Notes under the pieces: model-generated
The model's database searches: none
The model's input: only the letters and a program-made list of their open reading frames with translations
What the model was told of the DNA's origin: nothing
Translations under genes and position numbers: made by a program
Assembly: GCF_964019385.1 (NCBI RefSeq)
Contig: NC_088655.1
Location: 25,046,109-25,110,108, forward strand
Source of the DNA: Sycon ciliatum
Taxonomy: Eukaryota > Porifera > Calcarea > Leucosolenida > Sycettidae
Direction of reading: 5' to 3'
Length of the DNA: 64,000 nt
Shown: piece after piece, positions 1 through 64,000 of the stretch
Numbering within the stretch: position 1 is the first letter of the stretch
Layout of the letters: each line of letters begins with the position of its first letter

Positions 1-2937
1 TTTGCATTTTCCAAAGATTAGGACTGGTACCATTTCTATTCTTCACCTCGACTGTTTCAGAACACGAGGGACACGATTTGATATGGATTATGTAGTTGGT
101 GGCTATGTCACAATGTGAAAGAATGTAGGAACCGTAATAGCGCTATAAACCTACGTATTGCATGGTGTAGTCAGCAAATACTCAACGAGCAGAGAATTTC
201 GTGCCAAATGCCGCCCCAAGGCTGTGCAAAGCAAACAATTTCATATAGTTCTACCCTGGTTCTTTATGTACCCGTTGTGCCGATCGAGTCTGAGCCCTCT
301 ACTCGACTCCTCATTTAATCACTGTCACTCACATACAAATACCGTCATAAAAATATAAAACACAAGATTTTCTCATCTTTTTCTATTTCTTGTTTTTCAT
401 TAGCTTTAGCATGTTCATTCACAGTCTTCATCATTTGTGAGAACTAGACCTGGTCTAGTGAGAAGGCATTTTACTGCCTGTAATTCTGGTGAAGTAAAAT
501 AAAGTAACAACAACAACAACAACAACTCCACAGCCCAATGACATTCGGTCACCATGGCCAAATTCAAGTCACTCAAGTGTTGAGAAGTGTCTACGTCGTC
601 GCCTGCTGCATGTGTCGACATATAAAAATATGTAGAAGGTAGAGAAAGAACTACTGAAGCGCAAACAACTGGTTTCAGCATTCCTTCAAAGGATAGGTCG
701 GTGGCAGAGGACCAAAGCCGGACAATAGTTGGAAATTCTCAGCGTTGAATTTCTACAGGATGTAGTCTGTAGATACCTAGAAAGGCTCGATTTCCCGCCA
801 CGGAAAATAAAAAAAGTCTTGATTTGGGGTGCTGGCGCTTCGCCTAGAGCCTGTTGGCCGGTTGGGTGCATGCAGTCCTGTCACTCGAGTTGAACCTTAT
901 GCCTGGTTCACACTACAAACTGGTTGTACGAGGTGATTTGGCGTTCTTTAACATTTGGAATTTTTTAACAAATGTGTAAAATTTGCTTTTCTTCTGGCTG
1001 TTTATCTGCTCCGGATGGCTGTATCGAAACATGGGTAGTGGCAAATGAGAGCCAGTTTATCGTAGATCAACATTGACCAGAAAATTTGGTGCATATAATT
1101 TAATTCTCCCTGCCACGTTGGTATAACTAGTGGTGGGTGCTTTGCCATTTTGTGTAAAATGTGTAAAATGAGCCCCTGAATGGACGAGGAGGGCAGTGAA
1201 TTGCTTCCGCAGGGCCTTTGGACGACGTCAGGCCGTCTTGCCATCACTAGAGACAGTAATGAAGAACAGTAGGTCACGGAATACACTCTGTGAGAACGAA
1301 AACATCGCTGCGATGCTATGCTATCTATCCAATTCCACCGTATAACACAGCCACTAGTTACAAATACAAAAAACACGGGTTTCGCAGCATACAATGCAGT
1401 TCACTCCTCTGTTGATAGATTAATTTCATCCACTAGCAATCCTTGAAGTGATATCTATCAACTTCAGAACATTGATGACCGAATATCCCAGTTTGTGATG
1501 CCATTTTACAAATTTGTTAAAAAATGACAAAAAATGACACACCAATTATTTTTTTGAATCCTGAGAATACAATGAAAGTAGGACATGATTCAAGACACTT
1601 TCCAAAGTGGAATCATTCCCATTTTTGGACACAACGGGCATGAAGGATAGCACTTCCACTTGCAACAATTCATTTGGACGTAGCCAAACCACCTCGTAGG
1701 TAGGCCCGGTGTAATATGCCCGACTCCTTTTGAACTTTGCCGAAAATGCTTTTGGGAAATTCTCGTAAACCTTGCCCAAAATGCTCCCAGACCTTGCCGA
1801 AAATGCTCGGAAAATGCTCACTTTTTTGTCATCCTCAGCACACGCCGTCAAAACCAGGGAGTCAGAAAATACTCAATAAGAGACTTGCTCCAGTCTGCCA
1901 TGGTAAACAATTCATAAACTACTCAACAAGAACCTAACCCACGGAATGCGGAAGTGACGTTCTTGTTTGGAAGTTTTTCTTCTCTCAATTTTGATACACA
2001 ACAGCCACGTGCTCCGTTTCCCCAAAAATGCTGGATCACGAGCCCAAAGTGCTGGGTTCGCGGATTGTACCGACAATGCTAAAAAAATGCCGGCATATTA
2101 CACGGGGGCCTGGTTGTAGGCCGCTTTTCCGGCCGACATGGACTCGTAGGAAAATCCTCAAGATCGGGGCGAAAATTGCGTAGTGTGCAGGTGTGAACGG
2201 TGTTGTCGTACAGGGTTCCGACAAATCTGAGGCGATTTTTTTGTCGCACTAGTTTTCGGCCAAGTATCGACTGGTCGATATTTAGCCGAAAGGCCGGCCG
2301 ATTTTTACTGCTTGCACGTGATGGAGCGGGATTTGGATCAATCACGGTAGATCTACGCTTTTCACCATGACACCAAAGAGTGTCGATGTCGAGCTCATGA
2401 CCTCTTGTACTTTGTACTCTTGTACTCTTGATGAAATGATTGTGTAAAGTCCTACCGGTATATCGCCTCCTTCAGCAAGAATTTCTTGTTTCTCTTCGGA
2501 CCATACGCGCCATAGGCCTAGTTGAATTATACTTTATAGTAGAGAGACAATGGTTTGACGTGTCAAGAGTATCCAACACCACCACGAACAACAACATGCC
2601 CGGAGTGTGGTCTACACAAAGACCTGCCTCTTCGCAGAAGAGCTCAAACGCTTTCCTGCTGGAACGTGAAAGCGAAGGTGAGATTGAGATAAGAAGTGTC
2701 TTGCTGTGTCGAGCGTCCGTCTTCATATTAGAGCTATGTCTGGCGAGTCTCAGTTTGTTTGCTCCTTGATGAAGCAACAATGGCGAAATTTTGGAGATAT
2801 AAATACAATGCCGGATTGAAGTGGTCAGTGGTTATACTCGAATATAGTATTGATTGGCTACGAAATGAGTTTCCTAAAAAATCGAATTTGTAAATTCATG
2901 TCGAGTGCTACATCAGTTGAAAGAGTATGAATACAGG
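1..2937. other. No gene recognised; non-coding sequence
   Basis: No open frame here resembles a known protein and none carries a recognisable domain. A run of CAA repeats at about 507-527 follows a T/A-rich segment (about 405-506). It looks like the 3' tail of a short non-LTR or SINE fragment, but nothing else supports that. Short degenerate repeats of an AATGCT-type motif occur around 1740-1830. Nothing else can be supported. Confidence 0.5.
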
Positions 2938-2939
2938 TA

Positions 2940-3197
2940 CAGTCCATTTCAAAACTATAGACGCGAAGGGTTTTTGAAATATTTCAATTTTGGCTGGAAC
3001 CTTTTTGAGAATAGTTTTCGGCATATTGCTCAGGTCCGCTCCACAATTACTCTCATAATTATAGTTTCTAAACGATTGGATAACAGACGCCCAATTAGGA
3101 AAAAATTATGCACAAAGTGATCACAGATTTTATGTGGTATAGATGCTGGCATAAGGGTTTTTGCCTAGGTACGCGTCTATAGTTTTGAAATGGACTG
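2940..3197. mobile_element. MITE copy 1, 258 bp, TA target duplication
   Basis: The element starts CAGTCCATTTC and ends with its inverse, giving terminal inverted repeats of about 26 bp. TA is duplicated at 2938-2939 and 3198-3199. A second copy with the same ends, 255 bp long and also TA-flanked, lies at 53988-54242, and the interiors align throughout. CAGT ends with a TA duplication are typical of Tc1/mariner or pogo-type non-autonomous elements. There is no transposase. Confidence 0.88.
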
Positions 3198-3660
3198 TAA
3201 ACTCCCTCTGTAGCTGCAAAAATCTCTGAAGATTTTGTCTCCATCTGACCAGCCGTTCAAGAGTTATGGCCGAAAATGTGCCCTTGCAAGGAAAGATTTT
3301 TTTGTTGCACGCTGTCATTTTTTGGCAGCATTGTGTTTGAATGTGAGCAGACCGTGCGCAACTTGTCGTATCATGGAAACAAGCGAAAGTGTGCAGAATT
3401 TTGCTCCAAAAATCACGTTTTTTAGCCATGTATTGGGCTGCATGGCGGCGGGCAAAAGCCCGCCGCCGTGCAGCAGGACTTTTGCCAGCACCCTCGTGAC
3501 GTTGCAGATATGTGGCTTGATTACTGTAGTTGACGTTGATTTGGTGACTTTGGCAAGTTAGTTGGTAATCTTTGCCGATTTTTGAGGATATCCTGGATTT
3601 GGTGTGCAGCGTTGTGATAATGGCTTGCTGTGGAGGTCCCAGCACTGGTTGTTGTATCAA

Positions 3661-3770
3661 AGGTTTACATGAGAAATTTCAACCCGGGTCGCGTTCAGCC
3701 CGGGTTGAAAGTCTGTACGATAGACAAAATAGGTGAGCGTTTACATAAAGACAGTTGACCCGGGTCAAAT
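3661..3770. repeat. CCCGGG-rich inverted repeat, left copy
   Basis: This stretch holds three palindromic CCCGGG cores (in contexts such as AACCCGGGTC and GACCCGGGTC). Apart from small gaps it aligns with the reverse complement of 8164-8280. Together with the perfect 33-bp inverted match 4164-4196 / 8106-8138, it suggests either two opposed copies of one repeat or the eroded ends of a 4.6-kb element. Confidence 0.6.
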
Positions 3771-4163
3771 ACGGATATGCCGCCAATTTTTTATTTTTTT
3801 AACATTACGAAGCCTCTTGTACGGGCAAAATTAATAAACCGATACAATCATGTCATGAAAATACAAAAGATGACCAAAATGATAAAGTAATATTGTTTGC
3901 GTTCCGGCTCTCCGCCTTCTCCACAGAAACACATGTCCATAATATCAAAAACGGGCAACGCCACCTTCTGCAACAACAACCTCAGCAGAGGCAGGATCAG
4001 CAGTGAGGTGAGCTGTGAATGTGCTGCGAGCCCCACAGAGGCACATGACGCTGGCACGCAATATCCACTTCTAGAGTCCTGTATGGTCACGTGAAATTTG
4101 CGAAATTTGCATGTGCAGTGCTGTTCAAACCTGGCGCGAGATACGCACAGAAGTACGTTTGTA

Positions 4164-4196
4164 CCAGGGAGTCGTATAGACCCGGGAGGCGACACG
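4164..4196. repeat. 33-bp perfect inverted repeat, left arm
   Basis: These 33 bases are the exact reverse complement of 8106-8138. They contain the decamer GGGAGTCGTA, which also occurs at 5339 and 24886 on the + strand and inversely at 8126. Confidence 0.85.
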
Positions 4197-4405
4197 AGGC
4201 CTTCCGGGCCGACTATGATTGACTCGCGGCACTTTCTCCCACTTTTCCCTCAGATATCCCCGGTGCGTGCCCTGAGTTATAAACCAACTACTCCGCGTAC
4301 TTATGCCATGGGAGTACACTCCTTGGGGAACGGACTCGTGCAGGATCGATAGGATCGTGAAGAAGAATGAACTACTTTAGTACTTAGTTGCATTTGATGA
4401 TCGTG

Positions 4406-4885
4406 ATGGAGGCAGAGAGTGCTGCTGATCGCGATCCAGATCCGGGTCAAGAATCACCTCCTGATCCTAAGGAAACCTCAGCTGACGTAGATCTACGTTC
4501 TCTTCGCGTGAACGCTCAGTCTGTGTTGGCTTGGGCCACAGGTATGGTTTGAATTCTAATTTTCTATGTTATTATATTTTTCAATTTGTCTTGAAACTTT
4601 CAACCTTGCTACTTAGCGGCTTCTGATCTGGTGCACGTACTGCAGAAAAAGTTGCGAATAATCATGAATTGGAAGAAATACTTGTGGGTTGATAGAGTGC
4701 AGGACTTGTTCAATGGTTTCTACAGAGCGTTCCGAATCCCAGCCGCTAAAGACCCACAGAAGGCAAGAAGCTTGCGTTGCAAAGCTGCTGTCCCGCCTGA
4801 CTGCGGAGAAAGAAGACTCGATTATGGCTGTTCTACAGCCGCTGCTGACGTCCATCAGCTCTGTCCTGCTCCCAGCAGCAGATAA
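4406..4885 (+). CDS. Possible two-exon host gene fragment, unknown function
   Basis: Not a recognised family. An ATG at 4406 opens an acidic frame (MEAESAADRDPDP...) that reaches a good donor, ACAG|GTATGG, at 4541/4542. A T-rich stretch ending CTACTTAG closes at 4616. Splicing 4541 to 4617 keeps a frame open to a TAA at 4883-4885; it contains a basic segment (VLQKKLRIIMNWKKYLW) and a Cys-containing tail. The overlapping frame at 4689-4901 also looks protein-like (Leu-rich end), so the downstream frame is uncertain and an indel is possible. No neighbour supports a function. The style of the first exon (MEA..., acidic, early donor) recalls the exon at 59154-59326, but the sequences are not clearly homologous. 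Confidence 0.3.
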
Positions 4886-4901
4886 GCCTGGATTTCAATG
4901 A

Positions 4902-6436
4902 GTCGTGTCCCAACTCCGGTGTGAACGATTTCCTGACGTCAAGACGAAGTGGGGTCAAGTCATGGGTGTTGCAAGGAAGCTGTCACAAGATGAATTGATC
5001 CAGTATTGAACGGTAGGTTTTGTAAAGCTGCTCTAGCATTTGGATACTATAAATTATAACATTAAATTATTACTTGTATTCACGAAGCCATGCCCAAGAC
5101 GTGCGACATAGCGTGCGTCCATGTGTATATGTGTGCGTGCGTGTGTATATTGTGTGTGCGCTTGTGCATGTCGTAAAATCCCGCCAGAGCACCCCTACCT
5201 CCGCAACCATTCGAGTAGATCCATTTGGGGAGGGGCGGATGGGCGAGTCCTGCTTGCCGCATTCAGTACTACATGAAAAAGTACTCACCCTACGAAAACT
5301 GTGCGTGCGTCTCGTACACCCAACAAAAGTCAAGAGCTGGGAGTCGTACAAACCCATCAGAACCCTAGGGTGTGTGCGCTCTCTGGTCAAGAGGGTGGGA
5401 ACTGTTGCGTACATTTCCAACCAGGGTCGAGGACGCGTCTGCAGTACAGTACGACCACACACTTCACATAGTCATACGAGGATACAACTCTATTGATAGA
5501 TAAGATAACGTGCTAGTAGATCTCTGCCATGCCAAAGTTGCATTCAGTAGAGGTAGTAGTCTCTGTCAAACGTGTTTGCCATTGGCTCACGGCACTTGTA
5601 GCAGCTGATCGGACGATGCAAATGGACTCCCAGTCCACATTAGCTGGTTCTTGAGATGCTTCCGAAAATATACCATGGCACGCACTTTCCACTGTTTTTA
5701 CATAGGGCCGGAAGTGTGTTGTCCTGAGCTTGCCACGATACTTTCCGATCTGTCCATCTCCTCTCTTTGTTAAGTTGGAATTATTTGAAGAGCTGATGGC
5801 TGGTAACTTGCTGGTCAGCTGGTAGGAATACGTTTGCAAGTGTTGCTGCTGATTTGTACATTGAATTGCCGGAGTGACGTGGCCTTGAGTAGTCTTCCCC
5901 AGCAATGAACTGAAGAGTAGCATGCGTATTGAACTCTCTTGTTGCCGGTTCATCGGTCCCTCTCCATGACACCGGACTAGGCTGAATTACTGGCATCCCT
6001 TCATCGGCCTGCTTTTCGCCTCGAACTTCACGAGTCTTGAAATCTGGACCCAAAATAATAAAAGTGGGACTCAATTGCGCAGTTCAGACGATAAATTGAT
6101 GCAATAAGGGGTCATCGCAAAAGTGTTTAGTCATCCCTGAAAAAAACATCATTCATTTCGTACTCGGACCCCCTCTCCACCCTCCGAAATGAATGGACGA
6201 CGAAAATCGCATGCATATACATGTGTATGCATAGCGTCAGTCAACTGAGATTTTAGCTCCCCCCCCCCCCCCCCCCCCCCCTGGAACGATCTTCGTTTCA
6301 GGGACGACCAAAAACTTGTGTGACCACTGACTTTCTTTCTCTGTTATCAAGCAGTATGCAGTATTTGTAACAGTAATTACTTGTCTGTGTCATGTGCATG
6401 CATTGTCTTATTTCCTTTTTAAGGCTACAGCACAAC
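4902..6436. other. No gene seen; includes TG-rich stretch and poly-C run
   Basis: Around 5116-5170 there is a GT/GTAT-rich tract that produces chance open frames on both strands. An uninterrupted run of 23 C lies at 6259-6281. The decamer GGGAGTCGTA at 5339-5348 matches ends seen elsewhere in the window. No coding or RNA gene is supported. Confidence 0.5.
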
Positions 6437-6890
6437 TGAGAGAACGAAATGTACGTCGCAATCAAGCTATGTCGTTGCCATCTTCTATGTGCCATGCGTT
6501 ACCTGATGTGCCAGCCTGCTATGTCGGATACCGCTAACCATGCATCGACTAGGCGCCAGGCGCGAACTGATGGTGGTGGTAGTGGTGGTGGTGGTGATGA
6601 GAAGGAGAGCTCTGTGCAAGAATAACTTTGCAGTTTAGAGAGCGTGTCTGGGCAGGCGTGTATTTACCGCCATATTGCCAGGTGTGTATTTACCACCGTA
6701 TTAATCAACCATGCGCTACCTGATGTACCAGCATGCTATATCGGACACCACTCACCCTGCATCGACTAGGCGCCAGATGCGAACTGATGATGGTGGTGGT
6801 GGGAAGGAGAGCTCTGTGCCAGAATAACTTTTCAGTTTAGAGAGCGTGTGTGGACAAGTGTGTATTTACCGCCGTATGAATCCACCACAG
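6437..6890 (+). repeat. Diverged relative of the 352-bp hammerhead repeat (Rz-2)
   Basis: The sequence matches the Rz-2 unit at 49.4-50.3 kb: the block after the ribozyme (TACGTCGCAATC...), the GGCGCCAGGCGCGAACTGATGGTGG stretch in diverged form, and the GAGAGCTCTGTG and ACCGCCATATTGCC blocks. It then repeats a shortened form from about 6705. Only the 3' half of the hammerhead remains (CGAAA...GTACGTCGCAATC, about 6444-6463), because the CTGATGA strand is lost. This is an old, inactive copy. Confidence 0.75.
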
Positions 6891-7263
6891 TACGATCAGC
6901 TGACGTTATAACTTATAAGGATGATCTCGTGCAGCGATATGATGATATTTTTTCAGTCTTTTCTAAGGACTCTCCACTGCAGCGTTTTCGTTCCACTCGA
7001 ATATGGAAAACGCGGAAGGTTGTTAGCACTGTGTTGAGGCAGCTATTGTTGACTTTATTCGGAATTAATTCTGTTGTATTTGCACACATTCCTGAGTGCA
7101 TTGTATTAGCATCCAATGTGTGTTATCTGTGCGAGCTTCTAACCTTGTGAACATTCACCGAAGGTTTGGTTGGTGGCGCACAAGATCTTACGGGATGCTC
7201 TTGCGGGCTCTCAGCCCTGCGTTTACTGCATAAAACATGGCAGAACAGTTCAAGCTTCAATTT

Positions 7264-7790
7264 AGGCCATTTCCTCACTCTGACTCCCAATATTTCACAT
7301 GTGTAATAATTATAAGTATTGTAGATCCCTGGGACAGCGCCATTTTGTTAGCCAATGTTAGTCCTGAAGAAAAATTGACTTCATTGTCCTAAAGGTGAGA
7401 ACAAATTGGGACTATTTGTGAAGGAAAACTTTGGAAAATGCAATTTCGAATGTAAGTCATTTCGTTTATCTGGATTCGTCCAATATTTCACAAATGTGCA
7501 ATATAAGTATTGTAGATCACTGGGACAGGGCAACTTAGTCTGTCAAAGTTAGTCATGAGGAAAAAATTATTTCATTGCCCTAAAGGTGAGAACAAATTGG
7601 GACTATTTGTGAACGAAAACTTTGGAAATCTAATTTCGAATGTAAGTCATTTCGTTTATCTGGATTCGTCCAATATTTCACAAATGTGCAATATAAGTAT
7701 TGTAGATCACTGGGACAGGGCAACTTAGTCTGTCAAGGTTAGTCATGAGGAAAGAATTTACTTCATTGCCCTAAAGGTGAGAAAATATTG
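7264..7790. repeat. 190-bp tandem repeat, about 2.8 units
   Basis: The block beginning GTAAGTCATTTCGTTTATC recurs at 7452 and 7642, so the period is 190 bp. A more diverged first unit starts near 7264. The last two units are nearly identical. No ribozyme core or open frame was found in the unit, so I treat it as a short satellite array. Confidence 0.85.
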
Positions 7791-8105
7791 AGGCAATTTG
7801 TAAAGAAAGGATTACCTCATCTTAGGTGGTCAAAGTGCCTCAGAGTTCGAGTGGCAGTGCAAAGCCAGTGAGTAAGCCAGTACAGTGAACAAGTGAACTC
7901 CTCAGCGATGGCCACAGATGGCTGTATTTCGGCAATGGAGATCGAAAGTCTGACCCGTGACAATTGTTCTCGAAAGGACGAAGACGATTCCTCGCTATGT
8001 ACGGATTTCCCGCGCGCTATGACCTATGTACGGACTTGTCCCACACCGAGCAGGTCGTAATATTTTGAATCGTTGAGTCGATCATGGTTGTGCACAAGTG
8101 ATGCG

Positions 8106-8280
8106 CGTGTCGCCTCCCGGGTCTATACGACTCCCTGGTTTGTACGATTTTCTTGACCGGGTTGATTTCAACCCGGGTCAAGCGCAATGCGTCATGTTAA
8201 CGCGCCATTCATTTTGTGCACATGGCGGGTTGAAATCTGACCCGGGTCGAACTGAACCCGGGTTGAAACGCTTCATGAAA
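8106..8280. repeat. CCCGGG-rich inverted repeat, right copy
   Basis: 8106-8138 is the perfect inverse of 4164-4196, and 8164-8280 is the diverged inverse of 3661-3770. It contains ACCCGGGT and GACCCGGGTC palindromes. Confidence 0.65.
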
Positions 8281-8357
8281 CAGCCTTGGTGGGAAAGTTG
8301 TCGCCTGCTGGCATGGTGACCAGGTGATTTGGGCACGCATGAGCACGTGATTGTTCA

Positions 8358-8643
8358 ACCATGTTCGATTGGGAATAAAGGAGGAACGCTGCATCGCAGC
8401 CTTTTCGGACTAAAACCAGTCGACTCAGAGTCCAAAAGACTACAACAGATGGGCCAATCACGGTCATCCGTGCTTTTATAATGGCGCTTTTAGTGACATT
8501 TTGCATACAAATCCCCATCTAGTAGGGCGCAGTCACCCAGTTTCGGTGGAAGTGTGCGAGTTCGATTGGGATTCAAGTAGGAAGGGAGCGTCTCAGCTTC
8601 CTCGGACCAAGACCATTCGACTCAGCACCCCGAAGACTACAAC
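8358..8643. repeat. Diverged duplication, offset about 193 bp
   Basis: The block TTCGATTGGGA...GACTACAAC at 8358-8448 recurs at 8551-8643 with roughly a quarter of positions changed. Nothing coding is recognised. Confidence 0.5.
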
Positions 8644-9129
8644 TGGTGAAATTTTGATTTTAGCCTTAACTTCTCCTTTAAAACGGCTGGTCCAATTGTT
8701 CCGAAACCTTCACAGAACAATTTGCCGTGTCCTAACAAGCCATTCTATGTACTTTGTTTTCCAGATTTGACTTATCTTCATACTTTTTAAGACCCAAACC
8801 TGATTGCATTTCTTTTTGAAATAGACTATAATATTGAACATCATCCATTTTCGGGTTTCCGAAGTATGCACCCCGAGTCATGTCAAGCAGGTTTGAAGCG
8901 TAGTTTTTACTGTTTGGCAAAAGTGATCTACGCTTCCACCCTAAGTACGGTAAGTCACTGCAGCGACTCTGCATTCTATCTCATTGTTGCTTCATTTTTC
9001 CCCTCTAGTTTTCTTTTATGGTGTTAGAATTTCACAGAGAAGGCGGATCGGAGAGCCCGAACGTGCGCAGTTTTATTTTTATCATTTGCCATCGCGACCC
9101 CCGTAAGTCCAAATAACTGGCAGGGCAGG

Positions 9130-9530
9130 GTTGGGCCTTTTACCCCAACTGCTTTCCTTTTGCAGCATGCTAAATTATACTCGCTGGAGTCTCGCCTCAA
9201 CTTGCGACTTTTTGTCTTTGTGTTCCGATGTATCAACAAGCTGACAAATCCCCTGCTTTCCTCTATGTTCACTCTACAATCAGCTGCTACTTGTACAGAT
9301 AGGCGCACTAGAGGACAGTCCTTCTCATCTATTTCCTTGCCTGCTGCTAAAACTGGATATGGCATGTTCTCTGTTTCTTTCCTTGTCGCTGATCGGTGGA
9401 ATTCTCTGCCTATGTTGTGTCGCTAAGCTCATCAACCATCCGCTTTCATTTCGCTCTGCAAAGAGCACTTAGGGTTCCCTGTAAAATGACGGCAACGTCT
9501 GTAGGGATTTCCCTTACAAAATAATAATAC
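9130..9530 (+). pseudogene. CR1/L2-like non-LTR element, 3' end only
   Basis: The frame from 9160 to 9426 encodes a tail typical of CR1/L2-type reverse transcriptases. It has a FVFRCINKL segment, an RTRGQ motif, a LPAAKTGYGM segment and ends in SFLVADRWNSLP. The EN and RT domains are missing, so this is a 5'-truncated copy. It ends at about 9518-9531 in an AATAATA-type tail, the usual 3' signature of this clade in the window. Confidence 0.75.
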
Positions 9531-9535
9531 TACTA

Positions 9536-10045
9536 AGAGAAAGACCAAGGAACTACAAGTTACGCTATACTGTCCACTAACACCACCAGTTACTAAACAA
9601 TCAGGTCATGCGATAACATTGCATGACACTGACCGGCGGTACTGACGTTCTACAACTAACTGGCTAACAACTCTAGCACATCTTGGATGCGCACTCCAAC
9701 AGCCTTCCAACTTGGAAGGTTCAAAGTTATAGAAGTAACATAAGGAGGGGAAGGTGAGCGCAACCAAGAAAAGCACGAGCTGAAAGTCTCAGCTGTGAAG
9801 GACGTTGGCGGATGTTCATGCATGTCGATGACGATACTGGCAAGACTATTGGACAATACGGTAAAACCACTATTCAGGAACGCAAAGCCACATTCCACAC
9901 ACCTTGTGCGGCTCAAAAGATGCGTCAGTAGTATGTCAGTACCGTCGGTCAGTGGCGTGCAATGTTATCGCATGAGCTGACTGTTTAGTAACTGGTGGTG
10001 TTCGTGGACAGTATAGCGTAACTTGTAGTTCCTTGGTCTTTCTCT
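9536..10045. mobile_element. Fold-back element with arms of about 120 bp
   Basis: The left arm (9536 to about 9654) is the inverse of about 9925-10045 with few mismatches; both carry the AAGACCAAGGAACTACAAG block. The interior, 9690-9790, is a diverged relative of the 593-bp hammerhead repeat (Rz-1): the palindromic CCAACTTGGAAGGTTC block and the following GGGGAAGG segment match 43838-43900. No hammerhead core is left. Either a DNA element captured a ribozyme repeat, or this is a distant inverted Rz-1 pair. Confidence 0.75.
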
Positions 10046-10218
10046 CTGTATATATTAAACCTTGGCTCTCCATCTGAGTCCATTACTACTACTACTGCTA
10101 CTAATACTACTACTTTTCTTTCTTCTTGGATTGTAATTTCTTACCAGGCGTGGGCCATCCCCTGGTAACAAAAATTGTTTGGAAAAATTGGAAAAACACA
10201 AAAACTCTGCTTATTTCT

Positions 10219-11465
10219 GTACATAATTGGCCCAGAATCTGCGAAAACCAGGCTTAGGGTGAAATTTCACAAAATGACTTTTTCCCATTTTCAGCTTCTA
10301 CTGGGCATGGGGGGTCAGGAAACAAAATATTACAGGTGCGGGTCGACTCATAGTGGTATTAAAAGCATCTCAAACACACCAGGGTATTATGTTAAAAAAT
10401 CCAAAAAAACACAAAATTGTTATCACAGGAAAGAAATGAAGAGAGATCCACCAGACTGAAGGAAGAGACATGGATGATTTTTGTTTAGGTGACATGACAA
10501 GGTAGGCATGTGGGGGCAGGCTTGTTGTGGCCCCTTGGTGCTGCAGGCTGTAGTGGCCATGCACAGTTCTGCATGAATTTTGTTTGCTCCTCACTCAGCA
10601 CATTCTGGGGCTGAATACATGTACTGGCATGCTCTGCCGCTACACACCACAAGGAAACCCGACTCCAGTTGAGATGGCACCTTTTGAAGGGTGAATCTAG
10701 TACAACTGTTCAGAAACAAGCAAGAACACAGCCTTTCAACCTGTCCCACTGTTCATAGTAAGCGCATAGTGTGCTGGCGTGCTGCAGTATCTGCTTGGTG
10801 CTGACCAGCAAGTGAAATATCAGCACGCCGTACAATCCCTTGCAGCTAGCTGTCCAGCGAGGAAAGTCTCGAGTGGGGGCCTCTCGATCTGCTCGCTCAT
10901 TCCCCTGGCATTCAGTAGCACCTCATCGCGCCAAGGACTTCAATTCAAAACCGTTTTCACACTGCGCTTCAAGCCATTTTCCTCGTGAATTTGCTGCAAA
11001 CGTATGAGCTCCGCTGCGCGCGTTCCCTTTGTGTGAGGCCCAGAAACAGCTAGTATCTCTGTACTTCGATTGGCTGGGTCGATGTCGTCCAGGTTCTCCT
11101 CGCTATCGCCATCACGACTCTAACTGGAGACGATTTTTCACCATTTTCCGCAAGCAGCAGCTAGCGCAGAAATTTCGCCATCCCTGAGTGTAGGAAATGG
11201 AATCCGTTCGATCAGCTCAAAAACTCTTCGTTGCGACTAGAGGAGTAGCAGGGAATACTCTACCGGAAGCCCTTTGACTTCCCTGACTGCTGAAACCCTT
11301 TCTGCCATGACTGCTTCTTCTTCAAACAAGCGAGATTCTCTTTGGTTCCACTTCACTGCACTCGATCGTCCACGCGACACAACCTTTTTACAAAACATCA
11401 TTTTTCTCAAAAAAATGATTTTCACCGTAAGCCTGGTTTTCGCAGATTCTGGGCCAATTATGCTT
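10219..11465. repeat. Inverted pair of about 45 bp, 1.2 kb apart
   Basis: The block TTGGCCCAGAATCTGCGAAA (about 10227-10246) and its flanks recur inverted at about 11420-11462, followed in both by a GGCTTA...TGAAA segment. The intervening DNA has no recognisable gene. These may be ends of one non-autonomous element or two opposed copies of one repeat. Confidence 0.55.
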
Positions 11466-11570
11466 GTATTGATGTTGCAGTTGAAGTAGAGTAACTCTCT
11501 TGCGCATGTTGTACGTAATGTAATGATTGATACGTACTTTCGATATTGATTTCGTTGGTGCACACGTTGG

Positions 11571-11597
11571 TGCCTGCCTGCCTGAGGCAGGCAGGCA
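11571..11597. other. Perfect 12-bp stem, 3-nt loop hairpin
   Basis: TGCCTGCCTGCC (11571-11582) pairs with GGCAGGCAGGCA (11586-11597) around TGA. It lies directly 5' of a tRNA-like promoter segment. Confidence 0.9.
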
Positions 11598-11830
11598 CAG
11601 TGGGTTGGTCTAAGACCATGATTGAGAAACGAGAGGTACCAGGTTCAAGTCCTGCTTGGAAGCGGAAGGATTTTTCCAACTGTGCTGCGACCCACAGTTA
11701 ATTGGGAACTCGTGGCCTGGCATGAGTAAAACATGGATGTGGCAAATGGGATTTAGGCCTTTGGCCTATGGTTGGTAGATCTGATCTATCCTCCCCAACC
11801 GTTTAGGAGCCGCATCTGAAGCCTGATCAT
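11593..11830 (+). mobile_element. tRNA-derived SINE candidate
   Basis: A B-box-like sequence, GGTTCAAGTCC, lies at 11642-11652, with the T-stem CAGG/CCTG around it. An A-box-like CAGTGGGTTGGTCTAAG begins near 11597, at the right distance upstream. No good acceptor stem or anticodon arm can be drawn, so it is not a functional tRNA gene. The following ~170 bp (TGGCATGAGTAAAACATGG..., CTTTGGCCTATGG) would be the SINE body. RNA polymerase III transcription from the internal boxes is inferred. Confidence 0.6.
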
Positions 11831-12146
11831 GGGGTGGTGGCGTCCCACGGAAGCGGAAAGGTGGTTCTTAACCAGGGAGTTGTACGACTCCTTGTTCTTG
11901 ACCTGCCCGGTACGCGGACCCGTCGAATTATTATTATTAAATTTTATTACACGTTGGTACAGCATTGGCGCACACGCTAGTGCAGCCAGTTGTTTTGCGT
12001 TGTACGTGATGCAGCTTGTTGAGGAGAAGGGTTTTCAATATCTTGTGTTCAGTTCTTCTTGCTTCTGGCCAGGTCGAAGTCGTGCTTTTTTCTTCTGTAA
12101 ACTTCTTGTGCATTTTGGAATTGAAATTAATACAGTCCAACTTACA

Positions 12147-12405
12147 CACGGAAAGTGGGGTGTGGTCCTCGAAAGAGTGCTCAATGCACCGGGGTGCAGA
12201 GCTTCATACAAAAAGAATAGAATGGGATACGGAGCTTGGGTTGGCTGTGACTCAGAGTTTCACGCCTGTGGCGATCATCAGACAGCAATGATTACAAAAA
12301 CTCAATGAATGTTCTTGATATAGTGTGGTAAGGTGCTAGTGGAATCAGAGAATTTAAGCGCAAATAAGGTCAAGCTATGATTTTATGCATGTACTTGCAA
12401 GATTA
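12147..12405 (-). repeat. PLE-1 3' terminal repeat (pseudo-LTR)
   Basis: It directly follows the PLE-1 ORF on the - strand. The same sequence recurs in both orientations at 22836-23165, at the other end of PLE-1, the terminal repeat arrangement typical of PLEs. It contains a hammerhead at 12244-12286. Confidence 0.85.
12244..12286 (-). ncRNA. Hammerhead ribozyme, PLE-1 terminal repeat
   Basis: Read on the - strand. Stem I is GCTGT/ACAGC, the core CTGATGA, stem II CGCC/GGCG with an ACA loop flanked by a U-U mismatch, then GAAA. Stem III is ACT/AGT with a 3-nt loop, and the cleavage triplet is GTC before ACAGC. All core bases are present. Type I hammerheads in PLE terminal repeats are known from other animals. 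It would cut PLE transcripts at the 5' boundary of the unit. Confidence 0.85.
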
Positions 12406-12432
12406 GCGCCAGACATCAGGTGTAATCCTGGT

Positions 12433-14397
12433 TTATGTAACTGGAGGTGTGAAGTTAGATAGGTGGAATTTGTTCTCATGTCTGCACTTGGCCACTAGCT
12501 CCGATCGCTTGTTGATGTTCACCATTCTGTCAGCATGCAAGATCTCTAGCTGCTCACGCAGACAGAGAGGGCAGCGCTTGGTGGCATTGGAGTATGCTGG
12601 TGTTTGGGTGACAACTGACCAACTGATGCTGTACCCGGCATCCTTGCACTTCATGTCCCATATGAGCTTTGACAACTCGGTACTCTTCTCCATTCGCTCA
12701 TGCCTCATTGACGTCATGTGTCCGTCGTATCGCTTCTTGAACGTCATTTCCGTTAGGCCGAGGTACGCATTTCGTTCGTCTTTTCCGGTTTCTGTCACGC
12801 TGGCCTGGATCTGGCAGTTTCCATGCATGGGGCAGTTAACTTTATCCCTGCAGTTGCATCTTTTCTCTGTCCTCTGTTGATCATCTTTCTGCTTCTTCTG
12901 CAAGGCCGAATTGTCGTGCGCCTTTAGTACACCAGACATGTTCTGCATGCAGCTGTAACTTACTTTTACTGTGTTACTGTCGAATATTTTGTTTAGGCGT
13001 GAGCGAGGTGGGAAATGCTTCTCGGCGAGGTGTAAGAATCTTTGCGCGACATTCGTGGCTACTGTTTTGCTGAACGGAGGATTGCACCAGATGATGTTTC
13101 GTCTGCGGTTTTTCTTCTTTTTCTCTTCATCTTTTTCTCTCTTCAATGTACACGATCTGCTCGGCATAACCGCTGGCCTTGAGCGCACTGTTGCACAGAG
13201 GTGCTGCCTCCTGGAAGATGTCTCTGTTGGTCGGAATATCTGTCAATCATCTGCTGATAGACTGGGGTTTTTGTTGGATGATGGTTGGCGGGTGGTTGGA
13301 TAGTGTGTGGACATACATTGGCGTGTCATTTGGTTTTCGGTAGGGGGCGGTAAGTCCCGTCGGCTAGATTGAGTGTTACGTTGAGGTAGTTTAAGACCTT
13401 CATGCCGGCAGCGATGGTAATTTTAGCCCAAGATCTTTGAAGATACGGCATATCTCCTTTCATGCTCTGTCTGCTGCACTACCTGTCGCATCTCTCAAGA
13501 CCGCCAACCTGTCGTCGCGGTAGAGTCCGATGTTGTCACTGTCGAACTTATCCGCTAGCTTTGACAGTGCGTAAGTTCCCACTAGCTCGCATATCTCTGC
13601 TCCGTCAAAACAACCCATCACTACTAAACAGGAGCGACTTTCGCGCATGCATGATGATAATCTCAATCTTGCTGGCTGACGTCGGTATGCTATGCTGCGA
13701 ATGCAATGGATTCTTCCAGCAGGTCTTGGGAGATTATTGGATAATATTCCACTATGTCGAAACAGACAAACGTGCATGCCGCTTTATTGTCTATTTCTCG
13801 GAACCAGTTGACGACTGCAGCGGTATTCTTACAGGAGTTTAGTTTCAGTTTGTCTCGTACTTCTTAGGTGATCCTCACCAGGATATTCTGGCTGACTTTC
13901 CCGATCTCACTTTTTGAGGGGTTGATGAGTCTGCATGGTAAACTTTGTGAGAAGTTGGTTTTGTGATCTTTTAGGGTTATGTACGCGTTTTTCTTCGCCA
14001 TGATCTCGGCTCGGTTCGCGATGTTGAGGCTCTCTGCGATGCCTTTTGCTTCTTCGTTGATGTCGTCTTGGGCGTTGTCAGGGGCATGCTTGTAGTGCTT
14101 CGTGACGTCGTTCAGTAGTTTGGTGTACAGGTCAAGGCTGACTTCGTAGATGTTCCTCGTCTTATCTGCAGGGGCGAGTATGCTCTGTGATGATTTGATC
14201 CGGGTCCGGTCATCTTGGAGCTTGCGCTGGAGCTCACCGCTCACCCTGAGGAATCTAACGTTCTCGACCAGGGACCACAGCTCCTCCTCGAACTTTTTCA
14301 TGTCATCCACTTGGGGTGGGCATGTCCTCGTCTTGAATCCGTGGTTACTGTTTTCATCCTGATGTTGAGGTTGGTCACCCTTGAGGAAGAACAAGGC
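12433..14397 (-). pseudogene. PLE-1 reverse transcriptase plus GIY-YIG endonuclease (decayed)
   Basis: Read from 14397 down: the RT N-terminal region with VENVRF, then LKDHKTNF and RLINPSKSEIGK (to about 13870), as in PLE RTs. Next is [16 protein letters not shown] and [13 protein letters not shown] (about 13500-13640, another frame), then an asparagine/lysine region. The C-terminal domain (12433-13188) has CNCRDKVNCPMHG, AYLGLTEMTFKKRYDGH and TELSKLIWDMK, the GIY-YIG nuclease with the CxC...CP knuckle of PLEs. It ends in CRHENKF. At least two frameshifts and stops separate these blocks, so no full protein is made. Its role in an intact element would be target cutting and target-primed reverse transcription. 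Confidence 0.9.
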
Positions 14398-15279
14398 TGT
14401 CATGCAGGTTCTCACATGCAACGGGAAAACTTCGTGGTAGTAAAATAGATTTGGCAAACAACAAAAGACAACCCTTTCTCTCTTCCTTTCAAAGAGCCGA
14501 ACTAATTACTTGCCGAGCCTCATCAAAAGCAAACTCTGAAAAAGCCCTACACTAGTACGGGATTCAGCGCAGAGCAAAAAATAATTATGAGTCATGATAC
14601 AATACATGCAGTGTAGCCGTGAACACTGGTGAACAAAGAATGCAGTAGGTTGGCAGCACGTGACCCGTCGTACCGCAGTACGCGACGGCGTCGCGGCTTA
14701 GAAATGAAAGGGAACACTGCGAGAAAAGATAAAACGAAAATACATTTCCCTTTGTCAAAACTTAGAAGAAACAAACAAAATGCGACCAAGAATCATTTTG
14801 AGAGTCTACGTCAATACTCTTGTGCCGTTGTGCATATTCTTGTCTTGCATTGTGCAACGCAAGAAACAAACAACCTACGAAATTACTCGTGAACTAACTG
14901 TAGGCTAAATCACTACATGTACGAGAAATTGCGTTCCAAAATAAACTGAACTGTCTGAGACATTTCATATTTCACCTCCGGGGAGAAATATTGAATAAAA
15001 TAGTAAATACGAAGTAGTGGTTGCGACTTCGGCGATGATTTGCAAGAAAGGGTTTGCTCCCCACACCGGAGCTCACGCTATTCCGCCGACTTTACTTGCA
15101 GGTTTGCCGAGTCGAAGGTTCGATGGACTTCTCGTGTGCTCTGGATGGCAGTCGTGAGTCAGTCAAGTGTCAAGTAAAGTCGGCGGAATAGCGCGAGCTC
15201 CGGTGTGGGGAGCAAACCCTTTCTTATAAATAGTAAATACATAATAAAAGAACATATGGCCACGACGGCCTTCCCAACA
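14398..15279 (-). repeat. BEL element 3' LTR, with fold-back insertion
   Basis: It is near-identical to 22004-22657, except for an insertion of about 230 bp at 15011-15240. Without that insertion it is about 652 bp, against 654 bp for the other LTR. It contains an 87-codon frame shared with the other LTR, which is only a by-product of LTR similarity. Confidence 0.92.
15011..15240. mobile_element. Fold-back MITE in the BEL LTR
   Basis: Arms 15044-15098 and 15171-15225 are 55 bp each and complementary at 54 of 55 positions. The decamer TAGTAAATAC occurs at 15001-15010 and again at 15231-15240 and only once in the other LTR, so it is probably the target duplication. In that case 33 bases at the left lie outside the inverted repeat. 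No coding capacity. Confidence 0.85.
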
Positions 15280-15281
15280 TA

Positions 15282-15291
15282 CCCCCTCCTT
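15282..15291 (-). other. BEL polypurine tract
   Basis: On the - strand AAGGAGGGGG ends 2 nt before the 3' LTR (which begins TGTTGGG at 15279). This is the expected primer for plus-strand DNA synthesis. Confidence 0.8.
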
Positions 15292-15384
15292 GATACATCC
15301 GTATCAAAGAATGAGTAAAATGAGAAAAGAGATCGAACTGACTAAAGATGGCGATAAGTCCATCTAAAACGTGCGTACGGACTG

Positions 15385-16217
15385 TCAGCCTTTCACAACC
15401 GGACATAGCCGTACAACTGACCTGGTTACCTGCTTGCCTCCGACCTGGAGCTTAGCGACACACACTCTGCCGTCAGAACCAGGGTAGACCTCCAACACCC
15501 GTCCAAGAGGCCACCTGCCATGGGGGTATCAGCTGACACAATGAGGACGATGTCACCGACACTGAGATCCGGGTACTCTTTCCACCACTTGGAGCGACGA
15601 TTAAGGGCTGGTACAGTCAGACCTCGCTTAACCGCACACATCCGTTCTCCACAAAATATCCGGATAGGCGAGGGGACCGGATAATTGAATACACATACTG
15701 TATGTGTGCATGGCATATGCCGTAAATCGGTAACCAACGATTTTCTTCCGGATGGCGAGGGATCCGGATAAAAGAGGACCGGATAAGCGAGGTCTGACTG
15801 TATCCACTCCTGCATCCACCTTCGCCAGACATGCGATACAAGCATTTGGACGTGTTGCCAGCGGCGCCGAAGACACGGTGTCTCAAAGGCAAGATGATAG
15901 TGCTCAGTGTGTCCAACCAGGAAGAGATTCGGAGTGCGTGGCAAGTCGTCGCGGCTGTCACTAGAAGGAAGAACAATTGGACGAGAGTTGAGTAGCGCCT
16001 CTGCGCTGCAGAATGCTGTTCGCAGCTCCTCATCGGTGATGGATGCCTGCTGTAGAACATGGTAAATAGCCTTCTTTGCTGCTTTTACCATACTTTCGTG
16101 AACGCCTCCAAAGTGTGGTGTCTGGGCAGGGATGAAATGCCACTTGATCCTCTTCATGGTAGCGCTGTGCTCCAGGACGAAAAAAGGCTTTGCACTGAAG
16201 TACTTCCTCCGCGTCAT
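15385..16217 (-). pseudogene. BEL/Pao pol C-terminus: integrase end plus DUF5641
   Basis: From 16217 down: integrase C-terminal motifs [16 protein letters not shown], the [11 protein letters not shown] helix, ALLNSRP and [11 protein letters not shown]. The domain found after integrase in BEL/Pao (DUF5641) follows: [21 protein letters not shown], then [21 protein letters not shown] pogo-like MITE (15615-15800) interrupts it yet leaves the frame open. A frameshift near 15530 moves the end ([14 protein letters not shown]..., [11 protein letters not shown]) to another frame, closing at 15385. The stop lies about 100 bp from the LTR, so this is the true end of pol. RT, RNase H and the integrase core are absent. 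Confidence 0.88.
15615..15800. mobile_element. pogo/Tigger-like MITE, 186 bp, TA duplication
   Basis: The ends are CAGTCAGACCTCGCTTA... and its inverse, with TA at 15613-15614 and 15801-15802. TIR sequence and duplication match the pogo/Tigger pattern. An internal CCGGATA-type motif repeats. It sits inside the BEL DUF5641 domain. Confidence 0.9.
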
Positions 16218-16229
16218 CGAAATTGTCGC

Positions 16230-17177
16230 AGTTTGACTAGTGACTTGTCACTTGTTACTGAGAACTCCATAAGCTAAGCCATTCAAAACTTATTACACAG
16301 TACGATAGTCTGAAGACTAGAGTAACGTTCCAGGGCAGTTGGACTGAGAGTTTTCATGCAGAGATGAAGTCCTCGTCGTCGCTGATGTCAATGGACGCAA
16401 AAATATCGTTCCGAAATATTTCAAGGAAGGTTGAAAGTTGGTCGCGCCTCATCTCAAACGCTTTGAATTTCTCCACAGGACAAGAGCTGCTATGCTTGTC
16501 GTCTGCTACCTCTTGATGATTTCTACTTCACCACCAACGAAGCCTAGTAAGAATACACGATCGTTGCGAGGTCGGTTGATTACCGTCGGCGGAATCACCT
16601 CGATCTTGAAATGAACTTTTTTTACCCGTGGCATGCCCATTTATTTTAGCTGTGTGGTCACAGCTCATGCAGGTAAGTGTACTACCGGTACTAGTACTAG
16701 TACCACCTCCAACGCGCCCTCTTTTTCAGCATCACTGGTATACAATGGTACGGCACCTGCGCGTGCATCACTAGCACTACGTGTAGAGTCTACACGGCTC
16801 TTGCAGCTACAATCATGTACTGAGTGTCTCAGCCAGAGCGACAAATTTTCTCGCTGTTGCAGGCATTTAGTTTCCTGACCCCTCAATGTTTCTCCAAGCG
16901 CTGCCACTTGTTCCACGAAGTCATTCTCACCCCTGCTAAGGTAAAACAGTAATGTGGCTTGAGTGAATGGCCATAAGCACGAGGAATGTGCAGGCTGCAA
17001 CGCCCGACTGATCTCAGCGAGTCGAAATTACCATCGCAGCGACATCAGCGAAGAAATTACGTCTAGTTCAAAAATTCCAGCTTCCAATAACAGAAAATAG
17101 AACTTTGCCGTCACCCTATACTGATGATTATCGCCTATGTCCGATTCCTTGCCTCTGTTACGGTTGCTGGTGAGTTC
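16230..17177. other. No recognised gene inside the BEL element
   Basis: The DNA between the BEL pol remnant and the next inverted repeat has short frames only (for example 16665-17000 on the - strand), with no family resemblance. It may be decayed BEL pol or later insertions. Confidence 0.4.
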
Positions 17178-18236
17178 AGTCGGGGAGATGTCCTATCTAG
17201 GACATCGCACTCTGAATGATCCTGATTGGTTACCTGTCCCAGAGTTGTCATGGAAGCGTCGGTCGCGCACACGCGATGAAAAGAAGTGCTGCGTGAGCAT
17301 TTCTGAATGTATGTGGAGGATGCACGATCGTAATGGCGATGGATTTCTTTCCGAATTGGTCAAGTTTGAAGGAATAGGCGGAGAATATCAGACATCGGCG
17401 GGGATTGAGGTAGTGTATATTCGATTCGTCATCGAATACCCGACCGAATGGCCGTTTTCGTTTGGGGATTTCATGTGGGGTTTCTCGTAGCCACGCGGCG
17501 CTTCTTCGGAAACGATTGCTTCTAATTATTTGAATGTTTTGCCTTTGGAATGTTTCTTCACGCCCCGTGCGTTTATTTCGCCCCAAACCTGGCCATGCAG
17601 AGGAGGAAGACGAGGCAGCAGGCGCTAGGCCCGTAAATCACTGCCTGGAAGATATTATTTGGCCAAAGCTTGCTATTGGCTTTTTGATTTCTTGGATACG
17701 ACAGCTCTTGGCTAAAACTGGACCTTGGACGGTCTTTCTTGGATATCAACCCAGGACGTGGTGGTCATGGACGTATCGCCATCGCTTTCAGCCGGATCCT
17801 TCTGCTGCCTGAAACCAGTGGCGAAGGTAAAAACTTTATCGCAGCAGCTACTGCTCTGCTGAAAGTGCGAACACAAATTAATTGCTTCGCCAACCCTCTT
17901 GTGCACTTGCAATTTTCAATGCGACCAAAACGATTCGCTTGCCAGTTCCTTTGTCCAGGCGTACTCCACAACGAGGAAAATAAAATTCGTGAAGGCAAGA
18001 GGCAAGAAACGAATCTCGACTCGCTTGAGGCAAGCCGCCAGGAGAACGACAACTAATAATTACTTTTGAGACGAAAGGCCTTCGTTGCGTTTGTTTTGAG
18101 TGAGACATGTTCATCTTCCTCGGCCGCGACACAAAGTTTTGAGTCACGTGTCACGATTACTATGGGAACAGCATAGTATGTACGCTGGGGCATGCTGGGT
18201 TCCGTGATGTCCTATCTAGGACATCTCCAGGACTGG
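17178..18236. mobile_element. Candidate 1.06-kb element bounded by hairpin-bearing inverted ends
   Basis: The 20-mer at 17187-17206 recurs exactly at 18206-18225. Each copy is a hairpin (GATGTCCT/AGGACATC, loop ATCT). The flanks (CAGTC..GGAGATG at 17178, inverse near 18236) extend the inverted match to about 27 of 30 bases. Inner frames show no known transposase and no clear target duplication is visible, so the class is unknown. Confidence 0.5.
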
Positions 18237-18425
18237 TAAACACCCCGCTTTATATCAAAAGTCAAACTGCGACAATTTCGATGACGCGGAGGAAGTAACA
18301 CAATAAGACGACTGAAACTCCATGCAAATAAAAGTGTAATAAGCTAAAAAAATGTGTAAGGTGAAAACTAGAAGTTCAACTGCAAAACTCAGCGGCACAG
18401 ACTTGGCAGAAGCCAATGTTTTGTA

Positions 18426-18731
18426 CTACTGAAGTGGAACAATGTCATTACTAGATTCATCCAAGAAATAATGTTCGATTTCCCAAGTGGCATCAGAGTA
18501 GCCTTGCCACTTGACTAGGTACTGAAGGTGATTCTGCCGGCGGCGGTGACTGAGAATGTTCTCCACCACGTAGCGGGTATGACCATCAAGGTTCATGATA
18601 GGCGGAGGCGTAGGCTGTCTCCTATTAGGAATAGCGTTCTTCTCGTAGGCACGGAGTGCCGACACATTGAATACCGGGTGACAGCGGCTGGTATGAGGCA
18701 ACTTGAGCTTGTAGGCATTCGGGCTGACCAC
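18426..18731 (-). pseudogene. GypA integrase tail and chromodomain
   Basis: The frame gives KLKLPHTSRCHPVFNVSALR (the integrase GPY/F-type end) and then ENILSHRRRQNHLQYLVKWQGYSDATWE, a chromodomain with the aromatic and YLVKWQGY motif of chromoviruses. In this group the domain directs integration to modified chromatin. It follows the frame at 18819-19157 after a stop near 18822. Confidence 0.9.
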
Positions 18732-18747
18732 CTGGGTTATAGGAAAG

Positions 18748-18969
18748 GGGCCAAACCACTTGGGGCGTAATTTATGGGATGGTCGGTCCCGAGCTTCAGG
18801 AGTCAGGAGGAAATCCCGTTAGACCATTACCAAATCTCCCACCTTCAGCTTTACCTCAACCCTTGTCCGATCTGCATAGAAGGCCTGACGAGCTTGAGCT
18901 GCCACTAGCGCATCTTGTGAGATCTTGACCGCATCTTGTCTTGCTTGCAACCAATCAGCTGAATCTCTG
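18748..18969 (-). repeat. 222-bp inverted duplication, left arm (integrase C-terminus)
   Basis: It is the inverse of 19113-19334, with a 143-bp spacer. It encodes the integrase linker (SADWLQARQDAVKISQDAL, QAFYADRTRVEVKLKVGDLVMV) on the - strand. Confidence 0.93.
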
Positions 18970-19112
18970 CCTTCCTGAATAGGGTTGAGGAAGTCGGGTG
19001 GCGCTCTGGGATTTAGACTATAATTTAAGAAGAACGGTGTGTTTCCTGTAGATGATTGAGTTACGCTGTTGATAGAAAACTCACAGAAAGGTAGGAGCAT
19101 ATCCCAGTTATC

Positions 19113-19334
19113 CAGAGATTCAGCTGATTGGTTGCAAGCAGGACAAGATGCGGTCAAGATCTCACAAGATGCGCTAGTGGCAGCTCAAGCTCGTCAGGCC
19201 TTCTATGCAGATCGGACAAGGGTTGAGGGCAAGCTGAAGGTGGGAGATTTGGTAATGGTCTACTGGGATTTCCTCCTAACTCCTGAAGCTCAGGACCGAC
19301 CATCCCATAAATTACGCCCCAAGTGGTTTGGCCC
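19113..19334 (+). repeat. 222-bp inverted duplication, right arm
   Basis: This inverted copy of the integrase C-terminus is joined directly to the truncated RT start of GypA at about 19335. The duplication-inversion replaces the whole RT, RNase H and integrase core. Confidence 0.93.
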
Positions 19335-20162
19335 ATCTTCTATCTGGATTTCATGGTCGACTGGTCTCTTCGCTGGAAGCTCATTCGGCAGCTCGTCTGG
19401 AAATAAATCCTGGTACCTCTTGACCAGGTTCTGGTTGTCCTGTTGCTCTGATTCCTGGAGTTGTGGCCCGGAACGATTCTCCTCGTTTGCAGCAGTGACC
19501 CATGCAAGAAACCCCTCAGCTCCACTCCTCAGGGCATGACGAGCTTGTCGGCCACTGATAAACATGCTTTCCACAGTTGGCCGGTCGGCTGTCGGCGGGT
19601 TAGCTGAAGGCAATTTGGCAACAAAGGGCTCACCGTCCAACTGAACTTCGTTCGTACGGAAGTTGATGCTAGGGTTGTTCCTTGTAAGCCACGGCTTGCC
19701 AAGAATAGCGTCGTAGCGAGTCAGGGGATACACAGTAAAGTGCTGTTCCTCACTGAAGCCCCCGACTGTCACCTTTAGCGTGCGTGTGGAAATCTGCGGG
19801 ACCTCGCTGGTCGAGCCGTCCGTCAATGTTACGCTCAGCATTTCTGAGCTTGCATCCGTGTCAAGATGATGCTTTCGAACAAAACCGTCTGCAATGAAGT
19901 CATGCGTCGAGCCGGAATCTATCAGCATCACTGAACGGCGACCGCCGATCTTTCCCTGTATGCGCAGTAGGTCGTGTTCAGGTTCATTACCGACGCTGAC
20001 GTTTCTGACATGACACCTTTCTGCAACAGGACAATTTCCTACAGCTATGGGTGTCACCGACTCCGTAGGTTCCTGAAGAGCAACGTCTTCAACCTCCAGA
20101 GCTCCGAACCGGTTAGCGACTGGTAACGGCGTGGGTGCTTGGGTCGCCGCCAGTAAGCGCAC
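19335..20162 (-). pseudogene. GypA protease and start of RT
   Basis: About 275 codons. The aspartic protease active site LIDSGSTHDFIA lies around residues 79-90. A conserved linker follows (MFISGRQARHALRSG) and then the RT entry segment LPAKRPVDHEIQIEDG. The frame runs into the inverted duplication at 19334, so RT is cut off before its first catalytic motif. GypD has the same linker, which sets the family. Confidence 0.9.
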
Positions 20163-20170
20163 CCCCTTTC

Positions 20171-21010
20171 TTACTGGCGACCAGCGTTTGGGTAGCGCTG
20201 TCCGCCCTCAGTACAGCATTTAGCCAGGTGGCCTGGCTTCCTGCAAGCAAAGCAGTGTCCCATTGCTCGCAGTTGGACACGCTCTTGGTCCGTCAGCTTG
20301 CGGAGGCCCTGGCCACGGAAGCTGGGCACGGAATGCAACTCTCTACTGGCTGGTGGCCCCGACGTCGGTGGCCCTGACGACTGCTCCACGGTGTTTGCTG
20401 CCATGACAGCTTGCTCCAGGGTACGTGGATGCTCACGCAAGACCTGTCGCTGGATGTGCGGCACTAGACCCCTGACGAACAGCAGCGCTCTGGTGTGGTG
20501 GTCGATTTCCGGCACTTGCAGGCTGAGGCGAGTGAAAGCAGCAATGTATGCGTCCAGCGACCCGTGCTGCGCTGCGGAAATTAGTCCCATACGCGATGTT
20601 TCCTCGTTGTGCCGTGGTCCGTACACATCGCCAAGCGCCGCTTTCAGAGCAGGTCAGTCGGAAAACACTTGGTTAGCTTCCAATGCCGCTATCAACCAAA
20701 GACGAGCATTTCCAGTCAAAAATCCTGGCGCGTAGTCGACCCTCCGTGCCGCATTTGGGAGTGCCACTGACCGTAGGGCCATGTCCATTACAAACGTCCA
20801 TTCTTTGAATGTAGCGGAATCTCCTCCAAACACAGGCGGCTCTTTCGTAAGGCGGGGTGTTGGCTCCCACGGTTCCGAGTTCGAATGTATTGTTCGGTTT
20901 CCTTGGCTAACGCGCTGAGCGGTCTTGACATCGTTTATCAGGCGAATGACGAGTACGAGGAGCGTAAGCAGAGCGACCAGAACACCTGCCAAAAGCAGAG
21001 TAGTAACCAT
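20171..21010 (-). pseudogene. GypA gag with N-terminal hydrophobic segment
   Basis: The ATG at 21010 opens with a stretch of about 25 hydrophobic residues (MVTTLLLAGVLVALLTLLVL...), a predicted membrane anchor. A capsid-like region follows (PVFGGDSATFKEW, NARLWLIAALEA). A TGA at 20654-20656 replaces the Trp present in GypD (FSDW). The same frame then resumes (LKAALGDVYGPRH, RLSLQVPEID) and ends with the zinc knuckle CFACRKPGHLAKCC. The single nonsense codon is the only break. The start codon lies within the PBS. Confidence 0.9.
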
Positions 21011-21023
21011 CCTCTTGCTACCA
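21005..21023 (-). other. GypA primer-binding site (initiator tRNA-Met)
   Basis: On the - strand TGGTAGCAAGAGGATGGTT matches the complement of the 3' end of animal initiator tRNA-Met (TGGTAGCAGAGGATGGTT) with one extra base. The LTR end, TTACA, is one base upstream. The gag ATG is at bases 14-16 of this site. Confidence 0.85.
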
Positions 21024-21024
21024 G

Positions 21025-21232
21025 TGTAACAGGTTTAATCGAACTTGAAAAGTAAGAGAGCTGGCTGAGCGTGCCTCAACCAGTTATATGCTAAAGGTGA
21101 TAGTATACATGTGGCAATGGCGCCAATGAAGGTGCTAATAGACAGGCGTAAGATGCATGAGGTGTGAGGGAGTGTAAAGTTATAGCGAACAGGGGAAAAC
21201 TGTTGCAGACGACACAATTGGCTGTCTGTCAC
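21025..21232 (-). repeat. GypA 5' LTR (5' boundary approximate)
   Basis: The LTR ends ...CTGTTACA at 21025 on the - strand, one base before the PBS. About 208 bp separate this from the BEL gag remnant. The matching region of GypD (59385-59597) is of similar length. With no second LTR, the outer end cannot be fixed. Confidence 0.6.
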
Positions 21233-21913
21233 TTACGCTTGCCGTGTCAGCCCCAGGCAGTTTGTCCTGTCTATCACGTTGGTCACCACTTGGAGTTCCC
21301 AGGGGGCTGCCGATGCATTTGCTCCCAGAGGTGCTCCCGAGGAAACGGCGGGCGGCTGGGTAGTCCCCTCAACAGTCGCACTCTGGCTGACGCTGGATGC
21401 AGACACATTCCCAGAATGACGGAGACTCTTCTCAGCACACATGTCCTGTTTTTCCTCAAGGGACGTTCTAGGAGAGTGTGGCGGTGTCAACATCCTCCCA
21501 CTTGCTCTGGGATTCTCCAAGCTCTGCGTCAACATTGCCTTTCCTAATCTTATGTTCTTGGCTCTGGTGATGGAAGCTGGCGAACTTTCACCAGTTCTGG
21601 CTCGACTTGGCCTCTTGCTTATTTCTGCCAGCACGTCGCTGGTCTTGCTGACAGCATCGCTGTAGTCGACGTTGATGACCTCTATCTCCCTGTGCACTTT
21701 TTCTGTGGGTAGTCCTAATTCTGCGTACCGAGTTACCAGTTTTAGACACACATCCACAGCGTTGTGAACACTCTCAGTCACGTCATCCTACAACCTCTTG
21801 ATCTCTTTCGAGGTTGCATCCTCTACGTAGATCCTGCTGAGCAACAAGTTTCGATTTCGTGTGATATGGAACTTGGCCTTGGCCTTCGCTTTCTTGCACT
21901 ACTTAAGATCCAT
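21233..21913 (-). pseudogene. BEL gag N-terminal remnant
   Basis: The ATG at 21913 is followed by a basic segment ([21 protein letters not shown]), then [25 protein letters not shown] and a Ser/Thr/Pro-rich region. Two in-frame TAG codons (21899-21901, 21788-21790) break it. It stops where GypA begins. It starts about 70 nt from the BEL PBS, so I assign it to BEL gag by position; the sequence itself is not diagnostic. Confidence 0.55.
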
Positions 21914-21982
21914 GTTGTCCAGCAAAAACCCGAAATGCTACTCACTACCACACTGCGCTTGGTGAAGGAACCACTACTTGAC

Positions 21983-22000
21983 AACCATCATCTGCTACCA
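21983..22000 (-). other. BEL primer-binding site (initiator tRNA-Met)
   Basis: On the - strand TGGTAGCAGATGATGGTT matches the initiator tRNA-Met 3' complement at 17 of 18 positions. It lies 3 nt inside the 5' LTR end at 22004. Confidence 0.88.
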
Positions 22001-22003
22001 ATT

Positions 22004-22657
22004 TGTCATGCAGATTCTCACACGCAACGGGAAAATTTTGTGGTAGTACAAATAGATTTGGCAAACAACAAAAGACAACCCTTTCTCTCTTCCTTTCGAA
22101 GAGCCGAACAAATTACTTGCCGAGCCTCATCGAAAGCAAACTCTGAAAAAGCCCTACACTAGTACGGGATTCAGCGCAGAGCAAAAAATAATTATGAGTC
22201 ATGATACATTACATGCAGTGTAGCCGTGAACACTGGTGAACAAAGAATGCAGTAGGTTGGCAGCACGTGACCCGTCGTACCGCAGTACGCGACGGCGTCG
22301 CGGCTTAGAAATGAAAGGGAACACTGCGAGAAAAGACAAAACGAAAATACATGTCCCTTTGTCAAAACCTAGAAGAAACAAACAAAATGCGACCAAGAAT
22401 CATTTTGAGAGTCAACGTCAATACTCTTGTGCCGTTGTGCAAATTCTTGTTTTGCATTGTGCAACGCAAGAAACAAACAACCTACGAAATAACTCGTGAA
22501 CTAACTGTAGGCTAAATCACTACATGTATGAGAAATTGCATTCCAAAATAAACTGAATTTCTGAGACATTTCATATTTCACATCCTGAGAGAAATATTGA
22601 ATAAATAGTTAATACATAATAAAAAAAAAATAGATTGCCATGACGGCCTTCCCAACA
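22004..22657 (-). repeat. BEL element 5' LTR
   Basis: This is the 654-bp partner of 14398-15279. On the - strand it starts TGTTGGGAAGGCCGT and ends CTGCATGACA. The AAGGC that follows at 22658-22662 is the target duplication inside the PLE-1 gene. Confidence 0.93.
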
Positions 22658-22835
22658 AAGGCCTTCCAGCGCATTCTCTTGATTAGTTTCTCTGTCATCT
22701 CCACCAGCTTCAGTTTGTTTTGTTGCTCGCTTGGTAGAGGTATTTTCTTCAATGAGTAATCTAGGTGGAACAGCTTCGGATGGTCCATTCTTGTTCGATG
22801 ATCACACCGAGTGCTCAACCTGGGTAGGGAGCCGG
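22658..22835 (-). pseudogene. PLE-1 RT N-terminal segment
   Basis: The frame encodes LFHLDYSLKKIPLPSEQ, KLVEMTEKLIKRMRWKA, the conserved N-terminal segment of PLE RTs before the palm. It stops exactly at the BEL 5' LTR and continues at 14397. Confidence 0.88.
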
Positions 22836-23165
22836 TCACACACGGAAAGTTGGGTGTGGCCCTTGAAAGAGTGCTCAATGCACCGGGGTGCAGAGCTTCA
22901 AACAAAAGGAATAGCATGGGATACGGAGCTTGGGTTGGCTGTGACTCAGAGTGCTGATCTTGCAAGTACATACATAGAATCACCGCTTGACCTTATTTGC
23001 GCTTAAATTCTCTGATTCCACTAGCACCTTACCACACTGTTATCAAGAACATTCATTGAGTTTTTGTAATCATTGCTGTATGATGATCGCCACAGGCGTG
23101 AAACTCTGAGTCACAGCCAACCCAAGCTCGGCATCCCATTCTATTCTTTTTGTATAGTCCAACTT
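22836..23165. repeat. PLE-1 5' terminal repeats, direct part plus inverted part
   Basis: 22836-22952 matches 12147-12260 in the same orientation, and 22953-23165 matches it inverted. This direct-plus-inverted end structure is the same as at PLE-2B, PLE-3, Rz-1 and Rz-2. Confidence 0.85.
23075..23117 (+). ncRNA. Hammerhead remnant, inverted PLE-1 repeat
   Basis: Stems I (GCTGT/ACAGC), II and III are all kept, but the first core base is A instead of C (ATGATGA), a change expected to abolish cleavage. Confidence 0.7.
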
Positions 23166-23335
23166 ATATCCTGGCGCTGGTCTGGTGGTGGATAATTCCA
23201 CAACACAGTGCCTATTGCTGTATCCTGGTTCCTTCTCCATAGCTGAGACTAGATCTTCTTCCATGCAGTTTTCTCCGGAAGTCCACATTTGATCCCGAGT
23301 ACACATTCTATACATTTTAGTGGCATTATAAACAT

Positions 23336-24935
23336 GAAAGAGCACAGTGTCATGAAGCATAATTTGAACATAATTTCGTGATTTCAGAGCATATTGCCAG
23401 CATACTGAAAAGCATAATCCGTGTGATTTTCGAGCATTATCCGCCGCCTTCTAATGGAGGGTACTGATCCCTGACAAAATAAGGAACGTGGAGAGCTAAA
23501 AGTAAGGAATCTGTGGCGATGGATGTTGTACATCGAGTGAATGCCCTGCATGTTCTCTTCTCCATTACGACCAACTAGCAAATGCCATGGCTCTAGATGC
23601 TGACAGCAAACAGTTGAAATAAAGGCAAAGCTGCTTTGAGCTTGTTGCAACCAGGTAGTAGTACAGTTACAATTGTACTACAATCTAGTTGCAACTTTGA
23701 GATTCTGTATTGATACCATTGTAGTTGCAAACAAGTAGTTACTACAACAATTGCAGTACAATAATCATGTAGTATTTTTTATTAGTTTTTTGAAAATGGC
23801 GAGCATTTTCATCTTCTTCCCGGCGCGCATTTACGCATATTATTTGAATCTGTAAGTGGTCGAAGCCAACTCACCTCTGCTCAAATTGACGGCGATTTAT
23901 TTCGCGATTTTAGGGCGATCGCCACGAAAAACCACGCCAAACGTGGTCAAAACTCCACTTTTTTCACTGAAGACGCATTAGAGCCTTGACGGTTTATGCT
24001 AATATTTTCATGAAAAATTGCAGAATTATGCTATTTTATGCTAAAAGTTATCATATTATGCCGCATTATGCTCACATATGTTGCTAATGTACATGTATAT
24101 GGTGGTTCTGGGCAAAATAACAGGGGAATTCGTCACAGTGGGCCTCCCCCCTACCTACATGAATGACGATTGACGACTAGCGCAAGAGCTTTTTTTTGTA
24201 GAGGGCGTTGTACTTTAATAGCAACGGTTCAACGGGGTCAACGCACCGTCCGACCTAGCTACGACCGTCACTGATTGTAGTTAGGGACCCAGCAAATATA
24301 CCGGCACTAAATCGAGCATTTTAGGGTGCAAAAATCACACGAGCACAATCGGTGATTTCGCGGGCATAATCGGCTGGTTACTGACGTTTGTCGAGTGGAT
24401 AGTGTATCAGGCGGACTAACAGCTTTGGACTTGCCTCCACTGAGCCGAGCATGCAAAGATCCCGTCCCAACACTTGGACTATGGGATGAGGAGGTTGGCA
24501 TGGTCTTCCAAAGCACTACGCACTCTACTTCAGTACTGATCCGCTAAATAAGAGTAGGAGGCTGAAAGTGAAAGGGATGAGGAAAGCAAGAAGGTGGTTT
24601 CTCTGCTGGACAAGCTGAACCCAGCAAAGCTGTCTGAACTTGCCAGAGCCAGAAAACAGAAAAAGAATAATTTTTTGTTTTCTTTATGTTTGAGAATGCA
24701 TCTTTTTGTGTGGATGCGAAGAAAGACCTGGATTTCAAGGGAAATTTTGTGAGAATTTCTGGGAATTATCGGCATTGTTTCAGGCATTATTGGCTTGTTT
24801 GAAAGAATTGCGAGAGAGCATGATGCGTGATTTTTCGAGCATATTTGCCCAGTGCCTAATTGTAGTGGACTGGACATGTTATCAAGGGAGTCGTAAACCT
24901 AGGACTTCCTGGTGCATCTACTTGTACTTGTACTT

Positions 24936-24973
<38 letters not shown>

Positions 24974-25160
24974 AGACTTTTACTTCCTCTAAATGATCAA
25001 GTGTCAAGTCTTGTACAATGTAGAACATGTACAACTATATGGAATTTGATGCGAACAGGCGGATTATTCCAATTTATACGATTCGTATGCAATTTGCCTC
25101 GAATTATGCGATTACTTGATTTTGGTAGGAATTATACGAAAAATTATGCTAGCACAATTC
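23336..25160. repeat. AT-rich clusters of ATTATGC/GCATAAT motifs
   Basis: The motif and variants (GAGCATTAT, GCATAATTT) recur at 23340-23450, 23995-24075, 24300-24375, 24745-24845 and 25060-25160. Such spacing suggests subterminal repeats of one or more DNA elements, but no ends or transposase were found. No gene is seen in this stretch. Confidence 0.4.
24937..25002 (-). pseudogene. 18S rRNA 3'-end fragment, 66 bp
   Basis: The - strand matches the universally conserved 3' end of eukaryotic 18S rRNA: the segment before and through helix 45 with GGTGAACCTGCGGAAGGATCA. One change is visible: CTTAACAAGG in place of CGTAACAAGG. Flanks are neither the rest of 18S nor ITS1, so this is a dispersed fragment, not an rDNA unit. 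Confidence 0.9.
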
Positions 25161-25588
25161 TTAATGGCTGACTGTTATGTTCTCATGCACACCACTACTA
25201 CTAGACAACAGGAACTAGTTTGGTGACAAGATTACATTCTCAAGTGAGGAAGAAGAGCAAGGAGAAGAACACGTGAATATGGATGCGTGCATGCGTCCAA
25301 TAGAGACATGACGTAATCACGTGAAGCAAGGCGTATAACGTAACAATATGCGTTATGCGGGTGATAACACCTTGAAGTACATGCGCAATACATGAGTAGC
25401 CAGCATGATACATCACGTCACTTCTGAGATAGAAATATAACAATTACATTTACATACATGTATCTCACGCCCCTTCTGAGATGACAACAAGGCATCTAAT
25501 ACCAACTAGAAAGGACGGCAAAGAAGATAGATATAACTGAATACGAACATAGCTGAGCTCAACAAGAGACAGAAAGACGCACAGGCAG
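25161..25588. other. No gene seen; possible GypB 3' flank
   Basis: The motif TTCTGAGAT recurs (25420 and 25475) near TACATACATGTATCTC. This may include the GypB 3' LTR, but with no second copy it cannot be assigned. Confidence 0.35.
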
Positions 25589-26341
25589 CTAATCATAAGT
25601 TTGGCCACGAGTGCTCGAAATATTCAGCCTACACGGGGGTCGACGGCTTCTCTGACTGCGCCGGACTGGCGGGGCAGGCTGAGTGATGGGGGTAGCAGGC
25701 ATCAGCTGTGCAGGTGCTACGGGCAAGACAACAGGACAAAGAAAGCGACGGTTTCGCCAGTATATTCGGCCACTGGGAAGCTTGACCATGTAGTCGCGGT
25801 GGCTTCCAGTGGCGACAATGGTACCGCGGGCGTTCCACAACTTGCTGCGGGGATCTTGGAGATCCACAGGGCAACCAAGGTGGAGGGCAGGCAGAGAACG
25901 GGCAGACTGGTTGTAGTGCTGACTGGCTGCTTCAGACTGGGCAGAGGCACGACTGGCGATTTCGTCAGCGGTTTCTTGCCACGCTGGGGCAAAACTGGGC
26001 CGGTGGGCAAGCACGAATGACGACAGGGGGCGGCCAAACAGGGCCTGCGCTCGGCTCTGACCGGAGCTACGCCATTGTGTTACGCCATTCCAATAAGCCA
26101 CGACAGAAGGCGTCAACATTAATGTCTCCGTTGGTGGTGGTCTTGTACACGAGAGATTTGATGGCCTAGACAGCCGCCTCCGCATGGCCATTCGATTGTG
26201 GGTAATGCGGAGTGGATCTGACGTGGCGGACTTGCCAACGCTGACAAAAGGCGGAGAAACGCTGCGCTGTGAACTGCGGACCACCATCAGTCGGCAGGAC
26301 AGCTGGGACACCGAGATCCGCGAACCAGCCTCGGAACGCAC
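25589..26341 (-). pseudogene. GypB integrase C-terminal half
   Basis: After the frame break near 26165 the integrase continues as QALFGRPLSSFVLAHRPSFAPAW, YNQSARSLPALHLGCPVDLQ and a GTIVATGSHRDYMVKLPSGR segment (SH3-like end). It finishes in a basic RRSQRSRRPP tail, typical of K02A2.6-like gypsy elements. Confidence 0.8.
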
Positions 26342-26960
26342 GGACTACGTCGGCGGAGGTGGCGGTGTGTCCTATCTTGGCAATACAGGGCCAGCCGGTC
26401 TTGCGGTCCACGTATACCAGGAACTGGTAGCCTTGGCATTCGAACAGATCCGCGCTGGTGCTCTCAAACGGGAGGGCAGAACAACGATCCTCAGTTGCCA
26501 GCAGAGGTTCCTTCACCTGGGAAGGTGCGTGGTGACGGCATTCAGCGCAGCTGCGAACGGTGTTGTCAATGTCGTTGGACACCTGGGGCCAATACGCCAC
26601 CTGGCGAGCACGAGCCTTGGTACGTTTGAGACCTTGATGAGCAGCATGCAAGTCGTCAAGCACACTAAGCCTGAGGGAACGCGGGACCACAATGCGAGGA
26701 CCTTTCAGTACCAGGTCCTGGTCGACTGTAAGATGATGACGGACTGTCCAATACAGCTGGGAAGCAGAACACAAGTCACGTTTGTCGTCGGGAAATCCAG
26801 TCCGGACGGTGGTGAGGAGTGCCTGATAATCCGAGTCAGCTGGAGCGGCTTCTTGCAATTCGGCAAACCGGAGATTTGCAATCTGGCCTTTGGTGTCTTT
26901 CCGAATGCAAGCGCGTATTGATGATTGGTGTGAGGGGCCGGTGGTCGGTGACAAGCTCAA
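26166..26960 (-). pseudogene. GypB integrase: zinc finger and core
   Basis: HHCC-type zinc finger (H...H with CAECRHHAP), then the integrase core with SADLFECQGYQFLVYVDRKTGW, DGGPQFTAQRF and STPHYPQSNGHAEAAV. The second acidic residue (D in TDGGPQF) and the Glu in NGHAEA are present. A stop ends this frame right after the Glu. Confidence 0.85.
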
Positions 26961-27711
26961 ACAATGTACCGGCGAGGCAGAGAGAACATTTCTTCACCGC
27001 CCAGACGACAGCTAGGAGCTCCAGTTTGATGACAGCACACCGCCGGGATTCTGGATCCGACAGAAATCGACTGCCACACTGGAGAATGCGCCACTTGCCA
27101 TCTTGCAACTGCCACAGAAGGTAGCCAAGGCCATGCAAAGCAGATGCATCGGTCTCTAGGCGGAGTGGCTGGTCACGTTGGAAGAATGACAACAGCTCAG
27201 CCTTGGCAGCGTTGACTGCGTCTGTGTGAACTGAGTCCCATACAAACTCGTTGGACGTCTTGAGCAATGGGCGCAACGGGGCGGCGTGCTCAGACAGGTG
27301 CGGGGTGAACTCACCACACTGGTTGATAAGACCCATAAACGATCGGAGATCAGTGCGGTTGCTGGGAGCTGGAAACTGGCTGGTAGCTTTGATCTTGGCA
27401 TCATCGACGGTCCAGCCGTCAGCACTGATGCGGTAACCACAGAACTCCACGGCTGGCATGCCGAACACAAACTTCTTGGCGCTCAGAGTAATGCCATTCT
27501 CCCGGGCGCAGAGCAGGACATCCCGGACGTGAGATCGGTGGGTGGGCAGGTCATTATCGTAGACGAGGCAGTCATCAGCGACCTTCTGGAACTGGGAGAT
27601 ATGAGCGAACGTGGCGTCTGTGCTGTGATTAAACTCGTCTCCGGCAGAGACCAATCCTTGTGGTTTGCGTAGGTACCAGTACCAACCCCAAGGTGTCATG
27701 AACGTGGTCAA
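26836..27711 (-). pseudogene. GypB RT end and RNase H
   Basis: The RT palm has KVADDCLVYD in the catalytic position, then FGMPAVEFCGYRIS and FMGLINQCGEFTPHLS (thumb). RNase H follows with LETDASALHGLGYLLWQ and VTDHRPLTPI. It overlaps the integrase frame by about 125 nt in a different frame, indicating an indel. Confidence 0.85.
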
Positions 27712-27761
27712 CGGACGGGAGGCCTCGCTCAGAGGAACTTGCCAATAGTCATGACGGGCGT

Positions 27762-28670
27762 CTAGCTTGGTGAAATATCTTGCGTTGCCAACGCTTGATA
27801 CAGCGTCACGAGGGCTTGGTGCGGGTGAGCAGGGCGTTCGACTTGGTCGTTGAGCTTTTTGAAATCAATGGTGAGCCTCTTTTCGTTTGTCCCCTTCTTG
27901 TCCACGATGACAATTGGGTGACACCACGCACTGGGTTCGGTGACCTCCTCGATGATGGCATCCCGGACCATGTCATCCAGCTGGGACTTCACTTGGTCAC
28001 GGTACGCATGCGGGATCTGGCGGGCATGATATGTAGCGACAGTCTTAGCATCAGCTCGCACTCTAATTTCCATAGGTCCACCAAGCATCGGCTTCAACAC
28101 AGAGTCATCAAAGACGTCAGCGAATTCAGCTAGGAGTTCGGCTCTCATCGTCTCCGAGTCGGTGGCTTTGGACACAACCTTGTCCGCAGGTGCATCGGGA
28201 ACGAGCGGTGGGACTACCTGTTGGACTGCTGCGATTTGCTTCGGCCAGCCGGACAGCAAGTATCCCAGGGCGTGCAAGGATGAACGGGATAGGAGGGCAT
28301 CAGTCAAACCATCATATACATGGATGGTGGACGTGTGCTGGTTTGGTCCACAACTGAGAGTCGCCGAAATCTTGCCAACAGGGGTGAGACTGGCGCCATC
28401 GGCTGTACGAACATCGTCGATGTCGTCAATCAGGTTCTTGACAAATCCGCCTAACTGGTCAAGGTGTTGAGTGCCAATGGCATCAACGTCGCTACCAGTA
28501 TCCGGGAGCCAACTAAGAGCAACTGGTTCTGGCTCGGTCACAAGCTGGGTAGCAACGGAAACTGTTGCGTCGTCCAACAGAGATGCTCGGTTGAGTCGCA
28601 AGTGTGCGATCTTGGACGACTTGTCCGGTTTCTTGGCAGGCCTGTGGCACATTGCCCGGAAGTGACCCAT
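27762..28670 (-). pseudogene. GypB zinc knuckle, protease and RT N-terminus
   Basis: It starts within a zinc knuckle (GHFRAMC). The retropepsin site is LPDTGSDVDAI, and LLSRSSLHALGYL lies in the flap region. RT begins with HARQIPHAYRDQVKSQLDDM and WCHPIVIVDKKGTNEKRLTIDFKKLN. The frame breaks at about 27762 before the palm. Confidence 0.85.
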
Positions 28671-28674
28671 TCAA

Positions 28675-29121
28675 TTACAGTTGAGGCACACTTTGTTGAT
28701 CGCGGGACACGGCGATTTCGTGTGCGCTGTGCGTCCGCAGTTACGGCACTTATCACGAGCAGAAGTGTGCTTCGCCTCAACTGGGGGCTGTGAAGCTGAC
28801 TTCGCGTGCTGATAAGACGATTTCCTGGCAGCATTGACTTGGCCGGCGGTAGGGATGTGGTGGCTGGTCTGCCTCTTCTGCACGACACACCTTGACTGTC
28901 GGCTTCAATGTCAGGTCGGAGGTGGACAACAGTTTGTGACGGGTCGTGTCGTCCAGGATACCGATCACAATGCGGTCTCGCATCATGTCCGCGTGGACCC
29001 GTGCGAGATTAGTCTTGCTCGTAGAACAGGCACGTGCCGAACAGGCAGAACAGAGCTCGTGTTCCACAAAATCACACGTGTTAAACAATTCCTTCAGGGA
29101 CGTGTGGAACCCGTCAAACAA
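28675..29121 (-). pseudogene. GypB gag fragment
   Basis: The frame at 28777-29121 gives a gag-like helix region (MRDRIVIGILDDTTRHKLL), and an overlapping frame (28671-28883) supplies Cys-rich CRNCGRTAHTKSPCPAI (zinc knuckle). The 5' part is missing beyond about 29150. Confidence 0.7.
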
Positions 29122-29202
29122 TTCCTCTTCCTGTTGCGTGCGCTTATAAAATTTAATTCGGTCAAGTATCGGGTTTCTTTGTCGGCGAAGAAACCACTTA
29201 AT

Positions 29203-29239
29203 TATTAAAATTGTTGTCTCCTCGTCGAATATTTAAATA
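29203..29239 (+). repeat. Short PLE-2-type terminal fragment
   Basis: The block TTAAAATTGTTGTCTCCTCG and its flank match the 3' terminus of PLE-2 (38894-38926). It marks a lost PLE end between GypB and GypC. Confidence 0.7.
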
Positions 29240-29475
29240 AGGTTGTGAGTTTCTCTCTCTGTTGTTTACCTACCATCATAATCCATATGATGCATGGCCC
29301 CACCTTTGGCTGCTGGATGTAGTGATGTAATCATGTACATCTGTATAGTGTGCGCATGCGTGCATGCTTGCAGTAGAGAACTCGCAGAGCTTGAAGACGA
29401 AGCCTGCAATGGCTACCTCCAGACTTGTATTGTTGTAGTGTTGTCCATCTACATTGGCGTAGTGAACACGTCAAG

Positions 29476-30290
29476 ATGACAACGAAGAGCAGAGTGCCCA
29501 AGGAATTTGTACCCGATAACGCAGGCGACATCGGGGCCGATTTTGAGCTTTGGCTCGAGGATGTCAATGACTACTCAGCAATTTGTAATGTTTCTACTGC
29601 TGCTGACAAAAAGCGTTTATTTTTGAATTTGGCCGGACTCTCAGTTCGCAAAGTTGTGAAGGGTGTGGTTATTCCTTCTCCGAAAGAAAATGATGATGGT
29701 TCTCCTGGAGACGAATACGTAGCACTGACGGACGCCGTTCTGGCGCACTTCCGTCCCACCATCAATACGACGTCAGAACGTCACAAATTCCGGCAGCTCA
29801 AACAAGGGCCGGAGGAATCCGTCTCCACCTTCGTTGGCCGTTTACGAGATAGAGTGGACTTATGTAAATTCGGGGCGACGGATGTGGACAGCGTGGTGAA
29901 CTCCCAGGTGCGAGACCAGTTGGTTGCAGGGTTGAAATCCCCGAAGTTCGTCGCGAGTTGCTCAAGGAGTCCAGACTCACCCTCGCAGATGCCATCACCA
30001 AAGCAGTGGCACTGGAGACCTATGCGGAGAGTAAGCTGTATGATCCGCCGGCACAGCCTGCCAATCAGTTTAGCTCAGTGGCTGCCGTTAGTGCGACCAG
30101 ACAGCAACGCAGACAGCCACGTACAGTATCTGGTTCTTGCAAGTACTGTGGCCGTACCCATGCTAAGGGAAAGTCGTTTTGCCCTGCAGCCAACATCCGC
30201 TGTCGCAGTTGTAGCAAGGTCGGACATTTTGCGGCCGTATGTCAGTCGCAACGCTCTGGATTAGATGCTAACGCCGTCGACGAGGAGCCC
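29476..30290 (+). pseudogene. GypC gag
   Basis: MTTKSRVPKEF at 29476 opens the capsid-like region (FELWLEDVNDYSAI, HKFRQLKQGPEESVSTFVGRLRDRVDLC). A 1-nt indel near 29940 moves the reading to the frame of pol (RRELLKESRLTLADAITKAVALE). Two knuckles follow (CKYCGRTHAKGKSFCPA and CRSCSKVGHFAAVC). Gag and pol are then in one frame. Confidence 0.85.
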
Positions 30291-31235
30291 GCCAACCTAG
30301 CTGACCAGGCTCATTTGGTTTATGACACCGTGTACATGGCTGAGCAGACCGGGTCACACCGCCAGTTCCTCGCATCGCTATTGGTGGATGGCAAGGAGTG
30401 TGAAGGTTTGCTGGATACCGGTGCAAGCCATACTATTCTCACTGATGACATTGTCCAGCCTACCCGCAGCAGTAATCGTGTCCTCAAGGCGTACACAGGC
30501 GGGGAGATTGCAACTTTAGGCATGGCTGATGTAACCATCGCATCTCCTACGCGTACCATGTCTTGTAGTTGTTTTGTTGTACCCCATGGGAAACATCGTA
30601 TTCTGTTCGGCCAGGATGTGATCTCCGAACTTGAGCTGTTGGTTCCAGCGCACCTGGTGGACACTGGCAATTTTGTTGACACCGCACCAATTTCCATCTC
30701 CGTGGATGCTGAAGCTAGGCCGGTGGCTCAACCAGCACGACGTCCCCCATACAGCGCCAAGGCCGACATTGAACATGAACTGCATCGTCTTGTCAAGGCA
30801 GACATCATCGAGCCAGTTAAGGAAGCGTCTGGATGGGTATCGCCGATCGTCCCAGTCCGTAAGTAAAACGGCACCTTGCGTTTATGTGTTGACTATCGGC
30901 AGTTGAACAAGTCTATTGTTAGAGAGCGACGTTCATTGCCAACCATTGATGAAATTACTGCGGAGCTTGCGGGAGCGGAGGTTTTCTCGGTTTTGGCCGC
31001 AGAGTCTGGTTTTCACCAGCTCTTGCTTGACGGCCAATCCCGACCGCTTACCACGTTTACCACACACTGTGGTCTCTATCGTTTCAAACGACTGCCATTT
31101 GGCATATCCTGTGCTCCCGAGATATTTCAGCGTGTTGTAACCGATCTCCTTTCGGGTTTGCCTGGTGTTGTTGTCTATATAGATGACGTCTTGGCGTATG
31201 GTCGCAACCGGGCGGAACACGACGCACGGCTCGCT
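30291..31235 (+). pseudogene. GypC protease and RT, part 1
   Basis: The protease has LLDTGASHTIL and a HRILFGQDVI flap-side segment. RT begins with YSAKADIEHELHRLVKADIIEPV. A TAA at 30864-30866 interrupts PVRK*NGTLRLCVDYRQLN in frame. The palm has YRFKRLPFGISCAPEIFQ and the catalytic VVVYIDDVLAYG. The reading ends at HDARLA where the CR1/L2-like tail begins. Confidence 0.9.
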
Positions 31236-31449
31236 ATTATTATTATTATTATTATTTCACCGTCCAATGGCAGAAGCCAATGCAAAGGAGGGGGCGTTAG
31301 CCAGCCATGGCAAGAGAAGATAAAAAAAAAAGAATGAAGGAAAGAAGATGATAATCGGAAGAAAATAATGCATCAGCGGGGTGAAATGTATCACTATGTT
31401 GACCATGGTGGAGAGCGGCGAGATAAGCTAGCAAAAGAGGCGAGCGAGC

Positions 31450-34419
31450 CTACAACGTGGCATGACATTTTACATGGTCTATGAACTGCCTAATATTGGA
31501 TATCGTCTTCATTTCCATGGGCAGCTTGAGCCAATACGAGTATGCAGAGAAGATAGGAGATTTGGTAAACATAGTTGACAAAGCTCTGGGAAGTACTATG
31601 CCATTGCGAGTGTCCAGTGCGAAAGTAAACCAATTATACTTGGTGAGATGTTCAGGGACAATGTTCAGTTTAATACGATGGACCAGAACGCATGACTGTC
31701 TCTGCGACAGGATAGAGATGGGGCTGGTGGAGGCCAAACTATATAGATCAGTAGAGGGGAAAAGAGTGGGTTTACGAAAAATAATTTTCAACACACGTTT
31801 ATGATGTATTACTAGTGTCTGTACAGCAGATTTACTAAGCAGGGAATGCCAAGCAGTGGCGCCGTACAGAAAGATAGGAAGGAGGTAGCATTTATAAAAG
31901 AGACGAATACATTCGGGAGACAAGTGGGAGCAGTGAGACATCAGGCAACCTACAGATTTGCTAACTTTGTTGCATACAAAATCTACGTGAGAATTCCAGG
32001 ACAATTGCGAGTCAAATACAACACCCAAATGCCTGTGCGTATCTACAATAGTAATATTAATAGCCGAATCAAGTCCGGGAAGGGTAAATGTAGGAGGGTG
32101 GTCTATTTGAGGGAGAAAGACTATTTCTGTTTTCAAGATATTGAGTTTCAGACGCCATGACAACATCCATTCATGAACAACATTGATTCCAGTCTGAAGC
32201 TTCGTACACAGGTTTGCAATGTCAGCGTCAAACTGAATGAGGGCTGTGTCATCAGCAAATAGTGACAAACCATCTATACAGTCAGGTAGATCGTTTATAT
32301 ACAACAAGAATAGTAGAGGCCCCAATATAGATCCCTGGGGGACTCCCGACTTCACAGGCAGTGGGTCTGAGAGTACCCCTTCGACTGACACTGATTGCGT
32401 TCTATCTGTTAGGTAGTCCGTAATCCACGCCAGAGACGCTCCGGAAACATTGTACATCACAGATAATTTAGCTAGGAGTCCACGGAACCATACCGTGTCA
32501 AACGCCTTGGCTAGGTCGAAAAAACACATGCCAACATGTTGGTGGTCATGACGAAGGGCCACAATGTCCTGCACAAGGCGTGTCAGCTGCATGGTGGTTG
32601 AGTCTCCTCGTTGAAAACCAGATTGGACTGGGGCAAGGCCCGGCGACACATGAGCATAAAGCTTATCAAAGAATAATCGCTCACATAGTTTCGATACACA
32701 GGACAACAAGGAGATAGGAAGGTAATTGCTGGCTTGTGACTTGGAGCCTTTGCTCTTGTAAACCGGAACAACCTTCGCGAGTTTCCACGCTGCTGGAAAT
32801 TTACCCGTCGAAAAGGACACATTAAAAATGCGGCAGAGGGGGTACGAAATCGACGGGGCAAGTTTCTTCAGGACATCATTCGTAATGGTGTCCAAGCCAG
32901 GACTGCGGCGAGACTTTAGTCGGGCGATAGCCTTTGTAACATCCGCAGTTGTGGTGATGACCTGAACAAATGTTGCATGAAGTTGGCTGTGGGCACGAAG
33001 AGCTGGAAGTGATAACGACGGATCATCCGGCACAGCAACGGAGGCGAACTGCTGGTTGAGGACTGTAGCCTTGTCGAAACTGCCAGAAACTGGATGACCG
33101 CCTTCATCAATGAGGTGAGGAAGGCCACGATCCTGCTGACGATTCCGCTGAGAACGAACAAACTGGTACATGTTAAGGTTACCTGACGCCATGCTGGCCT
33201 GTATAGATGCCAAATAGTCACGGTGAAGAGATCGAGATAAGTTTCGTACTCTGTTACGCTGAACTTTGAAGGCAGACTGGTTAGCTGGGGTTGGGAACTT
33301 CCTATATCGGCTGTAGAGTTCGTACTTCAACTTGATGGCAAGTACTAAATCTCGATTAACCCACGGAGGATATTTCCTAGATACAGCTCGCTGGGTGGAG
33401 GAAGAGATTTTCCGATAAGGCGACAGGTAGTGGGAAAATGCATCATTCAAGGAAGAGGAGAATCTGGCTAATGCGTCGTCGACATCTGGTGTGTCCATGA
33501 GATCATACCAGTTGAGCGAGGAAAGGTACATATTTACTGCTACCCAGACAGAAGGTGGCACTTGCGCAAAATTGTATGGAGTGGCTGGGGAACTACGGGC
33601 AGGATAGCATGGTACTTCCTTTGTAGGCATTCGGGTTACAGTTCTGTAGAAAAGGGTGGTAACTACCTGTGAATGGTCGGACGCACCAAGCGGGGCAGCA
33701 TCGTCGACAGAGAATACTGATTGAGGACGATTGGTAGCGAGCAAGTCTAGGCACGACAGGGTTCCGTTAGGAGAGGTGTGAGTGGGAAAATCTACCAGCT
33801 GGGAGAGACCGAAGCTGGAGAATATATGCGAAAGTTCCTTTCCAGCGCGTGATGTAGCGTCACCGCTCCACCAGTCAGAGTTGTGAGCATTGTAGTCACC
33901 AGTGAGGAATATATCAACGGATGAGAGGTCTACAGCCCGTAGGGTATCCGTCATCATGTCACAAAATGAGGTAAGTTCAGGTAGGGATTGCGAAGGAGGG
34001 CGATACTGACAGCCAATGAGTATAGGATTAGCACCCAGGTCTGCAGGAAGTCCAAGCTCAACCCATATGTTTTCGCATTGGGGCGAGTCAAGGTCTGAGC
34101 GCTGGGCTGCATGCAAAAATGCCCCATCTCGTACAAGGATGGCAACACCACCATAACCTCGGAACTGGGCCCTTTGGTTTGCTGGTATTGGCCTATCTCG
34201 ACGGAAGCACGTATAACCGGGTACACTGAGCATATGTATCGGGCAGAGCCAGGTTTCTGTCAGACATAGGATAGTCGGTGTGTTGGATCGACACAATGCA
34301 TGGAGTTCAGGGATTTTGTTCGACACGGAGCGACAATTAATCGTAACAATAGTGATGTTATGTTGAGTCTTAGGAGAATATGGGAAGGCCTGGGCGCTCA
34401 GCGGTTCGGAAGCCATCAT
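31450..34419 (-). CDS. L2-A ORF2: APE endonuclease plus reverse transcriptase, 989 aa
   Basis: Uninterrupted. The apurinic-type endonuclease spans residues ~20-250: INCRSV, TETWL, TGDYNAHNSDWW near 173 and GASDHSQV near 245. RT spans ~480-800: VVPVYKSKG, FFDLAKAFDTV, SGVPQGSILGPLLFLLYINDL and the catalytic FADDTALI near 720. The C-terminal domain ends as in CR1/L2 proteins (LVHRIKLNIVPEHL, LPRALSTMFTKSPIF, LPMEMK). The protein would nick target DNA and reverse-transcribe its own mRNA from its 3' tail. The start overlaps the ORF1 stop (ATGA-type), suggesting translation by termination-reinitiation. It is the only retroelement polymerase ORF here without a break, so a recent insertion is likely. 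Confidence 0.92.
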   Translation of the reverse strand: MMASEPLSAQAFPYSPKTQHNITIVTINCRSVSNKIPELHALCRSNTPTILCLTETWLCPIHMLSVPGYTCFRRDRPIPANQRAQFRGYGGVAILVRDGAFLHAAQRSDLDSPQCENIWVELGLPADLGANPILIGCQYRPPSQSLPELTSFCDMMTDTLRAVDLSSVDIFLTGDYNAHNSDWWSGDATSRAGKELSHIFSSFGLSQLVDFPTHTSPNGTLSCLDLLATNRPQSVFSVDDAAPLGASDHSQVVTTLFYRTVTRMPTKEVPCYPARSSPATPYNFAQVPPSVWVAVNMYLSSLNWYDLMDTPDVDDALARFSSSLNDAFSHYLSPYRKISSSTQRAVSRKYPPWVNRDLVLAIKLKYELYSRYRKFPTPANQSAFKVQRNRVRNLSRSLHRDYLASIQASMASGNLNMYQFVRSQRNRQQDRGLPHLIDEGGHPVSGSFDKATVLNQQFASVAVPDDPSLSLPALRAHSQLHATFVQVITTTADVTKAIARLKSRRSPGLDTITNDVLKKLAPSISYPLCRIFNVSFSTGKFPAAWKLAKVVPVYKSKGSKSQASNYLPISLLSCVSKLCERLFFDKLYAHVSPGLAPVQSGFQRGDSTTMQLTRLVQDIVALRHDHQHVGMCFFDLAKAFDTVWFRGLLAKLSVMYNVSGASLAWITDYLTDRTQSVSVEGVLSDPLPVKSGVPQGSILGPLLFLLYINDLPDCIDGLSLFADDTALIQFDADIANLCTKLQTGINVVHEWMLSWRLKLNILKTEIVFLPQIDHPPTFTLPGLDSAINITIVDTHRHLGVVFDSQLSWNSHVDFVCNKVSKSVGCLMSHCSHLSPECIRLFYKCYLLPIFLYGATAWHSLLSKSAVQTLVIHHKRVLKIIFRKPTLFPSTDLYSLASTSPISILSQRQSCVLVHRIKLNIVPEHLTKYNWFTFALDTRNGIVLPRALSTMFTKSPIFSAYSYWLKLPMEMKTISNIRQFIDHVKCHATL

Positions 34420-35040
34420 TCTGACGACGTGGAGGTTTTACCTGGTTTGTTCGTATTTGAATCTGCAAACCGCCACTTTCTTACGGTGTGCTGGATAGTT
34501 GCAGGCCAGAATCCGTCACCCAGTACCTTTTCCGTAGCTAAGGCTGGGAATGTCACTCTGGCGTAAGCTGTTCCGAAGGTGCGGGATTCCAAGATGGTGC
34601 AGTTGAGCACATCCACTGCACGCTCTTGACACCAATCCTTGATGGAGTCGGCACTGCAGCCCATGTGGACGTTTCCTACATAGAATATCGCTTTGTCCAC
34701 CTTTTCGACACCTGTCAGGACTACAGGGTTTGTTTCGACCGTGGGCATAGGCTTGACGTACTGAGATGTGACCCGACGTCGTACAACATCGACCCAAGAG
34801 CTCTGTCCATCTGATTTGTTGCGGGAACTGCTGTCCGTAGTGACGTGACCGTTGCCAGCAGGTCTAGGTGCTGTACGAGTAGTGTCGCTGGACTGGGAAG
34901 CGGCACGTGGTTGCGAGTGCATACCGGTAGTACGGTCATTTGAACTTGAGCGTGCATGCTGCGATGTGGAGGCTAGCGTTTTGGAATGACTCAAACCTGC
35001 TAATCTCTGCCTCAACTGGGGAAAGTGTCGCACTGGACTG
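34416..35040 (-). CDS. L2-A ORF1, 5'-truncated, RRM-like domain
   Basis: About 208 codons remain. A Ser/Thr/Arg-rich, presumably disordered N-terminal part is followed by SSWVDVVRRRV. A compact domain (KAIFYVGNVHMGCSADSIKDWC, RTFGTAYARVTFPA) resembles the RRM-like ORF1 domains of CR1/L2 elements. It lacks the true N-terminus because the element ends near 35041. The stop codon TGA overlaps the first ATG of ORF2. Role: an RNA-binding partner of ORF2p, by family knowledge. Confidence 0.75.
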
Positions 35041-35041
35041 A

Positions 35042-35850
35042 CATGTGTCAAGTATCTCGGCTATGACCTGACGAAGCAAGGTGTTCACCCGACACATGCA
35101 AGCTTCAAGCTATCAGTGAACTGTCGGAGCCGACGTGCCTCGCCGACGTTCAGCGTTTTCTCGGGATGGTCACCTATCTGGACAAGTTTCTTCCTCAGCT
35201 GTCTCAAGTAACTGAGCCACTTCGTTCGATCGTGAAGCAGCCAGAGCCATTTGTAGCTACTGAGAGCCTGATTGCGGCATTCAACGCACTGAAGCAGGCA
35301 GTCGCTTCATCTCCGCAGACATTGGCGTACTTCCGCCCATCTCCAGATGTTCGTACGGCTGTCAGCTGCGACGCTTCGCCTCAAGGTTTGGGCACTATCC
35401 TCTGGCAGCACGACGACAAGGGCCAGTGGGTGCCAGTCACTTGTGCCAGCCGATCATTGACTGATGTGGAGACACGCTATTCGCAGATGGAGCGTGAAAT
35501 GTTGAGTGTGGTATTCGCTCTAACTCGTTTCCGCCAGTACGTTCTGGGCCGGGATATGGACGTCTTCACGGATCACAGACCACTGCTCCATATAGTTCAG
35601 AAGCCGTTCGATGACGTCCCACCACTTTTCCAGCGTTGGCTAGTCTCTCTGATGCCGTATTCGTACTCACTCAAGCACATCCCCGGAAAGCAACTGTTGT
35701 TCGTTGACGATTTGTCTCGTGCTCCGCTGAAGACCACTGTCTCGTCTCCAGCTGAGTCCCGGTCATTGAATGAGTATGTCAACATGGTTCTTGAGGCAGC
35801 ACCAGTCAACCTTGAGAGATCCGCCATGCCACTCAAGACGACGCATCGCT
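35042..35850 (+). pseudogene. GypC RT thumb and RNase H
   Basis: The RT resumes with VKYLGYDLTKQGVHP. A 1-nt frameshift near 35098 leads to ISELSEPTCLADVQRFLGMVTYLDKFLP. RNase H follows with AVSCDASPQGLGTILWQ, EREMLSVVFALTRFRQYVLG and FTDHRPLLHI, then HIPGKQLLFVDDLSRAP, the gypsy connection to integrase. Another frameshift near 35830 follows. Confidence 0.88.
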
Positions 35851-36896
35851 CCACAGTGTCCTGCAGCGTGTGCTCACCTCATCCTGGCGCGATGCCTCGC
35901 CCGCTGAGCAGCCGTACTATCTCGTCAGAGATCAACTCACTGCAGCTGACGGTGTGTTGCTATTGTCGGCAAGTGTTGTGATACCAGAAGGGCTACGCCA
36001 TTCTGTCATGGCATTAGTGCATGTGGGACATCCGGACTAGGAAGCCTTTCAAGATTCCCTCCGGCAGAGGGTTTGGTGGCCAGAGCTCACCAAAGACGCT
36101 AGTCTGTATGTGGAATGTTGCTCCGAGTGTTGGCGACGTCGCACAAACAGTCCGCAAGATCTTCTCCCCACTGAGATTGAAGGCGTGTGGGAGAAGCTTG
36201 CAATCGACCTGGTATCTATTGAGGGCCACTTTGTTCTCTCCCTCATTGATTATGGTTCCCGGTTCCCTATGCTCAAGGTTCTGTCCTCTTCATCCACTAC
36301 AGCTATCGTGGACGAGCTAGATGAAGTGTTTGCCCTATTCGGTCTACCGTCTGTACTGGTTTCGGATAACGAGCCACGGTTTGTGTCGGAGCAGATGAAC
36401 ACTTTCTTGCAGCGGCTGGGCATTCGTCACATCCGCTCCAGCCCACGTTATCCACGTTCCAATGGCATGGTGGAACGACTCCATCGTCTCGTCAAGGAAA
36501 GAATGGTGGCACTGAAGCCTCATTTACCTTTCCGTCGACGACTGAACCAGGTTCTGTTCGACGTCCGACATTCTCGACACCGCATGTTGGGAACCTCTCC
36601 AAACGAGGCTCTGTTCTCTCGCCCATTGCGTAGCAGAGTTCCTACTATGATCCCTTCTCGCATTGTCAACCCCAGAATCCAGCTGAGAGCCAAGACCACA
36701 ATGGCACGTGATCATGACGCTCGTCGGGGAGTGAAGGCCTTGCCACATCTGCAGGCGGGCAAGCGGGTGATCCTCCATGACGGATACAATGATCCAGCTA
36801 AGCCGTGGACCGTGGTGGAGCAGTACGGGAGGCAAGTGGGAGTAACCGACGGTGTCCGGATTCTGCTTCGTAACCGCCAACATGTCAGAGAATTGG
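35851..36896 (+). pseudogene. GypC integrase
   Basis: The HHCC region has VMALVHVGHPD, a TAG at 36039-36041, then YVECCSECWRRR. The core reads LAIDLVSIEGHFVLSLIDYGSRFPML, LVSDNEPRFVSEQM and SSPRYPRSNGMVERLHRLVK, with the D,D,E triad intact from 36110 on. The C-terminus ends RNRQHVREL at the junction with PLE-2A (36896/36897). The frame reads on across the junction by chance. Confidence 0.88.
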
Positions 36897-38435
36897 TCTA
36901 GTAAGTTGTCATTTCTAGACGTGCTTGTAGAGAAGACTGGCTGTGAAATGTTGACTTCTGTGTATCGTAAGCCTACGTTCACTGGTCAGTACATTGCCTT
37001 CGATTCATATTGTTCGTCTCAATACAAGGTCAACTTAGTTCGTAACCTCGTGGACCGTGCGCAACGTATTTGTTCGCCCAGTAAGCTGCAGGCCGAGCTC
37101 GATTTTCTTCGATCTGTTTTCTTGAAGAATGGCTATCCGGAATTCTTGTTGGCTAAGTTTCTGTCCATGGAGCAGAAACCGAAATCGGTGCTGATTGGTC
37201 CACCTCGCTGTCTCGTCTATCTATGTTTGTCATGGAAGGGGCAGGAATCGATCAAAGTGTGTCGCGAAGTCAAGTCTATCGTCCGTCGTACTTATTATGC
37301 AGTACATTTTGTGCCAGTCTTCACAACAATGCGTGCGTTCACGGTGCGAAAGGACGTCCTACCAACCCTCCACCTTAGTCATGTTATCTACAACTTCGAA
37401 TGCCGACATTGTGCTAGTCGGTATGTTGGTAGGACTGTTCAGCACCTGAACGCACGTATCAAAAAACACACTCCACTTCACATCCTTCCACCCAGTGCGC
37501 AATCTGAGAGGCCCAAACGCGGGAGGCCTAGGAAAAACCCATCACCTACACGGCAGGATAGTTCCTTGCCGCTGTCTGCCGCTCCCCCTCTGACATCTGT
37601 GTTGGACGGGCTTGAGCTTGGCAGCTCTTTGGAGGTGCGTGCGGAACCGCCATTGGTGCAGCCGTCGGGTGTGCCTAAGTCTGTGCCTCTGGGTGCTTTG
37701 CATGGGGCTGTGCCTCGAGTGGTGACAGCACCTCTGCCTCCCCCTGACCCTCCTCCTTCGAGGTATGTGTTGGTGGAGAGCACCCGCGGCGGTCGATTTG
37801 TCCCACCGGAACTAGAGCTGGATTCAACAAAAAGACCAACAACCATGGCTGCAACAACAACACCAGCTTCACATCCAACAACAACACCAGGTTCACATCC
37901 AACAACAACAACAACTAATCCACAAAACAAAGCAGCAAATGACAGACCACTGAGATCTACAGCAGATTACAACCGGACCTATGAATTCACGGTAAAAATA
38001 CAAAGGAAACAATCGGAAAGGACGACGACTGACATGAAGGCAACGGCATTCACGGTTGGCGTGGGTGGTGAAGGTGAGACGCAGGACGATGCAAGTGAGG
38101 AGGGGAGTCAAACCGCTGTGGATGACGGAGCAGGTTCTGATTCGGACAATGAGGGAGAAGGTGAGCTGAGTGGGGGTGAGAGTGAGTGTGAGGGTGTGCG
38201 CGTGAGTCGAGATTGTGTGCGTCCGTCTCGTAATAAGTCTTCAGTATACAATCATTTGGTTTCTAGTACTGACTGTTGTCGTACTTATTCTGATTCCTGT
38301 TTTTCTGTTTTGTGCCGTGCTCGTCATGGTTATCTTTTGCAGTTACAAGTTTTGGAAGCTGTTTGTCAGCGCATTCATAAGCCGAATTTGTGTGTCCAGA
38401 AAGATAGTGTTATTACCCTAAAATTGTTCAAATAA
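36897..38435 (+). CDS. PLE-2A RT end plus split GIY-YIG endonuclease
   Basis: Open for about 512 codons. RT C-terminal part: LSFLDVLVEKTG, SVYRKPTFTGQYIAFDSYCS. The GIY-YIG N-half is FECRHCASRYVGRTVQHLNARIKKH. An AT-hook (KRGRPRKNP) follows, then a Pro/Thr-rich stretch and an acidic Ser/Glu/Asp stretch. The GIY-YIG C-half is SSVYNHLVSSTDCCRTYSDSCFSVL, then LQVLEAVCQRIHKPNLCVQKD. It lacks the catalytic palm because of truncation. Its protein differs from PLE-2B at scattered residues only. Confidence 0.88.
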   Translation, partial: SSKLSFLDVLVEKTGCEMLTSVYRKPTFTGQYIAFDSYCSSQYKVNLVRNLVDRAQRICSPSKLQAELDFLRSVFLKNGYPEFLLAKFLSMEQKPKSVLIGPPRCLVYLCLSWKGQESIKVCREVKSIVRRTYYAVHFVPVFTTMRAFTVRKDVLPTLHLSHVIYNFECRHCASRYVGRTVQHLNARIKKHTPLHILPPSAQSERPKRGRPRKNPSPTRQDSSLPLSAAPPLTSVLDGLELGSSLEVRAEPPLVQPSGVPKSVPLGALHGAVPRVVTAPLPPPDPPPSRYVLVESTRGGRFVPPELELDSTKRPTTMAATTTPASHPTTTPGSHPTTTTTNPQNKAANDRPLRSTADYNRTYEFTVKIQRKQSERTTTDMKATAFTVGVGGEGETQDDASEEGSQTAVDDGAGSDSDNEGEGELSGGESECEGVRVSRDCVRPSRNKSSVYNHLVSSTDCCRTYSDSCFSVLCRARHGYLLQLQVLEAVCQRIHKPNLCVQKDSVITLKLFK

Positions 38436-38714
38436 TGTTCTTTTGTGTAGTGTGGCAACGTTGTTGCCACTTGTGCCTACATGTGTTTTGTCACCTTCTT
38501 GTTTATTATTGTTATTAATATCATTCGTTCTCACTTTTTTGTTTTTGTTGCTGATACACACTTGTCACGCTTAGTTCTTACTTGTATACCCTTGTGTTCT
38601 GCACGCTTTTGTGAGAAATCGCACCTCGATATTCCAGTGCTGTCATTGTATCGTGTCACCCTACCTTGATTGCTATATTATTTCCTTTGTTCTCATTTTG
38701 TTCTTTAGTACAAC

Positions 38715-38758
38715 GGTGATTCTTGAAGAGTGTTGTACGAAAACTTGTTCGAATCATC
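38715..38758 (+). ncRNA. Hammerhead, PLE-2A 3' UTR (core C to T)
   Basis: Same fold as 41561-41604, but the core reads TTGAAGA instead of CTGAAGA, so it is probably inactive. Confidence 0.75.
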
Positions 38759-39111
38759 TTTTTTTCCATTGCCCTTTTTCTTCTTACATGTATTTTCCTT
38801 ACCCTTTAGATTGTTTCTTGCATCGTCTCCATCGCTTACATTGTTAATAAAGTAGTCCACATGTCGCTTCAGCTCGTCCTACTTATTGCCATATTAAAAT
38901 TATTGTCTCCTCGTCGAATTTTTAAATAATAATAATAATAATTTAAAAATTCGACGAGGAGACAATAATTTTAATATGGCAATAAGTAGGACGAGCTGAA
39001 GCGACATGTGGACTACTTTATTAACAATGTAAGCGATGGAGACGATGCAAGAAACAACCTAAAGGGTAAGGAAAAATACATGTAAGAAGAAAAAGGGCAA
39101 TGGAAAAAAAA

Positions 39112-39155
39112 GATGATTCGAACAAGTTTTCGTACAACACTCTTCAGGAATCACC
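39112..39155 (-). ncRNA. Hammerhead, inverted 5' copy of PLE-2B
   Basis: Complement of the motif at 41561-41604, with an intact CTGAAGA core, on the - strand. Confidence 0.85.
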
Positions 39156-39450
39156 GTTGTACTAAAGAACAAAATGGGAACAAAGGAAATAATATAGCAA
39201 TCAAGGTAGGGTGACACGATACAATGACAGCACTAGAATATCGAGGTGCGATTTCTCACAAAAGTGTGCAGAAAACAAGGGTATACAAGTAAGAACTAAG
39301 CGTGACAAGTGTGTATCAGCAACAAAAAACAAAAAAGTGAGAACGAATGATAATAATAACAATAATAAACAAGAAGGTGACAAAACACATTTAGGCACAA
39401 GTGGCAACAACGTTGCCACACCACACAACAGAACATTATTTGAACAATTT

Positions 39451-41280
39451 CGTCATTTGATGCTGTCAGTTACAACTGGTGTCGAATTTTCGTTCAACGA
39501 TGTGATGTACAAGCAAGTAGATGGTGTGGCGATGGGATCTCCTCTTGGTCCCGTCCTCGCCAATATATTTGTTGGTTATTGTGAGTGCAAGATTGATGAG
39601 TCGCTTTGGCCCGCGTTCTACGTGCGTTTTGTTGACGATTCGTTCACGCATTTTGACAGTGTTGAGAGCAGTGAATTGTTTCTCGATGTGCTCAACAACC
39701 TACATCCTTCCCTCCGCTTTACTTGTGAGCACGAGCAGTCTAGTAAGTTGTCATTTCTAGACGTGCTTGTAGAGAAGACTGGCTGTGAAATGTTGACTTC
39801 TGTGTATCGTAAGCCTACGTTCACTGGTCAGTACATTGCCTTCGATTCATATTGTTCGTCTCAATGCAAGGTCAACTTAGTTCGTAACCTCGTGGACCGT
39901 GCGAAACGTATTTGTTCGCCCAGTAAGCTGCATGCCGAGCTCGATTTTCTTCGATCTGTTTTCTTGAAGAATGGCTACCCCGAATTCTTGTTGCGTAAGT
40001 TTCTGTCCATGGAGCAGAAACCGAAATCGGTGCTGATTGGTCCACCTCGCTGTCCCTTCTATCTATGTTTGCCATGGAAGGGGCAGGAATCGATCAAAGT
40101 GTGTCACGCAGTCAAGTCTATCGTCCGTCGTACTTATTATGCAGTACATTTTGTGCCAGTCTTCACAACAATGCGTGCGTTCACGGTGCGGAAGGACGTC
40201 CTACCAACCCTCCACCTCAGTCATGTTATCTACAACTTCGAATGCCGACATTGTGCTAGTCGGTATGTTGGTAGGACTGTTCAGCACCTGAACGCACGTA
40301 TCAAACAACACACTCCACTTCACATCCTTCCACCCAGTGCGCAATCTGAGAGGCCCAAACGCGGGAGGCCTAGGAAAAACCCATCACCTAGACGGCAGGA
40401 TAGTTCCCTGCCGCTGTCTGCCGCTCCCCCTCTGACATCTGTGTTGGACGGGCTGGAGCTTGGCAGCTCTTTGGAGGTGCGTGCGGAACCGCCACTGGTG
40501 CAGCCCTCGGGTGTGCCTAAGTCTGTGCCTCTGGGTGCTTTGCATGGGGCTGTGCCTCGAGTGGTGACAGCACCTCTGCCTCCCCCTGACCCTCCTCCTT
40601 CGAGGTCTGAGTTGGTGGGGAGCACCCGCGGCGGTCGATGTGTCCCACCGGAACCAGAGCTGGATTCAACAGAAAGACCAACAACCATGGCGGCAACAAC
40701 AACACCAGCTTCACATTCAACAACAACACCAGGTTCACATCCAACAACAACAACAACTAATCCACAAAACAAAGCAGTAAATGACAGACCACGGAGATCT
40801 ACAGCAGATTACAACCGGACCTATGAATTCACGGTAAAAATACAAAGGAAACAATCGGAAAGGACGACGATTGACGTGAAGGCAACGGCATTCAGGGTTG
40901 GCGTGGGTGGTGAAGGTGAGACGCAGGACGATGAAAGTGAGGAGGAGAGTCAAACCGCGGTGGATGACGGAGCAGGTTCTGATTCGGACAGTGAGGGAGA
41001 AGGTGAGCTGAGTGAGGGTGAGAGGGAGTGTGAGGGTGTGCGCGTGAGTCGAGATTGTGTGCGTCCGTCTCGTAATAACAAGTCTTCAGTATACAATCAT
41101 TTGGTTTCTAGTACTGACTGTTGTCGTACTTATTCTGATTCCTGTTTTTCTGTTTTGTGCCGTGCTCGTCATGGTTATCTTTTGCAGTTACAAGTTTTGG
41201 AAGCTGTTTGTCAGCGCATTCATAAGCCGAATTTGTGTGTCCAGAAAGATAGTGTTATTACCCTAAAATTGTTCAAATAA
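39451..41280 (+). CDS. PLE-2B RT palm plus split GIY-YIG endonuclease
   Basis: The frame is open from 39211, but its first 80 codons are the inverted 3' UTR and not genuine protein. From 39451: the RT palm with FSFNDVMYKQVDGVAMGSP, PLGPVLANIFVGY and the catalytic FYVRFVDDSFTHF, then SVYRKPTFTGQYIAFD. GIY-YIG N-half: FECRHCASRYVGRTVQHLNARI. Insert of about 250 residues: AT-hook KRGRPRKNP, Pro-rich, Thr-rich and acidic segments. C-half: SSVYNHLVSSTDCCRTYS...VLEAVCQRIHKPNLC. RT finger motifs are missing. Role: target nicking by GIY-YIG and target-primed reverse transcription; the AT-hook could hold AT-rich targets (inference). Confidence 0.9.
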   Translation, partial: RHLMLSVTTGVEFSFNDVMYKQVDGVAMGSPLGPVLANIFVGYCECKIDESLWPAFYVRFVDDSFTHFDSVESSELFLDVLNNLHPSLRFTCEHEQSSKLSFLDVLVEKTGCEMLTSVYRKPTFTGQYIAFDSYCSSQCKVNLVRNLVDRAKRICSPSKLHAELDFLRSVFLKNGYPEFLLRKFLSMEQKPKSVLIGPPRCPFYLCLPWKGQESIKVCHAVKSIVRRTYYAVHFVPVFTTMRAFTVRKDVLPTLHLSHVIYNFECRHCASRYVGRTVQHLNARIKQHTPLHILPPSAQSERPKRGRPRKNPSPRRQDSSLPLSAAPPLTSVLDGLELGSSLEVRAEPPLVQPSGVPKSVPLGALHGAVPRVVTAPLPPPDPPPSRSELVGSTRGGRCVPPEPELDSTERPTTMAATTTPASHSTTTPGSHPTTTTTNPQNKAVNDRPRRSTADYNRTYEFTVKIQRKQSERTTIDVKATAFRVGVGGEGETQDDESEEESQTAVDDGAGSDSDSEGEGELSEGERECEGVRVSRDCVRPSRNNKSSVYNHLVSSTDCCRTYSDSCFSVLCRARHGYLLQLQVLEAVCQRIHKPNLCVQKDSVITLKLFK

Positions 41281-41560
41281 TGTTCTGTTGTGTAGTGTGG
41301 CAACGTTGTTGCCACTTGTGCCTAAATGTGTTTTGTCACCTTCTTGTTTATTATTGTTATTATTATCATTCGTTCTCACTTTTTTGTTTTTTGTTGCTGA
41401 TACACACTTGTCACGCTTAGTTCTTACTTGTATACCCTTGTTTTCTGCACACTTTTGTGAGAAATCGCACCTCGATATTCTAGTGCTGTCATTGTATCGT
41501 GTCACCCTACCTTGATTGCTATATTATTTCCTTTGTTCTCATTTTGTTCTTTAGTACAAC

Positions 41561-41604
41561 GGTGATTCCTGAAGAGTGTTGTACGAAAACTTGTTCGAAT
41601 CATC
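41561..41604 (+). ncRNA. Hammerhead ribozyme, PLE-2B 3' UTR
   Basis: Stem I is GGTGATTC/GAATCATC (8 bp with one G-T pair), core CTGAAGA (the seventh core position is variable in hammerheads), stem II GTG/TAC with a TTG loop, GAAA, stem III AAC/GTT with a 2-nt loop, and cleavage after TTC. All essential bases are present. Confidence 0.88.
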
Positions 41605-41751
41605 TTTTTTTTCCATTGCCCTTTTTCTTCTTACATGTATTTTTCCTTACCCTTTAGGTTGTTTCTTGCATCGTCTCCATCGCTTACATTGTTAATAAAG
41701 TAGTCCACATGTCGCTTCAGCTCGTCCTACTTATTGCCATATTAAAATAAA

Positions 41752-41768
41752 AATAATAATAATAATAA
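41752..41768. repeat. (AAT)n at PLE-2B/PLE-3 junction
   Basis: AAT repeats separate the PLE-2B terminus from the inverted PLE-3 end. Confidence 0.9.
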
Positions 41769-41832
41769 CCGACGAGGAGACAACAGTCGTAAAATAGCAA
41801 TGAAAAATATCAATTGTGCACTCATAACCATG

Positions 41833-42143
41833 TTCTCGTCTTTGGTTATGTAATCTTGTTACCTTTTTTGCGTTTCCTTTAGTGGTTTTATTGCACTTGT
41901 ATCTTGTGGTTATTTCTAACACCTTTCTATTTACAGTACTTAACTTCAGTTTCTTTGGTTGTATCCTTAGTTCCGTTTTTCCCACTGATGATTGGAACGA
42001 GAAAATCGATTCTGGGTTTTCAATAATATTTTTGTTATAAAATACACAGTAATACATGTCAAACAAGTAACGTAGTTGCGTGATGTCTGCAGCCTTCATC
42101 CTATTCATAGCTATATTAAAATTATTATCTCCACGTAGGTTAT
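41833..42143 (+). mobile_element. 311-bp insertion with own hammerhead and 11-bp duplication
   Basis: The 11-mer TCATAACCATG lies at 41822-41832 and 42144-42154 and occurs once at the equivalent point of the 3' copy. The insert ends with a PLE-type terminus (ATTAAAATTATTATCTCC). Its left part matches 54319-54386 inverted. I read it as a short non-autonomous hammerhead element inserted in the PLE-3 5' arm. Confidence 0.75.
41981..42016 (+). ncRNA. Hammerhead ribozyme in the 311-bp insertion
   Basis: Stem I CCCA/TGGG, core CTGATGA, stem II TTG/CGA with a GAA loop, GAAA, a self-complementary stem III AATCGATT, cleavage after TTC. Stem II is weak (one G-T pair). Confidence 0.7.
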
Positions 42144-42177
42144 TCATAACCATGTATAAACAATTAAAATGAAACAA

Positions 42178-42213
42178 TTCCAGAACGTTTTCGTGTGACC
42201 ATCATCAGTGGAA
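42178..42213 (-). ncRNA. Hammerhead-like motif, PLE-3 inverted end
   Basis: - strand: stem I TTCCA/TGGAA, core CTGATGA, a short weak stem II, GAAA, palindromic AACGTT as stem III, cleavage C. Stem II allows only about two pairs. Confidence 0.6.
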
Positions 42214-42476
42214 CATCGTCCCATAGTAAGAATCACTAAAACAACCAGTTATAATTATAGCTAGAGTAATATGAAAAGAAGCGTGAGAATGCAGCACAGC
42301 TAGCGGTTATGCATAACGCGTGTAGTGTGAACATTTGCAGTGTATCTGAGAATGGTAGCAGTAGATGAATGTGGCAGCTGTGAGTGCGTGTGAACAAAAA
42401 CTGGTGAGTGTGTATTATTTAAAAAGTGTGAGTGCAACAACATTTTCTTTTTTTTTGCTTGCATAGAACAGGGTCA

Positions 42477-42783
42477 CGTGTGCGTGTGCGACAGTGCGGT
42501 AGTCGGTATGTTGGCAGGACGCTTCAACACTTGTCCGAACGTATCAAACAGCACGTCCCATTGTCCTTGTTGTCAAAAGCGGCCAGGGCAGGCAGGCCAA
42601 AGCGTGGGAGGCCACGAAAACACCCGTTGCCTACTACTACGCCTGTCAGTATTACAACACAACCAGAAACGGATACAACACCGGACTCAACAGCAGCGCA
42701 ACACACGAATTTGGTGTCACTCTTGACGACAACAACACGACATGGGAGACCACCGGACGATCGTTCGTTAACGAAAAAAAAAA

Positions 42784-42816
<33 letters not shown>

Positions 42817-43315
42817 CCCGACTGCGGTAACGGAAAGATCCCCAGGAGAACGAAATGAAAATGGAGGAAAAACGAATCTGAGGAGAAGCCAGAGACTAGC
42901 GGAGACACGACTGAGAAAAATGGAGAAGGCGGAACCAGTAGTGGCAGGTGAAAGTACGGGCGCAGCAGTGAACACGTCAAGGAGAAAGAAGCGATGGCAT
43001 GAGGAGATGGAGATGGAGGATGATGATGGGGATGAACAGGATGGTCAGGAGGAAAGCAAGGGTGAGCAGGAACAGGCAGTGGAGGATGAGAGTGATATGG
43101 ACGAGGAGGAGTTCGACATCGACAAGAGCAAGTCTGCCATCTACAAGCATTTGGTGTCCAGTCCGGATTGTCGTAAGTTGTTTGACGATTCCTGGTTTAG
43201 TGTTATTTGTCACGCGCGTTTCTTTAAGCAGTTGCAGGTGTTGGAAGCTGTATATATTCTCACACGTGACCCTGTTCTATGCAAGCAAAAAGAAAATGTT
43301 GTAGCACTCACAAAT
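42477..43315 (+). pseudogene. PLE-3 split GIY-YIG endonuclease, RT absent
   Basis: The first frame gives VRQCGSRYVGRTLQHLSERIKQH, then the AT-hook RPKRGRPRKHP and a Thr-rich stretch. A run of A and (AAT)n at 42776-42813 breaks the frame. The second frame (42920-43432) has basic RRKKRWHEE, a strongly acidic stretch, then SAIYKHLVSSPDCRKLFDDSWFSVI and LQVLEAVYILTRDPVLCKQKE. The order N-half, AT-hook, low complexity, acid, C-half is the same as in PLE-2, so the split domain is a shared feature. No RT remains. Confidence 0.85.
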
Positions 43316-43514
43316 AATACACACTCACCAGTTTTTGTTCACACGCACTCACAGCTGCCACATTCATCTACTGCTACCATTCTCAGATACACTGCAAAGG
43401 TTCACACTACACGCGTTATGCATAACCGCTAGCTGTGCTGCATTCTCACGCTTCTTTTCATGTTACTCTAGCTATATAACTGGTTGTTTTAGTGATTCTT
43501 ACTATGTGACGATG

Positions 43515-43550
43515 TTCCACTGATGCTGGTCACACGAAAACGTTCTGGAA
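43515..43550 (+). ncRNA. Hammerhead-like motif, PLE-3 3' UTR (core A to C)
   Basis: Same as 42178-42213, but the core reads CTGATGC. Stem I (TTCCA/TGGAA) and palindromic AACGTT are kept. Probably inactive. Confidence 0.6.
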
Positions 43551-43609
43551 TTGTTTCATTTTAATTGATTATACATGGTCATGAGTGCACAATTGATATT
43601 TTTCATTGC

Positions 43610-43633
43610 AATAATAATAATAATAATAATAAT
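43610..43633. repeat. (AAT)8 at PLE-3/Rz-1 junction
   Basis: Eight AAT units link the PLE-3 3' end to the inverted Rz-1 copy. Confidence 0.95.
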
Positions 43634-44523
43634 TTGAAACTCGGATGTTGAGCCATAAATAAATGTGGAAGAGAAAAGGACATATGGATACGAGTTAAGA
43701 GTAACTCTCCATCACTGTAACATGATACTATATACAGTCAGAAAGTGCAATAACTAGGCACAAAACTGACAGAGTACTGAAACATTCGACGTCCTGACAC
43801 CTAGCTTTAACACATCTCCGTAGCGCTAACCGACAGCCTTCCAACTTGGAAGGTTCAAGGTTATGGAAAAGACCAAAGAGGGGAAGGCAAGCGCAACGAA
43901 AATGAGCAAAAGCCACAGTCCCAACGGAACAAAGAATGTCGATTGTTACTGGACGATGACGAGACCAGTACGATATTTGACAAAGCGGTCTAACTACAAT
44001 TCGAAGCAGCAAAGCAGCACACCACCCAACTTGGGTGGGTCATAAATATCAAAGATAAGTAAAGAAAGGGAAGCTTTGCGAAAACGAATTGTACAAGCCG
44101 AAAGCCAAACTCCTACACCCAAGTTGGGTGGTGTGCTGCTTTGCTGCTTCGAATTGTAGTTAGACCGCTTTGTCAAATATCGTACTGGTCTCGTCATCGT
44201 CCAGTAACAATCGACATTCTTAGTTCCGTTGGGACTGTGGCTTTTGCTCGTTTTCGTTGCGCTTGCCTTCCCCTCTTTGGTCTTTTCCATAACCTTGAAC
44301 CTTCCAAGTTGGAAAGCTGTCGGTTAGCGCTACGGAGATGTGTTAAAGCTAGGTGTCAGGACGTCGAATGTTTCAGTACTCTGTCAGTTTTGTGTCTAGT
44401 TATTGCACTTTCTGACTGTATATAGTATCATGTTACAGTGATGGAGAGTTACTCTTAACTCGTATCCATATGTCCTTTTCTCTTCCACATTTATTTATGG
44501 CTCAACATCCGAGTTTCAAATTG

Positions 44524-44572
44524 CACACCTGATGAGCCGTCACGAACCATACGGCGAAACGAACGTTGTGTG
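44524..44572 (+). ncRNA. Hammerhead ribozyme, Rz-1 unit 1
   Basis: Stem I CACAC/GTGTG, core CTGATGA, stem II GCCGT/ACGGC with a 10-nt loop, GAAA, stem III ACG/CGT with a 2-nt AA loop, cleavage after GTT. All core bases fit. Confidence 0.88.
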
Positions 44573-45116
44573 AAACCACTTGTTTTGTAGTCAACTAGCC
44601 CATCACAATGTCATGCATGAGGAGTACTGTAGGAGTTTGGCTTTCGGCTTGTACAATTCGTTTTCGCAAAGCTTCCCTTTCTTTACTTATCTTTGATATT
44701 TATGACCCACCCAAGTTGGGTGGTGTGCTGCTTTGCTGCTTCGAATTGTAGTTAGACCGCTTTGTCAAATATCGTACTGGTCTCGTCATCGTCCAGTAAC
44801 AATCGACATTCTTTGTTCCGTTGGGACTGTGGCTTTTGCTCGTTTTCGTTGCGCTTGCCTTCCCCTCTTTGGTCTTTTCCATAACCTTGAACCTTCCAAG
44901 TTGGAAGGCTGTCGGTTAGCGCTACGGAGATGTGTTAAAGCTAGGTGTCAGGACGTCGAATGTTTCAGTACTCTGTCAGTTTTGTGCCTAGTTATTGCAC
45001 TTTCTGACTGTATATAGTATCATGTTACAGTGATGGAGAGTTACTCTTAACTCGTATCCATATGTCCTTTTCTCTTCCACATTAAATTTATGGCTCAACA
45101 TCCGAGTTTCAAATTG

Positions 45117-45165
45117 CACACCTGATGAGCCGTCACGAACCATACGGCGAAACGTACGTCGTGTG
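45117..45165 (+). ncRNA. Hammerhead ribozyme, Rz-1 unit 2
   Basis: Identical to 44524-44572 except that stem III is ACGTACGT (fully self-complementary) and the cleavage triplet is the preferred GTC. The third unit ends at 45673 before its ribozyme. Confidence 0.9.
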
Positions 45166-45673
45166 AAACCACTTGTTTTGTAGTCAACTAGTCCATCACA
45201 ATGTCATGCATGAGGAGTACTGTAGGAGTTTGGCTTTCGGCTTGTACAATTCGTTTTCGCAAAGCTTCCCTTTCTTTACTTATCTTTGATATTTATGACC
45301 CACCCAAGTTGGGTGGTGTGCTGCTTTGCTGCTTCGAATTGTAGTTAGACCGCTTTGTCAAATATCGTACTGGTCTCGTCATCGTCCAGTAACAATCGAC
45401 ATTCTTTGTTCCGTTGGGACTGTGGCTTTTGCTCGTTTTCGTTGCGCTTGCCTTCCCCTCTTTGGTCTTTTCCATAACCTTGAACCTTCCAAGTTGGAAG
45501 GCTGTCGGTTAGCGCTACGGAGATGTGTTAAAGCTAGGTGTCAGGACGTCGAATGTTTCAGTACTCTGTCAGTTTTGTGCCTAGTTATTGCACTTTCTGA
45601 CTGTATATAGTATCATGTTACAGTGATGGAGAGTTACTCTTAACTCGTATCCATATGTCCTTTTCTCTTCCAC

Positions 45674-45685
45674 AATAATAATAAT
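45674..45685. repeat. (AAT)4 at Rz-1/Rz-2 junction
   Basis: Four AAT units between the last Rz-1 unit and the inverted Rz-2 copy. Confidence 0.95.
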
Positions 45686-45919
45686 GGTTGATAAATATGG
45701 TGGTAAAGACACACCCGGCAATATGGCGGTAAACACACGCCTGCCCACACACGCTCTCTAGGCTGCAAAGTTCTAGCACAGAGCTCTCCTTCTCACCACC
45801 ACCACCATCAGTTCGCGCCTAGCGCCTGGTCGATGCATGGTTGGCGGTATCCGGCATAGCAGGCTGGTACATCAAGTAGCGCATGGCACATAGAAGATGA
45901 CACAGCAACGACATAGCTC

Positions 45920-45943
45920 GATTGCGACGTACGTTTCGTCCCC
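45920..45943 (-). ncRNA. Half hammerhead in the inverted Rz-2 copy
   Basis: Only the 3' half (GGGGACGAAAC through GCAATC on the - strand) is present. The copy switches orientation right at the stem II loop. Confidence 0.8.
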
Positions 45944-46069
45944 ACTGTTTACCGCCATATTGCCGGGTGTGTCTTTACCACCACATTTATCAACCATAAG
46001 TACAGCTGCAGTGGTATCTTCAACTTCATTCTCCCGAGTCAAGCTCCGTATGAAGACACCCAAGAAGAA

Positions 46070-46113
46070 GATTGCCTGATGAGTCCAGCGGGGACGAAAC
46101 GTACGTCGCAATC
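46070..46113 (+). ncRNA. Hammerhead ribozyme, Rz-2 unit 1
   Basis: Stem I GATTGC/GCAATC (6 bp), core CTGATGA, stem II GTCC/GGAC with an AGCGG loop, GAAA, self-complementary stem III ACGTACGT, cleavage after GTC at 46107. A complete consensus type-I motif. Confidence 0.92.
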
Positions 46114-46442
46114 GAGCTATGTCGTTGCTGTGTCATCTTCTATGTGCCATGCGCTACTTGATGTACCAGCCTGCTATGCCGGATACCGCCAACCATGCAT
46201 CGACCAGGCGCCAGGCGCGAACTGATGGTGGTGGTGGTGTTTGTTTTTTGTTTGTTTGTTTATTTAGAGTCGAAGAACAAACAGGCAAATTTGCCTAATT
46301 ACATGATATCGACTAAAAGGAGAATAAATTATAAAAGGCCAATGAAGGTAATGACACTGAGTAGAGTGGGTAGTAAAGTATTTCGTCATTGTTAAAGCCA
46401 GTTAGGCCAGTAAGGGAAATAATAATACAGCGGGCAGTGGCA

Positions 46443-48089
46443 TTACTGAAAAGCAGCATGTGCTGGGAGGGATCGCATGAATCGGTGGTACTGTGGGATT
46501 TTCCTGATGTCGGGCTGGAGCCTGTTCCACAGTGATACACATTGGAATGAGGCAGAATGTGTGCCAGCGGATGTCTTAGTGACTGGAAATTTAAGTGCTC
46601 GATTTCCCTGACTACGTGTAGCACGGCCGGCATTAAGAGGACTGAACATATCGGTAAGCAATGTGCTGCATTTACCCTGAAGGCAGCGCCAAGTGTAGCC
46701 AAGCAGCTTGTGGCAGTACATAACTTCTAGCGAGTGCAATCGCAATTGGCAATACAGCGGCGCAGATGGTGATGCAAATGGAGCGTTGTAAACACAGCGG
46801 ACTGCGCGCTTGAGTAGCCACTCTAGGCGCTCGAGCTGATGTGAGGTGAGGCCAGCAGAGAAACAGTTGCTAGCATACCGGAAGTCAGGAAGGATCAGGG
46901 ACTTCAGGTATGTGATGCGGCACGGGAGGGGCATGCAGCGCCTGTTTCTAAACAGGACAGCTATTTTACAGGCCGCTCGCTTGGCGATCTGGTTGACCAT
47001 TGTGGTCCACTTTAGATCTTGGTCCATGTGGACACCAAGATACTTTGCGGATTCTACTTGTGCCAGTTGAACTCCAGAGCACATAATGCTGACGCGAGGA
47101 TTCACAGAACGATGGGCAGGGATGAACAAAATCTGGGTTTTACTCCCGTTTAGTACCAGGTTCCTGCTGGCAAGCCATCTGGCCAGGTGTGTAACTGCAG
47201 AAGACATATTGCGTTCCAGCTGATGTTTGTCCCTGCTACTAATATAGAGCATGATGTCATCTGCGAACTGAACTGTCCGCACACCATACGGTTGCACTTC
47301 AGCTGCCACACCACGGACATAGAGGACAAACAGCAGAGGACCAAGTACGGAACCCTGGGGCACACCACTGCTGGGCTGGAATACCTTGCTGTGCTGGTTC
47401 CCAATGACAACTCTTTGCTGCCGGTCACTTAAGTAGTCTGCCAGCCAATTCAGCGCACTTCCACCAACACCAATACTGAAGAGGTCGCGGATGAGGGTGC
47501 CATGTTGAACCTTGTCGAATGCCTTCGACATGTCAACAAAGGCGGCGCAAGTTGAGAGTCCGGAGTCTTTGGCATTGGCAAAGGCCTCTGATGCCATCAC
47601 AACAGCATCCTCTGTTGAGTGCTGTTTCCGGAATCCGAACTGGCAATCTGGGTAGAGGCTGTGGGTGGTCAAGAATTCAGTGAGTTGCGAATGTACGATG
47701 CGCTCAAGGATCTTTGAGATAATCGGCAACAGAGAAACAGGCCTGAAATTGGTGGCCTTAGTAGGGTCGCCGCTCTTGTACACAGGGGTGATATTTGCAA
47801 GTTTCATGGATAGTGGAAATCTCCCTTCGGAAAGTGACTTGTTGAAGATGAGAGTTACTGATGGAGCTAAGAGGTCAGAGCATGCTGCTAGTACAAGAGC
47901 AGGTACGCCATCACTGCCCGTTGACTTTGTCGTATCTACACTGCTGAGTAACTTGCGTACACATGCGATGGATACTGGCTTGAAACAGCAGAGATCAGTA
48001 CTTGCATGCGGACCAGAGGGGATGGATGGACAGCACCTTTGGGCGAGTCGCATCGGTGACGATGTCCGCAAACACTTGTCCGATTTCAT
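46443..48089 (-). pseudogene. nLTR-B reverse transcriptase
   Basis: Open for 548 codons in the frame of the RT: TKSTGSDGVPALVL, ANITPVYKSGDPTKATNFRPVSLLP, FVDMSKAFDKV, GVPQGSVLGPLLFVLYV and the catalytic VQFADDIMLYI near residue 275. The C-terminal region ends with TSAGTHSASFQCVSLWNRLQ and LPAHAAFQ, as in CR1/L2-type elements. A 1-nt shift near 48040 separates it from the endonuclease frame. Confidence 0.9.
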
Positions 48090-49235
48090 CCAGGGGGCAT
48101 TGAGGAGCAGTGTGGGTCCGTGTTCTGCCTGATACCTGGTTAATCACTCTCCATGTTTGTCTTGGCTGACCTTCCGCATTGGCAAACTGATCCTGATAGT
48201 AGCAGGCCTTGAGTCGTCGGTTAAGCTGGTTCACATCACGTCTGGTCTGGCGGAAAGCTTCATGGTCCACAGGGTTGCAGGTGCGTAGCCATTTGCGGTG
48301 GGCCCGGTTTCGACTAGATATTGTGGCCAGCAGGTTTGCATCCATCCAAGGAACATGTTTGCGTGTTTTGGTGCGGCGGGTCCTCAAAGGAGCATGTTTG
48401 TCTAGGATATCCAGGAACTTCTTCAGCCATCGAGTCCACATCTCATCACACGATCCATCCCAGGAGCACAAGTTTGCAGCCACGAGGTCATTGCGAAACA
48501 TTTCCATGTTGATGCCTCGGAGGTGCCGAGTCTGCGGTTGAGCATTCTGGGGTGCACAGTCAGCAGTGGTTGCCAGGGTAGAGATGACAGCCGAATGGTC
48601 ACTAAATGATACTGGGGAGACAATGGTTGGGGCTCTGCACAGCAACGTACTAAATACTAAGTCCAGGGTGGTTTGTGATCCCGTAATTCCGATTCTTGTG
48701 GCCTGACTCACACTTTGTGACAGTCCGAGGGTATTCGCGATGTCAGATAGATATGAGAGTTGACCACTCTGGCAGCTATAGTCAACATTGAAGTCACCAC
48801 AGATTATGACATCCTTTGGCTCCCTCATCGCACGAGTGAACGTCGCTTCCAGGGCCTGCCAGTAAGACACTCGCATATGAGGTGGCCGATACAGACAGGC
48901 AATGAGACAAGGCTTCGGCTGGGCCTTCACCTCTACCCAGCAGCACTCAATATCCTGTGTGGCAAGATCTGGCCGGGGGTGGCATTTCAGTCCGACATCA
49001 GTGTATATACACACACCACCACCCAAGTTCCCGCAACGGTCTAGGCGATGTAGGGTGTAACCTGGTATGGACATTAATTTTCTGCTGTTGTAATTGTACC
49101 ATCGAGCCAAGTTTCTGAGACAGCTATTACATTGGGCACACAAGTAGAGGCCAGTTGCATTAGATCCTGCAGCTTCTGGCGGAGGCTGCAGATGTTCAGG
49201 GACAGTACTTTCAACGTGGAATGTGAACTAGTCAT
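47995..49235 (-). pseudogene. nLTR-B APE endonuclease
   Basis: The natural start is ATG at 49235 (MTSSHSTLKVLSLNICSLRQ, VIAVSETWLDG). A frameshift near 49085 moves to the frame running from 49143 to 47995: SIPGYTLHRLDRCGNLGGGV, VIICGDFNVDYS near residue 115 and FSDHSAVI. The catalytic Glu, Asp and His motifs are all present across the two frames. Linker residues lead to the RT frame. Confidence 0.88.
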
Positions 49236-49606
49236 GATCTAATAGATTGTTGGTGGTCTTTTCGCATCTCTTTAGCTGGCATGATAGTTGCATCAAACCT
49301 GGTCTCGGTCACAACAGCGATGTCTACATTGTGGTGCGTGACAGTGTGGACAAATTCTCCAAATTTGTTTGCTAAGCTAAAAGCATTAGTCACCAGGAGG
49401 CGTAGTGATTGGGTCGAGGTGGTGAGAAGGAGAGCTCTGTGCTAGAACTTTGCAGCCTAGAGAGCGTGTGTGGGCAGGCGTGTGTTTACCGCCATATTGC
49501 CGGGTTTGTCTTTACCACCATATTTATCAACCATAAGTACAGCTGCAATGGTGTCTTCAACTTCATTCTCCCGAGTCAAGCTCCGTATGAAGACACCCAA
49601 GAAGAA

Positions 49607-49650
49607 GATTGCCTGATGAGTCCAGTGGGGACGAAACGTCCGTCGCAATC
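49607..49650 (+). ncRNA. Hammerhead ribozyme, Rz-2 unit 2
   Basis: As 46070-46113, with loop II AGTGG and stem III ACG/CGT closed by TC. Cleavage after GTC at 49644. Confidence 0.92.
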
Positions 49651-49958
49651 GAGCTATGTCGTTGCTGTGTCATCTTCTATGTGCCATGCGCTACTTGATG
49701 TACCAGCCTGCTATGCCGGATACCGCCAACCATGCATGGACCAGGCGCCAGGCGCGAACTGATGGTGGTGGTGGTGAGAAGGAGAGCTCTGTGCTAGAAC
49801 TTTGCAGCCTAGAGAGCGTGTGTGGGCAGGCGTGTGTTTACCGCCATATTGCCGGGTGTGGCTTTACCACCATATTTATCAACCATAAGTACAGCTGCAG
49901 TGGTGTCTTCAACTTCATTCTCCCGAGTCAAGCTCCGTATGAAGACACCCAAGAAGAA

Positions 49959-50002
49959 GATTGCCTGATGAGTCCAGCGGGGACGAAACGTACGTCGCAA
50001 TC
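49959..50002 (+). ncRNA. Hammerhead ribozyme, Rz-2 unit 3
   Basis: Identical to 46070-46113; cleavage after 49996, exactly 352 bp from the previous one. Confidence 0.92.
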
Positions 50003-50268
50003 GAGCTATGTCGTTGCTGTGTCATCTTCTATGTGCCATGCGCTACTTGATGTACCAGCCTGCTATGCCGGATACCGCCAGCCATGCATCGACCAGGCGC
50101 CAGGCGCGAACTGATGGTGGTGGTCGTGAGAAGGAGAGCTCTGTGCTAGAACTTTGCAGCCTAGAGAGCGTGTGTGGGCAGGCGTGTGTTTACCGCCATA
50201 TTGCCGGGTGTGTCTTTACCACCATATTTATCAACCATAAGTACAGCTGCAATGGTGTCTTTAACTTC

Positions 50269-50310
<42 letters not shown>
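50269..50310. repeat. (AAT)14 at Rz-2 3' end
   Basis: Fourteen AAT units separate the truncated last Rz-2 unit from the next non-LTR element. Confidence 0.95.
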
Positions 50311-50314
<4 letters not shown>

Positions 50315-50424
50315 CAGGTCGCGTAATGAAGCAGCATAACGATAGATGCACAAAGTCATGATGCCTGGTCCGCTGCTGTCCTGGGTTCGCTACCCCGTGC
50401 ATTGCAGCCGCAAGCAAAACCAGC

Positions 50425-52063
50425 TCAGGCTGAGAGTTCCCTCCATGATTGCTTGTCCAAAGCGCGCATCCTGAGCCCGCTCAGATCAGTCATGGTCTTC
50501 AGTGGCATGTCTCCCGGCAGCTGCGCTTGCCATGACTGCCGTGGCCAGGTTCGATTTCGGGCGTCCACGCACACCGGTGAAATCTCGACGGAAGTAGTTG
50601 TCCATTGCCTGCTGTGGTGGGGCATCTGAGGGCATCCTCAGAACATGACCCAACATCTGGAAACGGCGGACAGCAACGGTGTGCGAGAGTGGCTGTGTGT
50701 GTGCTCTGGAATATAGGTCTTTGTTGGAGATGATGGCGGGATACCTAATTCCGAACAAGTTCCGTAGTTGACGTCTATGGAAGGCGTTCAGCTTCTCCAG
50801 TGCAGCTTCCGTCAGTCCCCAGGTTTCGCAGTTGTATAACAGTGTTGGTACTTGACGATGGCATTGTAGAGACGAAGCCGCGTTTCCTCGGATACAAGTT
50901 GACGTCGTATCCAGAGCGAATACATGCGGCCGTACGATGTTGATGCCTGGTCCATTCGTCGGCTCAAGTCCTCCTCTTCCCCCAAGAGAGAGCCAAGTTG
51001 CTTCGATCTTCGCCATTCGGTGGTGGATGCAGAGATGTGAAGCCACTCTGTTTTGCTGCTGTAATGTTGAGTGACCAGTCACCCAGGCCGTCAGCTATCA
51101 CGGTTAGGGAGTTGGCAAGCCATTGTCGCTCAGTCGAATAGAAGGAAATGTCATCGGCATATCCTGTTTCCTGTGGTATTGCTGCATCAGTGTCTGGCCG
51201 TGGTGGTAGTTTGCTTCGAGTCTCCCTCAGTGCTGCTTCCAGGTAGCAAACGAACAGAACCGGGCTCAGCCCATCACCCTGTGGTGTAACAAACGCCTCC
51301 GCTGAAGTGGCACCCACTTTCACAGAGAGTGTTGTACCATACAGCAAATGGTGAATCAGGCAAGCCTCGTCAGGTCCTGTAATCTCTGACATAACAGCAA
51401 GGAGCTTTCTGCGGCTAATGGTGTTGAATGCTTTCGACATGTCGAGGCCAAGGACGTGGCAAACCCACACGAAGTGGGTGGCTTTAGCTGAAATCCAGCG
51501 CTGTGTCCATACCACATCGGCAGTGCAACTGCCAGGCCTGAAACCAGACGAAGTGGATCCATGATAATGCGACACACATGATGTAATACATTTGAGCACA
51601 ACGAGTGAAATGACCTTGCGCAATGTGTTCAGCAATACAATCGGTCTCAGGTTTGCAACTGGTCCCCGTGTTTGTTTTGGTAACAGTATCAATATGCCTG
51701 GACCAATAACACTACACAGGTCGTCGCCCTTGGTGATGCTGTTGTTGATCATGATGGTGATGATCGGGGGGATGTATCAGCACCGTACTCGAGGAGTTCT
51801 GCGCATACACCATGCGGCCCACATGCTTTCTGACTTCGCAGTCGCCTCAAAGCCGCCTCTACTTCTTCAGTGGAAACGGGCGTCTCCAGTGTGTGCGGAG
51901 CTGGCGGTGGCAGCAGGTCATCAGAAGTGTTGTACTGCCCCTGATAGTGAGCACGTATGCGAGATACCTTTTCCTCATCGCGCATGAGGATGTGACCAAC
52001 AGCCGACTCGACGAAGAGCTGCTGCGGCTTGCCACGTTTGAGCTGGGAGGATGCTATAAACAT
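50425..52063 (-). pseudogene. Non-LTR reverse transcriptase nLTR-C, three frames
   Basis: From 52063 down: LRRLRSQKACGPHGVCAELLEYG (region before RT), then frame 51752-50964 with ANLRPIVLLNTLRKVISLVVL, SGFRPGSCTADVVWTQRW, GLDMSKAFNTI, TPQGDGLSPVLFVCYLEAALRE and the catalytic GYADDISFY. Frame 51082-50486 has the end domain with LYNCETWGLTEAALEKLNAFHRR, RRFQMLGHVLRMP and GVRGRPKSN. Two frameshifts break it. The endonuclease is missing. The clade is uncertain, and it differs from the CR1/L2-like copies. Confidence 0.85.
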
Positions 52064-52769
52064 TTGCGCGGACGTTGGAGCGCTCTCAACCGCCTCGGCA
52101 TTACATTACATTACAATGTCATTACAATGTTACACTAAATTCAAGCCGATCGAGACGAACAAGCCGACAGCTGAACATGCATTAAGGCTGCGTTGACACG
52201 GAGACGAAACGAAACGAAACGGAACGAAAACGGGCTAGCCTCGAATCGTTTTCAAACCGTTTACACGAGTACGGCAAACCGTTTTGATCCGTTTACACGA
52301 AAACGGAAAACGGGCTATCAGGCTGGAGTTAGCACGTGCTTGCTTGGTGCAAGAGCGGGAAGTAACACGTTAGTTGGAGTTGGTACGTGCTGGTGGTCGC
52401 AAAGGTCAGGTATTTCCCGCGAAATATAGTCCCGCGCGGAATGGTTTCCATGACCGCGTTCCGTTTCCAATCATTTTCACTGTTTTCACCGTTTACACGA
52501 GAACGAAAACCTTTTGAAAACGTTTCAAAACACTTTGAAGTGCGTTTCCATTTCGTTCCGTTAAGGTATCGTTTTCGGGCGTTGTCGTGTAAACGATAGT
52601 AGTAAACGCAACGATTTCGTTCCGTTTAGGTCCTACTTCGTTGTCGTATAAACACATTCAGCCTCATTTCCCGCCAAAACCAACCCTTCCCAGAACCTCT
52701 TTGGCCTTTTTCTTCGCTCCGTTTGTGAACCGTTTCAATTTGCATTTCTCTGACATTCTTGTCACTACC

Positions 52770-53878
52770 ATGGCCTCGAAAGTACTACCACCTGCTGAGA
52801 GCAGCGTGCATGCCTCGCTGAGCGGAAACTCAGTGGCATCGGGCGGTGACCCGGGTTCCGATCACTCGGATCACTCGGAGCTGGACGGAAATCCAGCTAC
52901 TGAGTTAGATGATTATGCTCAACAGGAGCTTGAACGGCCGTGGCTGAGCGGAAACTCAGCACGGTCCGGTTTGGCGGACGGAAATCCGCCTGTAGACTTA
53001 GCCCGATCGTCAGCTACTGACGCTGTTTTCGATCCGGAGGCGCTGGCGACTGCCAGCAGGTTATACGTATTTGAGGCTCCTGCCGTGGTGCGGGATCATG
53101 TTGACAAAAATTTCCGTCGTACTTTGTCCGAGCCCGTAAGGCTATGTCGGAGGCTCATCCGAGACCTCGCACAGACTCGTTGGTAACACCGAAAGTTGAC
53201 GATTCTGTTGCAACGTGGCTGGGTGCTGCATATCCGCGCCAGACGGATGGCCAGTTGAGTACCCTGCAGAACGCACTCCACCAGGCTGCGGGGCCAGTGT
53301 CGTGTTTGTGGGCCTCATTGGAGTCGGACCCGTCAGTGCAGACTGGTAGTGTGCCAGCCACTGACATTATTCCGGAAGTGAAAAATGTAATACAACGCAC
53401 CCTGGTACTGCTGGGACATGCAAATGCATCCCTGTCAAAAATGAGGCGCAATTGGCTAATCGAGTCCAAGGACAAGTTCTTGGCTAAGAGTTGTCGTGAC
53501 GATGAGCTGCCGGAGACTGGAAATCTCCTCTTCGGCGAGACGTTTTCCGCCAAGACCGTGGAAAAGGTCAAGTCAGGCAATGCGCTAGCGGATGCTTCGC
53601 GCCTACTCTCGCGAGCACAGCCTCGCCGTGAACCCCGCTTCCAAAGCACCCAACAGTCCCGTCCGTTCCGCCGTGACACCGGCACGTTCAGTGCCCGACC
53701 GCCTTTTCGGCGCGGGGGCTCCTCGGCATTCCGAGGTCATCGTTCGGGGGCCCCGTACCAGACGAATCGCACGTGGCGTCCGCAACAGTCGTCAGCACAA
53801 CAGTGGAAACACTCCCCTGCATATCGGACAGCCCGGCGAGACGGCACTCAGGGCCAATCGTTTTCAATAGTTGTCGTG
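52770..53878 (+). pseudogene. DIRS-type gag gene, one frameshift
   Basis: The ATG at 52770 opens an acidic, Ser/Gly/Asn-rich N-terminus with four LSGNS/LDGNP-like repeats. After an indel near 53133 the frame from 53144 continues: SEAHPRPRTDSLVTPKVDDS, ATWLGAAYPRQTDGQLSTLQ, AAGPVSCLWASLE, VIQRTLVLLGHANASLSKMRR, LLFGETF and an Arg/Gln-rich tail. This order (VPKVD..., AAGPL.CLWE, RALVLLGNA, R..LFG) is that of gag proteins of DIRS-like retroelements. No RT, RNase H, methylase or tyrosine recombinase is nearby. The last residues run into the TIR. The role would be RNA packaging; here it is orphaned. Confidence 0.72.
52817..52990 (+). other. Four hairpins with identical CGGAAA loops
   Basis: At 52817-52834, 52879-52898, 52943-52960 and 52973-52990, stems GCTGAG/CTCAGT, AGCTGGA/TCCAGCT, GCTGAG/CTCAGC and GGCGGA/TCCGCC each close the same CGGAAA loop. 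Stem bases change in compensating pairs. They coincide with the four LSGNS/LDGNP-type peptide repeats. Confidence 0.9.
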
Positions 53879-53987
53879 TAAACGCAGCCTAAAACGTTGC
53901 CTACAATGTACTTGTATCTGGAATACCGGATATCTCGAACTCCTACAAAATGTACGGTTACATCTGCATGTACTTCAAATGTACCTA

Positions 53988-54242
53988 CAGTCCATTTCAA
54001 AACTATAGATAGCGTAGTGTTTTTGAAATATTTCGAATTGGGCTGGAACGTTTTGAGAATAGTTTTCGGAATATTGCTCAGGTCCGCTCCACAATTACTC
54101 TCATTATAGTGTCTAAACGACTGGATAACAGACGCCCAATTTGGAAAAAATTATGCACAAATTGATCACAGATTTTATGTGGTATAGATGCTGGCATAAC
54201 AGTTTCTGCCTAGGTACGCATCTATAATTTTGAAATGGACTG
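53988..54242. mobile_element. MITE copy 2, 255 bp, TA duplication
   Basis: Same ends and interior as 2940-3197, TA at 53986-53987 and 54243-54244. Confidence 0.88.
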
Positions 54243-54318
54243 TAGCTACATGTCCAGTGTACATGGACCTCAAGTAAACTGACAGCAACGCGAACAAAAT
54301 CTCAGATGTATAATATTA

Positions 54319-54386
54319 GTGCAATAAAACCACTAGAGGAAACGCAAAAAGGTGACAAGATTACGTAACCAAAGGCGAGAAGGCGC
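54319..54386 (-). repeat. Fragment of the 311-bp hammerhead element, inverted
   Basis: Reverse complement of 41835-41900 with few changes. The ribozyme is not included. Confidence 0.75.
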
Positions 54387-54967
54387 TAAACAAAGTGTCA
54401 ACCTTAGAATACAACTTCAGCGGAACAACGTGCTCCTTCTGCTTACACAAAACAGGCTTATGAACACGTATACAAACTGCCTCACCTTTCTATGTATATT
54501 ATTATTATTATCAAATTTTTGATAGGGCATAATGTACATGTATGTGAAAAAGTAACATTGTTCCGAATAAGAACACTTACAATGTACTCTCAAAACTAGT
54601 ATAATTACTAGTGCCACTTGGTCAAGGATGTTTGCGTTCAACGGCAACTCCAAAGCAACAGCGAATCAGCTCACTGCCGTATCGCCCAATAGGCAAAACT
54701 AACACCAAAATGCAAAGGGATACTCCAGGAACTGCAAGTAAATCTGACACAAAACGTTCTATTATTCCACAGAGAAAGCTCCTTCCGATCTTGCTCGACC
54801 CTTCATTCATATGACAGCTGATTGGAACCTTCCCTCTAACTTCACCATGTTTACCTTTTTTGTCTGTAGGCACGTGCCATAATATATTAACTATAATACA
54901 CACTTCTAACGACCCACGTGCCCTTTGCTAGGCTACGACCAATCAGCAGCCTCGGAGAGCGGGCTTT

Positions 54968-55060
54968 ATTATTATTATTATTACGCACACACTCATGGCC
55001 AAGGTCAATCAAGGAGGAGATGAGGGCGATTATAGCCAGCCATGGCAAAAAAAGAAGAAA
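54968..55060 (-). mobile_element. L2-A family 3' tail
   Basis: (ATT)n at 54968-54983, followed by TAGCCAGCCATGGCAA, matches the L2-A 3' UTR (31236-31315). This is a 5'-truncated copy without coding sequence. Confidence 0.8.
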
Positions 55061-56610
55061 AAAAAAGAAGAAGAAAAAAGAAAAACAAGTGTAAATCAGA
55101 ACAACAACAATAAAAGAAGAGATTGGGCTGCAAATCAAGTTGTATTATTAGGTTTACGGGAAATGGTCGGAGAGATCACGAACAAAAGCAGAAATGTTAT
55201 CACATGATTGCATTTTTTGGGGAAGCGAGTCCCAGAGACAATATTCCATCAAAGCCCGCTGTCAGGGGCAACCTGTACGAGAAAACCATCAAAGCCCGCT
55301 GCCATTGGCAACTGTACGACAAAACCATAAAAGCCCTGATCATGCCTAATGTGATCTCAGTCTTTTCAAGGTAATCTGGCTATAAGAACAAGAAACTGAT
55401 AGGGGTGGTAGTCTGTGGGCCAAGTGGCAAAAATGTGAATTTTCTTTCCGAGGAAGAGAGCACCGCAATTTTTTTACCCAGTCGATAGATGGGCCGGCAT
55501 ACATTGAAAAACCACTTGTTGTCTTTCCTGATTTTGTCCAAGGGTTGCACTGGGAGTAAAACTAAATTCAGCGCTGGTTCCTATGGTAACCGGAACCTAA
55601 AATGGACTTTCTGGCTAATTGTAATGTTTTTTTGGCAATATAACTTTTCTGGAGGGTCATGTAAACAGAATGTTTCCTTCCTGGATCTGACTGGAAGGCG
55701 AAAAACATGATTTGCACTAGAAAAACTCAAAACTGAGCAAACTGCACCATACATGTACATGTACATGCACATACACTACATGTACGAGTGCAATACAGTC
55801 TGTCAATAGCATGAGACCGTACACAATAACTATTTTGAAGTATAAAGGAGTCATTGCATGCCATTTCATCAGAACATGACTGGCTGCAGCATGTAGCAGT
55901 CACTTTTCTGATCACTTTGTCTGATCTAATAATATCTCAGACGGATCCATGCAACGTACAGAATATTCAGAATATGCCGGCGTATTGTGCAGTGTATATT
56001 GATTGCAGATTGTCCACAGAAAGAAACACAACACTGAACGTCTGCACAAGTCGCTGCAAACCAGATAGACAACCCATAGAGAATGATCAACAATACAAAA
56101 ACATGACAGTCTGGACACACATGTATTGCTAATGAAGTAAATACACTGGCAGACCAGAGTTGAAAGACCGTGTGATCCAAGAAGACCATGCCGACCGTTG
56201 TGACTGTTAATGCGACAGACTTCATCTTCGTAACACTGGCTTATGACTACTCCTTCATAACACAAATGTGTGGCATCATCCAGATGAAATGAAGCAGTTT
56301 AGAGTGATGGTGAACATTGTGTGCGGATGAAGGCGCGTATCTGGCATAGGTCATGGGGGCACGTGCACCTCCCTAAAAAATTACACCTTGGTTCAGCATG
56401 CACCGTTATGACCATGAAAGACATGGACCAGCCAGCCTACACATACATTGAATGCGGCCATGCATCCCCTAAAAGGGGGACCAGCTATGCCCCTGAATCC
56501 TGTCCACATGATTGGTTGCAGGGAAAGCAGGTGGAACGGATCACGAGAGTAGGATAAAAACTGGGAAGATATTGGTAGTTACATTGTACCACAGTTGAGC
56601 GCTTTCGCCT
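55061..56610. other. No gene seen
   Basis: It contains a short tandem AAAACCATCAAAGCCCGCTG duplication (55283 area, two near copies) and a TACATGTACATGTACATG stretch near 55750. The open frames are short and unlike known proteins. Confidence 0.5.
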
Positions 56611-56720
56611 TGTTGTTGTTGTATACTTTATTTATAGTGGAAATCAAAACAGGCAAAATGCCTAATAACATTGGACCCACTGTGAATAACATGTTAAAGG
56701 ATATTGTGGAGAAAAAAAAA
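56611..56720 (-). mobile_element. Non-LTR 3' tail with GGCAAAATGCC hairpin
   Basis: A TTGTTGTTG run and the CAGGCAAAATGCCTAA hairpin resemble the nLTR-B 3' end (CAGGCAAATTTGCCTAA at about 46280). Probably a short 5'-truncated copy of a related element. Confidence 0.55.
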
Positions 56721-56811
56721 AAGAGAAAGGAAAAAAATGACGGAAGGTTGGTTGGTTGGCAGCCTTGATGGAATGAAGGCTGACACAGCTGCAGGAGACA
56801 CTGCTGTATTT

Positions 56812-57770
56812 GTATTTGTATTTGTATTTATATCATTATCTCATGGCACATCATGATGACGGCCAGTAAAACTGAGACAAGGGTGAAAGCCAACCACAGC
56901 AGTAAAACAGATAAAAGAATACAAATAAGAGGCAAAGAAGGCAAAGGAGGAGACAAACCAGCAGGATATACATGGAACCTATAATTGAGCAGAGATTTTA
57001 GCAACAAAATTATCCATCGACGTGCTGGTCTTGGCCTGCGTTGGTAATGTTGCCCAAAGCACATAGCCAGCAAAGATCGGGGATCTAGTGAATAGGGTGG
57101 AGGCAGCGCGTGGGAGACTGAGTGAGTTCCGGGTATTCCGTGTTTCGGAGAACCAATTATAAGCCTGCATATGCAAGGGTATTTTATTTAGTAATATTTT
57201 ATGTATGAGAACACGGAGGTGGTACTTATGTCGAGTGGAAAGGGGACTGATCTTGGCAATTTCGTAAAGACTAGCGGAGGGAAAGCGACGATCTTTGCTA
57301 AATAAGATTTTAAGGAGCATGCGGTTATGGGTTTCTAGCTTGTTCAATACAGTAGTAGTTATGCCAGACCAAGCAGTATCACAGTAGTCAAGTAAGGGCA
57401 ATATATAGCAACGATAAAACAAGCGTTTGCAAGAAAGAGGAAGATGTCTACAGTGGGCTTGAAGAGCCCCAAGGATGGAGCTTGTGCGCTTGCAGACATA
57501 CTGCACATGGGGTGACCACGACAATTTAGAGTCAATAATAACGCCAAGATGCTTATGCTCTTCAACAATACGAATAGCAACACTTGAAGAAGGAAGACAA
57601 AGTGGCAGGGAAGGGGGAGAAGGGGAAATGTACATAGCTGCCGTTTTATCAACGTTTGGCTGCAAAAAGCTGAGTTGTGAACATGTGCGCGCGTTGAGAT
57701 GGCTGCACAAGTATGCCATTTGCACAGAGGGTTGGGACTTCTCCCAACAATGTTTCTTCGCACAGATCAT
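56812..57770 (-). pseudogene. CR1/L2-like RT C-terminal part, 5'-truncated (nLTR-D)
   Basis: The frame 57770-56979 encodes the region after the RT palm: HKHLGVIIDSKLSWSPHVQYVC, LFYRCYILPLLDYCDTAW, LLKILFSKDRRFPSASLY, VLIHKILLNKIPLHM and LPRAASTLFTRSPIF, close in layout to L2-A ORF2. The 5' boundary is near 57780. The 3' end is a TTTGTA-type repeat at about 56812-56828. EN and RT motifs are absent. Confidence 0.88.
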
Positions 57771-57879
57771 TGCCGATCACGACTCCCATGGGAAGATACG
57801 CTGCAGTTGCTTGCTGATTATTGGCTTGGCATCCAGCCAACGCAGTGTTGAGCTCTAAACCTGTATGCATGCAGCACCG

Positions 57880-59153
57880 TGGCCAAGGTGGTTCACCATA
57901 CTGATGCTGGTATAAAGGTTTGAACTTTAAAACATATGGTGCAAAGCAACACTTGCGGCAAGAGTAATGTGCTTCTGGGCTGTACTGCAGTACAGCCGCA
58001 CATGAAAACTAATCTTCCCCAAGCGAGCAGGTCTGGCGGTGCAACTTTGGACTAGTGTGACATTGTCATCTGTCTCTGTAGCCTGAGTTGCATCTCCGAT
58101 TGTAAGTGCTTAACCCTCCTCTATATCCTCCTCCCCTCGTCGTGATGGCTGGCGAGTTGATGAAAAGACGAAGAACGTGCTTACAAATGAGTTACAATGC
58201 ATCGCTGCATAGACACACTCAGATTCAATAGTCATATCGGCCTAACGAAGATGATTTCATCCTCAAAGTAGTCAAGCCCATACTGAGGCATTTGTTGCAG
58301 TACACCGTTCCAGATTTGAAGCTCTCGTACAGATTGCGATAATAGTTATGCAGTACTGCGTATGATGAGACGAGAGATCGGCCAATGGCAACTTGGTCAT
58401 TTCGTCTTTTCTCATATTTGCTGCTTGTAAGAACTTGGCAGAAGCATGTATTCATATTAGCTTGTTGATCGGACTGCGTTCTTCCGGTATGATTGCTGCC
58501 GTTTCACCTTTCCCAAATGTGCAGCTCTTCGTCCTGGGAGCTAACGTTATGACGGGAGCAGCTAGAGAAGAGCGTGTGGGGGGGGGGGGGGGCGACGCGA
58601 AAGCCTCCATTTCCAGGCGAAACATCACTTCCACAAGGCTCCCTGCGCTCAGCTTTTAAAATTATCTTCAGCAACAGCTTCATTTGTTGATTTGTTCCAA
58701 ATTATTTCACGCAATTTTCCACATCAATATCTGTGTGAAGGGCTCCAACTCCTCATCACGACGCGTTATTGCTACTTGCCCACAGACTTCCAAAGATTCA
58801 CTTCAAATTCAAGAGGTACAGACAATAGCCCAGTGCACACCAATGTCATGCAGAGCTACACAGCATCCTTTGGAATATTGGAGAAACGGAAAGCAAGAAA
58901 CAATCCAGAAATGGAAGGACGTGGAGATGGCTCAACATAATCACTGCAACAAACTGGGTGACCTGTCAGTGTCGGTGTCACGCGATCAGTTCTCAAACCT
59001 GGATCGAACAGCTGAGATGCATAGGCCCATTGCGTAATGATGTCATGCGTGCGCGACCAACCTGGAAAGTGCCGAGTTGTGGGCAGAAGCAAACCTCGGC
59101 CGTGTCAGCTGCTTCTGCAAGTAACACTTTTCGTAGTCTTTTGTTTGTCGGAG
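57880..59153. other. No recognised gene; poly-G run
   Basis: G13-14 lies at about 58579-58592. Frames here are short and without domain resemblance. Part may be a promoter or upstream region of the following exon. Confidence 0.4.
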
Positions 59154-59326
59154 ATGGAGGCGCAGGCTGTGAAGCTCTCCGAGGATGATGTGCCTGGAGC
59201 ATCGTTAGGTCGGAATCCTGATGACTCTCAACGCTTGGCAAGTCAACTTTCCGTGAAAGAATTGAAGCGTTGGCTAGCTTGTCGTAATGCTCGTCGATCG
59301 GGAACGAAACCTGAATTGCTGAAAAG
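59154..59326 (+). CDS. Possible first exon with SAP-like DNA-binding motif
   Basis: The ATG at 59154 starts MEAQAVKLSEDDVPG, followed by LSVKELKRWLACRNARRSG and TKPELLKR, which fits a SAP motif (two helices with the conserved Leu, Leu and Gly). The exon ends at AAAAG|GTGAGA, a strong donor at 59326/59327. The gypsy element GypD begins about 60 bp downstream, so it would lie in the first intron. No second exon is seen before the window ends. Alternatively this is part of a multicopy SAP-containing transposon gene. Confidence 0.45.
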
Positions 59327-59384
59327 GTGAGATGTGTGCTGGGATTTTTCTTTAGACCTAATTGCAAGACGGTATGGTAATACA

Positions 59385-59597
59385 TGTAGTGAGTAGAACC
59401 GGGAAGTAACATTGTTTGGGTTTTATGGCACATCGCCTTGTAATAGTTTTACCTTGACACTTCTTGCTTGTATTATGGTAACACCTTGTGTTCCTACTAT
59501 TCTCACTCCTGCGGTTCTCGCCTTTCTTTTGCTTTATAACCTCTGGTTTGAACATCATTCGGGGAATTCTCCAATCAATCAAGCCTATACTGTTACA
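59385..59597 (+). repeat. GypD 5' LTR (start approximate)
   Basis: The end ...CTGTTACA at 59597 is shared with GypA, one base before the PBS. A TG at 59385 gives a plausible 213-bp LTR. Confidence 0.6.
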
Positions 59598-59598
59598 C

Positions 59599-59617
59599 TG
59601 GTAGCTTGAGGATGGTT
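59599..59617 (+). other. GypD primer-binding site (initiator tRNA-Met)
   Basis: TGGTAGCTTGAGGATGGTT matches the initiator tRNA-Met complement except around bases 8-9. The gag ATG (59612) lies within it. Confidence 0.85.
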
Positions 59618-60502
59618 GAGATCATCGTTTGCCCTTTGACGTGCCTTGTGCTCCTGGCCGCTACTGTTTTGCTATACGCCGCTTTCCGTGAGATCCGCCG
59701 CGCTCGGGACAACGTGGCTGCTACAGTTGGACGACATCAATTACCTGCTACATCAAGCTCAAGTCCTCCGGATCTAGCCCCGTGCCGATCGCGTTCTCTC
59801 TCCCAGACAAGCCCGAGCGTCAAACGCGTTACCAAAGAACCGAATATTTTCCATGGCAACCCTTCCGAGTTCAAAGAGTGGGTATTTACGGTCGAGTTAG
59901 CCTTGAAGTGCTCACCTCAAGGTGACCCGGAGAACCAAGTTAACTTTGCGGCTAGCTACCTCGCTGGGAATGCGCGTCTTTGGCTAATTTCTTCCATGGA
60001 AGCAGGTGAGCAATTTTCGGATTGGCATTCTTTGAAAAGCGCCCTAGCGCGAGTGTATGGCCCTCACTATGACGGGGAAAGAGTGCGGTTGGATATGTTC
60101 TCTATCCAACAGCGTGGGTCAATTGAATCGTACGTAACGGAGTTTTCTCGGCTAAGTTTACAGGTGCCGGAACTTGACGAACTCTCCAGAGCCTTGCTAT
60201 TTGTCAAAGGCCTGCACGGTAACATGCGGACCTTGGTAGTGAAGGAACACCCCACTATACTGTCAGCCGCCGTTCAGGCAGCGCTAGCAGTCGCCTCAGA
60301 CAGCCGATTTCAGCGCACACCACCACTGGCGACCGCGCCAGGATTCGCACCACCATCAGGTAGCAGAAAGCTAACAAAACTAAGCCCCGAGGAACGTGAG
60401 ACATTACGAGCCCAGGGGGGCTGCTTTGCATGTCGTCGACCAGGCCATATGGCCCAGAATTGCCCGCAGCATCGAGATCACCCAAGCGGTGGACGTCAGT
60501 AA
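59612..60502 (+). CDS. GypD gag with N-terminal membrane-like segment, 296 aa
   Basis: Intact. I choose ATG 59612 (MVEIIVCPL) over the upstream TTG because GypA starts at the same point. Residues 2-24 are strongly hydrophobic and followed by Arg-rich FREIRRAR, a predicted signal-anchor. The capsid-like region has NIFHGNPSEFKEWVFTVELAL, NARLWLISSMEAGEQFSDW and FSRLSLQVPELDE. A zinc knuckle CFACRRPGHMAQNC is near the end. Pol follows in the -1 frame with about 70 nt overlap. A membrane-anchored gag is unusual for Ty3/gypsy, which normally assembles in the cytoplasm. Confidence 0.9.
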   Translation: MVEIIVCPLTCLVLLAATVLLYAAFREIRRARDNVAATVGRHQLPATSSSSPPDLAPCRSRSLSQTSPSVKRVTKEPNIFHGNPSEFKEWVFTVELALKCSPQGDPENQVNFAASYLAGNARLWLISSMEAGEQFSDWHSLKSALARVYGPHYDGERVRLDMFSIQQRGSIESYVTEFSRLSLQVPELDELSRALLFVKGLHGNMRTLVVKEHPTILSAAVQAALAVASDSRFQRTPPLATAPGFAPPSGSRKLTKLSPEERETLRAQGGCFACRRPGHMAQNCPQHRDHPSGGRQ

Positions 60503-60825
60503 GGCCGATGCGATTACTGACGCATCAAGAAAAGGCATCACCTGCGTGTAGTGTGTGCTCCGTCTCTACCCGTAACCGATTCAGTAGCCTCGCTGTGGAG
60601 GATGTTGACGATGATGCTGAATGCTCCGAAGCCAATTTCAAGCGAGATGTTACACCAACTATTGAGGCCCAGGTTACCAGCGTCAATGTGGAAACGGAAC
60701 ATGAGCTCCTGCGTGTAGAAGGCAAAATCAACGGTCGTCGCGCGCTTATGTTAATAGATTCGGGCTCGACCCATGATTTCATTGCCGAACAGTTTGCCAG
60801 GAGAGTGAACCTGCCAACCGAAATT
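60503..60825 (+). pseudogene. GypD protease, internally deleted
   Basis: The frame (open from 60430) has NRFSSLAVEDV, HELLRVEGKINGRRALMLIDSGSTHDFIAEQF and then jumps. Compared with GypA, about 85 codons of the protease C-terminal half and the following region are missing, and the frame shifts at about 60830. The active-site DSG is kept. Confidence 0.85.
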
Positions 60826-62851
60826 GGTCGAAGTCAGGTTGAACTCGAATGGTTTGCCTTGTGCGTCGCCCAGTCAAAGGGAACCGACCGCTCCTGTGGA
60901 GGCGATGTTCATATCTGGTCGTCAGGCTAGGCATGCTCTAAGGAGTGGAGACGAAGGTGTTCTGGCGTGGGTCAGCGTAGAAGACGGCATTGGCAAGGAA
61001 CCTCCCGACAAATCCACTCAGAACGAGCACCCAGATCTCAAGGCCATGTTCCGTGACTATGACGATCTTTTCCCGGATGATCTGCCAGCTAGACTCCCAC
61101 CAAAGAGGTCTGTAGACCACGAAATCCGCCTGGAGGAAGGCTCATCACCCCCATCGCGACCTGCCTATCGCCTGCCCAGGCCAGAAATGGAGGAATTGAA
61201 GAAACAGCTCACAGAACTCTTGAAAAAGGGTTTCGTAGAACCAAGTAAGTCCCCCTTTGGTGCACAGGTGTTTTTTGTCAAGAAAGCTGATGGTTCGTTA
61301 CGCATGGTCTGGGATTGGAGGGAGCTAAACAAGATAACTGTTAAGAACAAGGCGTGCTTGCCCAAAGTGGATGATTTATTCGATACCGTACAGGGCGCTA
61401 GGTACTTCACGAAACTAGACCTCCGATCAGGGTATAATCAGATTCGCATTCAAGCTGAGGACGTGCCCAAAACCGCGATTAACACTCCCTTTGGGCATTA
61501 CCAATTTAGGGTCATTGGATTTGGTCTCACCAATGCACCGGCAACATTTCAATCCATGATGAATACGATTCTTCAACCATATCTGAGGGAGTTCGTAGTC
61601 GTGTTCCTAGATGACATACTCATCTTCAGCAAAACGTGGTCGGAGCATATGCAGCATGTCCGATCGGTATTGAGCGTGCTCCGGGACAACCAGTTATTTT
61701 GCAAACGGTCAAAATGTGAATTTGGCGTGGAGAGTGTGCGGTTCCTGGGACACTGCATCGATGGACTGCACATCGCCCCTGACCCAGACAAGACTGCCGC
61801 AGTAAAGGTCTGGCCCGCTCCGACTTCCATCACAGAGGTGAGCCAATTCCTTGGATTTACGAAATATTTTAGGCGATTCATAGATCAATACCCATCGCTC
61901 TCTAAGAACTTAGAGGAGATAACGGGAAAACATACACGATTCGAGTGGAACAGCTCTCGGCAACATGCCTTTGAATCGCTAAAGCATGCCTTGTTGAATG
62001 CGCCCCTATTGCGGCTGGCTGATGTGAACCGACCATTCAGAGTGGTAACAGATGCAAGCGATTTCGCCTTGGGATGTGTTCTTCTCCAAGAACTAGAGGA
62101 AGATGCCTGGCATCCAGTGGCTTATGCTAGCCGAAAATTGTCTGCTGCTGAACAGAATTATACAGCTACAGAAAGAGAAACATTGGCCGTAGTGTTTGCG
62201 CTAAAGACCTGGCGCATTCAACACTTTGAGGTCATTACAGACAACATGGCGGTAGTTTATCTGAAAACAAAACCAAGCATTACAAAGAGAGAGGCGCGAT
62301 GGGTTGAATTCCTAGCTGACTATGACTACACAGTCCGTCACAGACCCGGCAGAGAGAACCCTGCAGATCCCCTTTCGCGTCGCCCAGATCTCCATGAGAG
62401 TAACCTCGTGGAGAATGCAGTACCACGTTTGAATGCTATTGAGTATGCTTTAGCAATGAATGATGACGTGTCCAATACAATATCAGATGCCTACCAGAGA
62501 GACAAAGAGCTAACTCCCATCATAGAAAGATTGAAGCATTCTCTCCGAGATAATTTGCATGATCGCTATTATTGGGACGAATCCACTGATCGCTTGTACC
62601 TCAAGGCATCCCCCAATAACCGGCTGTGCATACCACAGTGCGGTGCCCGGTTAAAGCTCATTCAAGAACACCATGAGTGTGCAACGGCTGGCCACCCGGG
62701 TCGTGATCGAACGTACTTCCGCCTAGCACATTTTTTCTACTGGCCCCGAATGGGTCTCGATATCAAGAGCTATAGACGCCATGTTCATTTGCAGGGTTTG
62801 CAAACTGTACGTGAAGAAAGACAGCATGCCGCCATCTTGCGTTCTCAATGA
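60826..62851 (+). pseudogene. GypD reverse transcriptase, RNase H and integrase start
   Basis: Open for about 675 codons. Linker MFISGRQARHALRSG; RT from LPPKRSVDHEI, with WDWRELNKITVKNKACLP, GYNQIRI, PFGLTN-like IGFGLTNAPATFQ and the catalytic VVVFLDDILIF near residue 260; thumb SQFLGFTKYFRRFI; RNase H VVTDASDFALGCVL near 410, ERETLAVVFALKTW, RPGRENPADPLSRRP; then integrase HHCC with HHECATAGHPGRDRTYFRL. A shift near 62785 disrupts the two Cys (CRVC is in another frame). RT and RNase H look catalytically complete, but the truncation removes integrase. Confidence 0.9.
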
Positions 62852-62859
62852 CTTGCACC

Positions 62860-64000
62860 TTGACCCTGTACCCCAGTGCTTGTCGCGACTAAACTCATTC
62901 GAAAAATTACTCATTCAAAAGTAGAACCCTTCCAGACATGTTACAAGCTAGACACAAAGCATGGCAGTCGACCGCATTCAAAGCGAGTGAGGTGCCAAGA
63001 ACAAAATACTCCACCTTCCATTGTCAATTGACGGCAACCTGCGTCTCATGCATGACTTGTGTGCTGACAATACAAACATCATAGTGAACTGTGCACCAAC
63101 CAGTGTGAAGATTGTCTGGAAGCACCTTGTGAGGCCGAAGGTTGTCGTCGCAGCCTTGCAGTGGTTATCTGAGGAGGCAAGACGAAAGATTCATGAATTG
63201 CTTGCACATTTGTACCAGTTGTACCGGCTATGCGAGTGCCATGGTGACAAACGCATTCTTATTGAGCTTTGAGACACATGTCAGCAGGGCTTTGTAGCAT
63301 CATTGACCTCTTGCAGTCATTCCGTGAATGATATTTTGCGCGAGTTTGCATCGCACGCAGCATCCCAGATCGTGTCAAATTACGCATCACACTGCAAAAT
63401 TGCTCCTCTGCATGCAAGTGGATTTCATTGCACTTCTCAGTTTGGGAAATGCTCGAATATGATAATTCTGCGTGTGAGTGCACTAGCCCTGAACATACAT
63501 GTAGGTGACCCGTTTGTGGTGTCTGATAGCCTGCCTCACGACCTTCTGCTTTCTTTCTGCATCACTTGTATCTTGCAGGTATATCATCCTGTGACGACCA
63601 CATTGAAGTCTGAATTTGAAGTGTGAAGATGCTTCAGCAACCACATCGTACTTTTCCATTGCTTTCATTGTGCTTCTACTGTGCATGTGTGTAACTTGTG
63701 GGGTAAACATGTGATGACATTGTATGCTGGCGACACGGTCAGATTTTGTCCATGCGTCTAACGTACACCTGCATGTAATGCATTGAAAAGGATTTGCCAC
63801 TTGCGATCCTGGGACGAGTGTCAGGTCACCTTTGTCTTGTGTGGGCTGTACCAGATTGCTGTTCACTTCTCTATCTGTTGGATATGTGACTTTCTGCAAG
63901 TTTCTGGTGTATGGTGGCCACTTCTTTGCTTGTCACTTTGTATGATATTACATTCTGTATTCGCTGCTTCCATGCCGTGGTCTCCAAACTGCAATCCTTG
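62860..64000. other. No gene recognised
   Basis: Frames at 63021-63272, 63303-63626 and 63899-63483 (-) are short and without similarity to known domains. No repeats shared with the rest of the window were seen. Confidence 0.45.

Follow-up and report, generated by a model that had tools for sequence, protein, structure and literature searches.

The non-LTR retrozymes of metazoans, as described by Cervera and de la Pena (2020, PMC7229834), are tandem repeats that lack a coding region and carry type I hammerhead ribozymes, usually in repeat units of 150–450 bp (circles of up to >1000 nt are mentioned), with target duplications of >4 bp and in genomes that also contain elements resembling Penelope-like elements (PLEs). 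Mobilization by PLEs was already proposed there: the same work names PLEs as candidates for the spreading enzyme, on the grounds that they have hammerheads and tandem copies in common with retrozymes and occur together with them. Retrozyme repeats are stated to show no motif revealing the mobilizing machine (PMC7761336). Among the open-licence papers that we searched, there was no structural evidence of the kind presented below for PLE-driven retrozyme insertion. PLEs of the Penelope/Poseidon type are described as having an inverted extra copy at their start, a tail on one inverted copy, an AT-rich target, a short target duplication and a hammerhead (PMC3846280, PMC11167929). Work with a purified PLE protein showed cleavage and extension of both strands, a preference for ATT, and starts at two neighboring internal sites by which the tail is defined (PMC11167929).

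The window analyzed here comprises 64,000 nt of the Sycon ciliatum genome (GCF_964019385.1, NC_088655.1, positions 25,046,109–25,110,108, forward strand), and copies for testing the signature were collected from the 538-Mb source genome. Two tandem-repeat families in the window, Rz-1 and Rz-2, resemble the described metazoan retrozymes in having a type I hammerhead in each repeat unit, no coding region, target duplications of >4 bp (at least 10 bp in 26 of the 34 Rz-2 loci tested) and a genome shared with PLE-like elements. The 352-bp unit of Rz-2 falls inside the usual size range, whereas the 593-bp unit of Rz-1 exceeds it. We came across no counterpart of their head-to-head arms, two start sites and rule of one start of each kind in PMC7229834, in whose main text the word “inverted” is absent. 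Unlike the described Penelope/Poseidon-type PLEs, Rz-1 and Rz-2 encode no protein, consist of short repeats and have arms that may hold many units.

Layout of the block

The elements PLE-2A, PLE-2B, PLE-3, Rz-1 and Rz-2 follow one another as an earlier note on this DNA had laid them out, subject to the amendments given here, and AAT runs are present at all five positions where the note had placed them. PLE-2A (36900–38924, plus strand, left boundary approximate) lacks its 5′ part and has a 3′ end of the long kind; AAT is missing at its start. After (AAT)6 at 38925–38942 comes PLE-2B, with an inverted arm at 38943–39450 (minus strand, long outer end) and a direct arm at 39451–41748 (plus strand, short outer end) that holds a partial RT, a GIY-YIG-like segment and the 3′ region. 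In this truncated copy both domains score below their Pfam cutoffs (RVT_1, 21 bits against 29.6; GIY-YIG, 19.7 bits against 22.6). An AAT repeat (41752–41768) separates PLE-2B from PLE-3. The minus-strand inverted arm of PLE-3 has an outer part (41769–41833), whose end bears an extra 28-nt tail, and an inner part (42144–42482); between them is inserted a plus-strand, PLE-4-like 3′ piece (41834–42143), with a 12-bp target duplication seen by eye at 41822–41833 and 42144–42155. The direct arm of PLE-3 (42483–43609, plus strand) has an outer end without the tail, and a further AAT run lies inside PLE-3 (42784–42812).

Rz-1 follows after (AAT)8 (43610–43633), with an inverted arm at 43634–44117 (minus strand, long outer end) and a direct arm of 593-bp units at 44116–45673 (plus strand, short outer end). 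Past (AAT)4 at 45674–45685, Rz-2 has an inverted arm at 45686–45947 (minus strand, short outer end) and a plus-strand direct arm split into a first part (45946–46239) and a second part of 352-bp units with a long outer end (49418–50268) by an inserted minus-strand LINE-B (46240–49417, boundaries approximate); (AAT)14 stands to its right (50269–50312). A transposed composite of LINE-B and Rz-2, suspected from loci L021 and L052, was rejected, the right flank too being common to L052 and the window: this flank matches window positions 50304–52000 at 98.9%, and L052 is therefore a segmental duplicate.

The inverted starts that the earlier note described for PLE-2B, PLE-3, Rz-1 and Rz-2 are all real. 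Matching arm pairs were located at 38968–39450 and 41266–41748 (PLE-2B), at 42144–42253 and 43475–43584 together with 42256–42420 and 43312–43476 (PLE-3), at 43657–44117 and 44628–45088 (Rz-1), and at 45679–45947 and 49623–49891 (Rz-2).

Using a scan for what we take to be the type I hammerhead core, we found cores in both arms of PLE-2B, and hence in the terminal region of PLE-2 (39112–39155, minus strand; 41561–41604, plus strand), in Rz-1 (44521–44575 and 45114–45168, plus strand) and in Rz-2 (46068–46115, 49605–49652 and 49957–50004, all plus strand); in each of the three elements, an 8-nt stem III segment is self-complementary or nearly so. At 35.4 bits, two Rz-2 copies pass the Rfam cutoff of 34, while the third (31.8) and Rz-1 (26.8) fall below it, Rz-1 being recognized by the core scan only. 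PLE-2A has one core base changed, as judged by eye, and PLE-3 gave no match in the core scan; the earlier statement that the ribozymes of the block are of the same minimal type is therefore limited to three of the five elements.

Head-to-head arms with one short and one long end

Where an insertion of Rz-1, Rz-2 or PLE-2 has two arms, these lie head to head. Each arm starts at the 3′ end of the element, at one of two sites, “short” and “long”, about 24–37 nt apart. Two arms are present in 27 of the 36 independent Rz-2 loci (the duplicates L051 and L052 and the complex locus L062 being left out), and in all 27 a short outer end is paired with a long one. The same holds for all 13 two-armed Rz-1 loci read at the sequence level (the window and 12 of the clusters listed). 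Further listed Rz-1 clusters appear mixed judged by their coordinates; C2:23144170 ends at 539 where about 560 is expected, and C3:22336226 is complex. For PLE-2, 19 loci were examined at both ends (window, L083–L086, L103–L111, L115–L119), of which two (L104 and L105) are one-armed, two (L110 and L111) contain an inverted inner piece, and L116 is incomplete. The ends are mixed in 13 of the remaining 14, two-armed loci, so that in PLE-2 itself the inverted copy is accompanied by a one-sided tail; at the exception, L103, both ends are long and no duplication could be read. L048, of which a single end was seen, and an older copy in L055, with a full tail on neither side and a 12-bp duplication, were met by chance and stand outside these counts. 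PLE-3 also has mixed ends, as seen in a single copy. The mixed-end, head-to-head arms are the shared signature, and a stronger one than AAT; the pairing of short and long ends is the “tail” known from PLEs.

In Rz-2, the termini lie at unit positions 273–282 and 309–322; two ends on the short side fall outside these ranges, at 259 and 232. Its target duplications are typically 12–14 bp, most commonly 13 bp, and only 0.45% of shuffled pairs reach a duplication of at least 9 bp. Microhomology at the priming sites averaged 1.59 nt against 0.40, with none of 5000 permutations as high; the set behind the termini and the microhomology leaves out the window, L005, L044 and L048, where AAT hides the duplication, as well as one-armed loci and loci without an 8-bp duplication (e.g. 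L035). For Rz-1, a duplication of about 12 bp was seen by eye in the older copy L056, duplications being mostly unreadable inside AAT. Both Rz-1 and Rz-2 thus combine head-to-head arms and a short and a long 3′ start with a duplication.

The two arms of Rz-2 agree with a single template sequence: of 36 template variants, they share 34.5, against 3.6 expected. Most arms (37/54) are longer than one unit, and arm lengths are correlated within a locus (rho 0.53, p 0.0045). The arms are nearer to each other than to any other locus in only 8 of 25 loci, and gene conversion between arms could be an alternative source of their likeness.

A single cDNA that folds back, primes itself and copies itself would also yield an inverted arm, and self-priming has been suggested for Penelope from palindromes at inverted junctions (PMC3846280). 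The inner ends of Rz-2 arms lie within 52 nt of each other in 12 of 27 loci, with 8 expected. Such fold-back predicts equal ends, yet they are unequal in 27/27 Rz-2, 13/13 Rz-1 and 13/14 PLE-2 loci; it also predicts equal arm lengths, which in Rz-2 can differ as widely as 38 versus 350 nt or 1395 versus 4914 nt. On the unequal ends and arms we rejected fold-back, which we rate as very improbable. That the structures formed only once the elements were in place, through recombination, segmental duplication or a misassembly of inverted repeats, is scarcely credible: block duplicates do exist (L051 and L052) and L103 lacks a duplication, but the loci are spread over many contigs, each with its own duplication of 12–14 bp, and later rearrangement would not give every locus one short and one long end.

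Insertion of the retrozymes by a LINE, with the inversions arising by ordinary twin priming and AAT as a LINE-type 3′ tail, is unlikely. In the twin priming of L1, reverse transcription likewise starts from both target strands and leaves a portion of the insert inverted, and the inverted inner piece of the PLE-2 locus L111 abuts the direct part in a similar manner. The inverted part in L1 is internal, however, and does not begin at the 3′ end, whereas the arms of Rz and PLE-2 both start there and overlap, as twin priming on one linear RNA would not produce. Our control, LINE-A, has a fixed 3′ end and no inverted partner among the 40 matches listed, and the Rz ends lack a 3′ end like that of LINE-A. 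No target duplication was found around the LINE-A copy in the window.

AAT repeats as insertion target of Rz-1 and PLE-2

The presence of AAT at all five junctions far exceeds chance, since at least 4 AAT units occur in only 10 of 1610 45-bp windows in the flanks of Rz-2 loci and in 3 of 1156 such windows within the window outside the block. Same-strand AAT or ATT flanks both sides in 11 of the 13 Rz-1 loci read and in 9 of the 14 two-armed PLE-2 loci. For PLE-2 and Rz-1, AAT is the target rather than a product, because the repeat keeps its strand from one side of a head-to-head element to the other; this also excludes AAT as a tail of either. LINE-A, including the window copy, ends in sense AAT (at least 3 units beside the 3′ end in 18 of 20 copies, antisense in 0 of 20), which speaks for the LINE reading, but there AAT is a one-sided tail. 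Around Rz-1, it lies on both flanks in mixed orientation (by our own reading, ATT in 6 cases and AAT in 5 when the long end is placed on the left). Elsewhere in the window, AAT forms the 3′ tail of a LINE (31235–31256).

The earlier note had taken AAT, as favored target or as product, to be common to PLEs and retrozymes and expected it to be rare in non-LTR copies. LINE-A contradicts that expectation, and the sharing is uneven: just 5 of 36 independent Rz-2 loci have AAT (counting L052 and not the window; swapping the two still gives 5/36). By the note's own measure, under which retrozyme copies mostly lacking AAT junctions and inverted starts would tell against it, Rz-2 thus fails for AAT and holds for the inversion. 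The idea of one integration machine stands on the paired short and long 3′ starts of Rz-1, Rz-2 and PLE-2, and its AAT half needs correction. Since Rz-2 is seldom in AAT and PLE-2 and Rz-1 usually are, the PLE serving Rz-2 may belong to a family other than PLE-2.

This difference in target use fits convergence, in which retrozymes would owe the same structure to host repair or to another enzyme that uses two start sites; in addition, we saw no sequence common to the start sites, and RNA folding of the start regions gave no common structure. Nevertheless, arms lying head to head, a tail confined to one side, an AT-rich target and a duplication together are what is described for PLE insertion (PMC3846280, PMC11167929), and Rz-1 and PLE-2 repeatedly adjoin within the same AAT repeats (window, L073, L086, L115, L119). 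We therefore regard convergence as quite unlikely.

Proposed insertion by a Penelope-type enzyme

We consider it probable, judging from sequence, that Rz-1 and Rz-2 are non-LTR retrozymes of the animal type and that a Penelope-type enzyme, acting in trans, inserts them by the route that PLE-2 also takes. This enzyme would combine a reverse transcriptase with a GIY-YIG endonuclease. It would cut both strands of AT-rich DNA, often (AAT)n, about 13 nt apart and leave 3′ overhangs, as the target duplications suggest. The overhangs would then anneal by a few bases to the retrozyme RNA at a proximal and a distal start site, some 31–37 nt apart; the start positions and the microhomology are observed, and both overhangs may pair simultaneously. 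One template sequence, from a homogeneous multimer or a putative circle, is copied into both cDNAs, often for more than one round. The free cDNA ends would finally be joined, giving the observed head-to-head arms between target duplications.

Whether both cut strands prime on one RNA circle in the same direction, each at its own obligatory site, possibly through an asymmetric PLE dimer, is to us an evenly balanced matter. If they do, that dimer would have left its record in the mixed-end rule, in the template common to both arms and in the correlation of arm lengths, and the mixed-end rule would account for the tail and the inverted copy in PLEs generally.

Two ribozyme-repeat families carrying the fingerprint of an adjacent Penelope-like retrotransposon point to one shared insertion machine. 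For PLEs, the fingerprint supplies a rule for the tail and the inverted copy, namely that each insertion has one start of each kind. It lends itself to counting in any animal genome that has been assembled, and the precise start positions that it predicts are testable with purified PLE protein, offering a direct route to test how self-cleaving ribozyme repeats spread.

Arrangement of the block and sampling of genomic copies

In the window, the Penelope-like elements (PLEs) PLE-2A, PLE-2B and PLE-3 and the hammerhead tandem-repeat families (retrozymes) Rz-1 and Rz-2, with units of 593 and 352 bp, are strung left to right on one AAT-repeat series (38421..50310), and the five AAT runs and inverted starts claimed for this block in an earlier note are indeed present. 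PLE-2A lacks its 5' part, the inverted arm of PLE-3 is interrupted by a PLE-4-like piece that a 12-bp duplication flanks, and the Rz-2 copy is split by a LINE. A core scan found an 8-nt stem III segment in each hammerhead core of PLE-2B, Rz-1 and Rz-2; an Rfam search accepted hammerheads in two Rz-2 copies only, and the domain scores of the window PLE-2 were weak. Inside the coding-like stretch of PLE-3, (AAT)9.7 follows an A run (42784-42812); (AAT)n and asparagine-rich inserts in PLE ORFs are reported in the Adineta Penelope paper (PMC3846280). The block has duplicates (L051, L052; G000:C8:31570552-31576986): a 99% one on contig C8 and a partial one, L052, with ~217 bp extra within its AAT run; nearby, there are three occurrences of the PLE-2A/PLE-2B junction at a spacing of 2842 bp.

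Copies were collected from the window's own assembly (538 Mb, 313 contigs), using the best-scoring candidates per query (best 40 of 515 to 1449) rather than all copies. Both ends were read at 36 independent Rz-2, 13 Rz-1 and 19 PLE-2 loci, the window being included in each count, and 20 genomic 3' ends of the non-LTR element LINE-A served as control; PLE-3 and LINE-B (also non-LTR) are represented by their window copies alone, outside the genome counts.

Paired ends and head-to-head arms

At 27 of the 36 Rz-2 loci, two arms stand head to head, both beginning at the element's 3' end; eight loci are single-armed and one is complex. The outer ends form two narrow groups, short or long by start site (units 273-282 and 309-322 at the 22 loci whose termini are exact, save two short-side exceptions at 259 and 232), and every two-armed locus has one of each (27/27; chance 0.5 to the power 27, assuming independent, equally used ends). 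The short end lies on the left in 13 of 27, as expected if strand is irrelevant. Of 34 loci tested, 26 have target duplications of at least 10 bp, with 13 bp the commonest length; among 2000 shuffled pairs, 0.45% attain 9 bp. In the exact loci the duplications measure 12-14 bp, save 8, 10 and 17. The script search found none at L034, L039, L055 and L058; L039 and L055 have 13-bp duplications by eye, outside its search range. Past the start site, target and RNA share a mean of 1.59 bases of microhomology versus 0.40 expected (0/5000 permutations as high). A 26-bp tandem repeat at 6653-6702 resembles part of Rz-2 by eye.

Rz-1 likewise pairs a short end (CTCTTCCAC) with a long one (GAGTTTCAA), ~31 nt apart, in 13/13 loci. 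Eleven are flanked on both sides by at least four AAT or ATT units on the same strand, and of the other two one is within (AT)n and the other in unique DNA; with the long end set left, we read the repeat as ATT in six and AAT in five. Older Rz-1 copies met by chance in L035 and L056 have the same two ends. Elsewhere in the window, 9671-9918 is 70% similar to Rz-1, perhaps an older relative, and 7287-7808 holds a 191-bp tandem repeat (2.7 copies) of small-retrozyme size without a hammerhead match.

For PLE-2, short and long ends ~24 nt apart are paired in 13 of 14 two-armed loci; since the query included the tail, one long end was selected for, and the informative end is the other one, short in 13/14. 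The exception, L103, has two long ends and differing flanks without AAT/ATT. Same-strand AAT or ATT flanks both sides in 9 of the 14, and other loci show TATAATAAT on both sides (L109), an AT-rich duplication (L084), A-rich runs (L108) or a partial case (L083). At least four AAT/ATT units stand at 11 of 14 single long-end flanks, some from the same loci. An older, uncounted copy within L055 has the full tail on neither side. Separately, PLE-2 and Rz-1 ends lie in one common AAT repeat, as in the window, at L073, L086, L115 and L119; in the PLE-2 copy at L111:2075-2957 an inverted inner piece adjoins the direct part with no base in between, resembling twin priming; 29203-29235 is a 33-bp match to the long 3' end with the rest of the element absent; and two minus-strand ORFs at 12433-14457 resemble another PLE by eye, without support in a Pfam search.

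A common template sequence in both arms

We compared 36 non-majority Rz-2 variants, each fixed within an arm in two or more of its units (14 loci contribute). On average, 34.5 also occur in the opposite arm, against the 3.6 that their frequency at other loci would predict. Median divergence is 0.62% between arms of one locus versus 1.40% between loci, with arms beating every other-locus comparison in only 8 of 25 loci. Between PLE-2 arms, 14 of 3610 sites differ (median between different loci, 1.26%), and the non-majority variants in the overlap, L103 excluded, comprise 18 carried by both arms and 13 confined to one. Part of this likeness could stem from gene conversion between arms. Rz-2 arm lengths are correlated (rho 0.53, p 0.0045), and the longer arm is the long-end arm in 21/27 (p 0.006). 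Because 37 of 54 arms exceed one unit and the hammerhead cut coincides with only one of the 54 inner ends (1.7 expected), we rejected a ribozyme-made linear monomer as the usual template, which is instead a multimer or a putative circle.

AAT repeats and a probable PLE-type insertion

The earlier note proposed a test of whether AAT is rare in non-LTR copies, and in LINE-A it is not: at least three sense units stand in 18 of 20 copies and at least four in 13, versus a background of 10/1610 windows for four units. The terminus is GGTGAAATAAT in 19/20, and antisense runs occur in 0/20. AAT by itself therefore proves nothing, and the proposal of one integration machine for PLEs and retrozymes draws its support from the paired short and long ends and head-to-head arms instead. 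A two-sided, same-strand AAT target can still be distinguished from a one-sided sense tail. No inverted LINE-A partner appeared among the best 40 matches listed, from which partners several kb away would escape. In the window, minus-strand LINE-A (31235-35000) has a part of a gypsy-like element on each side and terminates in (AAT)7, and the genomic copies carry sense tails of the same kind. At L129, a LINE-A tail adjoins an apparent PLE end (by eye), so LINE tails may supply targets.

From the observed arms, ends, duplications, microhomology and common template sequence, we infer that a PLE-type enzyme probably inserts Rz-1 and Rz-2, both cut strands serving as primers on a single template, with overhangs, the circle and joining of the ends as putative parts of the process. 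The retrozymes here show the same features as those described for the Anolis and Adineta PLEs. The Anolis protein cleaves both strands and extends them, has a preference for ATT and uses two adjacent internal start sites that define the tail; ribozyme mutants were reported to have no effect on insertion in vitro (PMC11167929), so that integration need not involve the hammerhead. Adineta PLEs have an inverted pLTR with a 31-bp tail on one inverted copy, AT-rich targets and 8-10-bp duplications (PMC3846280). PLE mobilisation of animal retrozymes was already proposed (PMC7229834, PMC7761336); head-to-head arms or a tail in retrozymes are reported in none of the titles and abstracts listed by searches of open-licence PMC papers. 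Since the AAT habit is common to Rz-1 and PLE-2 but not Rz-2, Rz-1 and Rz-2 may be served by different PLE families.
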